Shown in pieces: positions 1 through 64,000 of a stretch of 64,000 bases of DNA. The stretch is taken from the NCBI RefSeq assembly GCF_029784135.1, contig NC_073746.1:54534097-54598096 (forward strand), in the 5' to 3' direction. The notes beneath the pieces were generated by a model, which was not told where the DNA came from, ran no database searches, and saw nothing but the letters and a program-made list of their open reading frames with translations. This DNA is from Toxorhynchites rutilus septentrionalis. Taxonomy: Eukaryota; Arthropoda; Insecta; Diptera; Culicidae. Numbering within the stretch: the stretch's first letter is position 1; every line of letters starts with the position of its first letter. A program made the position numbers and the translations under genes.

Positions 1-71
1 CAATTGATAGAAAATATTTCTACGCGTCTATCACAATTAATAAAATGTTATTTTTAATGAGATGAACAATT

Positions 72-345
72 TTTTTTTTTTTTTATCTTCGCTTATTTTT
101 CGTCGGCCTATTTCCGCCACTTTAGTGCCAATCACCGACATCAGGGAGGCGACTCCACCTGTTCCTACCTATCAGACTCAACAACTCATGAGCCGGGCCA
201 ACTTCTTTTACTTCCGCTCCGAAGGAAGACGTAACCAGAGATTTTTCGCCTCAGAAAATCTCAACGACGCCAGCTGGGATTGAACCCAGGCCGATCGGAT
301 TGTGAGGCTGTTACGCTAACCATACAACCACTGGCGCCGTCTCAC
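72..345 (-). mobile_element. tRNA-derived SINE with 13-bp target duplication
   Basis: Read on the minus strand from 345, the head looks like a tRNA: box A-like GTGGTTGTATGGTTAGCG and box B-like GGGTTCAATCCC, followed by a roughly 190-bp unrelated body and a poly(A) tail (the T run at 70-84). The insertion is flanked by the 13-bp direct repeat GAGATGAACAATT at 59-71 and 346-358. This is the expected structure of a SINE mobilised by LINE machinery. It is not a functional tRNA gene. A Feilai-like mosquito family is possible but the name is inference. Confidence 0.85.
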
Positions 346-428
346 GAGATGAACAATTGAATAACTGTAAAATGTCAAGCGTTATCTAAACACTCTAACT
401 GCCAAGTTTTGATTGGCCCGATTTACGG

Positions 429-700
429 TTTCCCCAACACACACACTTCAAAATCGATGTACCTGTGGAAATCCGCTGTGCAAATATACATGAAAATCGA
501 GGGTATTTTTGTTCCCACCGAGCTGTGTTTCCCTAACACGGACTTTTAAATTAATGTGCCTGGGGGAATCCGCTTTGCTAATACATGCAAGTCGGGGGTA
601 GTTTTTGGTGTTGATTACTTTTGTACTCGGTTGTCGTTGTGCAGACCGGAATATGTTTCCCTAAAACTTACTTTTAGAAGCCTGGGAAAATCGTCATTTC
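429..700. repeat. Minisatellite, about 2.5 diverged units of 100-128 bp
   Basis: Units begin with TTTCCCYAAMAC at 429, 528 and 656 and share the order: TTTCCC block, CTTCAAAATC-type block, CCTGGGGAAATCCGC-type block, then a GGGTA-TTTTTG block. The same unit recurs at 52809-53014 and 53486-53830, so this is a dispersed minisatellite carried inside mobile elements rather than a local expansion. It has no coding role that I can see. Confidence 0.6.
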
Positions 701-1030
701 AAATACTAGAGATGAATGAACTTTCGCGCTTCGAGAACTACGTAAACATGAGATGTGCAAAAATTGCAGAGGAAAATGTAAAATACAATAATCGTTTGAC
801 AATTCTTCCGTTCACATATTTTGGTAGTCCTAGGCATCACATCAAACGTAAAAGAACGTTCATCAAATTTATTTGTAACGATGAACATAATCTATTGCAA
901 ACATTTCGATGCATTCTGAAATAATATTGGAAGTGGTAAACAAGTGGATAGCAGAATGCAATTACGTAGTTCTACGTCGAAAATATGCGGTCGTGTCCTA
1001 GATACAACCCCTTACAATTTTTTTGTTATA

Positions 1031-3064
1031 GATCGATGAAGAATACCAAATCCTTTCGAACAACTGCGAAGTTTTACAGAAATGTGAAAAAATGACTCCG
1101 TAAAAGTTTTAAAACGGAGTGGCGTAAGCGCCACTGTCATGTGGCGTAGATGCCATTTCTCCTATGATGTGACGTAATTTGATTGTGATGCGATGTGATT
1201 TTATTTATCTGATTTGATCTGATTTGATATTTTAATCAAAAACAGTCCATCCCCATGCAGTGCTATAATAGCTTATAATAGCAATTTTGTTTTAGAACTA
1301 CAAATATTGTACTTAGAAGAACTGTTCAAAAATCTCGTCGAATATTTAAATTCATAAAATCAAACTCATCCATAAGGAAAAATTTAGTGTATTGCTGTTC
1401 TCACATATTGGACATGAAGATTGTAACTTAATAGTTAAAAGTCATCAATTCAATTGTTGATTACAAGTATTTCTCAGTAGTTTATTCTATCTTCAGGGAT
1501 CAAGGGACAAAGATTCTTGACAATGTTCACTTACCTTATCTGCTCAATTTCTCCTTCAGATGAATTGAAGTTGAGTGTTGATTGAATGTCGAAGTTGAGT
1601 GTTAATGAATGTACATAAATGTCGGATTTGGTAAACGTATCTTGTAACTAAACTCTAAACATACTCGCGTAAACTGTAATTGCTTTACATCGGATAATTT
1701 CGGACGGCATTATCATAAATTTTCAATGTTTTCAATTATATTTTGGATTGAAAAAAAAAGGTGCTGTCCATAATTGTTACAAACGGTGTAAAAGTTGCCC
1801 AATACGCAAACTCGGTTGAGCGAAGGGATAAACCTTGCGAATCTGGATTGGCACTTGACAGGATTGAAGTACGAAAAAGTGTCGCGAGAATTATCCTTGT
1901 TCCTGGAACAAACTGAATGGACTGCCTAATTCCCTGCGGAACGAGCCACGAACGGAAGCTAATCAGAGCTATTCGTTTTGATAAATTGAAATGACTGCCT
2001 TCGCACTAATTCCGTACGGAGCAAGCAACGAATCAATCAATCCATCAACAATATCAAATAAGCGGGAGGATCAACGAATACAAAATCTTCACGCACTCTG
2101 AGCGCAAATTATACAACTCCTGGTTAAAGCTTATATTTGACTCATAACTGCATTCTAAGGGCAACGATCCTTTATTCTATTGCACCCGCTACCGATAGGT
2201 GAGATTGTTATTTTAGGATCGTACACACGCTTCGCTCTTATAGCGTAGTGTTTTCCTTCTGTCCTTCTTTCAATCGTTTACGATATTGAAATTGAATTGC
2301 CTAATTCTTTCGATTTCTTTCAAACGGGTTCTCGACTACGGTAGCCTGCTTGACACATACTACAAAGTCGGAAAATGTGTACAAGGCGCCGGTGACACTG
2401 GATGCAGGAAAGTGAAAGTGAACAACCACCACTTCTATTGAACAAAATTGTTTGTTTCTATTCGTACAATCAAATTTTCGTGCGTACTCCGATCTAAAGT
2501 AACCTTAGCTTAACTCTTCTCCCTGATGCGTCCTTAGCTCCGCTCAACGACGGCATTTTGGATAAACAATTGGAAACAGATTCTCGCATACTTTGATGGA
2601 TGTACGCCAAACGGTTGTGGAAACAGCGATTAAGATTAGCTGTTTACTGGCGAAATCTCGCAAAGTGGCGCAAGCAATTGAAATTCGCTGTTTCCACAAC
2701 AAACTGGCATTGGTAACATAGTTTAAACAAAACTGCAAACAGCATTTATTGCCCAATCAACTCGTGTTTTAATAGTTCTACGGAGGAAGGTTTCCAATCC
2801 AGATGTGTGGAAGAAATTGTCTCATCTTGTAAGCAAAGTTTGCTGTCACTAAAATAACAAGTGAAGATTTTTACTCAACTGGAGCGTTGCGAAAGTTAAT
2901 TACCAATAGAAAAAAGGATAAATCAAAGACAATGTGAACTGGCTGAGTATGAAAGTCGTTTTTGTGGTGAAATCGAAACCCGGAAAACTTATGTTAAGAA
3001 TAGCCCAGATGATCCATCCTTTGAGTTAGACTTGAGGAAAAGATTAGGAGGCCCTTCACTTTTT
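1031..3064. other. No gene seen; anonymous repeat-like DNA
   Basis: No open frame here looks like a protein and no RNA gene is visible. A partial internal duplication occurs near 1914-2030, where two blocks contain CTAATTCC-TGCGGA followed by GAACGAGC or GAGCAAGC. A perfect 16-bp inverted repeat lies at 2614-2629 and 2685-2700 and is listed separately. Confidence 0.4.
2614..2700. repeat. 87-bp hairpin unit with perfect 16-bp inverted repeats
   Basis: GTTGTGGAAACAGCGA at 2614-2629 is the exact reverse complement of 2685-2700, with a 55-bp spacer. Short AAAC words flank both sides. It could be a tiny MITE or a snapback structure. No coding or RNA gene assignment is supported. Confidence 0.5.
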
Positions 3065-4886
3065 GACGTAGGACTACGTCTTTCATTTCTATACCGGGGT
3101 GTAAAATCAAAGTTTCGAAAACGAAAGCGTTACGCCGGAGACCGAGATTTTGAGCGTTAATAGCTCCTAAACAACTGAACGAAATGGTATGATAAACACT
3201 TCATTCGAAAGATAAAATGTCTACGCGTTCTTTACTTGTTACTTTTTGATCCAAAAACTTGTTTCAATAGTCTTAAAATTGCTTTCAAAACAGGCTATTG
3301 AAATCACCAATCGGTATATAAGCGAGTGCCGCTCGGAAATCCACTCAGTTCTAATTGAACAGCGATTGGAGCATGTTGTCGCTGTTGTGGTGAAGCTCTT
3401 CGTTTATCATGAAAGCGCGGATGAACGGTGTCACCAAGAGCCTGCTTGTGCACCCTAGGCTAGAAGGGAATCCATCAGGAGGAGAGTGATGCCACAAACG
3501 GCTCCCCGGGAAGACATCGCTACACACACATACACGCGCGGAATTCTTTCCGTTTGGATGCCATTCAGCATCGAGGAACTTCCGGAAAGATCTAATCATT
3601 TCTGGAAAATAATCTGCCAGTTCCTCTGGGAATTTAAAAATACATTCATGTGAAAGAGTTTATTTTAATGTTTTCTATCCATGTAACACTGTGATCAAAT
3701 ATGTTTCAATCAAGTACTATTAACAGGTGGTTATCGAGTTAGTATAAGCCACTGGTGGGCTTCCAGTATCGAGGAAAATGTGGAAATATCTAATCGTTAC
3801 TGGAAATAATCTGCCAGTTCCTCTGGGAATTTAAAAATACATTCATGTGAAAGAGTTTATTTGAATGTTTTCTATCCATGTAACACTGTGAACAAATACA
3901 TTTGGTTTTGTGATTTTTCAATCAATCGCAATTAACAGGATAGCTTCTGAAGATTATTCTTCCCCATCAGTAGGATATTTCCGTATCCAATATTGTATGC
4001 GCCCGCAATCGATTATTGCTCAGTCGCCGAAAGTTCCGAGCTCAGAGAGTTCATTCCCCTCTAGTTTGCCTTCCAAATTGCCATCGTAAACCACACCTTC
4101 TCTCGATTCAATCACACACAAAAAGCATACTTAAGCAATATTCTGGTGGTGAGACACATTCATTTTTCGTGAGGACATCGACAAGACAACATCGTTGCCT
4201 AACGTGCTGGAGGAGGTGGACGGCGAAGGATCGACACATACACGCGCAGAATTCTTTCCGTTTGGATACCATTCAGCATCGAGAAAGTTCCGGAAAGATC
4301 TAATCATTGCTGGAAAATAATCTGCCAGTTCCTCTGGGAATTTAAAAATACATTCATGTGAAAGAGTTTATTTGAATGTTTTCTATCCATGTAACACTGT
4401 GACCAAATATTTTTCAATCAAGTACTATTAACAGGTGGTTATCGAGTTAGTATTAACCACTGGTGGGCTTCCAGTATTGAGGAAAATGTGGAAATATCTA
4501 ATCGTTGCTGGAAAATAATATGCCAGTTCCCCTTGGAATTGAATATTACATTCAAGCGAAAGAGTTTATTTTAATATTTTCTATCCACAAAATATCCATA
4601 TAATACATTTGGGTTTGTGATTTGTCAATCAAGTACAGTTAGCAGGTTAGCTTCTGAAGATTATTCTTCAGAACAAGGTTTTTCGTATCCTATATTGGAT
4701 GAATAAAACCTTGTGCCTCCAACGTAACGCTCTCGTTTTCGAAGTCCCCCAAATATTCATTTATTCATTCATTCAGAATGGATTTAGATTCAACTTCAAA
4801 CAAATGATCACTAAATCAACGATAGTCCTACGTCACCCTTGCGGTTATACCATAGATATAACCCACTTCCTGTTTTTATTCAAACC
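3065..4886 (+). mobile_element. Repeat E: promoter-carrying GACGTAG element
   Basis: The left end carries the perfect palindrome GACGTAGGACTACGTC (3065-3080) and the right end carries the half-site GTCCTACGTCACC (4827-4839), followed by a conserved terminal block ending near ACCCACTTCCTGTTTTT. An inverted, shorter relative lies at 21282-22206, and a terminal fragment lies at 39430-39616, so this is a dispersed family. Inside are a TATA-plus-initiator promoter and an internally duplicated 3' half: the AATCTGCCAGTTCCTCTGGG block appears near 3611, 3810, 4319 and, diverged, 4518. Residues 4160-4235 also resemble the head of the 200-bp insert at 31342. No transposase is present, so it is non-autonomous. 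Confidence 0.7.
3315..3350 (+). promoter_or_regulatory. TATA plus initiator core promoter inside repeat E
   Basis: TATATAAG at 3315-3322 is followed about 30 bp downstream by the initiator-like TCAGTT at 3345-3350, the canonical spacing for an RNA polymerase II core promoter. Both elements are preserved in the inverted relative (reverse complement near 21925-21962) although flanking bases differ. This is sequence evidence only; whether it drives transcription is unknown. Confidence 0.55.
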
Positions 4887-6080
4887 AAAATGGAACCTTT
4901 ACATCTAAATGGGAACAGCATGTTTTCGTGTGAAGTACGACGACATTTAACATCTGATGAAATATGTACCTCCTATAAACCATGAATTCTTCATGAAGCT
5001 GGTTTACAATTATTAAAACAATGTTGTTATTGCTTACGACCTGATCAGCGACGAAGAATCTCAACCATTTTAATAGTACTATTTTAGTCATGATTCAGAC
5101 TAAAAATACATCCAACCACACTGAACTGAGATCTATATTCTTTAATTTTCATTCCACCAAAGTGAACTGAGTGCATGCATACCAAAACTAAAAGTCATTT
5201 TCCAATATTTATGTGTTTTTTTACAGAAATTCATGGTCTAAGTGCTTTGAAGATATCCTACTTGTAAAACTTGAGCGATAAAATAATAGATTTGATCAGC
5301 CACGTTCAATTAGTGGGACCCCAAACTTCAAATTGGAATCTCAGAATAATGTTTTTGGCACTTGGTTCGTTCTGGAAGAACCCCGATTAAATAAAACTGC
5401 ATTTTTTCAAAAATCATGCAGATGGTAATGTTTTTCCATCAAGTGTACACATTTTGTATGGATCAAATTCTCGTAATGTACGCGTATGCTGATTATACAT
5501 GCAATTTTACGAAAAGTCCCGTACTGAAAATTCTTCCTTCTGGCGCTTGCGTCACATTGCGAGATTACGGCAGACCAGTCAGATAATGTGAAAGAGTAAA
5601 ATCTTGCTTCTCACTAACGAATTTCGGGAAGGCCTATATCATTGCTATGGTACTCGCTTTCGCGGATAACCCGCACCGCGGATCATCCGCTCGCGGATAA
5701 TCGAGGTTCTACTGTATGTTAAAAAAACTCCAACCTTGAGAAAGTTTTTTTTTCATGGAAAACACTGTAAAGCACTATTATCTATTTATACGCTTTCTTG
5801 TTTGACAACATTTTGATCGTAACACCCTTTAAGCGATCCATTAACCCATTAAATGAGACTGTGTGCCAAAGAACCACATTTGTAATCAAAATGTATGAGA
5901 AAATTAAAAACGTTTTCTGAACAAGCACTAGTTATTACATAAATTCTTTGAAAAGAATTTAATTTTTATGCATCAGCCTTTGAGAGGGGCGAGTTAAAAA
6001 AACTACATAATTATATTTAAAACATTTTAGTTTTCACAATTTTTATGTTTCTTTAGGAATCTTTGCACTTGCTTAACCAA
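4887..6080. other. No gene seen; contains one pogo-type transposon terminus
   Basis: No credible coding sequence. At about 5690-5715, read on the minus strand, the sequence ACAGTAGAACCTCGATTATC resembles the terminal inverted repeat of pogo/Tigger transposons, with GCGGATAA words repeated behind it. I did not find its partner end, so it is a solo or degraded terminus. Confidence 0.4.
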
Positions 6081-6092
6081 ACTTCAATGTCT

Positions 6093-6362
6093 TAGACTTC
6101 GATGACACTAACGTTCCAGTGGAACTTTTGCCTTCTCAACGTAGCATTACTTGCGTCATTTTTATTAGTAATACTTGGTTGAGATTTCTATGCCGAATAA
6201 CACGCCTTAAATGTACTCTGGAGTGGCAAGCTCTAGAATACGCACGACCACAGTGCAAGCCGGAAGCATTTTCTTTGACGAAAAATCCCCCGGCCAGATC
6301 GGGAATCGAACCCGAACCCCCGGCATGACAGTGTGGGACGCTAACCACTCGGCCACGGGATC
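6093..6362 (-). mobile_element. tRNA-derived SINE with 12-bp target duplication
   Basis: The 12-bp direct repeat ACTTCAATGTCT flanks the insertion exactly (6081-6092 and 6363-6374). Read on the minus strand from 6362, the head contains box A-like GTGGCCGAGTGGTTAGCG and box B-like GGTTCGATTCC. A 190-bp body follows. The body does not fold as a full tRNA cloverleaf extension, so it is a SINE and not a tRNA gene. It has a different head from the SINEs at 72 and 24241. Confidence 0.85.
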
Positions 6363-6374
6363 ACTTCAATGTCT

Positions 6375-8740
6375 ATATACCATTTAATGGATAACTAAAT
6401 ACTTGTTTGAAGATCCGTGAGTGTACCTAGGTTTTATCTTGTAATTTAGAAGAAACAAGCATTTAAAAACAGGTTTTTTGACGTGTTGTCACGACGCAAA
6501 AATAATGTTTTTTTTTTATTTATCAGACGATCTTATGTTCAAACATTTTCATGCTTGAATTTTTATTAGCGAAAAATGAGGGTCAACGATCTACTAAATT
6601 TGGTTAAGATCGGTTTACAAATAAAGGAGTATCAACTGTCTCAAGAAGTTGTTGTCACGTCACGAAAAGTATACGCTCTATTCCAGCATGACGTGACAAC
6701 ATTTCGACTCATTACAAACACTTTTTTTTTTCGCATTTTCATGCAGAAATCACACAACATCAAACGATGTTATAGTAGAAATGAAAAAAAGTTCCTATAG
6801 GTTGGACCTTTGGAAGGGGAAGAAGAGATATTGAAGGAAAGTGAAAAGTATTTAGAATAATAACAATATAACAACATGAAAAAAGTATATAGCTTACAAT
6901 ACGGTGAAATTCATATTTAACCCTCTGCGGTCGTTTGTCTGCTCTCAGCCACCACAGTCACCAAGGAAGTGTACTAATCTTATACTTTATGCAACAATAT
7001 ATCAGTTTACACTTTTTCTAAATGAATTTTAATATTTAGTGAACTTGTTCACGAATTAAAACGGTGTTTTATGAACAATAGATAACGGTGCTCAGTATAA
7101 TCAAAAGTCGTACCGATACTTGAGGAAATACTGAATTTAAAACTTCATGTATTGCGGCACTGTGTAGATGTAAAAAGCATTGTTCTGTATTATCAAGGAA
7201 AGCAAAAGGCGGAAGACGCCAAACTAATTGTAAACAACATCAAGTTCAATTGTCCCATGTTGATATTCTAGGCATTACTGTCCCGTCATGTATTTTTGTA
7301 GATCCATAATAAATTAATCGGTTCAAGTACAAGAATTCTATGTCACGCTTTCAGCAGGGCTTATGCACTCATTTCTGGTTTGGAAGAATGAACTAATTCT
7401 CAAACAAATAAAAAAAAAGTTTAACAGAACACGTGTACACCTAATAACAATGAGATTTATGTTCTGCAAAGGTGTTGCAGATGACTCCCTTCTTCAGAAA
7501 ACGATGTTTTTATAATCTTTCGGAAAAGCACCAAAAAACTTATAGTTTGTTCCCAGTATTTCAAAAGACAACATCAAGTTCAATTGTCCCATGTTGATAT
7601 TCTAGGCATAACTGTCCCACCATGTATTTTTAAACCGTAATCATGCTTGATTGATTCAAGTGAAGGGAACTTTTCTCATTTCAATCAACAATAGTGTACT
7701 GCTTGTAAAAAATTCGGTGTACTGTCAAACTGAAACGCGTAAAGCTTCTGGTAGACAAATATGCTAGAAAACTTTGATTGCGTTTTTCTCAGTTGCTGAT
7801 TTTGGAACATGGGACAACTATACCTAGAACGGCAGTATACTGCATATAATCTCACAAAGTTATACATCACCGCCTTTTCAAATAACAATAATTACGACAT
7901 TCATGTTCAATTTTAATATGACCGTAAAGGGTTAATATTTTTATTTTATTAATTTTGTGACGTGACAGCACTTTATGAAGACTGTTTTTTTCGCACGAAG
8001 CGTGTTGTCACGTTTAAAAATGTATTTTTCAAAACTGAATGTACAGAAATCTACTTTCTTTTTTTGCTGGCAAATCATAGAACCAAGTTTATTTGTATGT
8101 TTTGAAATGGAACTGAAAATACAACATTAGTGTTCAAGAATCGAAAACCGCAAAAAATCAGGCGTTGTCACGTCACAAAAGCATTGGACTGGTAACAAGT
8201 GAATTCAACTATAAAATATTCACCAACCGGTGTTTTGTTGTAGAAATTTTCTTAATTTTACATTGACATCGTTTATTTTTTGGAAATCGTGTAATTTATA
8301 CATAAAAAACTGAGAAAACCTGTTTTTAGTGAGCCTAAACGTTCTCACGTAACGCTGGAATGGGTCCATTATATTTATTGTATAAATGATGTATCCTCTC
8401 GAAGAACTTTGAATTGATTTTGCCACATGAAAACTATTATACTTATCGTGACTTCATTTTATAGACCTCTAAAATCAAAAGAATGTCTCTGTAACGGTTT
8501 CGTTCAGTTGTGCGCATAAACCTTAAGAATAATGCCACATTTGCGACTTTTCGGAGAGCAGATATCGTAGGTAACTGCCATAGGTGTGGATGCTGACACG
8601 GTTCTGTACCCTGCAACGTTTTGGTCGAATGTTTTTGAAGCTTGAATCATCGCGTGAATTTTAGGGGCTTAATTCATACACTTCAAACGAGCGAAAAAAA
8701 CCCCTAGATGATAATAATAAGATCAATTGACATATAACAT
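6375..8740. other. No gene seen; repeats of a GTCACGTCAC word and a 64-bp direct repeat
   Basis: AT-rich DNA without a believable coding region. A 64-bp segment at 7234-7297 recurs almost identically at 7568-7631, and a shortened, inverted echo (AACATGGGACAA) lies near 7805. The word TTGTCACG, often extended to TTGTCACGTCAC, occurs on either strand near 6485, 6652, 6690, 7960, 8007 and 8164. This suggests one decayed repetitive unit rather than random sequence. Confidence 0.45.
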
Positions 8741-8754
8741 AATTGATATCGTTG

Positions 8755-10653
8755 GGGTGCCCATCCAGGAGACCTCATTCAGTTATACAAAACAACGATA
8801 TTATCAGTGTTAGAATATGGCAGTTTTTGCTTCCGATCAGCTGCCAGGATTCATATTCTCAAGCTGGAGAGAATACAATATCGTTGCTTGCGTATAGCCA
8901 TGGGGTGTTTGCATTCGACACATACGATGAGTCTCGAAGTTTTGGCAGGAGTACCCCCGCTTACTCTTCGGTTCACAGAATTATCCTACAGATTTCTCAT
9001 CCGTTGCAAGATCATGAATCCATTGGTGATTGATAACTTCGAAAATCTACTCCAACTGACTCCTCAGTCAAGTTTTATGTCTCTATACCATGAGTACCTT
9101 ACCCATGAAGTGCACCCTTCACCGGGCATCTCCAACCAAGTTTGCTTCCCATACTTTTGCAATTCCTCTGTCAATTTTGATCTGTTCATGCGACAAAAGA
9201 TCCATGGAATCCCAGATCATCTACGCTCCGATTACATTCCGGAGATATTTTCGGCAGAATATGGGAAAGTTAGATCTGATAAAATGTTCTTTACTGACGG
9301 TTCATGCATAAACGGGTCCACTGGCTTCGGCATCTTCAATGAAAATTCCAGTGCCTCTTTCAAACTCAAAGATCCTTGTTCCGTGTATGTCGCTGAACTG
9401 GGTGCGATATATTACGCATTAGGGATCATTGAAACATTGCCCATCGACCACTATTTTATTTTTTCAGACAGTCTCAGCTCAATAGAGGCAATCCGATCAA
9501 TGAAAGTTGATAAACGCTCATCTTATTTCCTAACAAGAATAAGACATCTATTGAGTGTTTTGGTCGAAAAATTATTCAAGATTACCTTAGCATGGGTTCC
9601 CTCTCATTGCTCGATTCCGGGGAATGAGAAAGCGGACTCGCTAGCTAAGGTGGGCGCTTCAGAAGGCACACTTTTTGAAAGGCAAATTACTTATAACGAA
9701 TTTTTTCACATTCCTCGTCAGGACACACTCGTTAGTTGGCAGCGCATGTGGAGTGAAGATGAGTTCGGTCGTTGGTTACACACGATTATCCCTAAGGTTT
9801 CGACGAAAGCTTGGTTTAAGGGATTGAATGTCGGTCGTGATTTCATTCGCGTGATATCTCGGCTTATGTCCAATCACTACAACCTAAACGCGCATCTCTA
9901 TCGAATTGGGCTCGCAGCAAACAATCTTTGTGATTGTGGCGATGGCTACCACGACATCGAGCATATTGTCTGGTCGTGTATCCGGTTCCATGCTACTCGC
10001 TCTCAGCTCTCTAGAGCACTGAGAGCAAAAGGCAGACAATCGGATATCCCCGTCCGGGATATCTTAGGTAGCCGTGATCCTGATCTTCTGCTTCATCTAT
10101 ACCTGTTCTTCAGGAACGCCGATGTCAACGTTTAATGATTTTTCCTTCGTTGTGTCCCTGTTTCGTATCCCTCCTATTCGATCTATAAACTTTTACTTAG
10201 TCGCGGCAATACATACACACACTCTTTACAGATACACGGGCCAAAGGTTGTGCAGTCCACTGATGATTCAACAAAAGCCAAAGGTTGTACCGCTCATGAC
10301 AACTCTACACGAGCTGATGATTGCGCCGGCTAGTGACCATTCTATCCTGGATTCCTCGAGAAGACGCACCACGCTAGATATGGGGTACAGACTAGGGGGG
10401 CGTTGCTGATTAATGGTCAGCTGCATCCCAATAGGAAGTATCCCGTGTCGGGCACAGGTACAGATCATTGAAGACAGCAACATCACAATTACGAAAACAC
10501 TTGTAATACTAACCTCGAGCCAACCGCGAGTAATCGGTTACATATTACTAACATAGTTATAAGGCAAACATTGTCGAAATATTGAACTCCCGGCCCCGTC
10601 AGGTTGACGCCATATGAGCCTTAATAAAAATATATATTTTGGATAAAAAAAAA
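8755..10653 (+). mobile_element. LINE A copy 1: 5'-truncated RNase H-type non-LTR retrotransposon
   Basis: A perfect 14-bp target duplication AATTGATATCGTTG (8741-8754 and 10654-10667) brackets the insertion, which ends in a short poly(A). The 5' end is cut off within the reverse transcriptase thumb region, as expected from incomplete reverse transcription. The 3' untranslated tail (10136-10640) carries the same sequence as the second copy at 33760-35664. The intact target duplication and open frame argue for a fairly young insertion. Confidence 0.93.
8756..10135 (+). CDS. LINE A ORF2 C-terminus: RT tail, RNase H and zinc motif
   Basis: This 459-codon open fragment is the end of a LINE polyprotein. 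The first 160 residues are the RT thumb/connection region. An RNase H domain follows: TDGSCINGSTGFG (first Asp), VAELGAIYYAL (Glu), FSDSLSSIEAI (second Asp) and WVPSHCSIPGNEKADSLA (final Asp), spanning roughly residues 176-300. The C-terminus has the zinc-binding pattern CDCGDGYHDIEHIVWSC. Presence of RNase H places it with the I/LOA/R1-type clades rather than Jockey or L1. The frame is open to a TAA at 10133-10135. The start is missing because the element is truncated, so no protein with reverse transcriptase activity can be made. Confidence 0.88.
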   Translation, partial: GAHPGDLIQLYKTTILSVLEYGSFCFRSAARIHILKLERIQYRCLRIAMGCLHSTHTMSLEVLAGVPPLTLRFTELSYRFLIRCKIMNPLVIDNFENLLQLTPQSSFMSLYHEYLTHEVHPSPGISNQVCFPYFCNSSVNFDLFMRQKIHGIPDHLRSDYIPEIFSAEYGKVRSDKMFFTDGSCINGSTGFGIFNENSSASFKLKDPCSVYVAELGAIYYALGIIETLPIDHYFIFSDSLSSIEAIRSMKVDKRSSYFLTRIRHLLSVLVEKLFKITLAWVPSHCSIPGNEKADSLAKVGASEGTLFERQITYNEFFHIPRQDTLVSWQRMWSEDEFGRWLHTIIPKVSTKAWFKGLNVGRDFIRVISRLMSNHYNLNAHLYRIGLAANNLCDCGDGYHDIEHIVWSCIRFHATRSQLSRALRAKGRQSDIPVRDILGSRDPDLLLHLYLFFRNADVNV

Positions 10654-10667
10654 AATTGATATCGTTG

Positions 10668-11374
10668 TATCGCATCGTTAAATTGCTCCCGCACTGATAT
10701 GATCAGTCTAGTGACAATCATCGCGAGGATCGGACGTAAATTCAAAAAGACAAATCGGACAAGACTACAGCGATAACGGTAACGAAAGGATAGTTCGGAA
10801 GAAAAATGGCACGCCAATCATATCTTTTATCTCGCGATGGGATGTTACTCCAGTTTCTACTCGGTTGCAACTTATGGTTGCAGATATGCCAGAGTTAAGA
10901 GTAAGTCACTGTGGTTTTATATTGATGCTCGAAGGAATCTTACCGAAATAACAACTGTTGATTGTTGCGAAGGATGATTGTATTTGTGTTTGTTTCAATG
11001 TGGATCTTAATGAGGACTTCTATGCTCGCTCAGCTGATAATCAGTGATTTTTTTTCAATCTATAAACGTGTATAGTGTTAATTGTTAGGGCGCTAAAAAA
11101 AATTGTGATATTATTTTATAAGTATTTATCAGGATTCGACTTGTAATATTGGATGATTTTTGTGAGTGACATGTGTGGAAACCACCCAGCAAACATTAAA
11201 TCATATAACTTTTGCACTTTTGCACATGCTTCACATCAAATCGCAATCGTACAAGATATCAACCAATGTATGCATCATGTGTATTTAGAATCGTATAAAG
11301 CGCAACAACACGATTTTCCATATCAAGTCGACGGGCATCGTAATATCGTGATATGTAGTATTATATACGTATAT
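10668..11374. other. No gene seen
   Basis: AT-rich sequence between LINE A and a MITE end. No conserved protein, tRNA or recognised transposon terminus was found. Confidence 0.35.
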
Positions 11375-11700
11375 TAGAGTGCCAATGGATGTATGGAAAA
11401 AAAGTAATATTCGAATTTTCTAACGGTACATTATATAAAAACATTATTAAAAACGTTGATTCCCACGAAAAAGTACCCTATGTAAAATTTCAACTCAATC
11501 AGACTTCATGTACTAATTTTGCAAAGCCTTAAAAGTTTGAGTTTTTAGAAACCAAGAAATCACCATTTTTTTTTGAAAACCCCAATTTTTCTGGGTAATT
11601 TTTCGGTTTTTAAATACTCAAATTCTAACTTCTCAACATTCTGCAAGAAGTCTCGTATGAATAAACGAGATTTTTGACAAAAAAAAATTCTAGATGACTG
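11375..11700. mobile_element. MITE fragment with TTAGRGTGCCAATG terminus
   Basis: TTAGAGTGCCAATGGATGTA at 11374-11393 matches the terminus of the complete MITE at 19197-19502 and the terminus at 54663-54683. The interior shows the same phrases (AAAATTTCAA-CTCAATC, AAAGTTTGAGTTTTT, AATCACC). I could not identify the opposite terminus before about 11850, so the right boundary is approximate. Confidence 0.6.
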
Positions 11701-12552
11701 CAAATCCTTACGTTTTGTGCAATTTGAAGACATTTGGCATCGATGTTTTTTTAAACCTAGATTTCATGTACAACATCTGAACATTCGTGTCATATTTCTC
11801 GTTTTCATGCCAATTTTTCGAAATGTAACTGCACCATAGATCGTACACTGAATGACGCGATAAGTTAACCTCAATCACGAAACAACCATGTTTACTTGAT
11901 CATCCTGAAGGAAAACATGAAGCAAAGTGTGAACAAAATGAGATGGAATCGAGGATTCAAGTTTTACCAGGACAATGACCCAGAGCTCAAGAGATATAAA
12001 GTTCGCACATGGTTACATTACATTTACTCAAAAGTTTTTGATATTTCTCCACAATCTTCCGACATCAATCCCTGTAAAAAACTAAGGAAGTTATCTGTAT
12101 AGTTATTTTAGAAACCATTAAATTTCTAAAGATAACTATTTTAAAAACCACTTAATGAAAAAAATGATAAATATACCTTCCGAATACCCCAAAAACTCGT
12201 AGATAAATCTAAAGACAGCTAAAGATAGTTGCAATGAACAAGGGATACCATAATAATGATGGAATTAGGAAATTGGCCAACACTTTCGAAATCGAGTAGA
12301 TTTCAATCAGCGTAGGATTTTGAGTTTGAGTTAATTTTCATACATTAGCACATACATTCGCCATTTTTAGAGAAATAAAAACCATTATTCTGAAAACAGA
12401 TAGCAAACTTTTTAACTATCATATGATACTATAATTTTATCTAAATAGAATGTTCCGAAAGCTTGTTTCAACTTTCAAAAGAAGGGAAGAGAGATCTGCA
12501 TGGTGGAGTATAATTACGGATTTCAGTAACTGTATATGATTCGATTAGGTAG
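11701..12552. other. No gene seen
   Basis: AT-rich DNA. A 68-codon open frame near 11896 has no recognisable domain or supporting signals and is not called. Confidence 0.3.
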
Positions 12553-13996
12553 GGTAAGTTGGGGTGATTCGGACATACGGGGTGATTTGATAAACCCCTC
12601 AAAAAAGTACGGCTTAACTTGGATTTTTTATAACGTCATCTCCTTTCAATGTTGAACCGTATGTATCTAACGTAAAATAATCTGGGTAAACGCTAGTATG
12701 AACAAAGAAGCACTTTGATTGTAAGAGAATGTAAGTTTTTCGATTGTGGTTTTAAGGGATTTTTTTTCTGTTGATTAAACAAACTTTTCGTGTCTTGTAC
12801 AGTAAAGTTCTGTTCGCCTACATAAGAGGAACCATTTGATGCAGCGAAACTGTGAGTTTGATAACAATAAATGGAATAAATTGCATTTTAGTATGCTGTG
12901 TGGGGTGATATGGCCACATTTCTGTTGGGTGAGTTGGTCATACAGGTTTGAAACTTTTCTTTTGACTAATTAATTCCAGATGCCGCGGAATTACAAAAAA
13001 AAAGATGGACGTTGGAAGAAGGAGGAGCTTGAAAGGGTAATGCAAGCCATCAAGGGCGGATTTTGTTCATACACGCATCGAAGGTGTTTGAAAATGCTCA
13101 AACAACACTGAAGAGATTCATGCAAAATTCGTCGGCCGCATCCGAAGAATCATATAGAACCGTTTTTGAACCACAGTAGGAACTGGAGATGGTCAATCAT
13201 ATTCTCAACCTTCAAAATCAGCTATATGGTTTGATGTCAAAAGATTTCTGGGAAATGGCATTTCAATTGGATAAAAAAATAAGTTTATTCATGCGTTCAA
13301 TATCAAATATCGCTTAGCCGAAGAGATTGATTTGGCGGATTCATGAAGTGCCTAAAATGTTACATTCAACAATCATCTTCACCGAATATCTGGGGTATGC
13401 TACATGTTGTGTAACGCCATCCTCTTGTACCATAAAATTTCGTTGCTGAAAAAGGAATTGCATGGTCTCAAATCAATTTTTCTGGTCTGGCTGCTGGCCA
13501 AGACACCTGGTATCGATTCAGAACACTGTTACTGATTGAAATAATATCCTGAATTAATCAAATATCAATTTGTTTTCAAAACAAAATGTTTGTGGAGTGT
13601 CCGTCTTACCCGAATCGAATCGATTTTTAGCGTTAATATTTCTGGAGTAAAAATGAGAAAACTTACCGCTTAAATGGAGGGAAAGTGATCCTAAAACACT
13701 CAAAACACTCACGTTACGAAAAATATCCAAACAAATATTTGTTAGCAATGAGAGCCTTATTTTCTGCAGATGAAAATTTACATCGAACTTTATGTTTTCA
13801 TCTTTTTATTTTCAATATTGACTGACGGGAAGCTAAATTACGCTTACGTTGGTGTCAAATCTATTGATACTCTGTATTGCAAGTTTGTACATCATTCAAA
13901 TTTGAAATAAAAATATAATTTATCATACATCATACATATCATACATAAGTATCCACCGTCTTATCGGCCCTGTCCGTATTTCCCGACTTTCCCTTA
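12553..13996 (+). mobile_element. Decayed pogo/Tigger-type DNA transposon
   Basis: The left end begins GGGTAAGTTGGGGTGATT next to a TA, and the right end, read in reverse, is a diverged copy (AGGGAAAGTCGGGAAATACG) also next to a TA. Such TA-flanked ends fit the Tc1/mariner superfamily. The interior holds broken coding sequence for a CENPB-like DNA-binding protein, listed separately. The ends are only moderately similar, so the boundaries carry an uncertainty of several bases. Confidence 0.65.
12980..13320 (+). pseudogene. pogo-like transposase N-terminal remnant
   Basis: Translation from the ATG gives MPRNYKKKRWTLEE, then after a frameshift near 13018 continues EELERVMQAIKGG, then KVFENAQTTLKRFMQ, and later VNHILNLQNQLYGLMSKDF with AFQLDKK. 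These phrases follow the order of the psq-like helix-turn-helix and CENPB-type domain of pogo/Tigger transposases. The DDE catalytic domain is absent, and at least one frameshift and several stops interrupt the frame. It is dead. Confidence 0.72.
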
Positions 13997-14732
13997 AGCG
14001 TTTTAATCGGAAAATTTGTTCATTGTATTTTGTGAAACGGTAGGTGATTTTTATGCTCATCGACGCTCGAAACTTTGTTTTGAAATTTTGAGTCCATTTG
14101 GGGTAACACTGACAACTTCAATCAGGGTAAAATCGACACCTGGTTTATGTTTCACTGGCCGAAAAAATGCGTCCTTATATTTTGTAGATGCCTCGTGTTT
14201 ATACTCGGAGTTGGCAGAGCTGGACTGATAAAACACTCGAATCAACGTAGAACAGGGCATGTTAACAACAAAGCCTAGTAGAGCTCATGATATCCCTTCG
14301 TTCAACGCTCATCGCACTTCTCCCGTGGATGTTCACACAAGATGGTATCAAGACTCTCGTGTTTACTCTGGACAAGGAGCAGGAATTTGTCTTTCACCTG
14401 CTTGTTTTTGAGAATTGTAGCACCATGCGAGCAAAGCTTTTCATCATAAATATTATAGGGTATAACCCATCTTCATGAAAAGCACATGAACTGAAACGGG
14501 AACAGTATGTGGATAGGATGTATTCTTTTCCGCAATTACGATCGATTTGGAAGGCGATTAGTAGATAATGTGCTTGATATGTAATTTGTTTAACCTTCAG
14601 GTTCTGTGAAATTAATATACAGTCAATCGCAAATTTGAGTGTACAAATGCTACTTGACGATACTTTCCGTTTATTTGGTATGATATATGTTAAATACATT
14701 GATTTTCTCGATGCATATTAGTTACTCACACA
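13997..14732. other. No supportable gene; short overlapping open frames on both strands
   Basis: Moderately GC-balanced sequence with 60-70-codon frames on both strands (14016-14260 and 14287-14478). I compared them mentally with macroglobulin and other immune domains and found no convincing match. A missing TEP signal-peptide exon could lie here or further upstream, but none can be demonstrated. Confidence 0.3.
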
Positions 14733-14916
14733 TTTAACATATTGAGTACCATGTCAGTCACCGGTGACTGACACCGAGCTTTCCGTTCAGATCGTGACTG
14801 ACACTGAGCTTTCTAATTTGCCAATATTGCGCTTCGCATTTGCTGTACACGATACCAGCGCACGCGCTGCTTGACGGGAAAGTCGCTATAAAACCGCGTG
14901 GCACTCAACATATTAA
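14733..14916. mobile_element. 184-bp TTAA-flanked MITE
   Basis: TTAA at 14733-14736 and 14913-14916 flank terminal inverted repeats CATATTGAGTACCATG and, reverse-complemented, TATGTTGAGTGCCACG (14 of 16 positions agree allowing purine/pyrimidine changes). TTAA target duplication is the signature of the piggyBac superfamily. Inside is a partly duplicated GTGACTGACAC-GAGCTTTC block. The same end sequence occurs in the longer element at 15261-17527. Confidence 0.8.
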
Positions 14917-15479
14917 CTAACTGTACGTGCAATAAAACTCCGCGAAAAGTTTTCTGCTAATTGTTTACACCCAGGTTTTTTTTACGCGGGGAATACGTAC
15001 CTCGTAAAAAAACCGCGTTAATTCGAAAATCCGCGTAAAAACCGTAAAACGAAAGTAAACAGTTGAGCGTTGCTCGCCTCCGAAAACCCGTTGTTTTTTC
15101 CTGCAATTTCATTGGTTACTGGTAGCTAGATTTCGGTTTTCCTCACCGCGTTTGCTGTCCCTATCGGTCTACTTTTGTAGCGTCCCTATTGAAATACCCG
15201 TTATAAGTAGGAAATGCGCGTAACTTTTCTGATCCACGTTTTAGAATAAATTACGCTCAATTAACACGTTGAGCCCCGAATTTTACTTGCAACGCTTCCC
15301 ATTCAGCCCGCATCAAGAGAGTTGTTGGGCCCCGCTCCCGAACATATTTAATGTATAAGAATAAAAATAGTCAAAAATTCGTCTACAAAGTGGTCACACA
15401 TCGTAGAACATTCGAAAACAAATAAATATATTTTATATTTCCTTTTTTTGCAACCGTCAGATCCAGTGATCCGCGTTTT

Positions 15480-17470
15480 GACGTAGAACTACGTCTTTCA
15501 TGAAGGGTGTCAAATCAGAAAACAGGTCACGTTTTTATGAAATAAAGTTAACGTTAATAACTATTTTTGCCGCGAACGGATTTTGGCGATTTACATACTA
15601 AACGAATCGGAAATTCCGTAAGATTTGTTTAATATGCCATACAATAGAATCCCCTGGTTAGTAAATGGTTAAAATTCATGAAAACTTTAAGTGTTTCTAT
15701 TTTCCCATACATTTGTTCTGTCCATTTGAGTACTTTCCCGAACAGAGCTATCAATAACGAGCAACTTATCGACGACCAACGGAGGGGAAATCGTAGGATT
15801 TGAAGTCTCCGTGAACAAAAAGAAAAGTAGAAGAATGAAGGGGAATACTTGCCTAGAGTATAAACAGTGGATCTCGCTGAGGCAAACTTCCATTCGGCAT
15901 CGGACTGTTGAGCAATCCAGTTCTCTCTGCTTTCGCTGCGCTTCGATCTAAGATTGGACCCCACCAGTGGTAATCCAATTTGGAAATCGTCGTTTGATTT
16001 TTCTGTTCGCTTTCGCGTTATTCGTATCGTGTTTTCTTCTTTCCGCGTCATAAATTGGACGCTTCGCGTAGTGTGCGATGAGCAAGAAGAAGAGGCTCGA
16101 GCCCTGCAAAAAACGAACGCATTGCCAGGGGCAATAAAATTTCGAAGTAAGCGTAATCTAATGATTCACGCGGTGTTGGTGCAGTGAAAAGCGCTCGCAC
16201 TGAACCGAGCCTTCGCGAATGTGACACCGCACCGAACAACAGCGAAGTAGGCGATTTCGGCGCGTCGGTCGAAAATGTAAACGCCCAGGCAGCAACCAAG
16301 ACGGGTCTATGGTACTAGGTGAGGCCGTTTCGTCACTAAGTTAATTAGGGGAGCGGTATATGAAAACAGTACGGAAGAAAGCAGAAGGGGAATTCTTTCC
16401 TTGAAGCGTGAAAGAGACAGACTGATCACGATCGATCATGGGCACAAGCGTATTGTGTTTTGTTTACAAACAAAACACAGTAGACTTACAAGATGGCTGA
16501 AGAGTGGTTTTAGTAAGTTGGCCCACCTTAGGATATACTTCTACGCGCCTTGGCAGCAACTAAAATCAAGCTCCCCCCGCAAAACTGCCTTCAACTAGTA
16601 TTGTATTTGCGCTAATATTGATCATAATGAAGCATTGCTACTGTTTTCGAGGTTGTTATTAACAAAAAGAGTTTATTTCTCTTGTTTAGTTACCAAGAAA
16701 GTAAATGTTCTGGAATTTTGTATGTGATTAGGTTTTGCTTGCCAGTAGCAAAACTTCCTCCACTAAGGGTGACAGCTGGGCTTCTCGCGAGCATGAGAAA
16801 GTAATGCAACTCTTTTCGAGGCCAGTAATATTAACAGAAGCGTTTCTTTTGAGAATAGTGCAAAATGATGAGGAATGTTTTTATTGCTAGTAGTTTCAAG
16901 CTACCAATGTATGACTCTGTATGCATGCTAAGGTGAACGCTTGTTTGTTTGGCGCTTGGTTTACGCTTAGTTTGTACGAACGATATCTACAGGTGCGATT
17001 CCTTTAAGGCAATACTAAATAACATGTAGCATCATATTTGATACTTGTAAGTGTAGTCATTGTTGTTGTTTACATGCGGTGCCAAAGATATGTTGATGTA
17101 GTTATGAAATATGGAATAATGGTGCTGGTGCAACATGTATATAATCGACTGTAGCCGAGTCTATGTCAATTTCGAAAAAGGCCACCGGAATAGCCTTCGA
17201 GGTAAATTTTCAATGTATTGACATGAAATAAATTGCGACATACGATTGTTTTGCGAGGGCAAGAATGAATCATCAATCAACTATCGTCAACTGATTCTAC
17301 AATGAAAAAAAACCATTTCAGAGATTATTCTATTAAGCAGTTGTTTCTAAAATTTCACAGCATTATAGAATAATATCCGAGGGTATAAACAAGCGACTTA
17401 TTTAAAATAACAGCGTAGTTCTACGTCAACAATGCGGTCGTATCTTGGACACAATCTCCTATAATTTTTT
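15480..17470 (+). mobile_element. Repeat C: GACGTAG element with histone-like promoter
   Basis: The left end carries GACGTAGAACTACGTC (15480-15495) and the right end carries GCGTAGTTCTACGTC (17413-17427) followed by the conserved GCGGTCGTATC block and a T run. Repeat D (22769-27309) is an inverted copy with the same internal order. Inside are a TATA/cap promoter and an open stretch (16040-16310) with no recognised protein. It has no transposase. Confidence 0.7.
15859..15898 (+). promoter_or_regulatory. TATA and histone-type cap box in repeat C
   Basis: TATAAA at 15859-15864 is followed 32 bp later by CCATTCG (15890-15896), matching the PyCATTCPu cap-site consensus known from replication-dependent histone genes. 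The inverted copy in repeat D preserves TATAAA (reverse strand, 26998-27003). What it transcribed originally is not recognisable downstream. Confidence 0.5.
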
Positions 17471-17607
17471 TCTAACGAAAAGCTCAACGTCAGTTCTTAG
17501 GGACCGACACGAGGCTCAACGTGTTAACAAAGAAATGGCCCAAAAATCCAAAATAACTCACAGGTTATTCATCCAAGCCTCAACTGCTTCTTTGTTGACT
17601 ATTCCAG

Positions 17608-18214
17608 GATTGCAGTTATAGGACCGAAAACAATACGTCCAAATAATACGTACACTGTTGCATTTAGCAACTCGTTGTCAAACAACGTTCATTTAGAGGT
17701 AAGACTACAGGATCCAGCAAAGGACACAACACTTACATTAGCAGAGTCAATGTTACTGTACCTAGAAAGACAGGACGAACAACAGCCTTCCAGGTTGGCA
17801 CTTTCTATAAAAATATTAACAGATTTGGAATACCACAACTTTTCCCAACAGATAGGCGATATTCCGAAAGGTAAATATAGTTTATCGATCGAGAGCGTAT
17901 ATCAAGTCTTTGGCTTCAATAAGGAAGTTGATCTTTTATATGATAAAACAAAACCACGTCCATATTGATTCAAACTGACAAACCGGTTTACAATCCCGGT
18001 GACATGATGCGATTCCGTGTCGTGGTGGTCGATATTAACACCAGACCAGTAAAGAATATTAAAACTGTTCAAGTTAGTCTCACGGATCCAGATGGTATAT
18101 CTATTAGGCAATGGCCTTTTGCAGCGTTGTACAAAGGAGTATCCGAATCAGCTTTCCAGTTGGTCGTCACCTCCTGTAGGGAACTGGACTTTAACTGTAA
18201 TTGCTGGTCCAAAC
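17608..18214 (+). pseudogene. TEP: TEP exon a: MG1-MG2 region
   Basis: After a pyrimidine-rich acceptor (TATTCCAG ends at 17607) the frame reads IAVIGPKTIRPNNTYTVAFS, the usual start of the mature TEP after its signal peptide. MG1 continues to KTKPRPY, where a missing base makes TGA at 17966-17968. The next frame resumes LIQTDKPVYNPGDMMRFRVV, a hallmark MG2 opening. A second shift near 18163 separates SESAFQL from SSPPVGNWTLTVIAGPN. The exon ends at a GTAAGT donor (18215). Confidence 0.9.
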
Positions 18215-18344
18215 GTAAGTAACAGAGGAATCTTTGTCAAAATAGCTAGCTGGAGTTATGCTTGTGTGATGGAATAAGTTATTAAGGTTTTGATTAGAGG
18301 TCATTAAGATATCTATTTTTCTATATCTATATTTCAACTTCCAG

Positions 18345-18671
18345 ACAATGGCAAAAATATTCGAACTGCGAAAACACGTACTTTCGAAATTTTTTGTTAA
18401 AGCTTATCCTTCGAAGGTCCGCTGGCTAAGGAAAAAACTATTTCAATAAAGATTGATGCGGGCTACACATTTGGCGAGCCAGTCAACGGTACCGCCAAGG
18501 TGGACATTTATTTAGACCCAGAGAATATAAAGCCGGACTTCACGACAACTGTAAAGATCACAGGCAGCACGAGTGTTGAGTTTAAGCTTAAGAAGCCAGT
18601 TACAACCGATGACGACATCCAAGGGTACAAGGATGTCATTTTGAAGGTAGATGTGATGGAAGCATTTTCAA
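18345..18671 (+). pseudogene. TEP: TEP exon b: MG3 region
   Basis: The exon starts after TTCCAG and reads MAKIFELRKHVLSKFFVKAY (the conserved KxFEVxxYVLPxF-type phrase), then shifts frame near 18410 to EKTISIKIDAGYTFGEPVNG and TAKVDIYLD, typical of MG3. It ends at GTAAGT (18672), and its last codon is completed in the next exon. Confidence 0.88.
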
Positions 18672-18739
18672 GTAAGTAGAATTAAATGAACGAGAGGAAA
18701 TATTTTAACTTGACTGCGAATTGTGGATTTTATTTATAG

Positions 18740-19029
18740 GTCGTTCGATAAACATTACCGAACTTGTTCCTGTCTTTCTTCGGCCGTACAAAATAACATT
18801 GAAAAAATCTATACCGCTGTTCCGACCTGGTGTACCGTACGCCATAGATTTATCGGTAAATGACCACTACGGTGAACCTGCGGTTGAAGGATCGAAAGTC
18901 GAAGTAACGATCCGTTATGAAGGAGACGGCTTGGAGAATGAAACAGTAGAACCTAGAGCGCTCGATCAACGTGGTACGACGAATTTGAAGCTGGAACCAC
19001 CAGCGAATGCGGAAAAATTAATTATAAAG
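18740..19029 (+). pseudogene. TEP: TEP exon c: MG3-MG4 region
   Basis: The exon begins SRSINITELVPVFLRPYKIT and includes SIPLFRPGVPYAIDLSVNDH, the RPGxPY motif of an MG domain. It remains open to a GTCAGT donor at 19030. Frame and phase (ends after a complete Lys codon) match the next detectable exon at 54768, 35.7 kb away. Confidence 0.9.
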
Positions 19030-19196
19030 GTCAGTGAATTGATAAATAACAATTTTCCGATAGGGCCGATCTACACTCGTCAAAAAACCTTAGAGGAACA
19101 GAGGGCTGAGTCGAATTTTTTTGAGGATGGAATATACACCACTTTCAGATTATGGAATATTTTATAAAACACATCTTTACCTTGGTGTATGTAGAT

Positions 19197-19502
19197 TAGG
19201 GTGCCAATGAATGTATGGGAAAAAATCGACCCTAAAATTTCAAAAAGTTACCATATACAAAATGTTCACCATCTCGAAAAAACACTCTATGCCAAATATA
19301 AATTCAATCGGACTTAAGGGAGAGTGGCGCAAAGCGGTCAAAGTTTGAGTTTTTTGAAAATCGAAAAATCACCCAAGGGGAGAGTAAAGGAAATCGGGGT
19401 TTTCGAAAAAAAAATGTATGCCAAATGTCTGGTATAGGGTGTGAAAATTTTTTATGGGGTAACTTTTTGAAACTCGAGATGATCATTTTCATTGGCACCC
19501 TA
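19197..19502. mobile_element. 306-bp MITE with TAGGGTGCCAATGA inverted ends
   Basis: TAGGGTGCCAATGA at the left and TTTTCATTGGCACCCTA at the right form near-perfect inverted ends next to TA. Relatives of the same family lie at 11375 and 54180-54683 with diverged ends. It sits in the giant TEP intron and has no coding capacity. Confidence 0.8.
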
Positions 19503-20040
19503 ATGTCGATATAGTGAACAAAAATAGTGTGAAAAAACAAAAAGACGAGTGTGTAATTTCGGGGAAACAGTCGAAGAACAGCCGGGTGAACATCAGTGCT
19601 TCGTCATAACCGCCTTTCATAAAGTCAATCAGTGATTGTGAAGGGATTTCAGTCGACATTGTCTTCTGTCCTCCGCTCAGAACCGGTCGCCGATTCCTGA
19701 AGCAATTCGAACAGGTTCAAACTGTGTGATTGCCACAGGCAGTACAGTTCTGATGACATAATTGAAAGGCTTAGGAATTGAAGAACACCTGAAAATGTGA
19801 AACAAGTAAGAGTTTCAATTGAGCTGTCATTGAGACAGTATGTGCGCAAATATGTTGTTGTTACACTTTGAGTTCCACCTCTTCAAAATCATATTAACTC
19901 TAGAAGTAAATGGACGTGATCTTGTCAGTCGCAGAAAGCTTTGTGAAATATTTCACACAACCCCTTTACATGCGTTTTCATAAATAAAATCTTCATCATT
20001 ATTTATTTTTCACTTCCACCTGAGGGGGTCTTAAAAAAGT
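19503..20040. other. No gene seen
   Basis: Intron-type sequence of the TEP pseudogene. No recognised transposon end or domain. Short open frames are unsupported. Confidence 0.35.
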
Positions 20041-20059
20041 AATGAGAAGACCCCTTATC

Positions 20060-20566
20060 CGTAATGAGAAGACGTACTTCCCATCAGAATGATGTTTCTC
20101 TAAGAACGGACCAGAATCTTCTCCAGGAACTTCTTCTGGTTGATGGCAAGTCCACTCGGCTTGTTAAACCAGGGCTTTGAAATCTCTTTGTCGGAAATTG
20201 TAATATGCAGTATAACCTTCTTCTCAAACTTATGCTTGTATTTGTACTTCATGGGGATTATGAACGCCTTGTCGCTGGTATAGTACTGGTTATTGCTAGA
20301 CTTCTTCCGACAGACGCTGCCCTCCTGCTTGAGGGTTCTGTGGTATATGAATGGCAGCAGCGAAATTTTCTGCCGGTGTCACGCAAACTCGTACCGCCCT
20401 TGTTTCCTCTTCCGCTCGACATTCCGGAATGCCAGGATCCGGTAAACAGTGCTCACCGACACATTTTTGTCGCGAAAGTGGTCTGCTGTAAACTTTCTTC
20501 CTTGACTTTCACGCGTATCGAAGAACCGTACAACGCGCTCGCGGAGTGCTTGTTGTTTCGACGCCA
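20060..20566 (-). pseudogene. Tc1/mariner (DD37E-like) transposase remnant
   Basis: Translated on the minus strand from the ATG at 20566: MASKQQALRERVVRFFDTRE, then GRKFTADHFRDKNVSVSTVYRIL, which is the paired-like N-terminal DNA-binding region seen in mosquito ITmD37E transposases. Further downstream in other frames are FEKKVILHITISDKEISKPW, SGLAINQKKFLEKIL and HHSDGKYVF-like sequence, so a middle part of the catalytic domain survives. A large deletion and frameshifts make it dead. The terminal inverted repeats were not identified. Confidence 0.78.
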
Positions 20567-20996
20567 TTTTTGATCGAACTGACAGCACCCAAGCGAAAAG
20601 AAACGAACAACCCGAGTAATGTGCGATTCACATAGCACGTTACGGAGAAGAACGTCTACGTTCCGTCAACGTCTCCACCAATTCACACATGCAGTCAATG
20701 CTTCCACCAGCACCGTCACGTCAAATGCCAAACGAATGATTTATTTAATTTTATTCATGGTGTCGCCACCTACAACAATTTTAAATTGCAATGCCCTCTT
20801 TCAAATCAGCATGCCTAGAATCAGTTCTAAATTTAGAAAAATTCAATGAGAATCATTGAATTCAATTATTTAAATGCTTAAACCCCGTAGTCCGACCCTC
20901 ATGCAACAATAATAATAAATAGAATAATTCTTTCAACTAGTCGCGAATGATTTTCACTCCGAAATTTGGAGCTAAGAGATATGTTGGCATGAAAAG

Positions 20997-21236
20997 TACA
21001 GTAAGTTGCTTATAAAGCGATATGCTGAGGCACCACTCAGTGTCGCATTGGAGTCGGTTTTGACCAGTAATTGGACATTTGCGACTGGTGGCGACTTTCA
21101 ATGTGGGGCCATAATTTGGGCCCCGAACTCAATGTTTACAAAAATGTCCAACTAGAGGTAAAAATGTCTAATGAAACGTGTTGCATCACAGATCTGTTCA
21201 ATTAGCTTAATGTCGATGTAGATGTAAATTACTGTG
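20997..21236. mobile_element. MITE with TACAGTAA-type inverted ends
   Basis: TACAGTAAGTT at the left and AAATTACTGT at the right are imperfect inverted ends. The interior (CACTCAGTGTCGCATTGGAG, CCCACATTGAAAG in reverse) matches a passenger MITE inside all three histone-H2A elements (about 32290-32518, 37580-37812, 62240-62466) in the opposite orientation. Confidence 0.65.
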
Positions 21237-21281
21237 CAACCAAATCAAAACAAAAGCCGAGACACAAAGCCCAGACAAAAA

Positions 21282-22206
21282 CAGGAAGTGGGTTATATCT
21301 ATGGTATAACCGCAAGGGTGACGTAGAACTATCGTTGATTTAGAGATCATGTGTATGAAGTTGAATCTGAATTCATTCTGAATGAATGAATATTTGGAGA
21401 ACTTCGAAAACGAGAGCGTTACGTTGGAGGCACAAGGTTTTATGCATCCAATATTGGATACGGAAATATCCTACTGATGGGGAAGAATAATCTTTAGAAG
21501 CTATCCTGTTGATTGCGATTGATTGAAAAATCACAAAACCTAATGTATTTGGTCACAGTGTTACATGGATAGAAAACATTAAAATAAACTCTTTCATATG
21601 AATGTAATTTTAAATTCCCAGAGGAACTGGCAGATTATTTTCAGTAACGATTAGATATTTCCACATTTTCCTCGATACTGGAAGCCCACCAGTGGTTAAT
21701 GCCAACTCGATAACCACCTGTTAATAGCCGCGCGTGTATGTGTGTGTAGCAATGTCTTCCCAGGGAACCGTTTGTGGCATCACTCTCCTCCTGATGGATT
21801 CCCTTCTGGCCTAAGGTGCACAAACAGGCTCTTGGTGACACCGTTCATCCGCGCTTTCATGATAAATGAAGAGCTTCACCACAACAGCGACAACATGCTC
21901 CAATCGCTGTTCAATTAGAACTGAGTGGATTTCCGAGCGGCGCTCGCTTATATACCGATTGATGATTTCAATAGCCTATTTTGAAAGCAAATTTAAGACT
22001 ATTGAAACATGTTTTTGGATCAGAAAGTAACAAGTATAGAACGCGTAGACATTTTATCTTTCGAATGAAGTGTTTATCATACCATTTCGTTCAGTTGTTT
22101 AGGAGCTATTAACACTCAAAATCTCGGTCTCCGGCGTAACGCTTTCGTTTTCGAAACTTTGATTTTACACCCCGGTATAGAAATGAAAGACGTAGACCTA
22201 CGTCAA
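21282..22206 (-). mobile_element. Repeat E copy 2, inverted relative to 3065-4886
   Basis: Read on the minus strand it begins with the palindrome GACGTAGGTCTACGTC (22204-22189), passes through the same TATA/initiator promoter (near 21962-21925) and ends in the same terminal block (AGGAAGTGGGTTATATC in plus-strand reading at 21282). It is about half the length of copy 1 because it has a single 3' unit rather than the internal duplication. Non-autonomous. Confidence 0.75.
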
Positions 22207-22435
22207 AACCAAACGAGCCGTCCGTCTCCGTCAATTATTCTTTTCTACAAACCCTGCCGGTCGTTTTCGTTGAACGTATGCTGACGGGTCGTTACGTTGC
22301 TGGTGTATGTGAATGTTTTCATGAGAATTGCATGGTAGAATCATTGACGTATCGTGACGTGACGGGACGTGAACGTGACGTGTATGTTGTATGTGAATCG
22401 CACTTAAATCTCTCGATGAGAAAAAAATCGAAGGG

Positions 22436-22691
22436 TTGTATCCGAGACACGACCGCTTAGGACGCAGGACTACGCAAGCTTTTGTTTTTGAAATTTGTTG
22501 GTTTATCATTTCGAATATTATTTGCGAATACGTCGAAATTTCATAAATAACTTTTTAGTAAAAAGTTCCGGGGACCCTGAGAAGGTTTAATGGCTTGCGT
22601 GGTTTTGTAGAATCATTTCGAGAAGCAACGATTCTTTCTTGCCTTTGCGAGAACAATACACTAATTGGTCATATGTCGTAATTTGTTTTTT
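22436..22691 (-). repeat. Right-end fragment of a repeat C-type element
   Basis: On the minus strand, sequence matching the right end of repeat C is visible: the GAGACACGACCGC block, degenerate palindrome GACGCAGGACTACGC (22453-22467) and the following AATATTATT, AGTAAAAAG and TTTTGTAGAATCA blocks in the order seen near 22800-22990. It directly abuts the start of the outer H2A element at 22692. Confidence 0.6.
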
Positions 22692-24108
22692 GACGTAGGA
22701 CTACGTCTAACCGGAAGATATAGGGGGTGAAATGGAAATCTAGGCACTGAACAAGTAGGAAAAAAATTATAGGAGGTTAGGTCCAAGATACGACCGCATT
22801 GTTGACGTAGAACTACGCTGTTATTTTATATAAGTCGCTTGTTTATACCTTCGGATATTATTCTATAATGCTGTGAAATTTTAGAAACAACTGCTTAGTA
22901 GAATAATCTCTGAAATGATTTTTTCATTGTAGAATCAGTTGACGATAATTGATTGATGATTCATTCTTGCCCTCGCAAAACAATCGTATGTCGCAATTTA
23001 TTTCATGTCAATGCATTGAAAATTTATCTCGAAGGCTATTCCGGTGGCCTTTTTCGAAATTGACATAGACTCGGCTACAGTCGATTATATACATGTTACA
23101 CCAGCACCATTATTCCATATCTCATAACTACATCAATATATCTTTGGCACCGCATGTAAACAACAACAATGATAACACTTGCAAGTAGCAAATATCATGC
23201 GACATGTTATTTAGTATTGCCTCAAAGGAATCGCACCTCTAGATATCGTTCGTACAAACTAAGCGTAAACCAAGCGCCAAACAAGCGTTCACCATAGCAT
23301 GCATACAGAGCCATACATTGGTGGCTTGAAACTACTAGCAATATAAACATTTCTCATCATTTTGCGCTATTCTCAAAAGAAACGCTTCTGTTAATATTAC
23401 TGGCCTCGAAAAGAGTTGCATTACTTTCTCATGCTCGCGAGAAGCCCAGCCGTCACCCTTAGTGGAGGAAGTTTTGCTACTGGCAAGCAAAACCTAATCA
23501 CATCCAAAATTCCAGAACATTTACTTTCTTGATGACTAAACAAGAGAAATAAATTCCTTTTGTTAATAACAACCTCGAAAACAGTAGCAATGCTTCATTA
23601 TGATCAATATTAGCGCAAATGCAATCCTAGTTGAAGGTAGTTTTGCGACTGGCACGCGAAACCAAATAACTTATAACATTCCAGTAAGACATTCAAGATG
23701 CTTGGTATTCCCAAATAATTTTTTGGTGCACAACCTTAACGTCTGCTTCGCTATAACGTCAGTTTAATGCATTGATGCATTCTCAAAGGCACCAACGAAG
23801 CCCTTATGAAGACGGAAAATAAACAATGTTAACTGCTTGGAAAAAGACTGAATTATGCCACACAACTTGTACTCTGCTGTAACACCCATCGATGCGAATT
23901 CGCTGATGAGTTTGTCAAGAGCGACCGCCTTCACCACCAGCGAGGGGAGCTTGATTTTGGTTGCTGCCTGGGCGTTTACATTTTCGACCGACGCGCCGAA
24001 ATCGCCTACTCCGCTGTTGTTCGATGCGGTGTCACATTCGCGAAGGCTCGGTTCAGTGCGAGCGCTTATCACTGCACCAACATCGCGTGCATCATTAGAT
24101 GACGCTTA

Positions 24109-25840
24109 AGGTGGAAACAGAATGCCGCGCGTTGCTTGCGTTTTGTACTAAAGCGTTTGCCTGACGCAGTCTGTTGATTCGTAATCACAATGTAGCGTTC
24201 GCATCGTCACTTTTTACGTAAACAAAAACAAAGTAAAACAGGGAGGCGATCTGGCGTAGTGGTAACATCCATGCCTCTCACGCTAAAGGTCACGAGTTCA
24301 ATTCTCACTCCCGACATTCTTCCAAAAATGTAAGTAGAAGTAAAAGTAAAAGTAGAAGTAAAAAGTGACGAACCAGCCAAATGAGTTGAAAATCACTATA
24401 ATACAGATAAAAAAAAAAAAAAGTAAAACACTCAACAAATTCAATCAACTAGTGAATCTTTTATTTAATTTCAATAATTCTATGTATGCAGATCACAGCT
24501 AGTTTAAAAATTGGAACTGAAAAAGACTGAACCGACATCGGAGAGCAGCCGTCATCGTACTACCTGAAATAATATGCGAGACACTGACTACCGTAGATGG
24601 TGAATTTGCCTTTGGAACTAGAAACGCGAATAGGATTTTTGGTATGCTGATGCGACAAAGAGACCGCGATTATGTCCTGACTTTGATGCATCTGGTGGAG
24701 AAAATCGCAACGGCGCTTCACAACTTCATAAGTGAAGAGGGTTGTGAAAGTTCTATGAATTTGAGAGTATGATGTGCTCAAGTTATACTTTTTATAGATT
24801 TGTCAGCAGTAGAAATATAAATAAGAACAATTCCAATAAGGCTTCGTATCAGCTACGTGACACACTCACCGGTTATGTAATAGATAATTAAATTAGATAA
24901 CTATGAATAAAAAATTAAAAAATCGACAACATGGCGTTTTTTTTTTCATTCCTCAACAATTGTGATCATTTTAGGACTCACTGAGGTCAACAGTCTCATG
25001 CAGATGAATAACGGTATGGTTATTTCATCAAGGTTTTTTTTGCGAATGAATCATGTCTCGGAGGTTTTGCTGCATGCATTGTTTTCACCATCAGCTTAAT
25101 GTCGCGAAGATCAATATTTTTGTGCTGAGAACTGATCGTTCAGGGTCGTAGTTGCTGGCAGTCCTACAATATAAAAAATATATATTTAAGACATTGAATA
25201 TCATTATAGCTATATCTTTTATTCACCTTCATTTGCTGACAAGTGTTTACAGAATCTTTAATGCTTCAAAATACTGCCTTGATGATGCTTCAATCGGTGT
25301 CAATCCTATACTTGGAGCACATTTATTCCGCGAATATCTATCACGTAACGGCTCTTCCACTTTCGTTTCAACACTTCCACCACAAAATAAAAGCATAAAA
25401 ACAAATCGAATAAGATGCCCTAATATTTAAAAAATGTTCAACTGTAATCTACCTCCTTGTTTCAGTGCATTTGGTATATCAGTCCAAATTTTCTATCTCG
25501 TGTGGCTGGTTTCACACAGTCGATGTTCCTTCGACCTGAAGCACTCGTTTGTTTTCACAAATTCAACTAGATTTGTTTCACACTCCATTTTCAACGAATT
25601 TCAGATCGTGGGAAAATCTTTTTCTTGTTGTGTCCATGGCATCAGCTGAATGTTTTTAAAAACAACACATTGACATATTCGACGCAAGCAGTTTAGAACA
25701 AACGTCAGCCTTTAGCACAACGATGCTAATGGCGCGACGCATCATTGTGGGCGACTATACGGAAACACACATATTTAAAATAAACTGTCAAAGCACAACT
25801 GTTCCAACGTGACGCATAACGCGGCATTCTGGTCCCACCT
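24109..25840. mobile_element. 1.73-kb PIF/Harbinger-like element with TTA target duplication
   Basis: Inverted ends AGGTGGAAACAGAATGCCGCG and AGGTGGGACCAGAATGCCGCG (about 19 of 21 identical) are flanked by TTA at 24106-24108 and 25841-25843. Repeat C provides the empty site, reading continuously across the insertion point. Three-base TWA duplications are characteristic of PIF/Harbinger. I find no transposase or Myb-like reading frame inside, so it appears non-autonomous. A SINE has inserted at 24241. Confidence 0.82.
24241..24419 (+). mobile_element. Short tRNA-derived SINE with 11-bp target duplication
   Basis: The head shows box A-like TGGCGTAGTGGTAACATCC and box B-like GGTCACGAGTTCAATTCTC. 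A body with AGTAGAAGTAAAAGTAAAAG and a poly(A) tail follows. The direct repeat AAAGTAAAACA (24230-24240 and 24420-24430) marks the insertion. Unlike the SINEs at 72 and 6093 it lies on the plus strand and has a shorter body. Confidence 0.85.
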
Positions 25841-27616
25841 TTACCTCGAAATTTTATTGCCCCTGGCAATGCGTTCGTTTTTTGCAGGGCTCGAGCCTGC
25901 CTTCCTCTTCTTCTTGCTTATCGCACACTACGCGAAGCGTCCAATTTATGACGCGGAAAGAAGAACACACGATACGAATAACGCGAAAAACGAACAGAAA
26001 AATCAAACGACGATTTCCAAGTTGGATTACCACTGGTGGGGTCCAATCTTAGAACGAAGCGCAGCGAAAGCAAAGTGAACTGGATCAGTGTCTTAGAATA
26101 TCAACAAATATTCACGAGTAACGAATATGATTGTATTTCAATGTAAATGACTTTTTTTTAGCTCGAAACACACTGCCCTCATTATATTGATGACAATAAC
26201 AAACGAGTTCATTTTGTTCATATCGCTGATGCAAGAACAAATTTGCTATAATGAATGAATGCGGCATTGAGTGGGGTTCATAACTTCGCTATTATTTATA
26301 CTTAATATCAAAAGCAACAAATTGATATTTCTCACATTCGAAACGATATTCGTTCTGGCATTGATTTCGAGCCAAAATTCAAAAATAAAATAAAATTAGT
26401 CAGGCTGGATCATTTAGAGAACAAAAACGCCAGAGCTCGATGAAACGATCTTTGCAAGAAATCGCGCAGGATCTTGTTTGGCGAGAGGGTAACAACGGCA
26501 TCGCGAACGATCCCTAAAAACCGTATTGCAATTGAATAACAATTGCTCCTAGACTCGATGGTCAAATGGATTACAACATATCATAATCTTCTTGTTGCCT
26601 GCGTTGATTTGGAAGGACTTAAGCATCAGTACAATCCGACCTACATAAAAACCAGCCGCACACAGCTACCTCTGTCTGGTTAAAAGTAAACAACAGCTGA
26701 TATTCATTTGGCTGAAATGAAATTCTGTTCTGGCATTCTGAATGATCAAGATGAAAATGACATTGGGTGGAAAAATAAACATCAAAACATATTGATGAAC
26801 AAAAGTTCATTTGCTCATATTCACTGGTTGCTTGGATCTGTCATTTTGATTTTCGTTTGGAGTATATAGGTTTTCGATGCAACCTTGCCCGAAAATATAA
26901 GCTTTTGAGCTAAACGAAAATGATTTTTTTCAACACTGAACTGGATTACTCAACAGTCCGATGCCGAATGAAAGTTTGCCTCAGCGAGATCCACTGTTTA
27001 TAATCTAGGCAAGTATTCCCCTTCATTCTTCTTCTTTTCCTTTGTTCACGGAGACTTTAAATCCAACGATTTCCCCTCCGTTGGTCGTCGATAAGTTGCT
27101 CGTTATTGATGGCTCTGTTCGGGAAACCACTCAAATGGACAGAACAAATGTATGGGAAAATAGAAACACTTAAAGTTTTTATGAATTTTAACCATTTACT
27201 AACCAGGGGATTCTAATGTATGTCATATTAAACTAATCTTACGGAATTTCCGATTCGTTTAGTATGTAAATCGCCAAAATCCGTTCGCGGCAAAAATAGT
27301 TATAAACGTTAGATCGCAAAGGGTTTTGCATCAATTGATAGGAAATATATCTACGCATCTATCATAACGAATAACATTTCATTTTTCTTGAGATAAATAA
27401 TTGAATAATTGTGAAATATCAAGCATTGTCAAAATGCACTATGTGCCCATTTTTGATTGGTCCATTTTGTGCTCCTCAAATCGTACCGACCAAAACGGGC
27501 AACCAGAGCAGCAGCGAAATAGAATGAAGCACGATTGGAAAGGAAAAAGAAAAAAATGAACGAAACATTGGTCGCAGTCTCACACATGCGTAATTCTCGA
27601 GCCAGCCAGTCAGCTT

Positions 27617-27655
27617 AAAAATCCCCGCTCCGCTGCCGTAACGATCATTCTCATT
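27617..27655 (+). promoter_or_regulatory. Histone-like core promoter of H2A unit, copy 1
   Basis: A TATA-like TTAAAAAT near 27615-27622 is followed 31 bp later by TCATTCT and TCATTCA, both close to the PyCATTCPu cap-site motif of histone genes. A short leader (CACCACATCGGTTCGCATC...) leads to the H2A ATG at 27715. In copies 2 and 3 a 200-bp insert splits this promoter exactly at the cap box. Confidence 0.55.
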
Positions 27656-27714
27656 CAAACCGTACACCACATCGGTTCGCATCACAACACATCAACAAAC
27701 CAACTCAAGCAGCC

Positions 27715-27800
27715 ATGTCTGGACATGGTAAAGGAGGAAAAGTTAAGGGAAAGGCAAAATCCCGCTCGAACCGTGTTGATCTGGAGTTCCCCGCAAGGGT
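27715..27800 (+). pseudogene. Histone H2A N-terminal fragment (copy 1)
   Basis: From ATG the frame reads MSGHGKGGKVKGKAKSRSNR, which is the H2A tail (the canonical insect protein has R at position 4) and continues VDLEFPAR in place of AGLQFPVGR. The frame is then cut by LINE B at 27801. The rest of this unit resumes at 37040. It is clearly histone-derived, but it is not functional. Confidence 0.92.
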
Positions 27801-27964
27801 CGTGAGCGCTCAACTTCCGCGCTGAACAGACGCGTTTTTGCTATCTTTTCGTGGAAGTCGAACAAAAGCTAATATTACCAGTATAGTCGTTTTTTTTTTC
27901 ATCATAAACGCTTCCTGCTCATCGCTGAGCCGTTCCGTGTAGTGCACGGAAAAACGACATCGCG

Positions 27965-29008
27965 ATGGGTCGCCGAGAAAACACATTCCGAATAGATTTT
28001 TCGAATGTACCAAAAAAACCGGACAATGTTAAAGTGCACCAATTCTGTGCTACCGTTCTGTGTCTAAAATAAGATGAAGTGCTGAGAATACAGAACAGCA
28101 GAGCTCTCGGTGTAACATTCGTCAAAGTCACTGACCTCGCATTAGCGCAACGAATCTGCGAAGAACACAACAATAAACACGAGATCACGGTAGACGGGGA
28201 AAGTTATCCACTGAAAATTACGCTAGAGGAGGGTGCAGTGGAAGTGAAGCTCTACGATTTGTCCGAAGCCGTGTCTGACAAAAAAATCGCCGAGGTACTC
28301 GCAAGGTACGGTGACGTCATCTTCATTCGGGAGCAGCTCAACGGAACTGATGTTCTCTTCCCCGGTACACCGACCGACATCAGAGTAGTTAAAATGATTG
28401 TAAAACAAAACATAGAGTCCTGGGTCACTATCGACGGAGAGATGACACAGGTATCGTACTTCGGTCAACGACAAACTTGCCGACACTGCCGTGAATACAT
28501 CCACATTGGGGTTACTTGTGTGCAGAATAAAAAGCTGCTCATACAAAAGTCGTATGCCGAGGCCGCTAAGCAGACTAGTGTCCCATCTATACCGCTGAAA
28601 AAAGCGAACCAAGCAAATAAAAATCCGAACTATCCCGCATTAAGTACGAAACAAATAACTAAAAACACGATAAAACCGGCAAGCATGCCGCCGCCAAACA
28701 AAAATTCTCAGCATAAGCTGTTACCATCACCGATCCGTAACGAACAAAATTTTCCAGCATTACCCTCTACCTCGGGTTCGACTCAACCATCGGGCAGTGG
28801 GTCGTTGACCGATACCACAGGTCAGCAACCTCCTGTTAACAGTGGAGTGGTACGCAAAACTGTTAGCGGCAAGTCCGATGGGAACGACACCGATACATCA
28901 GTTGGCTCAACTCGCTCTACAAGAAATCTCCGCGTTCGCTTACCAGGCAAGAAGCACCTCTTAGAGGACGAAGACGACAAGCGGGAAGAGAGTTATCTAC
29001 CATCATAA
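27965..29008 (+). pseudogene. LINE B ORF1 (gag-like), one nonsense codon
   Basis: The start MGRRENTFRIDF matches MNRRENTFRIDY of copy 2. TAA at 28070-28072 replaces a codon that is open in copy 2, so the protein is interrupted after 35 codons; the frame then stays open. The middle of the protein resembles an RRM-like fold followed by a CX2CX4HX4C zinc knuckle (CRHCREYIHIGVTC) and a Ser/Pro-rich tail. ORF1 proteins of this kind bind LINE RNA in the ribonucleoprotein. Its stop overlaps the ORF2 start (TAATG). Confidence 0.85.
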
Positions 29009-30878
29009 TGACTGACCGCTTCAGCTACAATATTCCGTCCATCAACATCAACACGATAACGAACGCAACAAAGATAGACGCACTTCGGACCTTTGTCCGA
29101 GCGCTAGACCTAGACATCGTGTTCTTGCAGGAAGTAGAAAATGAACAGCTATCTCTTTCTAACTTCAACATCGTTTGCAACGTAGATCACACAAGACGGG
29201 GAACGGCAATAGCGCTAAAGGAACATATACAATTCTCGCATGTCGAAAAGAGTTTGGATGGCCGTCTCATTGCATTGAGAATACAGAACATAACTCTCTG
29301 CAACGTTTATGCGCCATCGGGTACAGCTTTTCGTGCGGATAGAGAGCGATTTTTCAATGGAACACTTGCTTACTATCTCCGATACAACACACATCACGTC
29401 ATTCTCGCTGGCGATTTTAACTGTGTACTTCGTCCGTGCGACTCTACGAGTTCCAACTCAAGCCCAGCACTACAAGCAACCGTTCAACAGTTGCAGCTTC
29501 AAGACGTGTGGGTTAAGCTGTACCCTGCGATGCCTTCACCCACATACGTTACACACAATGCGGCATCCCGGCTCGATCGTATGTACGTAAGCGCAGGGCT
29601 ATGCGCACAACTTCGAAGCGCAGCAACACACGTTTGTTCCTTTACGGACCACAAAGCGCTAATAGCACGCATCTGCCTTCCCCATCTCGGCACCGAACAT
29701 GGTCGAGGATACTGGTCCCTTCATTCGCATCTACTAACTGCCGAAAATGTAGAAGATTTTCGAATTCGGTGGCAGTTTTGGACACATCAACGGAGGAATT
29801 TCCCAAGCTGGTTGACGTGGTGGATGTCATACGCGAAACCTAAATTCAAAAAGTTTTATCGTTGGAAGTCAAGGGAAATTTTTAATATTTTCAACGCTGA
29901 GAACCAACGACTACACGCGCAACTACGAATTGCCTATGATGGTTACTACCAGAATCCCGCTATGCTAGTAACAATCAACCGTGTAAAAGCACAAATGCTT
30001 TCACTACAGCGGAAGTTTACGAAAATTTTTTTACGCATCAACGAGACGTTTGTAGCGGGGGAGAGTTTGTCTACCTTCCAACTAGGAGATAGAAGACGAA
30101 AAAACACAGCTGTAACAGAATTGCAGAACGAGCGAGGAGAACAAATTCAAGGTACTATCGAAATTGAGCAGCACATGTTTCGGTATTTCGTGAACCTGTA
30201 TGCGGCAGAAGAGACGAGTCAGGCAACAGAAGAGAATTTCCGAAGCGAGAGGGCGATACCCGAGAATGACGAAGTCAATACTGCACTGATGGATGAGATC
30301 ACCATCAATGAAATCGAGCATGCCATCCGAACGTCGCAGAAACGAAAATCGCCGGGCAGCGATGGGATACCGGTTGAGTTCTACCAGCGTACGTACGACG
30401 TGATATACCGTGAACTCTTCTTCATAATCAACGAAGCTGTGAGAGATGAGTTACCCGCAGGTTTCACTGACGGCACAATCGTTCTAATAAAAAAGAAAGG
30501 TGGCGATGTAACGGCGAGATCATACCGTCCGATTAGCCTGCTCAACGTTGACTATAAAATTTTGAGCAGAGTACTGAAAATCCGTCTAGAAGCAATACTT
30601 CGGACTCATCGTGCTCTGAGTGACGTACAGAAGTGCGCTAGCAATGATCGGTCTATTTATCAAGCTACACTATCGTTAAAAGACCGAATCGCTCAACTGT
30701 ATGCAAGGAGACTGAAAGGGAAGATGATATCTTTCGACATGGAGCACGCGTTCGATCGGGTCTCGCATGAGTTCCTGTATCGGACCCTACTCGCTCTGGG
30801 AATAAACCAGAGCTTCGTTGGCTGGCTTACGAGAGTAAAGAACGCTTCTACATCCAAGCTGCTAATGAATGGACACTT
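29008..30878 (+). pseudogene. LINE B ORF2, endonuclease and RT fingers/palm
   Basis: Residues 1-230 form an apurinic-type endonuclease: ININTITNATKIDALRTFVR, FLQEVENEQ (Glu), YAPSGTAF, LAGDFNCVLRP, RLDRMYV and FTDHKALIA. RT follows, with KSPGSDGIPVEFYQR, SYRPISLLNVDYKILSRVL and the first catalytic block FDMEHAFDRVSH. The frame stops being LINE sequence after LLMNGH, where another element is inserted. The remainder is at 35691-36987. The enzyme would nick genomic DNA and prime reverse transcription. Confidence 0.88.
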
Positions 30879-31341
30879 TTTTTTTGTCGTAGGACTACGT
30901 CTAACCGGAAGATATAGGGGGTGAAATGGAAATCTAGGCACTGAACAAGTAGGAAAAAATGCAAGATTTGGAACGCTTATAACTCGAGCATTTCTCAATA
31001 GATCGCAAAGGTTTTTGCATCAATTGATAGGAAATATATCTACGCATCTATCATAACGAATAACATTTCATTTTTCTTGAGATAAATAATTGAATAATTG
31101 TGAAATATCAAGCATTGTCAAAATGCACTATGTGCCCATTTTTGATTGGTCCATTTTGTGCTCCTCAAATCGTACCGACCAAAACGGGCAACCAGAGCAG
31201 CAGCGAAATAGAATGAAGCACGATTGGAAAGGAAAAAGAAAAAATATGAACGAAACATTGGTCGCAGTCTCACACATGCGTAATTCTCGAGTCAGCCAGT
31301 CAGCTTAAAAATCCCCGCTCCGCTGCCGTAACGCTCATTCT

Positions 31342-31540
31342 TTGTGTGGACACCGACTGGACAACATCGTTGCTGGACGGGCTGGACGGCGAGGGATCGA
31401 GTGCCTTTCTCAAGGCAAGAGGGCGGAGGTGGTAGCGCTGGAGTAAAGTAGAGTAAAGTTTTCAAAGGGCCTTTCTCAAGGCTAGAGACGAATGAATTGC
31501 AAAAGTTTAAAGTCTCTATAATACAATACCTTCCTTCCTT
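31342..31540 (+). mobile_element. 199-bp SINE-like insert in H2A promoter (copy 2)
   Basis: It is flanked by the 16-bp repeats CCGTAACGCTCATTCT (31326-31341) and CCGTAACGATCATTCT (31541-31556), one mismatch. It ends in tandem CCTT. Copy 1 of the H2A element has the empty site (27640-27655), and copy 3 has the same insert. The internal block GCCTTTCTCAAGGC occurs twice. No tRNA-like box pair is evident, so its class is open. Confidence 0.75.
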
Positions 31541-31619
31541 CCGTAACGATCATTCTCATTCAAACCGTACACCACATCAGTTCGCATCACAACACATCAA
31601 CAAACCAACCCAAGCAGCC

Positions 31620-31829
31620 ATGTCTGGACATGGCAAATGAGGAAAAGTGAAGGGAAAGGCAAAATCCCGCTCGAACCGTGTTGGTCTGGAGTTTCCCGCA
31701 AAGGTAGCTAGGCCGAGCGCGTTAGTACCAGTGCACCAGTCCACCTAGCCGGCGTTATATAGTTTCGGCCGCCGAAGTGATCGAGTTAGCTGGCAAAGCT
31801 GCTCGCGACGATAAGAAAATCCGCATTCG
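31620..31829 (+). pseudogene. Histone H2A unit 1 (copy 2), degenerate
   Basis: ATG then MSGHGK followed by TGA instead of GGA/GGC, then GKVKGKAKSRSNR continues. About seven codons (GRIHRLL) are missing after the FPA/FPV position. Later frames show AERV, AP-V-LAGV-, and VIELAGKAARDDKK matching H2A helix alpha3/L2. A frameshift separates the two halves. Nonfunctional. Confidence 0.88.
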
Positions 31830-32060
31830 GAACAGAACACATTCGGTTCGGTGGATATCAAGACAACAGGCAGTTGCAGCGAGTGGCGAGTGGCAAACGC
31901 AATTGCAAAACGGCAGCAGGTAACAGAAAAAAAGTTTGTTCTTTATACAAACTGCTTTGGTGGCAAATCCAGAACAAGGCGGCATCGAGGGCGTTCGAAA
32001 TGTTTTTTTTCAAAACCACGAGTACTAAGTTTTCTAAATTGGAACCATTCCATAAAACAA

Positions 32061-32076
32061 GGCGCTTTTCAGGGCC
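32061..32076 (+). terminator. Histone 3' stem-loop, one mismatch (copy 2, unit 1)
   Basis: GGCGCTTTTCAGGGCC differs by one base from the canonical GGCCCTTTTCAGGGCC histone mRNA stem-loop. A purine-rich AAAAAAGAG follows about 15 bp later, in the place of the histone downstream element. The same sequence occurs at 33380-33395, 62008-62023 and, with a loop change, 37401-37416. Confidence 0.75.
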
Positions 32077-32672
32077 ATTAAACCTTCCAAAAAAGAGTTT
32101 AGGAAATACAGTTCAATGCTTTCTAAAACATTATCCGAAATAATAATAAAACACAAATTGATGTTTTCATAATTTGTTTGCCAGGATCTGATGAGTATGT
32201 GAATTTGGCAGTTGTTCTGAGCTTATTGATAGTTGGGGACTTTCCTGATTATTCAATTTTCACCAATTCTTAAATTGTTTCCAGATTGAAAGTACATTAA
32301 TTTACAATAAGTTCGACATTTAGTTAATTGGACGGACATGTAATGCGACTTATTTAGTTGGACATTTTTGTAAACATAGAGATCCAAATTATGACCCCAC
32401 ATTGAAAGTCGACACTGTACCACTGTCATCGCAAATGTTCAATTACAGGTTAAAATCGCCTCCAATGCGACACTGAGTGGCGCTTCGGCACGTCGCATTG
32501 AATGTAATTTACTGTACAACATGTCACAAAACTGGATGGGAAGAAATTTTCCAACTGTGAAAGCTGTGGCGAGTGGCAAACGTAATCGCTAAACAGAAAG
32601 GTTTAGCCGAACAAGATGGGGATATCGAGAGATAACAAAACAATAAACTCTTTAGATTGAAGATAATTTTGT

Positions 32673-32688
32673 GATCCTGAAAAGGACC
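32673..32688 (-). terminator. Histone 3' stem-loop on the minus strand (copy 2)
   Basis: Read on the minus strand it is GGTCCTTTTCAGGATC: a six-pair stem (one G-U) with loop TTTC, followed by CTAAAGAGTT at the downstream-element position. It implies that an oppositely transcribed histone gene end was part of the captured DNA. Copy 3 retains a mutated version near 62621-62640. I do not recognise the minus-strand coding sequence that should precede it. Confidence 0.6.
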
Positions 32689-32848
32689 CTTTTTAGCCTG
32701 CATGTGAATCCAACGAGCGAACAAATCCTAATGAATGTATTTTTTTGCCATCGCTCCCTTTTAACGCTCATTCGTTCGTCTCGTTGGACTCGCCCCTCTG
32801 GCTGAGTCTGCCGATTTGTCTCTATCCTGTGAGTGTGTACCGCTAGAG

Positions 32849-32855
32849 TATAAAA
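32849..32855 (+). promoter_or_regulatory. TATA box of H2A unit 2 (copy 2)
   Basis: TATAAAA within CTAGAGTATAAAACACGC, about 75 bp upstream of the degenerate H2A start. The same box is present in copy 3 at 62777-62783. No clean CATTC cap box is visible at the expected distance. Confidence 0.5.
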
Positions 32856-32924
32856 CACGCGGACCCCAAAAAAATATCTTATTTTCTTTCAAACCGTAAA
32901 CACGTGTGGTTGTACGGCATCGGC

Positions 32925-33155
32925 ATCGTGGACGTAACAAAGGAGGACAAGTTAAGGGAAAGGCAAAGTCCCACTCGAACCGTGCAGGTGTGCAGTTCCC
33001 CGTAGGTGTATCCGCCAATTGCTCAGCAAGGGTAGCTAGGCCGAACGCGTTAGCACCAGTGCACCAGTCCACCTAGCCGGCGTTATATAGTTTCGGCCGC
33101 CGAAGTGATCGAGTTGGCTGGTAAAGCTGCTCGCGACGATAATAAAACCCGCATT
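32925..33155 (+). pseudogene. Histone H2A unit 2 (copy 2), start codon lost
   Basis: The position of the ATG reads ATC (32925-32927). The frame then gives [20 protein letters not shown] and PVG, matching H2A loop and alphaN. Later, AERV-T-APVHLAGVI and in a second frame EVIELAGKAARDDNKTR follow H2A order. Several frame breaks and stops. The AGxQFPVG phrase is closer to canonical H2A than unit 1, so the two units diverged separately. Confidence 0.88.
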
Positions 33156-33557
33156 CAGAACACAACACATCAAGACTACAACAGGCAGTTGCAGCGAGTG
33201 GCGAGTGGCAAACGCAATCGCAAAACGGCAGCAGGTAACAGAAGAAAAAAGTTTGTGCTTTATACAAACTGCTTTGGTGGCAAATCCAGAATAAGGCGGC
33301 ATCGAGGGCGTTCGAAATGGTTTTTGTTCAAAACCACGAGTACTAAGTTTTCTAAATTGGAACCATTCCATAAAACAAGGCGCTTTTCAGGGCCATTAAA
33401 CCTTCCAAAAAAGAGTTTAGGAAATACAGTTCAATGCTTTCTAAAACAATTGGTCGTGATGGACGTACATGGGGATCAAAGACAATGTAAAGATGTATTC
33501 CATGTACGGGGCTAGGTGGTGAGCCTTCATAAAAAAACGCAAAAACTCAATGCCAAA

Positions 33558-33573
33558 GGTTCTTTTCAGAACC
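33558..33573 (+). terminator. Perfect histone 3' stem-loop, right end of H2A element (copy 2)
   Basis: GGTTCTTTTCAGAACC is a perfect six-pair stem with the canonical TTTC loop, preceded by CCAAA and followed by ACC and a purine-rich AAAGAGTAAACAG. It fits the consensus bound by stem-loop binding protein. Identical 16-mers occur at 37947-37962 and 63324-63339. Confidence 0.88.
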
Positions 33574-33759
33574 ACCAACATGTTCATAAAGAGTAAACAG
33601 TAAACTAATCCATTTTTCAGGTAGATAGGTAGGTATTCACGTAGGAGAAGAAAATAAAACAATATATTTCAAATATATATTTAACAAAAGCTGTCCCCTT
33701 TGTATAGTCCTACGTCACTCCGGTTATGTCCCCGACATTACCCACCCGTCTTTTTTTTT

Positions 33760-35664
33760 CCAAAATATATATTTTTATAAAGGCTCATATGGCGTTAGCC
33801 TCACGTGGCCGGAAGTTCAATACAATTTTTCTTATTATCTATGTTAGTAATATGTAACCGATTACTCGCGGTTGGCTCGAGGTTAGTATTACAAGTGTTT
33901 TCGTAATTGGGATGTTGCTGTCTCCAATGCTCTGTACGTGTGCCCGACACGGGATACTTCCTATTGGGATGCAGCTGACCATTAATCAGCAACGCCCCCC
34001 TAGTCTGTACCTCATATCTAGCGTGGTGCGTCTTTCTCGACTCGAGGAATCCAGGATAGAATGGTCAATGGCGCAATCATCAGTTCGTGTAGAGTTGTCA
34101 TGAGCGGTACAACCTTTGGCTCTTGTTGAATGATCAGTGGACTGCACAACCTTTGGCCCGTGTGTCTGTAAAGAGTGTGTGTATGTATTGCCGCGACTAA
34201 GTAAAAGTTTATCGATCGGATAGGAGGGATATGAAACGGGGACACAACGAAGGAAATATCATTAAACGTTGACATCGGCGTTTCTGAGGAACAGGTATAG
34301 ATGAAGCAGAAGATCAGGATCACGGCTACCTAAGATATCCCGGACGGGGATATCCGATTGTCTGCCTTGTGCTCTTAGTGCTCTAGAGAGCTGAGAGCGT
34401 GCAGCATGGAACCGGATACACGACCAGACAACATGCTCGATGTCGTGGTAGCCATCGCCACAATCACAAAGATTGTTTGCTGCGAGCCCAATGCGATAGA
34501 GATGCGCGTTTAGGTTGTAGTGATTGGACATAAGCCGAGATATCACGCGAATGAAATCACGACCTACATTCAATCCCTTGAACCATGCCCTCGTCGAGAC
34601 CTTAGGGATAATCGTGTGTAACCAACGACCGAACTCATCTCCACTCCACATGCGCTGCCAACTTACGAGCGTGTACTGACGAGGAATGTGGAAAAATTCA
34701 TTATAGGCAATTTGCCTTTCAAAAAGAGTGCCTTCTAAAGCGCCCACCTTAGCTAGCGAGTCCGCTTTCTCATTCCCCGGAATCGAGCAATGAGCATGGG
34801 AACCCATGCTAAGGTAATCTTGAATAAATTTTCGACCAAAACACTCAATAGTTGTCTTATTCTTGTTAGGAAATAAGATGAGCGTTTATCAACCTTCATT
34901 GAGCGGATTGCCTCTAATGAGCTGAGACTGTCTGAAAAAATAAAATAGTGGTCGATGGGCAATGTTTCAATGATCCCCAGTGCGTAGTATATCGCACCCA
35001 GTTCAGCAACATATACGAAACAAGGATCTTTGAGTTTGAAAGAGGCACTGGAATTTTCATTGAAGATGCCAAAGCCAGTGGACCCGTTTATGAATGAACC
35101 GTCAGTAAAGAACATTTTATCAGATCTAACTATGCCCCCATATTCTGCCGAAAATATCGGCGGAATAGAATCTGAGCGTAGATGATCTGGGATTCCATGG
35201 ATTTTTTGTCGCATGGACAGATAAAAAATGACAGAGGAATTGCAAAAGTATGGGAAGCAAACTTGGTTGGAGATGCCTGGTGAAGGGTGCACGTCGTGGG
35301 TAAGGTACTCATGGTATAAAGACATAAAACTTGACTGAGGAATCAGTTGGAGTAGATTTTCGAAGTTATCAATCACCAATGGATTCATGATCTTGCAACG
35401 GATGAGAAATCTGTAGGATAATTCTGTGAACCGAAGAGTAAGCGGGGGTACTCCTGCCAAAACTTCGAGACTCATCGTATGTGTCGAATGCAAACACCCC
35501 ATTGCTATACGCAAGCAACGATATTGTATTCTCTCCAGCTTGAGAATATGAATCCTGGCAGCTGATCGGAAGCAAAAACTGCCATATTCTAACACTGATA
35601 ATATCGTTGTTTTGTATAACTGAATGAGGTCTCCTGGATGGGCACCCCACCATGTTCCGGTTAT
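33760..35664 (-). mobile_element. LINE A copy 2, 5'-truncated
   Basis: This is the reverse complement of LINE A copy 1 at high identity: 3' end CATATGAGCC-TT followed by ATATATATTTTGG, and the same ORF2 C-terminus. It extends slightly further 5' (GTWWGAHPGDLIQLYKTT). It abuts the right end of H2A element copy 2 at its T run, and a short doubled ACACTT-containing filler lies at 35670-35690. Inserted on the minus strand inside LINE B. Confidence 0.88.
34262..35660 (-). pseudogene. LINE A ORF2 C-terminus (copy 2), frameshifted
   Basis: This encodes the same RT tail, RNase H (TDGSFINGSTGFG, VAELGAI, FSDSLSSLEAI, NEKADSLAKVGA) and CDCGDGYHDIEHVVWSC as copy 1. The phrase WVPSHC is broken at about 34790-34800, where two extra bases shift the frame, so the last 170 residues are in another frame. 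The difference is a private lesion absent from copy 1. Confidence 0.87.
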
Positions 35665-35690
35665 TGTTAAACACTTCCCATTTAACACTT

Positions 35691-36987
35691 GTCACAGCCA
35701 ATTCACATAGAACGATCCGTACGCCAGGGAGATCCGTTGTCGATGATTCTCTTTGTGGTATACCTGAATCCACTTCTCACACGCCTGGAGCGTATATGTA
35801 ATAGTGATCTGTGTGTTGCATACGCTGATGACGTTACGGTGATCGCTACCTCAATACCAGCAATCGATCGGATTTTCAGGCTGTTCGACGATTTTGAGCG
35901 TGTGGCTGGGGCTAAGTTAAATCGACAAAAAACGGTGGCTATCGACGTCGGCTGTATCAATGATGAGCCGCTGTCGATACCAGGGTTTGCAGACTGCGGA
36001 GAATGTTAAGGTGTTGGGCGTTATATTCGCTAATTCTTTACATCTTATGGCAAAGCTGAACTGGGACAGACTATTATCTAGAATCGCCCAAATTATATGG
36101 ATGCAAACTTGCGATCTTTGAATATGCAGCAGAAAGTGATAGTGCTGAATACATTCGTCACAGTAAAGGTGTGGTACATTGCGTCAATATTACCACCACA
36201 AAACGTTCACACTGCAAAGTTGACTACGATGATGGGGCGCTTTCTATTTCGTGGTTTGCCAGCACGAGTACCAATGCAGCAGCTAGCACGCAGGAGAGAG
36301 AACGGCGGACTAAATCTGCAACTACCAGCGATGAAAAGTAAAGCGCTACTTCGGCATTTGAAAGAAATTGATTCCATTCCCTTCTACCAATCATTCATAC
36401 TCCAAACTATCCCTCCTCCTCCCTGTTTTCCATGCCTTAAAATCCTGTGTCAGGAATATTCCTTGCTGCCGCAGCATATACAACGGAATCCAACCAGTGA
36501 CCGAATACACAGTTTTTATCTGAATCGGTCTGATTTGCCAAGAGTGGAACGAAACCAACCGGGCCTGAACTGGAAACAAATTTGGAAAAACGCTTCAACA
36601 AAAAGATTGTCGTCGAGTCAGCGGAGCGACCTCTACCTATTGATCAACGAAAAGACGGAGCATCGGAGACTATGGAACATCATTGGAAGAGCTAACGACC
36701 AAAATTGTCAGCACTGCAGAACAACAATTGAAACTTTAAAACATAAATTTTCCGAGTGCCCTAGAGTAACTGCCGCGTGGGGATACACGCAACAAAAATT
36801 GACAACGACACTCGGCGGTTGGCAGCGTCTCAGTTTTGACCAACTAATACGACCAGTTCTGGGCAACATAGCAGCAGCAACAAAAAGTGAAATCTTGCGA
36901 CTTTTCATCAAGTATACAAATTACATTAACAATAACAATGCAATTGATTTGGATGAACTAGAATTCATATTGAATTTGAATGAGTAA
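35691..36987 (+). pseudogene. LINE B ORF2, RT catalytic centre to C-terminus
   Basis: This continues the interrupted ORF2: SQPIHIERSVRQGDPLSM, then the catalytic CVAYADDVTVIATS. The frame shifts near 35985 and again near 36095, restoring the original phase. The C-terminus has KQIWKNASTKRLSSSQRSDL and a zinc-binding CQHCRTTIETLKHKFSEC followed by a short tail to TAA at 36985. There is no RNase H domain. Similar C-terminal layout occurs in L1-like clades, but I only claim an APE-type LINE. Confidence 0.87.
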
Positions 36988-37039
36988 TGAAATTTTAACT
37001 TTGTAAATACTTATTATAAATAAACGATATTTGAAAAAA

Positions 37040-37175
37040 AAGGGTAGCTAGGCCGCGCGTTAGTACCAGTGCACCAGTCCACCTAGCCGGCGTTATATAG
37101 TTTCGGCCGCCGAAGTGATCGAGTTAGCTGGCAAAGCTGCTCGCGACGATAAGAAAACCCGCATTCGGAACAGAA
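37040..37175 (+). pseudogene. Histone H2A fragment, continuation of copy 1
   Basis: It resumes the H2A unit cut by LINE B at 27800: the segment encoding S-AERV-like, AP-V-LAGVI and, in another frame, EVIELAGKAARDDKKTR. The join 27800/37046 restores the order seen uninterrupted at 61650-61720. An imperfect stem-loop follows at 37401-37416 and a perfect one at 37947-37962. Confidence 0.85.
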
Positions 37176-37946
37176 CACATTCGGTTCGGTGGACATCAAG
37201 ACAACAGGCAGTTGCAGCGAGTGGCGAGTGGCAAACGCAATCGCAAAACGGCATCAGGTAGCAGAAGAAAAAAGTTTGTTCTTTATACAAACTGCTTTGG
37301 TGGCAAATCCAGAACAAGGCGGCAACGAGGGCGTTCGAAATGGTTTTTTTCAAAACCACGAGTACTAAGTTATCTAAATTGGAACCATTCCATAAAACAC
37401 GGCGCTTATCAGGGCCATTAAAACTTTCAAAAAAGAGTTTACGAAATACAGTTCAATGCTTTCTAAAATAATATCCAAAATAATAATAAAACACAAATTG
37501 ATTTTTTCATAATTTGTTTGCCAGGATCTGATGATCTGATGAGTATGTACAATGTACAATTCTTAAATTGTTTCCAGATTGAAAGTACATTAATTTACAA
37601 TAAGTTCGACATTTAGTTAATTGGACGGACATGTAATGCGACTTATTTAGTTGGACATTTTTGTAAACATAGAGATCCAAATTATGACCCCACATTGAAA
37701 GTCGACACTGTACCACTGTCAACGCAAATGTTCAATTACAGGTTAAAATCGCCTCCAATGCGACACTGAGTGGCGCTTCGGCACGTCGCATTGAATGTAA
37801 TTTACTGTACAACATGTCACAAAGCTGGATGGGAAGAAATTTTCCAACTGTGAAAGCTGTGGCGAGTGGCAAACGCAATAGCTAAACAGGAAGGTTTAAC
37901 CGAACAAGATAGGAATATCGAGTGATAACAAAAACACAACACCAAA

Positions 37947-37962
37947 GGTTCTTTTCAGAACC
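37947..37962 (+). terminator. Perfect histone 3' stem-loop (copy 1)
   Basis: GGTTCTTTTCAGAACC, identical to 33558-33573 and 63324-63339, with the same CCAAA upstream. The downstream purine block is shortened here by about 12 bases relative to the other copies. Confidence 0.87.
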
Positions 37963-38135
37963 ATCAACATGTTCATAGTAAACTAATCCATTTTTCAGGT
38001 AGATAGGTAGGTATTCACGTAGGAGAAGAAAATAAAACAATATATTTAAAATATATATTTAACAAAAGCTGTCCTCTTTGTATAGTCCTACGTCACTCCG
38101 GTTATGTCCCCGACATTACCCACCCGTCTTTTTTA

Positions 38136-38790
38136 TATTAATGCACGCATTGCACTGAGTATTTAACGAGAGGCATCTTCCGTGCATCGCCATTCAACAA
38201 GCATCAAACACACTAACACATGCACACAGTTGCAGTGATAAAAATGAAACATCGTGAGAATGACTGTTTATGAAAAATCGAATGACCGTTTTTTTCACTT
38301 CAAGTGAAATATTCACCAGCGTTCACAGCTCGAAGGGAAACACAAAACACAAAACGAGCAGAATAAGCGACCTTTGTTGTTTCGGCTATAGAAAGATTCT
38401 GAGAATTTTCCTCAGAGGAGATGCAATACTTATACGCTAGCGACAGCTAACTTACTATGCAAGTGTGGAGTTTACTTCGCCAATATTCTCTTTTCGCTAT
38501 TCCCCTTCATTGTTCCTCTTCTAGCGGCTGCATAAGTTGCTCATTATTGACAGCTCTGTTCGGGAAATCACAGAATAAATGTATGGAGAAATGGGGATCC
38601 TTCGAATTTTCATCATTTTAAACCATATACAGACTATGGGATTGTAATGTATAACATATAAAACAAATCTTAGAAAATTTCCGATTCGATTGGTGTGCAA
38701 ATCGTTAAAATCCGTTCGCAGCAAAAATAGTTATTGACATTAACTTAATTTCATAAAAACGTGACCAGTTTTCTGATTAAAAAAATTACG
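38136..38790. repeat. Repeat C-like fragment behind a histone-like promoter
   Basis: Plus-strand 38480-38790 resembles the inverted left half of repeat C (CTATTCCCCTTCATT, AAGTTGCTCATTATTGA, TCTGTTCGGGAAA, ATTTCCGATTCG, AAAATCCGTTCGC, CAAAAATAGTTAT). In front of it is a distinct TATA/cap region listed separately. A further echo of the same end lies at 39330-39415. The pieces are too diverged to bound exactly. Confidence 0.5.
38160..38197 (+). promoter_or_regulatory. Histone-type core promoter (TATTTAA / CCATTCA)
   Basis: TATTTAA starts at 38160 and CCATTCA, a full PyCATTCPu match, starts at 38190, 30-31 bp downstream. A 5' leader rich in CA (CAACAAGCATC, AACACACTAACACATGC) leads to an ATG at 38244 that opens only an eight-codon frame. 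The leader style resembles that of the H2A unit but the downstream gene is gone. Confidence 0.5.
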
Positions 38791-39429
38791 CTCTTTACTT
38801 GTCTTACAGAAAGGTATTGAAATCATTCTCATTTTTATTGAACACCCGTTAGCTGCCAATCCAAAGGAACCCAATGTACTATATTTACACTCTTCAAAGG
38901 TTACAGTATACAGTTTTTCAACTGTTCAAGCATCTGAGAAGATTCAGTGCGTGGAACGATTTCGCTTTTGAGATTTGTATCGAGCATAACATTTGTGCGC
39001 GACATCAGCATTTGGTGAACCTGCTGACTGCTCGAGAGTTGGGGCGAGACTGAATATTAGAAATCGTGAATGGCTTATTTATACCCAATAAGTTATAAAC
39101 AGATGGGGTTAATTTGCAATATCTCTCCTCTCTCCACAGTATCCGTACGAACGAACGCTGCATTTACATTTCTAGCGAGTGATTTACGTACGCCTCATCC
39201 GCAGTTGTATATAAAAATTATACCTCCCAGCTACACTCATTCTTCGAAATATAAAGTACATATAGGTAATGACAGAAATGAACAGAAGAAATGTATATGT
39301 TAGGAAATCGTGATGTATGTAACAATCTTTGGAGAATTTCCAATTCGACTGGTTCGCAGCAAAAATAGTTATGAACTTTAAAACTATTTCATAGAAACGT
39401 GACATGTTTTTGGATTTGTTAGCCTTACT

Positions 39430-39616
39430 GAAAAAACAGGAAGTGGGTTATATCTATGGTATAACCGCAAGGGTGACGTAGGACTATCGTTGATTTAGAG
39501 ATCATTTGTATGAAGTTGAATCTGAATTCATTCTGAATGAATGAATATTTGGAGAACTTCGAAAACGAGAGCGTTACGTTGGAGGCACAAGGTTTTATGC
39601 ATCCAATATTGGACAC
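39430..39616 (-). repeat. Terminal fragment of repeat E
   Basis: This segment is nearly identical to 21284-21460, including AACAGGAAGTGGGTTATATC, GGGTGACGTAGGACTATCG, GAATGAATGAATATTTGGAG and GTTTTATGCATCCAATATTGG. Only this 185-bp end is present. Confidence 0.7.
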
Positions 39617-40025
39617 TATTATAAATGCCAAACAGAACTTTGATCTGTAATGTGACATATTTTATGATAAAAATTCCAAAAGTCATACTCTCCTTCGCAT
39701 AGGCTCTTCAGCATCTAAACATTACAACGTTGTGTAGAACAAAGCAGAAACATCTAAGAATATTAGATGGATCAGTTTTATTGTCGGTTTTATTCACTCA
39801 GTAAAATTCTTCAAAAAATATGACTTTTTATTTTTTTTTTGGTTACGTGTCCCGTTTTCATTCCTGAATTATTTGGTCAGCCCAATTGTATTGAAATATC
39901 ATAAATCTTCAAAAAATCATATCCTCCTTTTGGTGAGTCCGATATGGCACTTTATTTCGAACCTTGTTGAATCAATAGGATTTTCTAATGAGAATATTTT
40001 TAAATATATCGAAAGGGACATGTTT
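39617..40025. other. No gene seen
   Basis: AT-rich flank of the Ty3 element. No domain, RNA gene or transposon end recognised. Confidence 0.35.
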
Positions 40026-40288
40026 TGTGGTGTCCCGAGTAACGGACGTGATATTTTGTATTTAAAAAGACTCGACTGCACGTCTCCGCAGTTGGAGTTA
40101 TTCTCTATTATATCGTTTCGCTTCTCTCTTCGTACGGCTAACTCGTGTGGTGGCTACGTGACCCTTTACGCTTACTCAGCACACACGCGTTCATCGCCTG
40201 GGTGGCGTGATCGCGTTATTGCTGATCATTATGTTTGCATAAATATGATGCTTATTGCTTCTTTCGGAAGGGCCGTATCCACCACACG
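40026..40288 (-). repeat. Ty3 element 3' LTR
   Basis: 263 bp, TGTGGTGTCCCGAGTAACGG at one end and CCGTATCCACCACA at the other. About 10 differences from the other LTR by eye, including a one-base indel near the start. It carries no open frame of note. Confidence 0.9.
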
Positions 40289-40477
40289 CCCTAATTAGTA
40301 AAATAAAAAAATTAAATGATAGGCTTACAATTTTTTACCTCATAATCTTGTTCTTGTACAATAAAAGTGTTTATGATATTGTTTGTTTGCAGAATAATTA
40401 TTAACTATAACTAATTATGTAGTATATATATATTCGTTTGTTTTATTCTATTTTTATTATTTTATTTCTTCAATCTC

Positions 40478-41651
40478 TTACTTCTGTTCCGTATCCACCA
40501 CACGACCAACTCTATACCTTTTTATTCTGTCTTTATGCACAATATCTGATTTCTTATTTAATTGAATCTTTACATTTTCACCCAAATCATCAAGTATTTT
40601 AAATGGGCCTCTATATTTCGCTTCCAGTTTTTTGGAATTTTCGTTCTTGATGAGAACAAGTTCTCCTACTTTAAAATCAGTTTGTTTTTTATTTTCGTCA
40701 TAATTTGCTTTTCGTTTGCATTTTTGGTGTAATAATTGTTTCCTTGCAGCATCATGAGAATGTCGTAGCTTTAATCTCAAATATGTAGAGTAGTCATCCA
40801 GATTGTAGTCAGGTTTTTCTGATATTTCCGTTAAATTTGTGGGTAAATTTGCTAGTTTTCCATACACCAGATAAAAGGGTGTAAATCCTGTGGCAGAATG
40901 TACTGTGTTATTGTATGAGAATTCATAGAACGGTAGCCATTCAGACCAAGTGAATAGTTTCCCGTCGCATTGTATTCTCAGATATGTATTCAGTGTTTTA
41001 TGGGAATTTTCTAAAGCTCCAATGGATTGATGGTGATATGCCGTTGAATTAACTTTCTGTATTTCAAGTATCTTTGCAATATTAGTGAATAGCTCCGACA
41101 TAAACTCAGTTCCTCTATCAGATGCAATCACTTTTGGTACTCCGTATTTCAAAATTACATTAGTTACAAAAGCGTTTGCAACAGTTTGAGTGCTCTTGTC
41201 AGGTATTGGTGTTGCAGTAATGAATTTTGATAATTCGCACTGCGTAGTCAGAATGTATTCAAATCCTTCTGATTTAATCATTGGACCTACTATGTCCAGA
41301 TAAACTTTTTCAAATGCAGTTTCTGCAGTCGTTGTGATTTTCATAGGAATCTTTGTATTGGTTGGTTTATTCATTTGACATTGTTTACAACGTTTTACAA
41401 ATTCCTCTATATCTTTGCTCATACCTCTCCAATAGTATCTCTGTTGGATAGTGTTGAGCGTTCTTTTGATTCCTGCATGGCCTGCAGTTGGCAATAAATG
41501 AAAATCATTCATAATAAGTAATTTTTCATTTTCGTCCTTGACCTCTTTCATGTGTTTTCCAATTATATATATTTTCGGCATGCCTTTTAATTTTAATGCA
41601 TTGATGTTTTTTATTAATTCATTTATCGTTGCAACGTTATTTTTTACAATC
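40478..41651 (-). pseudogene. Ty3 integrase segment of pol
   Basis: The HHCC zinc region is visible as AGHAGIKRTLNTIQQRYYW and CKQCQMNK. The catalytic core follows: DIVGPMIKSEG (first Asp), VIASDRGTEFMSELF (second Asp) and HHQSIGALENSHKTLN (Glu). A chromodomain-free C-terminus with KYRGPFKILDDLG and DIVHKDRIKRY precedes the stop near the 3' LTR. The upstream part of pol is at 48332-50744, separated by the BEL insertion; joining across CAATC restores phase. Integrase would insert the cDNA. Confidence 0.88.
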
Positions 41652-41946
41652 TGTAAAATACAATTTAAAGCCAATTAATTTGTTGTTGAACCCTATCGAA
41701 TACATAAGCCAGATATGCCATCAGAACAAAATATTTCATGTCTATTGTTTAAATCGGCTGGTCACCACACAGATGTAATTACAATCAGTGTCAATAAAGA
41801 TCTCGAAGCATCAGCATCGTCTTTCATCTCGATCTCGTTCGGCTTATTTTTCCATTATTGGAAGAAATTAAAATTTCGTCGTTTTTCGAATTAATCTCCT
41901 CTCGTACATCGCAATTCGCGAATTATACTTAGTGTCGTCTCGAACA
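41652..41946 (+). repeat. BEL element 5' LTR
   Basis: 295 bp starting TGTAAAATACAATTTAAAGC and ending GTGTCGTCTCGAACA. It contains AATAAAG (near 41795) as a possible polyadenylation signal and, towards the end, TCGTCTCGAACA. Matches the 3' LTR without visible difference. Confidence 0.93.
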
Positions 41947-41964
41947 TGGTCCTTCGAGCCGGAT
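41947..41964 (+). other. BEL primer binding site, complementary to tRNA-Tyr
   Basis: TGGTCCTTCGAGCCGGAT begins immediately after the LTR. Its reverse complement reads CCGGCTCGAAGGACCA, the 3' end of eukaryotic tRNA-Tyr including CCA. Minus-strand cDNA synthesis would therefore start from tRNA-Tyr. The tRNA identity is from my knowledge of tRNA-Tyr sequence, not from a search. Confidence 0.75.
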
Positions 41965-42594
41965 TTCGGTTGGACGCGGTTATCACATTGTGGTGAAAAG
42001 AACACGTGGCTCCGAAACTGAAGAATTTCTCGTTTGTTGAGCGCCAATTGACAAAGCGAATTGTGTGCCGATTGCATCAAGTGTTCGTAGGAGTGCTAAA
42101 TCAAAAATTCTCAGTGAAATTTCCAACATTCTTGGACATTGTGGATCCACGTGGTTATCGATCTATTGTTTCGCGATCGGTTACCTCGCGAGCCATTGTT
42201 GGTGATCTATTGTTTCGCGAAGGATTGGTCAGTGAACTATATTGTTTCGCCATTTCATTGTTGGGTGATCTACTATCCCGTGAACAATTGTTTGAGAATC
42301 CATTGGGTCGCGAAATATCTCAAATATCTCGCAATTTGTCGTCTGGAACTAAATCGAGAGTGACTAATAGTTTTCCCACTGGAAATAAGAAACGGAATTA
42401 CGAAAGAAAACGAGGAATTTAGTGGATTCCAGATTTCCAGTTCACGAAGCACGTGTTGCCGTGCAGCATCATCGACGCCATTGGCAATTTGAGTCGGTTG
42501 GTGGATGTTTTAACAGCGCTCTCAAACATCAGGTGGGTTCGTTCCATACTATAATTCGAATAACACGAACGAATCTTTCTCCGAATTTGTCGAA
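41965..42594 (+). other. BEL leader with repeated CTATTGTTTCGCGA words
   Basis: The leader between primer site and gag contains degenerate repeats at about 42160-42240: GATCTATTGTTTCGCGA near 42159 and 42207, TATATTGTTTCGCCA near 42239, plus TGGGTCGCGAAATATC near 42303. It could hold packaging or dimerisation signals; no long conserved protein is encoded. Confidence 0.5.
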
Positions 42595-45500
42595 ATGTCG
42601 CAAATCGAACAGAAAATATCCGATGATATCACCGCGATGCAAGCGCGTGTAGATAATATAACAAGATCAATGAGAAGAATAGAAGAGTTCACAAAAAGGT
42701 TCGATGCGGAGAAAGATTCGGGGCAGGTTTCGGTAAGGTTGGCTAGGCTTGATGAATTGTTCGAGCATTATGGCGAGACGGTTTTGAAGTTGCAACTTCT
42801 CTCTCCAGTGTCGAAGAAGGAGTATGAGGGTCTGTTGGATGATGCGGAGGAACGATTTTATCGATGCAAATCAATCCTAACCAATGTCTTACCGAAACAA
42901 CCAGCTACGAACCAATCACGATCAAATCAAACCGTAACCCAGATCAATCATGTGAAGTATCCCGAGCTAAAATTACCAGAATTCAGCGGCAAACTAGCTG
43001 ATTGGCAGTCGTTTCATGACTCCTTTGATGCGGCGGTAAACTCATGTGCACAATTAAGCGCAGTGCAAAAATTTCAGTACCTCAAAAGTACACTGAAAGG
43101 TGAGGCACTCCGATTGATTGATCCTCTCGCTGTCTCATCGGAAAATTATCCCCTGGCATGGAAAACGTTAGTTAACCGTTATAATAACAAACGTCTCTTG
43201 ATCAAGTGTCACATAAAGGCACTTTTCGACACTCCTGCAATGCGACGTGAATCTCCAGAGTCGCTTCTGGAGTTAGTTGACAGTTTTGAACGAAACATCT
43301 CCATTCTAAAAAGACTTGGTGAGCCTGCGGATCGTTGGAGCTCAATCTTAGTGTATCAGTTGAGTTTACGTCTAGATAACCGAACGCTAAGAGAATGGGA
43401 ACATCATGCCTCGAGAGATACCGCTAGGGAAGATGGCGCGATAAATGACGGGATGCCATCGTATGTGTGCATGATTCAATTTTTACAGGATTATGCTCGA
43501 GTTTTACAATCGCTTTCGCCTGTTTCACAAATTTCACAGCAAACGTCTTATCGTACTGTGGAAACAAAAACAAAAATGAAGTCGTCAGTTTATCACGCCG
43601 CTGAATTCTCGTCGTCGTCCTCACCATCATGCCACAGCTGTGGTCAAAATCATTATCTCGCCAATTGTCCGAAATTTCGTAGGTTGTCGCCTCGTGAACG
43701 GTTGGATTTCGCAAAAGGTCATCGCCTATGTTTGAATTGTCTCAGAACTTCATCGCACATTTGTAAGAATTGCCCGTCATCGAACTGTCGAAAATGTGAA
43801 CGCAAACATCATACGCTGCTACACTTACCTCCTCTCGAGTCGTCTCATACAGATCAACAGACATCACATCTGCCAATCGTAGCCAATCTTAACCAACCTG
43901 GTCCCCCACCTGTATTACCATCCACCCAAGTGCGACAATCAGCTCTTTGTCCCACCGTAAACCAAACCGCTCATTTTGCAAATTCTGGGAATGATATTGG
44001 AGTCTCATCAAATCTGTCGGAATCTCTAGCAGCACATTTGAATTGCGGCAGCGATTTGGTTCTTCTGTGGACTGCACTCGTCAACTTTGAGGATATGAGT
44101 GGAAAAATACATCCTGTTAGAATACTCCTCGATTGTGGATCACAATGTAATTTTATCAGTGAATCGCTCCGTCAAAAACTTAGTCTCGATACCGTCGTCT
44201 CTCGTGTAGATGTAGCTGGAATTGGATCAAGTATCGCAAAGGTTGAACGTTCGTCTGTCGCCGTCGTCTCATCTCGTGTAGCCCCCTACAGAAAGAAATT
44301 AGCTTTCCTTGTTCTGCCAGCGATCACTAGAGCCTTGCCACATAAGACCGTATCCTGTATCGATTGGAACATTCCAAATTATGTCTATTTGGCTGATCCT
44401 ACGTTCAATATACCGGGTCCAATCGATGCTATCATCGGAAACGAATGCTTCGCGGAAATACTGCGATATGGAAAAATCAACCTAGAAAATAATAATCCCG
44501 TTCTCCAGAAAACCCTTTTTGGATGGGTGGTCTCCGGCAAATGTAAAGAAGACATCAACCCAATCTCGTGTCATTCGTATCATATTAGTCGGCTTGATAG
44601 CCTGGAAAGGCTAGTAACAAAATTTTGGGAGATGGAATCGTGCTCCTCAGTAGACAATTGGTCACCGTCGGAGCAGGAATGTGAAAATCATTTCAAGCAA
44701 AATACAACCCGTGACGATCGCGGAAGATATGTTGTCAAGTTACCGAAAAGACTCGAATTAATTTCCCAGTTGCGGGACAATAAGTATAACGCTCAACGTC
44801 GTTTCCTTGCACTTGAGCGGAAATTGGAAGCAAATCTTGAACTCAAAACCATGTATCACGAGTTCATTCATGAATATATATCGATGGGCCACATGCGGGA
44901 AATATCGGCGGAAAATGATCAGTCGCCTCAATATTTTTTACCCCACCACGCGGTGTTACGCCCCGAAAGTTCGACGACGAAGCTTCGTACTGTTTTCGAC
45001 GCGTCATGCAAATCGCAATCCGGAATGTCGCTCAACGATGTGTTATTGACCGGACCCACAATACAACAATCGCTCATCGCTCTAGTAATGCGATTCCGCA
45101 TGCATGCGTACGTGGTAACCGCCGATATCGCCAAAATGTACCGCCAAATAATGGTACATCCTACCGATCAGCCACTACAGCGGATTTATTGGCGAGATGA
45201 TAAAAACACAACGCTCAAAATATTCCAGTTACAGACGGTTACTTATGGCACCAACAGTGCATCGTTCCTCGCAACACGCGTGTTGAAGCAGTTAGCCGAG
45301 GATGAGAAGGTTAAGTTCCCGCTCGCTGCACCGGTAATCCGCAGTGATTTTTACATGGACGATCTTCTTACTGGCTGCGAAGATCTCAACAAGCTGAAAG
45401 AAACATGCTCGCAACTCGTTTCCATGTTAGACTCGGCTGGATTTCAGCTACGTAAATTTTCGTCAAACTCCCAGGATGTCCTCAACATGATCCCAGAGCA

Positions 45501-47970
45501 TCTGAGGGAGTCAAAAACCATTCTCGAGTTTGAATCTGGTTCCTCAATCAAAACCTTGGGATTGCTGTGGGAACCAGCATCAGACTTTATCAGTTATAAT
45601 GTTCCTGATTGGTCACCTATTGAAAGATATACAAAACGAATTATGTTGTCGCGGATGTCGAGGCTATTTGACCCACTTGGATTGTTGGGTCCTCTCGTTG
45701 TGACTGCAAAAATCACAATGCAGCTCGTATGGAAGGAACAAATTCCATGGGACAGTACCTTGCCCCCTGTCATTCGTCAAATGTGGGAAGAATATCAAGT
45801 ACAAGTAGCCCAAATCAGAAACATACGCATTCCACGATTTGTATTGTCCCTCTGCAAAAATAGTGCATTGCAGATGCACGGATTCTGCGATGCTTCCATG
45901 CAGGCCTACGGAGCATGCATATACGTACGATCTATTGCTCCTGACGAATATTGTACTGTTCGCCTGATCGCCACCAAATCTCGTGTCGCTCCCCTAGAAG
46001 TGAAGTCGATCGCTCGACTAGAGCTGTGCGCAGCTCTTTTGCTTTCGCAACTAACCAATACCGTTTTGGATAGCATTGGTCGCGTCCAAGAGATATTTCT
46101 GTGGACCGACTCTACTATAGTCTTACACTGGCTAGCGGCGACACCGTCAACTTGGCAGACCTTTGTCGCGAACAGAGTCGCCGAAATACAACGACTTACA
46201 CCCAATGTAGTTTGGAGACACGTTCCCAGTTTGGAAAATCCCGCCGATCTGCTTTCGAGAGGGATGATCTCAAAGGATCTAATGGACAGCTCGTTGTGGT
46301 GGAATGGGCCGGAATGGTTAGCTACAACCAACCACCTTTGGCCTGATAACATTCGTCCTTCCCAGCAAGTTGCAGATCAATTTTTGGAATCTCGCAAAAT
46401 ATCACTCCATTCATCGTGTTCACCGTCTGAGTTAATTGAACAATATTCCTCATTGACAAAATTACTCCGCATAGCATCTCTCTGTCGTCGTTTTGCACAC
46501 AACAGTGGTTCTGGCAATGTACGTCGTCTGGGTCCACTCACGAAGCTAGAAATAAGACAAACATTGTTGTCACTGATACGACTAGTCCAGGAACAGCATT
46601 TTTCTGCAGAAATAAGCGCTCTCGCTGCGGGAAGATCTGTATCTCGTTCATCGCGTCTACGTTACCTCCACCCCATGCTACAGAATGGCCTCATTCAAGT
46701 TGGTGGCCGGTTACATTTTGCCAAGATTTCGCCTGACAGGAAGTTTCCTTTCGTGTTACCGGATAAAAATCCGTTAACTTCTTTAATTGCAGACACAATA
46801 CACCAACAAACGCTGCACGGAGGATCACAACTGCTCCTGTCGACCATTCGTCACGAATTTTGGCCGTTAGGAGGTCGAAATCTGGCCAGAAAGACCGTCC
46901 ACAATTGCGTGACATGTGCAAAGGCAAAGCCTCGAACCATTGAGCAACTTATGGGTCAACTCCCACCGGAAAGAGTTTCACCAGCATATCCATTCCAGTT
47001 TGTAGGAATAGATTACGCCGGACCCATTTACCTACGACCAAACACACGGAAAGGAGCACCTATTAAGGCTTACGTAGCGGTGTTTGTTTGCCTGGTGGTG
47101 AAGGCATCACATCTCGAACTAGTAACCGACTTAACTTCAGCTGCTTTCATCGCCGCACTTCGCCGGTTCATAGCCCGACGCGGGGTGCCAACTACCGTGT
47201 ACTGTGATAACGCCACTAATTTCACAGCAGCGCAACGTGAGCTAAAAGAGCTACGCCAACAGTTTCTTTCACAGAAACACAAGGAAGCAGTACACAACGA
47301 AGCCAGCACACTCAAGATCGAGTTTCACTTCATCCCGCCACATGCCCCAACGTTCGGTGGCCTGTGGGAGGCGTGCGTGAAGTCTTTCAAACACCACCTC
47401 CGCAGAATAGTGGGGAATAGTCTACTCTCAGCTGAAGCCGTTTCCACAGTGTTGGCTCAAATCGAAGGCGTTTTAAACTCTCGGCCAATAACTCCCCTCT
47501 CGTCTGACCCAAGCGATCTACAGGCCTTAACGCCAGGTCATTTTTTGATTGGCCGTCCGATTCTGACATTACCAGAACCTGACCTCTCGGAGATACCGAC
47601 GTCTCGGCTTGATATGTGGCAGAAGATGCAGCTTTTAACTCAGCACTTTTGGAGACGTTGGCAGGACGAATACTTGTCCACGTTGCAGACTCGCTACAGG
47701 TGGACAACAGTCAACCAAAACCTCCTCATTGGATCAATCGTGCTTATACGGGATGATAATCAACCAATAGGGAAATGGTCCATGGGGAGGGTTACGGATG
47801 TTCACCCAGGAGAGGATGGACTCGTGCGGGTTGCCACCCTCAGGATACCCAGCGGAAAATTAATAAAGCGTCCGATAACCAAAATCTGTCGACTACCAGT
47901 GGAAGTGGATGCTGTCACCGTAGCCGAGCGTCCACAATCAACGACCGAACCTCCAGCACAAACCGTATAA
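42595..47970 (+). CDS. BEL/Pao Gag-Pol polyprotein, 1791 residues
   Basis: One uninterrupted frame. Coiled N-terminus, then gag core (YPELKLPEFSGKLADWQSFH, about residue 121), zinc knuckles CHSCGQNHYLANC (about 346) and CLNCLRTSSHICKNC with a following CRKCERKHH. Protease LLDCGSQCNFIS (about 508), with Cys where many relatives have Ser. RT with VVTADIAKMYRQI (about 840) and catalytic FYMDDLLTG (about 919). RNase H with FCDASMQAYGACIYV (about 1097) and FLWTDSTIVLHWL. Integrase with HHCC zinc (CVTCAKAKP), D-D-E residues in VGIDYAGP, YCDNATNF and FGGLWEACVK, and a C-terminal DUF5641-like domain. Length and order are those of complete BEL elements. All catalytic motifs seem intact. Confidence 0.95.
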   Translation: MSQIEQKISDDITAMQARVDNITRSMRRIEEFTKRFDAEKDSGQVSVRLARLDELFEHYGETVLKLQLLSPVSKKEYEGLLDDAEERFYRCKSILTNVLPKQPATNQSRSNQTVTQINHVKYPELKLPEFSGKLADWQSFHDSFDAAVNSCAQLSAVQKFQYLKSTLKGEALRLIDPLAVSSENYPLAWKTLVNRYNNKRLLIKCHIKALFDTPAMRRESPESLLELVDSFERNISILKRLGEPADRWSSILVYQLSLRLDNRTLREWEHHASRDTAREDGAINDGMPSYVCMIQFLQDYARVLQSLSPVSQISQQTSYRTVETKTKMKSSVYHAAEFSSSSSPSCHSCGQNHYLANCPKFRRLSPRERLDFAKGHRLCLNCLRTSSHICKNCPSSNCRKCERKHHTLLHLPPLESSHTDQQTSHLPIVANLNQPGPPPVLPSTQVRQSALCPTVNQTAHFANSGNDIGVSSNLSESLAAHLNCGSDLVLLWTALVNFEDMSGKIHPVRILLDCGSQCNFISESLRQKLSLDTVVSRVDVAGIGSSIAKVERSSVAVVSSRVAPYRKKLAFLVLPAITRALPHKTVSCIDWNIPNYVYLADPTFNIPGPIDAIIGNECFAEILRYGKINLENNNPVLQKTLFGWVVSGKCKEDINPISCHSYHISRLDSLERLVTKFWEMESCSSVDNWSPSEQECENHFKQNTTRDDRGRYVVKLPKRLELISQLRDNKYNAQRRFLALERKLEANLELKTMYHEFIHEYISMGHMREISAENDQSPQYFLPHHAVLRPESSTTKLRTVFDASCKSQSGMSLNDVLLTGPTIQQSLIALVMRFRMHAYVVTADIAKMYRQIMVHPTDQPLQRIYWRDDKNTTLKIFQLQTVTYGTNSASFLATRVLKQLAEDEKVKFPLAAPVIRSDFYMDDLLTGCEDLNKLKETCSQLVSMLDSAGFQLRKFSSNSQDVLNMIPEHLRESKTILEFESGSSIKTLGLLWEPASDFISYNVPDWSPIERYTKRIMLSRMSRLFDPLGLLGPLVVTAKITMQLVWKEQIPWDSTLPPVIRQMWEEYQVQVAQIRNIRIPRFVLSLCKNSALQMHGFCDASMQAYGACIYVRSIAPDEYCTVRLIATKSRVAPLEVKSIARLELCAALLLSQLTNTVLDSIGRVQEIFLWTDSTIVLHWLAATPSTWQTFVANRVAEIQRLTPNVVWRHVPSLENPADLLSRGMISKDLMDSSLWWNGPEWLATTNHLWPDNIRPSQQVADQFLESRKISLHSSCSPSELIEQYSSLTKLLRIASLCRRFAHNSGSGNVRRLGPLTKLEIRQTLLSLIRLVQEQHFSAEISALAAGRSVSRSSRLRYLHPMLQNGLIQVGGRLHFAKISPDRKFPFVLPDKNPLTSLIADTIHQQTLHGGSQLLLSTIRHEFWPLGGRNLARKTVHNCVTCAKAKPRTIEQLMGQLPPERVSPAYPFQFVGIDYAGPIYLRPNTRKGAPIKAYVAVFVCLVVKASHLELVTDLTSAAFIAALRRFIARRGVPTTVYCDNATNFTAAQRELKELRQQFLSQKHKEAVHNEASTLKIEFHFIPPHAPTFGGLWEACVKSFKHHLRRIVGNSLLSAEAVSTVLAQIEGVLNSRPITPLSSDPSDLQALTPGHFLIGRPILTLPEPDLSEIPTSRLDMWQKMQLLTQHFWRRWQDEYLSTLQTRYRWTTVNQNLLIGSIVLIRDDNQPIGKWSMGRVTDVHPGEDGLVRVATLRIPSGKLIKRPITKICRLPVEVDAVTVAERPQSTTEPPAQTV

Positions 47971-48031
47971 AAAAAAATATATTTGAATTGTAAAATGAAT
48001 AATGTTGAAATGACTTTCAAGGTGGCCGGCA

Positions 48032-48326
48032 TGTAAAATACAATTTAAAGCCAATTAATTTGTTGTTGAACCCTATCGAATACATAAGCCAGATATGCCA
48101 TCAGAACAAAATATTTCATGTCTATTGTTTAAATCGGCTGGTCACCACACAGATGTAATTACAATCAGTGTCAATAAAGATCTCGAAGCATCAGCATCGT
48201 CTTTCATCTCGATCTCGTTCGGCTTATTTTTCCATTATTGGAAGAAATTAAAATTTCGTCGTTTTTCGAATTAATCTCCTCTCGTACATCGCAATTCGCG
48301 AATTATACTTAGTGTCGTCTCGAACA
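48032..48326 (+). repeat. BEL element 3' LTR
   Basis: 295 bp, no visible differences from the 5' LTR. It is preceded by a purine-containing tract (AAGGTGGCCGGCA) at the position of the polypurine tract and followed by target duplication CAATC. Confidence 0.93.
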
Positions 48327-48331
48327 CAATC

Positions 48332-50744
48332 AATGCTCCTATTTTTTCTTTTTCAGTAAATTCAATGATTCGGTTCATCATTCCCCGTAGGTGAATTGAT
48401 GTCGTCATCAAAGGGATTACTATTTTGTTTTTGGAAAACTTTACGTCCTTTGTTTTTTGGTCTATCTCAAGTTCTACACTGTCTATGACGGATGGTGAAG
48501 GGTGATCAATCCTTTCTTCACTCGTCATTTCAGATGAACTTTGTTTCGTCGATCGTTCCATAGAACGTGTTGTTATTAGACAATTCTTGTTATTTAGTGA
48601 TTTAAGTTCTTGGATCGAAATTCGCGATAACGCGTCCGCTATCACATTTTCCGCTCCACGTTTGTAAATCACCTCGAAATCATATTCTTCTAAAGCCAAT
48701 CTAAATTTTGTTAATCGGCTTGAAGGGTCATTAAGAGAAAAAAGATATACTAAAGGTCTATGGTCAGTATATACTATAAACTTCCTTCCCCATAATAAGG
48801 TCGAAAATGTCGTATACCCCATACCATAGCCAATAGTTCTTTCTCAAGAGTAGGATAATTTTTCTCTGCTTGATTGAGCATTTTACTGGCGTACGCAACC
48901 GGTCTGTCATTACTATTAGATAGAACAGCTCCAATCGCAATACCAGATGCATCAGTGTGCAGAGAGAATGTATTGTCATTTGAAAAATTCGGAAAATCTA
49001 ATATCGGTGGGTTCATAAATCTTTTTCTAAGTTCATTGAAAGATGTTTCGCACTCATTCGTCCAGACAAATTGCATATGTTTCCTGGTGAGAAGATTTAA
49101 AGGTGCACACAAGAAAGCAAAATTCTTTATATGCTTTCTATAGTAGTTTGCAAATGTCACAAACCTTTTCACTTCGTCAGCAGTGACAGGTCTAGGCCAA
49201 TTTTTTATAGCGTCCACTTTAGCAGGATCTGGTTTGATTCCGTTCGCTGAAATAAAATGTCCTAGATAGACTAATTGTTCTTGTAGAAAGTTACACTTCG
49301 CTGGGTTTAGCTTTAAGTTAACTTCCCGTAAACTTTCAAATATCGTGATTAAGTTCTTGTTATGTTCCTCAAATGTATTACCAAATATAATAAGATCATC
49401 AAGGTAAACTAAACATTGTGTTCCATTGAGACCTGACATTGCAGTCGTCATGAGTCTTGAAAAAGTAGATGGGCTTGTTTTCAATCCCATCGGCAATCTG
49501 GTCATTTGGTATTGTCCAGTTGCTGTAGAAAATGCCGTCACAGGTCTATCTTCTGTTCTTAATTGACATTGATAGTATCCTTGTGACAAATCTAAGTGCG
49601 TAAAGTATTTAGCTCCTGCTAAGGAGTCGATCACTTCTTCAATATTTGGAAGTGGAAACTTGTCATTCTCGAGAATATTGTTGAGTTTTCGATAATCAAC
49701 AACCAGTCTCCATTTTTTAGAATCATCATCCGATTTTTTGGGTACAAGTAAAATCGGGCAGTTCCATTCAGAACGAGTTTTTTCAATAATCCCGTCTGAT
49801 AACATTTTCCCAATTTGTTTATCAATCTCCTTCTTTTGAGATTGCGGCAACCTGTATTGTTTTGAATATATTGGCTTCGCATCTTTTTTTAGATTTATTG
49901 TTGGCGTAAATATATCTGTTTTTGTTAGCTTATCATCCTTTAAACAAAAGATGTCCGCGTACTTCATACAAATTTTTCTTATCATCTGCTTCTCCTTAGT
50001 TTGCAGATGTGTCATATTAAGTTCCTTGAGCAATTCGCTTGCCCTATTTGTGTCATACTTAGGAAAATTTATATTTTCGATTTGATTATAATTCTTCAAA
50101 GGTTTGACCTCAATGTCTAATGATTTGATACATGTTGGTTTGTCCGCTATATTCACTAACCTTACTGGTATCTTACCTTGTTTAGGTGTAGCTAGTAAGT
50201 TAGCTATAAAAACTGAAGTTGTGATCTGTTTATTTAAAACCAAACAGTCTTCTTTATATTTAGTCATTACATATGTGATTATTTCTGAACGAGGAGGTAT
50301 AGTTACAAAAGCACGATTATTAGATATGAAGGGAATTACTATTGTTGTGGGATTGTTTCTCAATTCTAAAGTTAAAGAGTTGAAATTGATGATTGCGTCA
50401 TTTTGTCGTAGAAAATCTGTACCGAGTAAAGCTGGAACGCTTTCTGGTAGTTTCTCTATAACATGTAACGTAATAGGAAATTTAAATTTCTTGTGTCCTA
50501 AATTCACATCAATTGTTCCAATGGAACAAGATGTACCATTTATGCCATTAACTTTCAATGAATTATCCTTACAAATTGGTATATTATCTGGCACAAGTCT
50601 TTTTGATATTATTGAACAACTTGCTCCAGTATCAATAATAAAATTAATTGGATCATCTAGTAAGTTCAACGGTATTCGTAGTAATCCATTACATGAGTTA
50701 GTCACGAAAAAGTTCGCCAACCACATTGACTTCTTCTTCTTCAT
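48332..50744 (-). pseudogene. Ty3 pol: protease, RT and RNase H, one frameshift
   Basis: The frame opens as an overlap with the gag end in a different phase, as in frameshift-expressed pol. Protease FIIDTGASCSIISK; RT with KWRLVVDYRKLNNI, THLDLSQGYYQCQL, and catalytic CLVYLDDLIIFG; RNase H with LHTDASGIAIGAVLSN and YPTLEKELLAMVW. One missing base near 48785 moves the following YTDHRPLVYLFSLNDPSSRL and GAENVIADALSRI into another frame. The BEL element then interrupts pol before integrase. Confidence 0.9.
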
Positions 50745-51900
50745 TCCGCTGTTGCCTAGTATTGTTCTGTTCTGCTACATTCACGTGAGCATTATTTTGT
50801 CTGTTGCGGTTGTTAGTGTTACTATTATTGTTATTGTTGTTGTAATTGTTGCCTCTGTTCCCATTGTTATTATAATTCTGAAAATTTCCTCTGCGGAAAT
50901 TTCCACGTCCCCTGAAAAATCCGCGGCCTCGCCTGAATCCAGACGCGCGACCTCTCCAATTATTGTAGTTTCCTCTCCAATTATTGTTATGTTCTCCTCT
51001 AGTGTATTGCTGAAAATTGCACCATAAAGCCATTTCATTTCTTGGTTTCGATGTACCTGGGTTGCACTCTAAGGCGTCAGAGATAGCTTTGTTTAGGTTA
51101 GTGGGGTTTCTAGCCCTCAGCAGAAATTGCGTAGTCGGATCGTTAAGTCCTTCCACAAAAACTCTGACTGCTATCGGTTGAACAATATTCGTAGCAGCCG
51201 CTTCTGATACAAATGTGCCTTGCGACACATGTGCCGAAGCTAATTTCGTTGCCAAATTCTCTATCTCTGTCCCGAAATCCGTAATATTTTTATTCTGTTG
51301 CTTTTTTGAAAGCATTTCACTTTCCACGGCTCTTGGTGTAATTTTTACTGCAAATTTATTTTTTAATGTTAAAAAAGCTTCATCTACCGTTTTTGTATTG
51401 TCTATGGTACCGTGAGCAGCACCAGATAAAGTAATTTTCATGAATTTTATTATATCTGCCTCTGGTACTTCGGAGGAATAGTCTTTTAAGAGTTGAACAC
51501 TCTCTATGTAGCTTGCTAAAGTGTTTGCCGATCCATCGAAAGGTTTAACTACTTTAAGGGCTAGCACTAAATCAAGTTTATTCGCCATCTTATTATTATC
51601 TTCAAATAAACCGGAAATATTTACATCTATCTGGTTGTCAATGTCTTTATCTAATTTTAATAACTGAAAACTCTCTTTTATAATATGACCCAAAAATCTT
51701 ATTTTCTCTATAAATAATTTGTCTTTGCTTAGATCTTTGTTCTTATAAATCAATTTATTAATATCTTCACGTATTTTAATTAGTCGATTTCTCTTTAAAA
51801 TTTTAGTCTCTTTTTTGTGTTTGTTGAATTTCTTCAAGTTGCTGTGCAATCTGACAACTTCTTCATACAGTATAAAAAATTGTTCCATTCCACTCACCAA
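50698..51900 (-). CDS. Ty3 gag, 400 residues, RG-rich and without zinc knuckle
   Basis: Open from ATG at 51900. N-terminal basic helix-rich segment, then a capsid-like region (ANKLDLVLALKVVKPFDGSA, TLASYIESVQLLKDYSSEVP, AVRVFVEGLNDPTTQFLLRA) and an Arg/Gly/Asn-rich tail with GRASGFRRGRGFFRGRGNF and an Asn run. No CCHC knuckle is seen, which fits mdg1/412-type elements. Gag would form the particle and the RG tail would bind RNA. Its end overlaps pol by 47 bases. Confidence 0.87.
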   Translation of the reverse strand: MVSGMEQFFILYEEVVRLHSNLKKFNKHKKETKILKRNRLIKIREDINKLIYKNKDLSKDKLFIEKIRFLGHIIKESFQLLKLDKDIDNQIDVNISGLFEDNNKMANKLDLVLALKVVKPFDGSANTLASYIESVQLLKDYSSEVPEADIIKFMKITLSGAAHGTIDNTKTVDEAFLTLKNKFAVKITPRAVESEMLSKKQQNKNITDFGTEIENLATKLASAHVSQGTFVSEAAATNIVQPIAVRVFVEGLNDPTTQFLLRARNPTNLNKAISDALECNPGTSKPRNEMALWCNFQQYTRGEHNNNWRGNYNNWRGRASGFRRGRGFFRGRGNFRRGNFQNYNNNGNRGNNYNNNNNNSNTNNRNRQNNAHVNVAEQNNTRQQRNEEEEVNVVGELFRD

Positions 51901-52298
51901 CCTCTCTACGTATCAAAAATTTATGTTCCATAATTTTTCAATTCCAGCCTCCGATGCCAGTCCGATGTGAAAAACTTTCATAGCTGCATCCTCTCCTTCC
52001 AGTTGAAGTATCTTTTGGAATTCCTTGAAGTGACGAGTCTGTTGACTATTGTTGAATTACCCTCGTTTAATCGTACTATTTCTATCTCCAATCAATCGCT
52101 CACTGTATGCACAATTTCTAAACGGAAATCACAATTTCTGTATCCTTGCTTTGTCCATAACTGCATAATCACAATTTCTGTATCCATGCTTTGTCCATAA
52201 CTTCACTTAGTCCATAAATCTTCTGATTTACTATTGGCTCTAAATTCATATCATCGTTTAGTCCACAATTTTCCGCGTTTTTCCGGCACCCACTACTT

Positions 52299-52505
52299 TC
52301 ATATTTGCGCTGATAGTTGGCGAGCGGCTCGTTCAGCTACTCTTTCCGTGTGTTGCCGATTCATTTTAATCACTGCTCTTAGCACAATATATCCGGCGAA
52401 GAATAGAGCCAACACACATAGCGCCACCGTTTGTGCTGTTTGGTGGGCCTCGCTACTACTCGACGAGGTTGCCGCTACAACCTCATCGGCACTGAAAAAA
52501 CCCAT
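52299..52505 (-). CDS. Small leader ORF of the Ty3 element with one membrane segment
   Basis: 68 codons on the element sense strand, starting about 45 bp after the primer binding site: MGFFSADEVVAATSSSSSEA then a hydrophobic stretch TVALCVLALFFAGYIVLRAV and a basic C-terminus KMNRQHTERVAERAARQL. The layout is a type III single-pass membrane peptide. I do not recognise a family. It could be a chance frame, but it is well composed and sits in the leader before gag. Confidence 0.4.
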   Translation of the reverse strand: MGFFSADEVVAATSSSSSEAHQTAQTVALCVLALFFAGYIVLRAVIKMNRQHTERVAERAARQLSAQI

Positions 52506-52534
52506 TTTTCTATCACTTTAACTTATCACAAAAT

Positions 52535-52548
52535 TGGCAGGATCGCCA
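52535..52548 (-). other. Ty3 element primer binding site
   Basis: On the element strand, TGGCGATCCTGCCA lies directly after the 5' LTR. The TGGCGA start resembles the tRNA-Arg-type sites of mdg1/412 elements; the exact tRNA is not certain. Confidence 0.7.
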
Positions 52549-52808
52549 TGTGGTGTCCCAAGTAACGGACGTGATATTTTGGATTTAAAAGACTCGACTG
52601 CACGTCTCCGCAGTTGGAGTTATTCTCCATTATATTGTTTCGCTTCTCTCTTCGTACGGCTAACTCGTGTGGTGGCTACGTGACCCTTTACGCTTACTCA
52701 GCACACACGCGTTCATCGCCTGGGTGGCGTGATCGCGTTATTGCTGATCATTATGTTTGCATAAATATGATGCTTATTGCTTCTTTCGGAAGGGCCGTAT
52801 CCACCACA
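52549..52808 (-). repeat. Ty3 element 5' LTR
   Basis: 260 bp, same ends as 40026-40288. On the element strand the LTR starts TGTGGTGGATACGG. Beyond it the flank is minisatellite DNA, unlike the flank of the other LTR. Confidence 0.9.
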
Positions 52809-53014
52809 CTCTAATATAGACTTCAAAATCGTACAGCAAATTAGATGCAAGCAGCGGGTACTTTTATACTCGTTTGCGTTTTTGCAAATTGGAATGTTTC
52901 CCTAAAACAGACTTCAAAACCATGAAGCCGTGGGAAATCAACATTGCAAAATAAATGCGAGCTGCGGGTACTTTTGAACTCGCATGCGTTTCTGTAAATC
53001 GGAATGTTTTCCTA
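52809..53014. repeat. Minisatellite units next to the Ty3 LTR
   Basis: About 1.7 units of the 120-bp minisatellite also seen at 429-700: TAGACTTCAAAATCGTA..., then TTGGAATGTTTCCCTAAAAC, CCGTGGGAAATC and GCTGCGGGTACTTTTGAACTC. Interrupted on the right by a MITE. Confidence 0.65.
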
Positions 53015-53485
53015 TGAGCCCTCGCACACTGCAGACTATTTTCAGCCGATAGCTTGGTCGGGTTGGGTTGCTAGAGCAGTCGGGTTGGTCAAGAGTGCGC
53101 ACACTAGCCAACTGTCGGTCGAATATTCTCGAAAGATTCTATTCCATCGTTTGACAACGGAGAAGAGAACGGTGAAGGAAAATCAAAAAGAGATTCAGAG
53201 AGCATTGGTTGCATCTTATTCTCAGTGATTTTCACGACACCTATGTCGGATGCCAAAATTGAGAGCGAATTGAACTATCGGCCGATAAACAATTGTCGTG
53301 TGTGCGTAGATCGATGCTCGCCAGTACTGAATCAACGGAGTTTGAATGCAATCGGGAAATCTAATAAACTTTTTTATCGGCCGGTACAGAATCGGTGTAG
53401 TGTGCGCATATGCATATCGCTCCATACTGTTTAATTCGTCCGATCAATCTATCGGCCGACAAAAGTGTGTAGTCTGCGGGGGCTC
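53015..53485. mobile_element. 470-bp MITE inserted in the minisatellite
   Basis: The left end TGAGCCCTCGCACACTGCAG and the right end, reversed, GAGCCCCCGCAGACTACACA share GAGCCC, GCAGACT and a later GGCCGATAG / AGCCGATAG block, giving imperfect inverted ends of about 35 bp. The minisatellite resumes on the other side, with TA at both borders. Internally, TATCGGCCGRTA words recur. No transposase frame. Confidence 0.65.
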
Positions 53486-53830
53486 TAACACAGATTTCAA
53501 AACCATGGAGACTGAGGAAATCGGCATTGCAAAATAGATGCAAGCTGCGGCTACTTTTGTACTCGCTTGCCTTTTTGCAAATTGGAATGTTTCTCAATCA
53601 CAGATTCCAAAAAAACATGGAGCCTGGGGAAATTGGCAAAGATGCGTAAATGCAAACTACGGGTACTTTTGTGCTAGCTTGCATTTTTGCAAACCGGGAT
53701 GTATTTTCCCAATACAGATTCCGAAACCAAGAAGTTGGGAAAATCGGCATTGCAGATACATTCAAGTCAGCAATACTTTCATACCCCCAAGCATTTTTAT
53801 ACTCCGGAGTTCGTTTTGCTATCACTGTCT
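53486..53830. repeat. Minisatellite units, right block
   Basis: Three diverged units starting CTAACACAGATTTC (53485), CAATCACAGATTCC (53596) and CAATACAGATTCC (53710), each followed by a CATGGAG/AAGAAG, GGGAAAT and GGGTACTTTTGT-CTCGCTTGC pattern. Same family as 429-700. Confidence 0.65.
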
Positions 53831-54179
53831 ACAAAAGCGGGTACAAATGCAACGCTTTGGCTCGATTATTCAAGACTGCATTGGAAGACATCTTTTCATT
53901 TCGCCAGCTATCTGAACTTCTACGCATACCGTTTGATGATTGGGCAAAATGTTGATAACTATTTGCTGCGATAACTACTACCATAATGCATGAATTGACT
54001 TAAATTGGGATTTGTTGGCAATCGAATTCTTAAATAATTTCATTCATTCACTAGTTTAATTAATAATTTAATCAACACACACACACATAAAAGATAGTTC
54101 TGCGCAGCGACGATATCGTACTCAATGAGGTGGGATTATTGCTAACTGAAGAAATACAACTGATAACTAGGTATCCAGG

Positions 54180-54683
54180 TATAACCCATCCATAGTTTTT
54201 TGAAAACACCGATTTCCTTTAAATTTTGAGATCTGCGACAAAGTTCGTATGAGCCAATATTTTGCAAAGGTTATTTTATCGTGCAAAACAACATTTCGCA
54301 GGGAGTTCCGTATGGAAAATCGATACGAATATTTTCATTGACACCTTAAACCATACGTTTTGCCTCGTATTCCGGAAAAAAGTCCCAGAGTGTCGATTTT
54401 TGACAAGAAAAAAATTCGAGTTGAAATTAGTTCTCGACGTTTCGTGCAGTTCGAAGACATTTGGCATCAATTTTTTTCTTCTGAAAACCCCGACTCCCCT
54501 TGCTCCCCCCTTTGGTGATTTTTCGGGTTTCAAAAAACTCAAACTTTGACGGCTGTGCGACACTAGTAAATGAAGTACGATTGAGCTGATATTTTGCATA
54601 GGGTAGTTTTTCGTGGGAATCTACATTTTTATTCAAGTTTGCTTTGAAAATTCGAGATGGCCATTTTCATTGGCACTCTAATA
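54180..54683. mobile_element. MITE of the GTGCCAATGA family, left end eroded
   Basis: The right terminus TTTTCATTGGCACTCTAA (54664-54681) matches the 19197-19502 and 11375 elements, and the interior contains the same GGTGATTTTTCGG, AAAAACTCAAACTTTGA and GAGCCAATATTTTGCA phrases. The left boundary is estimated. It ends 85 bp before a TEP exon. Confidence 0.6.
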
Positions 54684-54767
54684 CATATTTACACATAGAA
54701 CATATTAGTACCATAGTCGCAAACAACTCAACAAAAGATGCGAAACTAATGTAAGTTTCTTGAACAG

Positions 54768-56320
54768 GCAAAATATCAGTCAGTGAACTATGAAACGATC
54801 GAGACAATCGATGGTGCCCTTTCGAAGAGCAAGCAATATATTCGAATCATGCCCAGTTCGAATTTCAGGTAGGTCCAATACTATTTTTTTTTTGGAAACA
54901 TTTGAAGATATCTTCCAATTTTATGTAGGGCTGTTGCTGATAAAGTAGTTACTTTCGAAGTAACCTGCACAGAAATGATGAGTCACTTCTCATACTTTGT
55001 CGTTTCTAGAGGAAATATCGTTACTGCCTACACCGTGATGCCCAATAAGAAAAAGTACTACTTGAAACTAAAACTCACTCCTCAAATGTCACCCAAATCG
55101 AGACTGATAGTTCATTATGCTAACCAAGAGTATCTCATCTTCGACCAGTTTGAATTTGAGCTCGAAACGTTGAATAATAAAGTGAGCATCGATTAGTTGA
55201 TAAAATTTGGCCAATTTTATTTGACTCTAGCGAATTTCCTCTAGTTCAAGATGGAATTAGACCGGGATGAGTATCAACCAGGTGAAGATATTGTGGTGAC
55301 CGTAGATGCTGAAAGCGATTCATATTATGCGATGCAGGCAATTGATCAGTCAGTTCTTCTCTTGGGTCGTGATGGACATGATTTTACCAGAAATGACATT
55401 CTCACTGATCTGGCTCTCTATGGAGTTACTGAACCTAACGAGTTTGATCCTTTTCATGTAAGTGGTGTTTAGCATATTTTCGATATTTATTGTTAGTTGG
55501 TTTCCTTGTTTGATAGTCTATGGGATTGTTCATGATTACAACAGCAGACAGTATCGACATTCGTAAGGAAAATAAAGGTATACATTTAAAATTTATTATT
55601 ATAGTCTGTATTTTTATCATCAGCTTTTCCACGAAATCATTTGAACCGTTTTGGTGGAAACGCTCTGGAATGGCAGAGACAAATTCAAAAAGCAATTCAT
55701 ATCAGAACCGTATTCCCTGATTCATGGCTATGATATAACTTCACAATGGATGGGAGAAGTTCCCGTAAAGTCTTTACGGATACCGTGCCGGACAGTATCA
55801 CGACATGGTTTGTGAGTGGGTTCGCGCTTAGTCCTACCAAGGGGCTTGGAATTATGCACGAACCAATTAAGTTCACAGTTTTTAATTTTCTTAGAAGTCG
55901 AGCAAATACATATGTGACTCTGTACAATAAAAATGAACAGATACAATTCGTAGACAATTCTTCCAATGGCAGTAAGGTTCATTACAAGTTACAACGAAAT
56001 TATTTTTTATATAACCTCTCTAGTAGGCACGCGTCGAACGAAGGTCGTTATCGTACCGACTAACAGCGGAAAACCAGTTTCATTTATGATTAAAGCAAAA
56101 AAGTTGGGAGAAATTGCGATTAAGATAGAAGCTAAATGCTCAGATGCAACCGATGCCATAGAACACATGTTGTGGGTCATTCCTGAAAGTAATTTGTACA
56201 AGAAGAATGTGGTTAGAACTATTGAGCTCAACGAACACGGAACACAGAAATTCGATATGCTTGTAAGCATTCCCAAAGCTATTGATAAAGGATCGGCTAA
56301 TATCACATTTACAGTGGTTG
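54768..56320 (+). pseudogene. TEP: TEP 3' block, exons d-i: MG4-MG7/CUB region
   Basis: Exons 54768-54868 (AKYQSVNYETIETIDGALSK), 54929-55181 (VTFEVTCTEMMSHFSYFVVS), 55245-55457 (DRDEYQPGEDIVVTVDAESD, AIDQSVLLLGRD), 55517-55577 (SMGLFMITTADSIDIRKENK), 55624-55971 and 56024-56320 (GKPVSFMIKAKKLGEIAIKI). In the fifth, the conserved DSWLWxxF phrase has TGA for the second Trp (55731-55733). About 30 codons that follow KFTVF in relatives are missing near 55895. Every boundary has GT/AG. Confidence 0.88.
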
Positions 56321-56379
56321 GTATGTAATTTATTTGTGCTTTCATCGATGGTATGAAATTCATCATATTGCCTTTGCAG

Positions 56380-57632
56380 CGGATATTTTGGGAACCGCGA
56401 TCTCAAACCTAGACAAACTTATTACCTACAGGATGCGGCGAGCAGAATATGGTGAAGTTCGTACCCAATATTGTCGTCTTAGACTATCTTTCTGAACCGG
56501 CATCATTGCTGAAGCCGTGAAGACGAAGGCGATCAACTATTTGCAAAGTGGCTATCAGAACCAGCTGAAGTATAGACGTCCAGATGGATCGTTCAGCCTT
56601 TGGGGTGGATCTGACCCTAAAGGAAGTACATTCTTGACAGCGTTCGTAGCAAAGTCATTCAAAATAGCTGACAAGTACATTTATATCGATAAATCGATAG
56701 TTGCAAATGCCTTCCGCTGGTTAGCAAGTAATCAGAGCCCAGACGGACGTTTTGTTGAAGTGGGACGCGTTTATCACTCGGAATTGCAAGGAGGTCTACG
56801 AACTACGTGCTTCGCGCTCACGGCCTACGTATTGATTGCGTTTCTGGAGAGTGAAGATATTGCAGTGGAGCATAGAGTTATAGTTTAAAAAACGACTAAT
56901 TATCTGGTTTCTAATTTATACAATATGAACGATGCATACGATTTGTCATTAGCAACATATGCACTATCTTTGGCCAATCATTCGAAGCGGATCGATTTCC
57001 TGACTAAGTTGTTGGAGAAAAACAATAAAACTGACATTGTGCAGTATTGGAATGGAGCTCCGGTCGAAGTTGAAATCGTGGGAGATGCTTTGATGTCCCA
57101 CATTTCTCAGGGTATGTTCGTGGATGCAACACCTATTATGCGATGGTTAAACGAGCAACGTTATGAGCTAGGAGGATACAGAGGTACCCAAGATACATTC
57201 GTGGGTTTGAAAGCATTGGCCAAATTTGCAGCCAAAATACGTTCTCATAGAAATAACTATCGAGTAACTATTAAGCATTCTCCAAACCAAGTTCATACGT
57301 TTGATATTGATAAGCATAATTCCTTTGCAATTCAAAAAAGGGACATACCCAACGTACGTAGAGTTCAAGTTGAGATTTCGGGAATCGGTCACGGTGTCTG
57401 CCAGGTGGCCTACCAATATTACTTGAATGTACAGCAGGCTAAGCCACAGTTCGATTTGAGCGTGCAAGTGTTGAACACTACAACAGCGTATGTACAGCAT
57501 TTACAGGTTTGCGTCAAATATCGTCCCTTGGAAGCCTACCAAGTATCGAACATGGCACTAGTTTAAGTGTTCTTCCCAAGTGGTCTAATAGCGGATGAAA
57601 AAGCTGTCCGAGATATCGGAAATCGAATTCAG
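56380..57632 (+). pseudogene. TEP: TEP thioester-domain exon with GCGEQ motif
   Basis: It starts [15 protein letters not shown], then a deletion of about five bases (near 56424) puts the next stretch in another frame: [20 protein letters not shown]. The Cys and Gln of GCGEQ (56431-56445), which form the internal thioester in the family, are unchanged. A further shift at 56518 (TGA) leads to KAINYLQSGYQNQLKYRRPD and an alpha-helical toroid. TAA interrupts at 56886-56888 (before KTTNYLVSNLYNM) and at 57564-57566 (before VFFPSGLIADE). Ends at GTAGGT. Confidence 0.92.
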
Positions 57633-57693
57633 GTAGGTGTTTTAAAATGTAACATTTTTCAGCTGAACATTCACATTATCTCTTTTTTTGTAG

Positions 57694-57998
57694 AGAACTG
57701 AACTTCGTTTCGCTTCCACATCCGTTGTTGTGTACTACGAGAACATAGGTACAACTGAAAATTGTTTTCAAGTAACAGCCACTCGTCGCTACAAAGTTGC
57801 ATTGCATCTACTTGCGTATGTTTACGTGTATGATTATTATCATCCAGGTAATGACGAATTTTATATACGAAGGGAGTTAGCTAACGGGTTTTTTTTTCGA
57901 AAATTGCAGAACGTTTTGCTATTGAGACTTATGAGGGTAAAGTAATGCAGTTATGTGATATATGCGACAAGGAAGACTGCAAAACATTATCGTGTTAA
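57694..57998 (+). pseudogene. TEP: TEP last two exons: MG8 end and Cys-rich tail
   Basis: Exon 57694-57847 reads RTELRFASTSVVVYYENIGT and FQVTATRRYKVALH, the receptor-binding/MG8 domain. Exon 57910-57998 reads ERFAIETYEGKVMQLCDICD and ends KTLSC before TAA, the short cysteine tail typical of mosquito TEP1-like proteins. Both exons are free of lesions. LINE B copy 2 starts 47 bp beyond the stop, so any original 3' UTR is truncated. Confidence 0.9.
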
Positions 57999-58045
57999 TA
58001 GAAAGGCTCGATTATTCAAGACTGCATGCGATGGTTATTGTCTCA

Positions 58046-60420
58046 GTTAGCGCTCAATTTTCGTACTGAGCAGACGCGTTTTGCTATAGCAGCAGCGAAA
58101 GTAGATCTCAAACTATTATCCAAGTAACAAAAGTTTTCTGAATTGGAGTTACAACAACGAGTCGTTGACACGGTGTGTGGCGGCTCCCCGATGAATCGTC
58201 GCGAGAACACCTTTCGCATAGACTATGCGAACCTTCCGAAAAAACCGGAATACTCAAAAATCCACAATTTCTGTGGAACCGTACTAAAATTGAAGCAAGG
58301 AGAGGTGACGCGCATACAATGCAATAGAACACTCGGGTGTGCATTCATAAAAGTCGTTAGCAACGAGCTCGCGAAGAAAATATGCGAAGAGAACGACAAC
58401 AAGCATGAGGTGAACGTTGATGGTAAAATGTATCGTCTACGAATCGTGATGGAGGATGGAGCGACAGAAGTGAAATTGTTCGATCTATCCGAAAGAGTCA
58501 CCGATCGAAAAATCGCAGAATTTCTCAGAGGATATGGGGAAGTGATTTCGATACAGGAGCAAATATGCGGCTCTGACCTGTTTTTCCCGGGAATCTCCAC
58601 GGGTACTCGTGTTGCGAAAATGATAATAAAACGAAACATCGAATCGTGGATAACGATCGATGGAGAGCGGACACTCGTGACCTATCTTGGACAACAGCAG
58701 ACATGTCGTCATTGCCGTGATTTCATCCATAATGGGATCACGTGCGCGCAGAACAAGAAACTACAGGTGCAGAAGTCGTACGCCGATGCGGCGAAACAGC
58801 CTGCTTCAGACACACGAGCACCAAATAGATTGAAATTGCCGACAAAAATTCAAGAGATGTCAAAATTAGGTACTAAACCACCACCGAGACCAAAAGAGCA
58901 GCTGTTAATGCCTCCTCCGAATTCTATAGAATCGGAATCAGAATTATCAGCACGACACGCATCAATAAGTGCGACACAACCATCGGGCTGCGGGTCAATG
59001 AACGATAGACTGGTTCAACGACCCCCTGCTAGCGGCGGAGTGGATTGCGAAACTGCTAGTAGTAAACCCGATGGCAACGAAACTGATACTGCGTCGACCA
59101 GCCGAAGACTTAGCTACTCAGCAAACTCAGCAGTACTCTCCGCATTACCTAGTGCGACTCAGCCATCGGATAGCGGGTCATTGCTCGATAAACAAGCTCA
59201 GCGACCCCCTGCTAGCGGCGGAGTGGTACGCAAAACCGCTGGTGGTAAATCCGATGGCAACGATACTGACACATCGTCCACGTCGATCACTAGCCGACAA
59301 CTTCGGGTACGACCGCCGGGTAAGAAACGGCGAGAAGATAGCGATGACGAAAGAGGCGAACCAAAGCAAAAATGAGCCAGTTCGTCAGCTACAACATCGC
59401 AACTATAAATATCAACACAATTACAAACAATACTAAGCTTGAAGCCCTTCGTACATTTGTGCGCACGATGGAGCTTGACATCTTATTCCTGCAAGAGGTA
59501 GAGAACGAAAATTTGTGTCTCCCCGGCTACAACGTCGTCTGCAATGTGGACCACGCGAGAAGAGGGACGGCTATAGCACTAAAACAACACATTCAGTTCA
59601 CGCATGTCGAAAAGAGTCTGGATGGTCGCCTCATCGCTCTGAGAGTGCAGAATACAACGTTGTGTAATATCTACGCACCATCGGGAACAGCACTGCGTGC
59701 TGAGAGAGAACGTTTCTTCAATGCCACAATCGCGTACTATCTCCGACACACCACCGAGCACGTGATACTCGCCGGAGATTTCAACTGTGTACTTCGGCCA
59801 AGCGATGCGACTCACTACAACACTAGTCCCGCTTTGCAAGCGACGGTACGACAACTACACCTGCATGATATATGGGTTAAATTATACCCAACAACCCCCG
59901 CGCCAACGTACATCACTCATAATGCGACTTCCAGGCTCGATCGTATATACGTCAGCAGTGGGCTTTGCGAACATTTAAGAAATGCCACGACACATGTATG
60001 TTCATTCACCGACCACAAGGCGGTAACAGCTCGGATATGTCTGCCTTCTCTAGGAAGCGCGCAAGGGCGAGGGTTTTGGTGCCTGCGTCCTCATTTGTTA
60101 ACCCAAGAAAACATGGAGGAGTTTAAAAATCGATGGCAATTTTGGACTCGTCAGCGTAGAAATTTCAGCAGCTGGATGACATGGTGGATATTATGTGCAA
60201 AGCCGAAAATTCTGTCCTTTTTTCGATGGAAATCCCGGGAAATATACAAGGAGTATCACATTATACATCAACGGTTATATACTCAACTCAGACTCGCATA
60301 CGACAATTACTATGGAAATGCCGCCATGTTAACGAACATCAATCTGTTGAAGGCGCAAATGCTCGCGCATCAGAGACGTTTCGCGCAAAATTTCATGCAC
60401 ATCAACGATACATTACTCAT
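58046..60420 (+). mobile_element. LINE B copy 2, intact 5' half, 3' end missing
   Basis: It has the same leader as copy 1 (GCGCTCAATTTTCGTACTGA) and complete ORF1, but breaks off in ORF2 after the endonuclease region near 60420. The following 418 bp are unrelated to LINE B. Losing the 3' rather than the 5' end is unusual for LINE insertion and points to later rearrangement or to insertion-linked deletion. No target duplication was found. Confidence 0.85.
58191..59375 (+). CDS. LINE B ORF1, 394 residues, open
   Basis: Starts MNRRENTFRIDYANLPKKPE. Residues about 60-160 look RRM-like (DRKIAEFLRGYGEVISIQEQ), followed by the zinc knuckle CRHCRDFIHNGITC (CX2CX4HX4C) and a long Ser/Pro/Gly-rich tail in which the phrase PPASGGV recurs near residues 285 and 350, showing an internal duplication. 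ATG chosen because copy 1 has the homologous start. Stop overlaps the ORF2 start as ATGA. Probable RNA-binding protein. Confidence 0.85.
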   Translation: MNRRENTFRIDYANLPKKPEYSKIHNFCGTVLKLKQGEVTRIQCNRTLGCAFIKVVSNELAKKICEENDNKHEVNVDGKMYRLRIVMEDGATEVKLFDLSERVTDRKIAEFLRGYGEVISIQEQICGSDLFFPGISTGTRVAKMIIKRNIESWITIDGERTLVTYLGQQQTCRHCRDFIHNGITCAQNKKLQVQKSYADAAKQPASDTRAPNRLKLPTKIQEMSKLGTKPPPRPKEQLLMPPPNSIESESELSARHASISATQPSGCGSMNDRLVQRPPASGGVDCETASSKPDGNETDTASTSRRLSYSANSAVLSALPSATQPSDSGSLLDKQAQRPPASGGVVRKTAGGKSDGNDTDTSSTSITSRQLRVRPPGKKRREDSDDERGEPKQK

Positions 60421-60442
60421 GTGCTGTGAGCGTCTCCGTTAA
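59372..60442 (+). pseudogene. LINE B ORF2 endonuclease, truncated before RT
   Basis: MSQFVSYNIATININTITNN, FLQEVENENL, YAPSGTALRAE, LAGDFNCVLRP, RLDRIYVSS and FTDHKAVTARI give a full apurinic-type endonuclease with catalytic residues in place. LINE homology ends near HINDTLLM; the final CCERLR codons come from foreign DNA. There is no reverse transcriptase, so it cannot retrotranspose alone. Confidence 0.85.
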
Positions 60443-60837
60443 AGCATTGTTTTCGGTTACCGTTGGCTGTTATTTTTTTTTATCGCCCGGGTGTGCTTTT
60501 TTCGCGCGTTTTCGAACTGTTCGAGATATCGTAAAACGCAGTGTGAACTCGGAATTAGAGAGAAAAGCAGAATCATCAAAGCCTGGCAAGGCCAGCCGGC
60601 TTTCAGTTTTCGCCGATTTGTCGCCATCGCAATCGAAGTCGGACATCGGTGCTCAGTTGCACGCACACAATACCAGCGCGATTCGCTGTTCACTTACAGC
60701 AGTGTGAAGGAGAGCATCACTTCTTAGTGGTGTGTGATAGTGCCGAGCGCTCAAGCGCTCCGATTGAGAAGCAAGCAGCGGTTGCCAGTTCATCAGCACT
60801 GGGTGCATTGTGGTGAATAGAAATAAATAAGATATAA
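60421..60837. other. Unidentified segment between LINE B and the third H2A element
   Basis: GC-richer than its surroundings, with CGCGCGTTTTCGAAC, GCCTGGCAAGGCCAGCCGGC and a perfect 7-bp-arm palindrome GAGCGCTCAAGCGCTC (60745-60760). It ends GAATAGAAATAAATAAGAT, reminiscent of a LINE or SINE tail. Composition resembles a LINE 5' UTR, but no homologous piece exists elsewhere in the window. Confidence 0.35.
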
Positions 60838-61298
60838 GATTTTGACGTAGGACTACGTCTAACCGGAAGATATAGGGGGTGAAATGGAAATCTAGGCACT
60901 GAACAAGTAGGAAAAAATGCAAGATTTGGAACGCTTATAACTCGAGCATTTCTCAATAGATCGCAAAGGTTTTTGCATCAATTGATAGGAAATATATCTA
61001 CGCATCTATCATAACGAATAACATTTCATTTTTCATGAGATAAATAATTGAATAATCGTGAAATATCAAGCATTGTTAAAATGCCCTATGTGCCCATTTT
61101 TGATTGGTCCATTTTGTGCTCCTCAAATCGTACCGACCAAAACGGGCAACCAGAGCAGCAGCGAAATAGAATGAAGCACGATTGGAAAGGAAGAAGAAAA
61201 AAATGAACGAAACATTGGTCGCAGTCTCACACATGCGTAATTCTCGAGCCAGCCAGTCAGCTTAAAAATCCCCGCTCCGCTGCCGTAACGATCATTCT

Positions 61299-61501
61299 TT
61301 GTGTGGACACCGTCTGGACAACATCGTTGCTGGACGAGCTGGACGGCGAGGGATCGAGTGCCTTTCTCAAGGCAAGAGGGCGGAGGTGGTAGCGCTGGAG
61401 TAGAGTAATAGAGTAGAGTAGAGTTTTCAAATGGCCTTTCTCAAGGCTAGAGACGAATGAACTGCAAAAGTTTAAAGTCTCTAGAATACAAGACCTTCCT
61501 T
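61299..61501 (+). mobile_element. SINE-like insert in H2A promoter (copy 3)
   Basis: This is the same insert and insertion site as 31342-31540, flanked by CCGTAACGATCATTCT (61283-61298) and CCGTAACGATTATTCT (61502-61517). It differs by a short AGAGTAGAGT expansion. The shared insertion shows copies 2 and 3 descend from one inserted ancestor. Confidence 0.75.
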
Positions 61502-61580
61502 CCGTAACGATTATTCTCATTCAAACCGTACACCACATCGGTTCGCATCACAACACATCAACAAACCAACCCAAGCAGCC

Positions 61581-61790
61581 ATGTCTGGACATGGTAAAGG
61601 AGGAAAAGTGAAGGGAAAGGCAAAATCCCGCTCGAACCGTGTTGATCTGGGGTTCCTCGCAAGGGTAGCTAGGCCGAGCGCGTTAGTACCAGTGCACCAG
61701 TCCACCTAGCCGGCGTTATATAGTTTCGGCCGCCGAAGTGATCGAGTTGGCTGGTAAAGCTGCTCGCGACGATAAGAAAACCCGCATTCA
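61581..61790 (+). pseudogene. Histone H2A unit 1 (copy 3)
   Basis: ATG and 42 open codons: MSGHGKGGKVKGKAKSRSNR then VDLGFLARVAR. Canonical R4 is H, and GRIHRLL is missing before the RKG position. In a second frame from 61738, IELAGKAARDDKKTR matches the H2A acidic-patch helix. No intact globular domain can be made. Confidence 0.9.
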
Positions 61791-62007
61791 GAACAGAACA
61801 CATCAAGACAACAGGCAGTTGCAGCGAGTGGCGAGTGGCAAACGCAATCGCAAAACGGCATCAGGTAGCAGAAGAAAAAAGTTTGTTCTTTATACAAACT
61901 GCTTTGGTGGCAAATCCAGAACAAGGCGGCATCGAGGGCGTTCGAAATGGTTTTTTTCAAAACCACGAGTACTAAGTTTTCTAAATTGGAACCTTTCCAT
62001 AAAACAA

Positions 62008-62023
62008 GGCGCTTTTCAGGGCC
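62008..62023 (+). terminator. Histone 3' stem-loop, one mismatch (copy 3, unit 1)
   Basis: GGCGCTTTTCAGGGCC followed by ATTAAACC and AAAAAAGAG. Same single C-to-G change in the stem as at 32061, so it was present in the common ancestor. Confidence 0.75.
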
Positions 62024-62852
62024 ATTAAACCTTCCAAAAAAGAGTTTACGAAATACAGTTCAATGCTTTCTAAAACATTATCCAAAATAATAATAAAACA
62101 CAAATTGATTTTTTTCATCATTTGTTTGCCAGGATCTGATGAGTATGTGAATTTGGCAGTTGTTCTGAGCTTATTGATAGTTGGGGACTTTCCTGATTAT
62201 TCAATTTTCACCAATTCTTAAATTGTTTCCAGATTGAACGTACAGTAATTTACAATTAGTTCGACATTTAGCTAATTGGACGGACCTGCAATGCGACTTA
62301 TTAAGTTGAACATTTTTGTAAACATAGAGATCCAAATTATGACCCCACATTGAAAGTCGACACTGTACCACTGTCATCGCAAATGTTCAATTACAGGTTA
62401 AAATTACCTCCAATCCGATACTGAGTGGTGGTAATGCGACGTGCCATTGAATGTAATTTACTGTAAAATATGTCACAAGCTGGATGGGAAGAAATTTTCC
62501 AACTGTGAAAGCTGTGGCGAGTGACAAATGCAATCGCTAAACAGAAAGGTTTAGCCGAACTAGATGGGGATATCGAGTGATAACAAAACAATAAACTCTT
62601 TAGATTGAAGATAATTTTGTGATCCTGAAAAAGACCCTTTTTAGCCTGCATGTGAATCCAACGAGCGAACAAATCGTAATGAATGTATTTTTTTTTCATT
62701 CGTTCGTCTCGTTGGACTCGCCCCTCTGGCTGAGTCTGCCGATTTGTCTCTATCCTGTGAGTGTGTACCGCTAGAGTATAAAACACGCGGACCCCAAAAA
62801 AATATCTTATTTTCTTTCAAACCGTAAACCCGTGTGGTTGTACGGCATCGGC

Positions 62853-63084
62853 ATCGTGGACGTAACAAAGGAGGACAAGTTAAGGGAAAGGCAAAGTCTC
62901 ACTCGAACCGTGCAGGTCTCCAGTTCCCTGTTGGTCGCATTCACTGATTGCTCCGCAAGGGTAACTAGGCCGAACGGATTGGTGCCGGAGCACCAGTATA
63001 CCTAACAGCGATTATAGAGTTTCGGCCGTCGGAGTGCTAGAGTTGGCTTGCAAAGCTGCTCACGACAATCAGAAAACCCGCATC
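62853..63084 (+). pseudogene. Histone H2A unit 2 (copy 3), most complete H2A remnant
   Basis: The start codon is changed to ATC. The frame then reads [26 protein letters not shown], stop, LLRKGN, stop, AERIGAGAPVYLTAIIEF: contiguous H2A with only two in-frame stops, each one base from the expected Arg and Tyr codons. A frameshift then leads to VLELACKAAHDNQKTRI. About 90 of the usual 124 residues can be followed. The C-terminal tail is absent. Confidence 0.92.
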
Positions 63085-63323
63085 AAGAACAGAGCAGCTT
63101 CGGTTCGGCGCACATCAAGGCAACAATTAGTTTCAGTGAGTGGCAAAGTGTTTCTCCGGCACGTCGCATTAAATGTAATTTACTGAACAACATGTCACAA
63201 GCTGGATAGGAAGAAATTTTCCATCTGTGAAAGCTGTGGCGAGTGGCAAACGCAATAGCTAAACAGGAAGGTTTAACCGAACAAGATGGGAATATCGAGT
63301 GATAACAAAAACACAACACCAAA

Positions 63324-63339
63324 GGTTCTTTTCAGAACC
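63324..63339 (+). terminator. Perfect histone 3' stem-loop (copy 3)
   Basis: GGTTCTTTTCAGAACC preceded by CACCAAA and followed by ATCAAC and AAAGAGTAAACAG. The upstream, stem, loop and downstream purine block are all consistent with a U7-processed histone mRNA end. Confidence 0.88.
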
Positions 63340-63525
63340 ATCAACATATTCATAAAGAGTAAACAGTAAACTAATCCATTTTTCAGGTAGATAGGTAGGT
63401 ATTCACGTAGGAGAAGAAAATAAAACAATATATTTAAAATATATATTTAACAAAAGCTGTCCCCTTTGTATAGTCCTACGTCACTCCGGTTATGTCCCCG
63501 ACATTACCCACCCGTCTTTTTTTTT

Positions 63526-63624
63526 ATTATTATTTTTTTTTTAATTATTATTATTATTAAAACAAAATATTAGATTATAAGTACCAATTACAGAATAGCA
63601 GAAGGAGGGGGAGGATCTCCAGAT
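63526..63624. other. AT-rich tract between H2A element and LINE ORF1
   Basis: Runs of T and (ATT)n/(TAA)n. It could be the 3' boundary of the H2A element, a microsatellite, or the 5' UTR of the following LINE. Confidence 0.4.
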
Positions 63625-64000
63625 ATGGAGATCTCTGATGATGACTCCCCTCTGGTTGAAAAAACAAATAAAGGAACAGCGAAGACACTTAAACGCGTTC
63701 CTACATCAGAGGATGTTTCGTCCGGGGACGAGTCTGCTAACTCTAGCAAGCCCCCCTCTAAAAAACCTGCAAATATCTCCTCTCCAACCCCCCTCGCTCC
63801 TACCCCAGCTCAGATTTCGCCTCCCAATCCTGTTGTCCCCGATCCCCTTCAATCCTCGTCATCTCCTTCTCCTCCTGTTATCTTCTCTCCACGTGTCAAG
63901 GTCTATCCTGAAGATGCACCTGGAACTGGTCCGTGGGTTGTTTTCTTCAGGCCTAAGCCAAACGGAAAAGCACTTAATGTTATTCAGATCATGAAAGATC
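63625..64000 (+). CDS. Start of a LINE ORF1 (I/Jockey-type gag), runs off window
   Basis: From ATG at 63625 the frame stays open to the window edge: MEISDDDSPLVEKTNKGTAK, a long Ser/Pro-rich linker with SSGDESANSSKPPSKKPA, then TGPWVVFFRPKPNGKALNVI and QIMKD. The PWVVFFRxxPxGKxLNVIQI phrase is typical of the RNA-binding region of insect I/Jockey-type ORF1 proteins. Overlapping frames lack any such match. It could be the 5' part of a complete element lying beyond the window, possibly the LINE A family, which also has I-like features. Confidence 0.7.
   Translation, partial: MEISDDDSPLVEKTNKGTAKTLKRVPTSEDVSSGDESANSSKPPSKKPANISSPTPLAPTPAQISPPNPVVPDPLQSSSSPSPPVIFSPRVKVYPEDAPGTGPWVVFFRPKPNGKALNVIQIMKD

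Follow-up and report, generated by a model that had tools for sequence, protein, structure and literature searches.

What kind of sequence carries degraded histone H2A genes at three places of one mosquito locus, did it move, and how was the gene acquired? These questions are raised by a stretch of 64,000 nucleotides from Toxorhynchites rutilus septentrionalis (contig NC_073746.1, positions 54,534,097 to 54,598,096), which was analyzed as a whole and is referred to below as the window. Also in the window is a gene for a thioester protein; among solved structures, its best relatives are thioester-containing proteins. A search with one exon of this gene gave a single match, in Cyamophila willieti.

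Extent, nesting and ends of the copies

The region of 60838-63525 was aligned with the whole window using blastn. Three element copies with sharp ends and a common internal order were found (family F1), as a preliminary description of this DNA had claimed with coordinates that proved good to within a few bases. The exact ends read from the alignment within the window are 60840-63525 (copy 3), 30877-33759 (copy 2) and 22686-38134 (copy 1, interrupted). Copy 1 aligns with copy 3 as three pieces. The copies and the LINE sequences that lie between their parts are:

60840..63525 (terminal Ts included), plus strand: copy 3, probably HINE-type, both ends, two H2A units; from blastn to copies 1 and 2 and end anatomy
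30877..33759, plus strand: copy 2, probably HINE-type, both ends, two H2A units; beside or inside the poly(T) tract belonging to a LINE fragment on the minus strand
22686..22765, plus strand: copy 1, 5' end segment, 100% identical to copy 3 over 78 nt
27310..27799, plus strand: copy 1, middle segment including H2A residues 1-26 (27715-27792, tblastn), identity to copy 3 98.2% (342 nt) and 96.4% (168 nt)
37040..38134, plus strand: copy 1, 3' segment with the remainder of its single H2A unit, the stem-loop and the 3' end
27800..37039 (about), plus strand: L1-like LINE in copy 1, identified by endonuclease and reverse transcriptase (RT) domains (Pfam), a short AAGGG duplication and its junctions
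33760..35688, minus strand: LINE fragment within the L1-like LINE, 94-95% identical to the ORF at 8747-10132

Copies 2 and 3 differ in 75 of 2258 compared columns (3.3%) when the rearranged block (alignment columns 2102-2671) is dropped; retaining columns up to 2290 gives 114 of 2446. Copy 3 holds 150-bp direct repeats at 62439-62588 and 63161-63310. The flanks of copy 3 (60400-60839 and 63526-64000, ~0.4-0.5 kb on each side) had no other match in the window at E 1e-5, and the short flanks of copy 1 (131 and 173 bases) had no match to the rest of the window.

The nesting of these sequences gives the order of events. The LINE in copy 1 presumably belongs to the clade named L1. The minus-strand LINE fragment had no Pfam match of its own, and the related ORF at 8747-10132 carries an RNase H domain. 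Copy 2 sits at the T-tract end of this fragment. When the flanks of the block formed by the minus-strand fragment and copy 2 were joined, they gave a single open RT frame running through the YADD motif. By this nesting, copy 1 was invaded by the L1-like LINE, this LINE by the minus-strand LINE, and copy 2 was added last. As copy 2 sits within the LINE that splits copy 1, the family moved at least twice, and the nesting suggests that F1 elements were inserted both before and after LINE insertions.

Two further families, F2 and F3, have the same end signature as the H2A copies, without detectable H2A:

3060..4877, plus strand: F2a, same end class, H2A not found
21277..22208, minus strand: F2b, same end class, internal deletion relative to F2a
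39431..39616, minus strand: F2c, 3' end fragment
15476..17471, plus strand: F3a, same end class, one base changed in the repeat
22766..27309 (about), minus strand: F3b plus further sequence, no H2A found; 95% identical over 888 nt to F3a, starting at F3a base 76
967-1024: 3' end of F3x, recognized by this end alone

F3b entered copy 1 at an A6/T6 tract, and the corresponding uninterrupted sites are present in copy 2 (at 30949) and copy 3 (at 60907). This is the only comparison with uninterrupted paralogous sites, and it covers one junction of F3b; the other was lost, the outer 75 bp of the F3b 5' side being missing together with ~40 bp of copy 1.

In the F1 copies, the ends consist of a subterminal repeat on each side and a hairpin near the 3' end:

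60844..60859, plus strand; also 22692-22707 and, with one change, 30886-30901: 5' subterminal repeat, near-palindrome GACGTAGGACTACGTC
63471..63482, minus strand; also 33705-33716 and 38083-38094: 3' subterminal repeat, inverted GACGTAGGACTA
63488..63508, plus strand: 3' hairpin of copy 3, 8 nt from the end; folded

The subterminal inverted repeat (subTIR) GACGTAGGACTA, 12 bp in length, is present at both F1 ends. The subTIR pair of the element is written GACGTAGGACTA...TAGTCCTACGTC, to which the 3' hairpin is added, and the ends themselves read TTTTGACG... and ...CCCGTCTTTT. The 5' repeat is a 16-bp near-palindrome with 7-bp arms and a 2-nt center. The F1 3' repeat retains 12 bp of it and is no full palindrome, as the outer part of the second arm is missing. 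At the left ends, T(4-9) is followed by the near-palindrome GACGTAGRACTACGTC, in which copy 2 and F2b have one change each. At the right ends, the motif is followed by 33-38 nt that include the hairpin, and then by T(5-9). The distance from the 3' repeat to the boundary Ts is 34 nt in F1 and 37-39 nt in F2 and F3, or 40-46 nt when the Ts are counted. The 13-nt end motif TAGTYCTACGTCA, with at most one mismatch, occurred 15 times in the window, compared to a mean of 0.15 in 100 shuffles. All 15 matches were assigned to ends of elements, six on the left and nine on the right, that at 967 by its end sequence alone. The 3' hairpin is clear in all three F1 copies, all three F2 copies and F3x, and not clear in F3a and F3b (2 of 9 3' ends). 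F1 and F2 share the same 12-bp repeat and differ in their hairpin sequences, both of which fold.

Each of the 6 left ends follows at least 4 Ts and each of the 9 right ends precedes at least 5 Ts; no duplication beyond these Ts was seen at the insertion sites. The left and right T-runs are of equal length in three of the six two-ended elements (6/6, 9/9 and 5/5) and unequal in the others (4/9, 4/5 and 4/7). The three equal pairs could hint at duplication of the T-tract rather than at an unchanged target site.

Decayed H2A units and the signals that accompany them

The H2A units were located by tblastn with Drosophila H2A. These units, and the sites around them that resemble histone gene signals, are:

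61581..61839, plus strand: H2A unit 1 of copy 3, in tblastn pieces with a combined E of 6e-16
62858..63084, plus strand: H2A unit 2 of copy 3, with residues 3-61 in a frame that has two stops (E 1e-26) and residues 59-78 in another frame (E 0.004)
31620-31827 (E 1e-15) and 32930-33155 (E 1e-13): H2A units of copy 2, tblastn
27715-27792 (E 3e-10) and 37106-37165 (E 5e-6): split H2A unit of copy 1, tblastn
63319..63363, plus strand; also 33553-33597 and 37942-37987: histone 3' stem-loop (Rfam RF00032; 41, 40.5 and 37.8 bits against a gathering score of 34)
61944..62048, plus strand: two weaker stem-loop-like sites behind unit 1 (24.5 and 24 bits, under the gathering score)
62777..62783, plus strand: TATAAAA, ~75 nt upstream of the start of H2A unit 2, found by reading

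The H2A origin asserted in the preliminary description is confirmed by these searches, the best match being 62858-63034 (78% identity over 59 residues, E 1e-26). A phmmer search of PDB sequences also recovered H2A, over residues 1-27 (E 5e-8). As had likewise been stated, each copy contains one or two degraded units: one in copy 1 and two each in copies 2 and 3. Three readings of the H2A units, and likewise the long frames within the element, matched no Pfam family, probably because of decay.

The reading frame is dead in all five units, which contain both stops and frameshifts, and the C-terminal third of H2A is unrecognizable in the units. Unit 1 of copy 3 is readable from the N-terminus to about residue 25; frameshifts, a stop at Tyr40 and an unrecognizable C-terminus follow. 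This change of the Tyr40 codon from TAC to TAG is common to all five units. The two units of copy 3 share the Tyr40 lesion even though their identity is only 73% over 230 nt. The gene that was duplicated within the master element was therefore probably a pseudogene by that time, and its duplication probably long predates the split of copies 2 and 3. The tail of unit 2 in copy 2 is closer to unit 1, which reflects a local rearrangement or conversion. The single unit of copy 1 may be ancestral, or exchange between the 150-bp direct repeats may have removed a second unit.

Other histones were also searched for in the window by tblastn. H2B had no match at E 1 or better, the best H3 match was no better than E 0.25, and the best H4 match (E 0.03) fell on the N-terminus of H2A itself. 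Linker histone H1 had been suspected by eye in the tails of the H2A units; this candidate was rejected, as its best tblastn match (E 0.13) was located elsewhere.

Each of the three copies contains exactly one stem-loop above the RF00032 gathering score, ~200 bp upstream of its 3' end. The 16-nt core, compared using the metazoan histone stem-loop consensus, is identical across the three copies. AAAGAG, which we take to be the downstream motif of the histone 3' stem-loop, follows it in copies 2 and 3 and is missing from copy 1. The inner stem-loops have decayed in some copies. Judged from its position, TATAAAA upstream of unit 2 is a probable captured promoter. Mature histone mRNA contains neither upstream sequence nor sequence past the stem-loop. 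The H2A part of the element has both, which therefore points to capture at the DNA level.

Class of the element and alternative readings

The three copies are very probably non-autonomous Helentrons (HINEs). Passages of Thomas et al. (2014; PMC4067079) describe HINEs as having 12-15 bp subTIRs, one next to the 5' end and the other at a distance of 38-60 bp from the 3' end, with a palindrome close to the latter; they insert into T-rich targets that stay unmodified, and the number of boundary Ts varies. The elements of the window agree with this in the positions of the subTIRs, the hairpin at the 3' end and insertion into T-rich DNA with variable boundary Ts. The fit is less clean in the incomplete palindrome of the F1 3' repeat, in the 3' ends of F3a and F3b and in the equal T-runs of three elements. 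The preliminary description had proposed a mobile, non-autonomous family with captured H2A, and the exact ends, the unmatched flanks as far as compared and the LINE nesting speak for it. A canonical Helitron was considered and rejected; it needs TC at the 5' end, CTRR at the 3' end and an insertion site between A and T, with which the element ends do not comply. The end patterns had no match in viral contigs and prokaryote genomes, nor had the element any in phage records, all of these being collections other than insect genomes.

In the proposed mechanism, a Helentron Rep/Helicase/Endonuclease would be supplied in trans by an autonomous relative elsewhere. This enzyme would start at the 5' end and stop at the 3' hairpin, which would act as the cis-signals of the element, and insertion into T-rich DNA would proceed through single-strand, rolling-circle copying. 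The window has 45 stop-to-stop frames with a length of 110 aa or more; Pfam detected no Rep/Helicase domain in the 44 that were scanned (all but that at 63599-63991), so we infer the enzyme step from the end anatomy. An ancestor of the family would have acquired host DNA containing one or more replication-dependent H2A genes, with upstream sequence and 3' stem-loop. H2A would then have died in the master element and been duplicated inside it before the element spread. The captured gene was most likely a passenger.

Three other origins were weighed against a HINE. A DNA transposon with terminal inverted repeats (TIRs) of the Phantom/MULE type that captured histone sequence is very unlikely. Its model would be Tm1-HH of root-knot nematodes, which carries a histone hairpin and is classed with the Phantom group of Mutator in passages of PMC3169594. 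GACG does begin both ends, in opposite orientation, in the three F1 copies (apart from a single change on the left of copy 2), and the T9 on both sides of copy 2, taken alone, is compatible with an 8-10 bp duplication. However, a 9-bp duplication is absent from copy 1 (TTGTTTTTT vs TTTTTTATA), which shares at most T6, and copy 3 shares only T4. Moreover, the inverted repeat is subterminal and asymmetric, the F2 right end has no GACG, and no MULE/FLYWCH transposase domain was detected by Pfam in the same 44 of 45 long frames of the window. Even less probable is an H2A sequence mobilized by a LINE, or a SINE-like element, which would be read on the minus strand with the A-runs as tails. LINEs are present in the window and A-runs are found at both element ends on that strand, but both ends fall at the same base in all three copies, with no 5' truncation, and the H2A part is preceded by a TATA box and continues past the stem-loop, unlike processed histone mRNA. 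Retroposons are not known to have a conserved subterminal inverted repeat. Hardly conceivable is a segmental duplication or a remnant of the native histone cluster that never moved. All three copies do lie inside 41 kb; nevertheless, exact shared ends, flanks unmatched as far as compared and the nesting of copy 2 in the LINE that interrupts copy 1 make plain segmental duplication fail for these three copies. The same end signature also bounds unrelated interiors, and H2B, H3 and H4 were not found in the window by tblastn.

A further alternative concerns not the origin of the element but the role of its passenger, namely that the histone cis-signals were kept for the benefit of the element, which would be transcribed in S phase into RNA cut at the stem-loop. 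We consider this unlikely. In its favor, all three copies share an identical stem-loop core although none of the five units has a live H2A frame, and histone pieces have been reported in other elements as well (passages of PMC4067079; Tm1-HH, PMC3169594). A scan of copies 2 and 3, in which mismatches were compared with shuffled columns and which has little power with three close copies, showed no significant local conservation: the best windows of 150, 200 and 230 columns gave permutation fractions of 0.34 to 0.995. The decay of inner stem-loops in some copies and the absence of AAAGAG from copy 1 also argue against such a role. On the sequence evidence, there is no positive support for a use of the histone signals beyond their presence. 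Should it be true that the stem-loop or promoter is under selection in many copies, the family would be a rare rolling-circle element that uses host cell-cycle signals.

H2A among the genes captured by mobile elements

The HINE reading places these copies beside a published case. Helentron-Cq-32A/HINE-Cq of Culex quinquefasciatus is described in passages of Thomas et al. (2014; PMC4067079) as containing captured histone fragments with a premature stop, a frameshift and indels, in 8 copies; the captures are matches to the H4 superfamily and to H15 (linker histone). The parental interval of the H4-superfamily capture, 408 bp, would fit the length of an H3 gene. The model smart00428 is, we assume, that of H3. 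The novelty implied in the preliminary description does not hold, as this histone capture by a Culex Helentron was reported in 2014 (PMC4067079, in the passages cited), though it involved two other histone genes and not H2A. No report of H2A in a Helentron was found in the open-licence literature of PubMed Central; one may exist. The family described here thus adds another example to a type of event already known, and it differs in the histone gene captured and in the preserved stem-loop. H2A thereby joins the histone genes reported inside Helentrons, with the regulatory 3' stem-loop moving along with the gene, and such H2A-bearing copies can mislead the annotation and counting of histone genes. 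It is conceivable, although we think it improbable, that Helentrons of this insect lineage repeatedly capture replication-dependent histone genes, and that promoter and stem-loop are kept after the death of the protein because a cell-cycle-coupled, non-polyadenylated transcript helps the copying of the element via single-stranded DNA in S phase.

Canonical Helitrons probably share the rolling-circle principle and share gene capture, and they differ in requiring a 5' TC, a 3' CTRR and an insertion site flanked by A and T, none of which applies to the present ends (PMC4067079, as cited in part). Tm1-HH of Meloidogyne is likewise a non-autonomous mobile element with a histone 3' hairpin, but passages of PMC3169594 give it composite long TIRs, mostly 8-10 bp target duplications and, in the autonomous form, a Phantom/MULE transposase. 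DINE-1/INE-1 of Drosophila resembles the present family in its subTIRs, 3' stem-loop, preference for TT and non-autonomous nature, and has a 13-bp non-palindromic subTIR, an inner inverted repeat and a core sequence as features of its own (passages of PMC4067079). Similar in anatomy are HINE-Mo-1 to 7 of the mite Metaseiulus occidentalis. According to the passages of PMC4067079 on these elements, they have palindromic subTIRs of 12-15 bp lying 2-4 nt inside the 5' end and 38-60 bp short of the 3' end, with 8-35 bp between a palindrome of 5-10 bp and the latter end; the layout is like that seen here. Fragments of protein-coding genes were not found in them. Helentron-Cq-32A/HINE-Cq of Culex likewise combines subTIRs (palindromic in that case), a 3' stem-loop, T-rich insertion and Ts at the boundaries with captured histone sequence. 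This likeness concerns the described anatomy (PMC4067079, in part). Compared to the Culex element as described there, the family in Toxorhynchites carries H2A, in one or two units, and its histone 3' stem-loop is intact.

Unit-1-like tail and possible insert in the degraded H2A units

Unit 1, one of the two degraded H2A units in copies 2 and 3 of the H2A-carrying family F1, holds a ~200-bp block that is missing in the single-unit copy 1:

31336-31552, ~200-bp block in unit 1 of copy 2
61292-61514, ~200-bp block in unit 1 of copy 3

The block lies between slightly differing copies of a 16-bp direct repeat, CCGTAACGATCATTCT, and part of it resembles window positions 4160-4234, in F2a, a member of family F2. 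The block looks like a retroposed insert. The tail of unit 2 in copy 2 (33020-33540) resembles unit 1, and ~100 bp of this interval are without a counterpart in copies 1 and 3.

Host gene and retroelements

18709-19164, exon of a thioester-containing protein gene (MG4)
56496-57563, exon of the same gene (TED and TEP1_CUB2)
42514-47967, plus strand, long frame (1818 aa) for a BEL/Pao polyprotein
40481-41674 and 48274-50774, minus strand, pieces of retroviral-type protease, RT, RNase H, and integrase

The exons are apparently separated by ~37 kb packed with mobile elements.

Families sharing the F1 end class

967-1024, 3' end of an F3-like element, the rest of which would extend toward the window start
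15476-17471 and 22766-27309, family F3
3060-4877, 21277-22208, and 39431-39616, family F2

Family F3 has the same end class as F1 and contains TATAAA. No Pfam family matched the open frame at 23767-24105 (minus strand) in F3b, the second F3 member, or the frame at 550-921 near the F3-like 3' end. A possible additional 3' end of this class, GGTTGTATCCGAGACACGACCGC, was noted only by eye on the minus strand at 22430-22475, where an A7 tract adjoins it. Family F2 contains internal repeats of about 116-136 bp and a stretch with TATATAAG, and its ends are of the Helentron type, as in F1.
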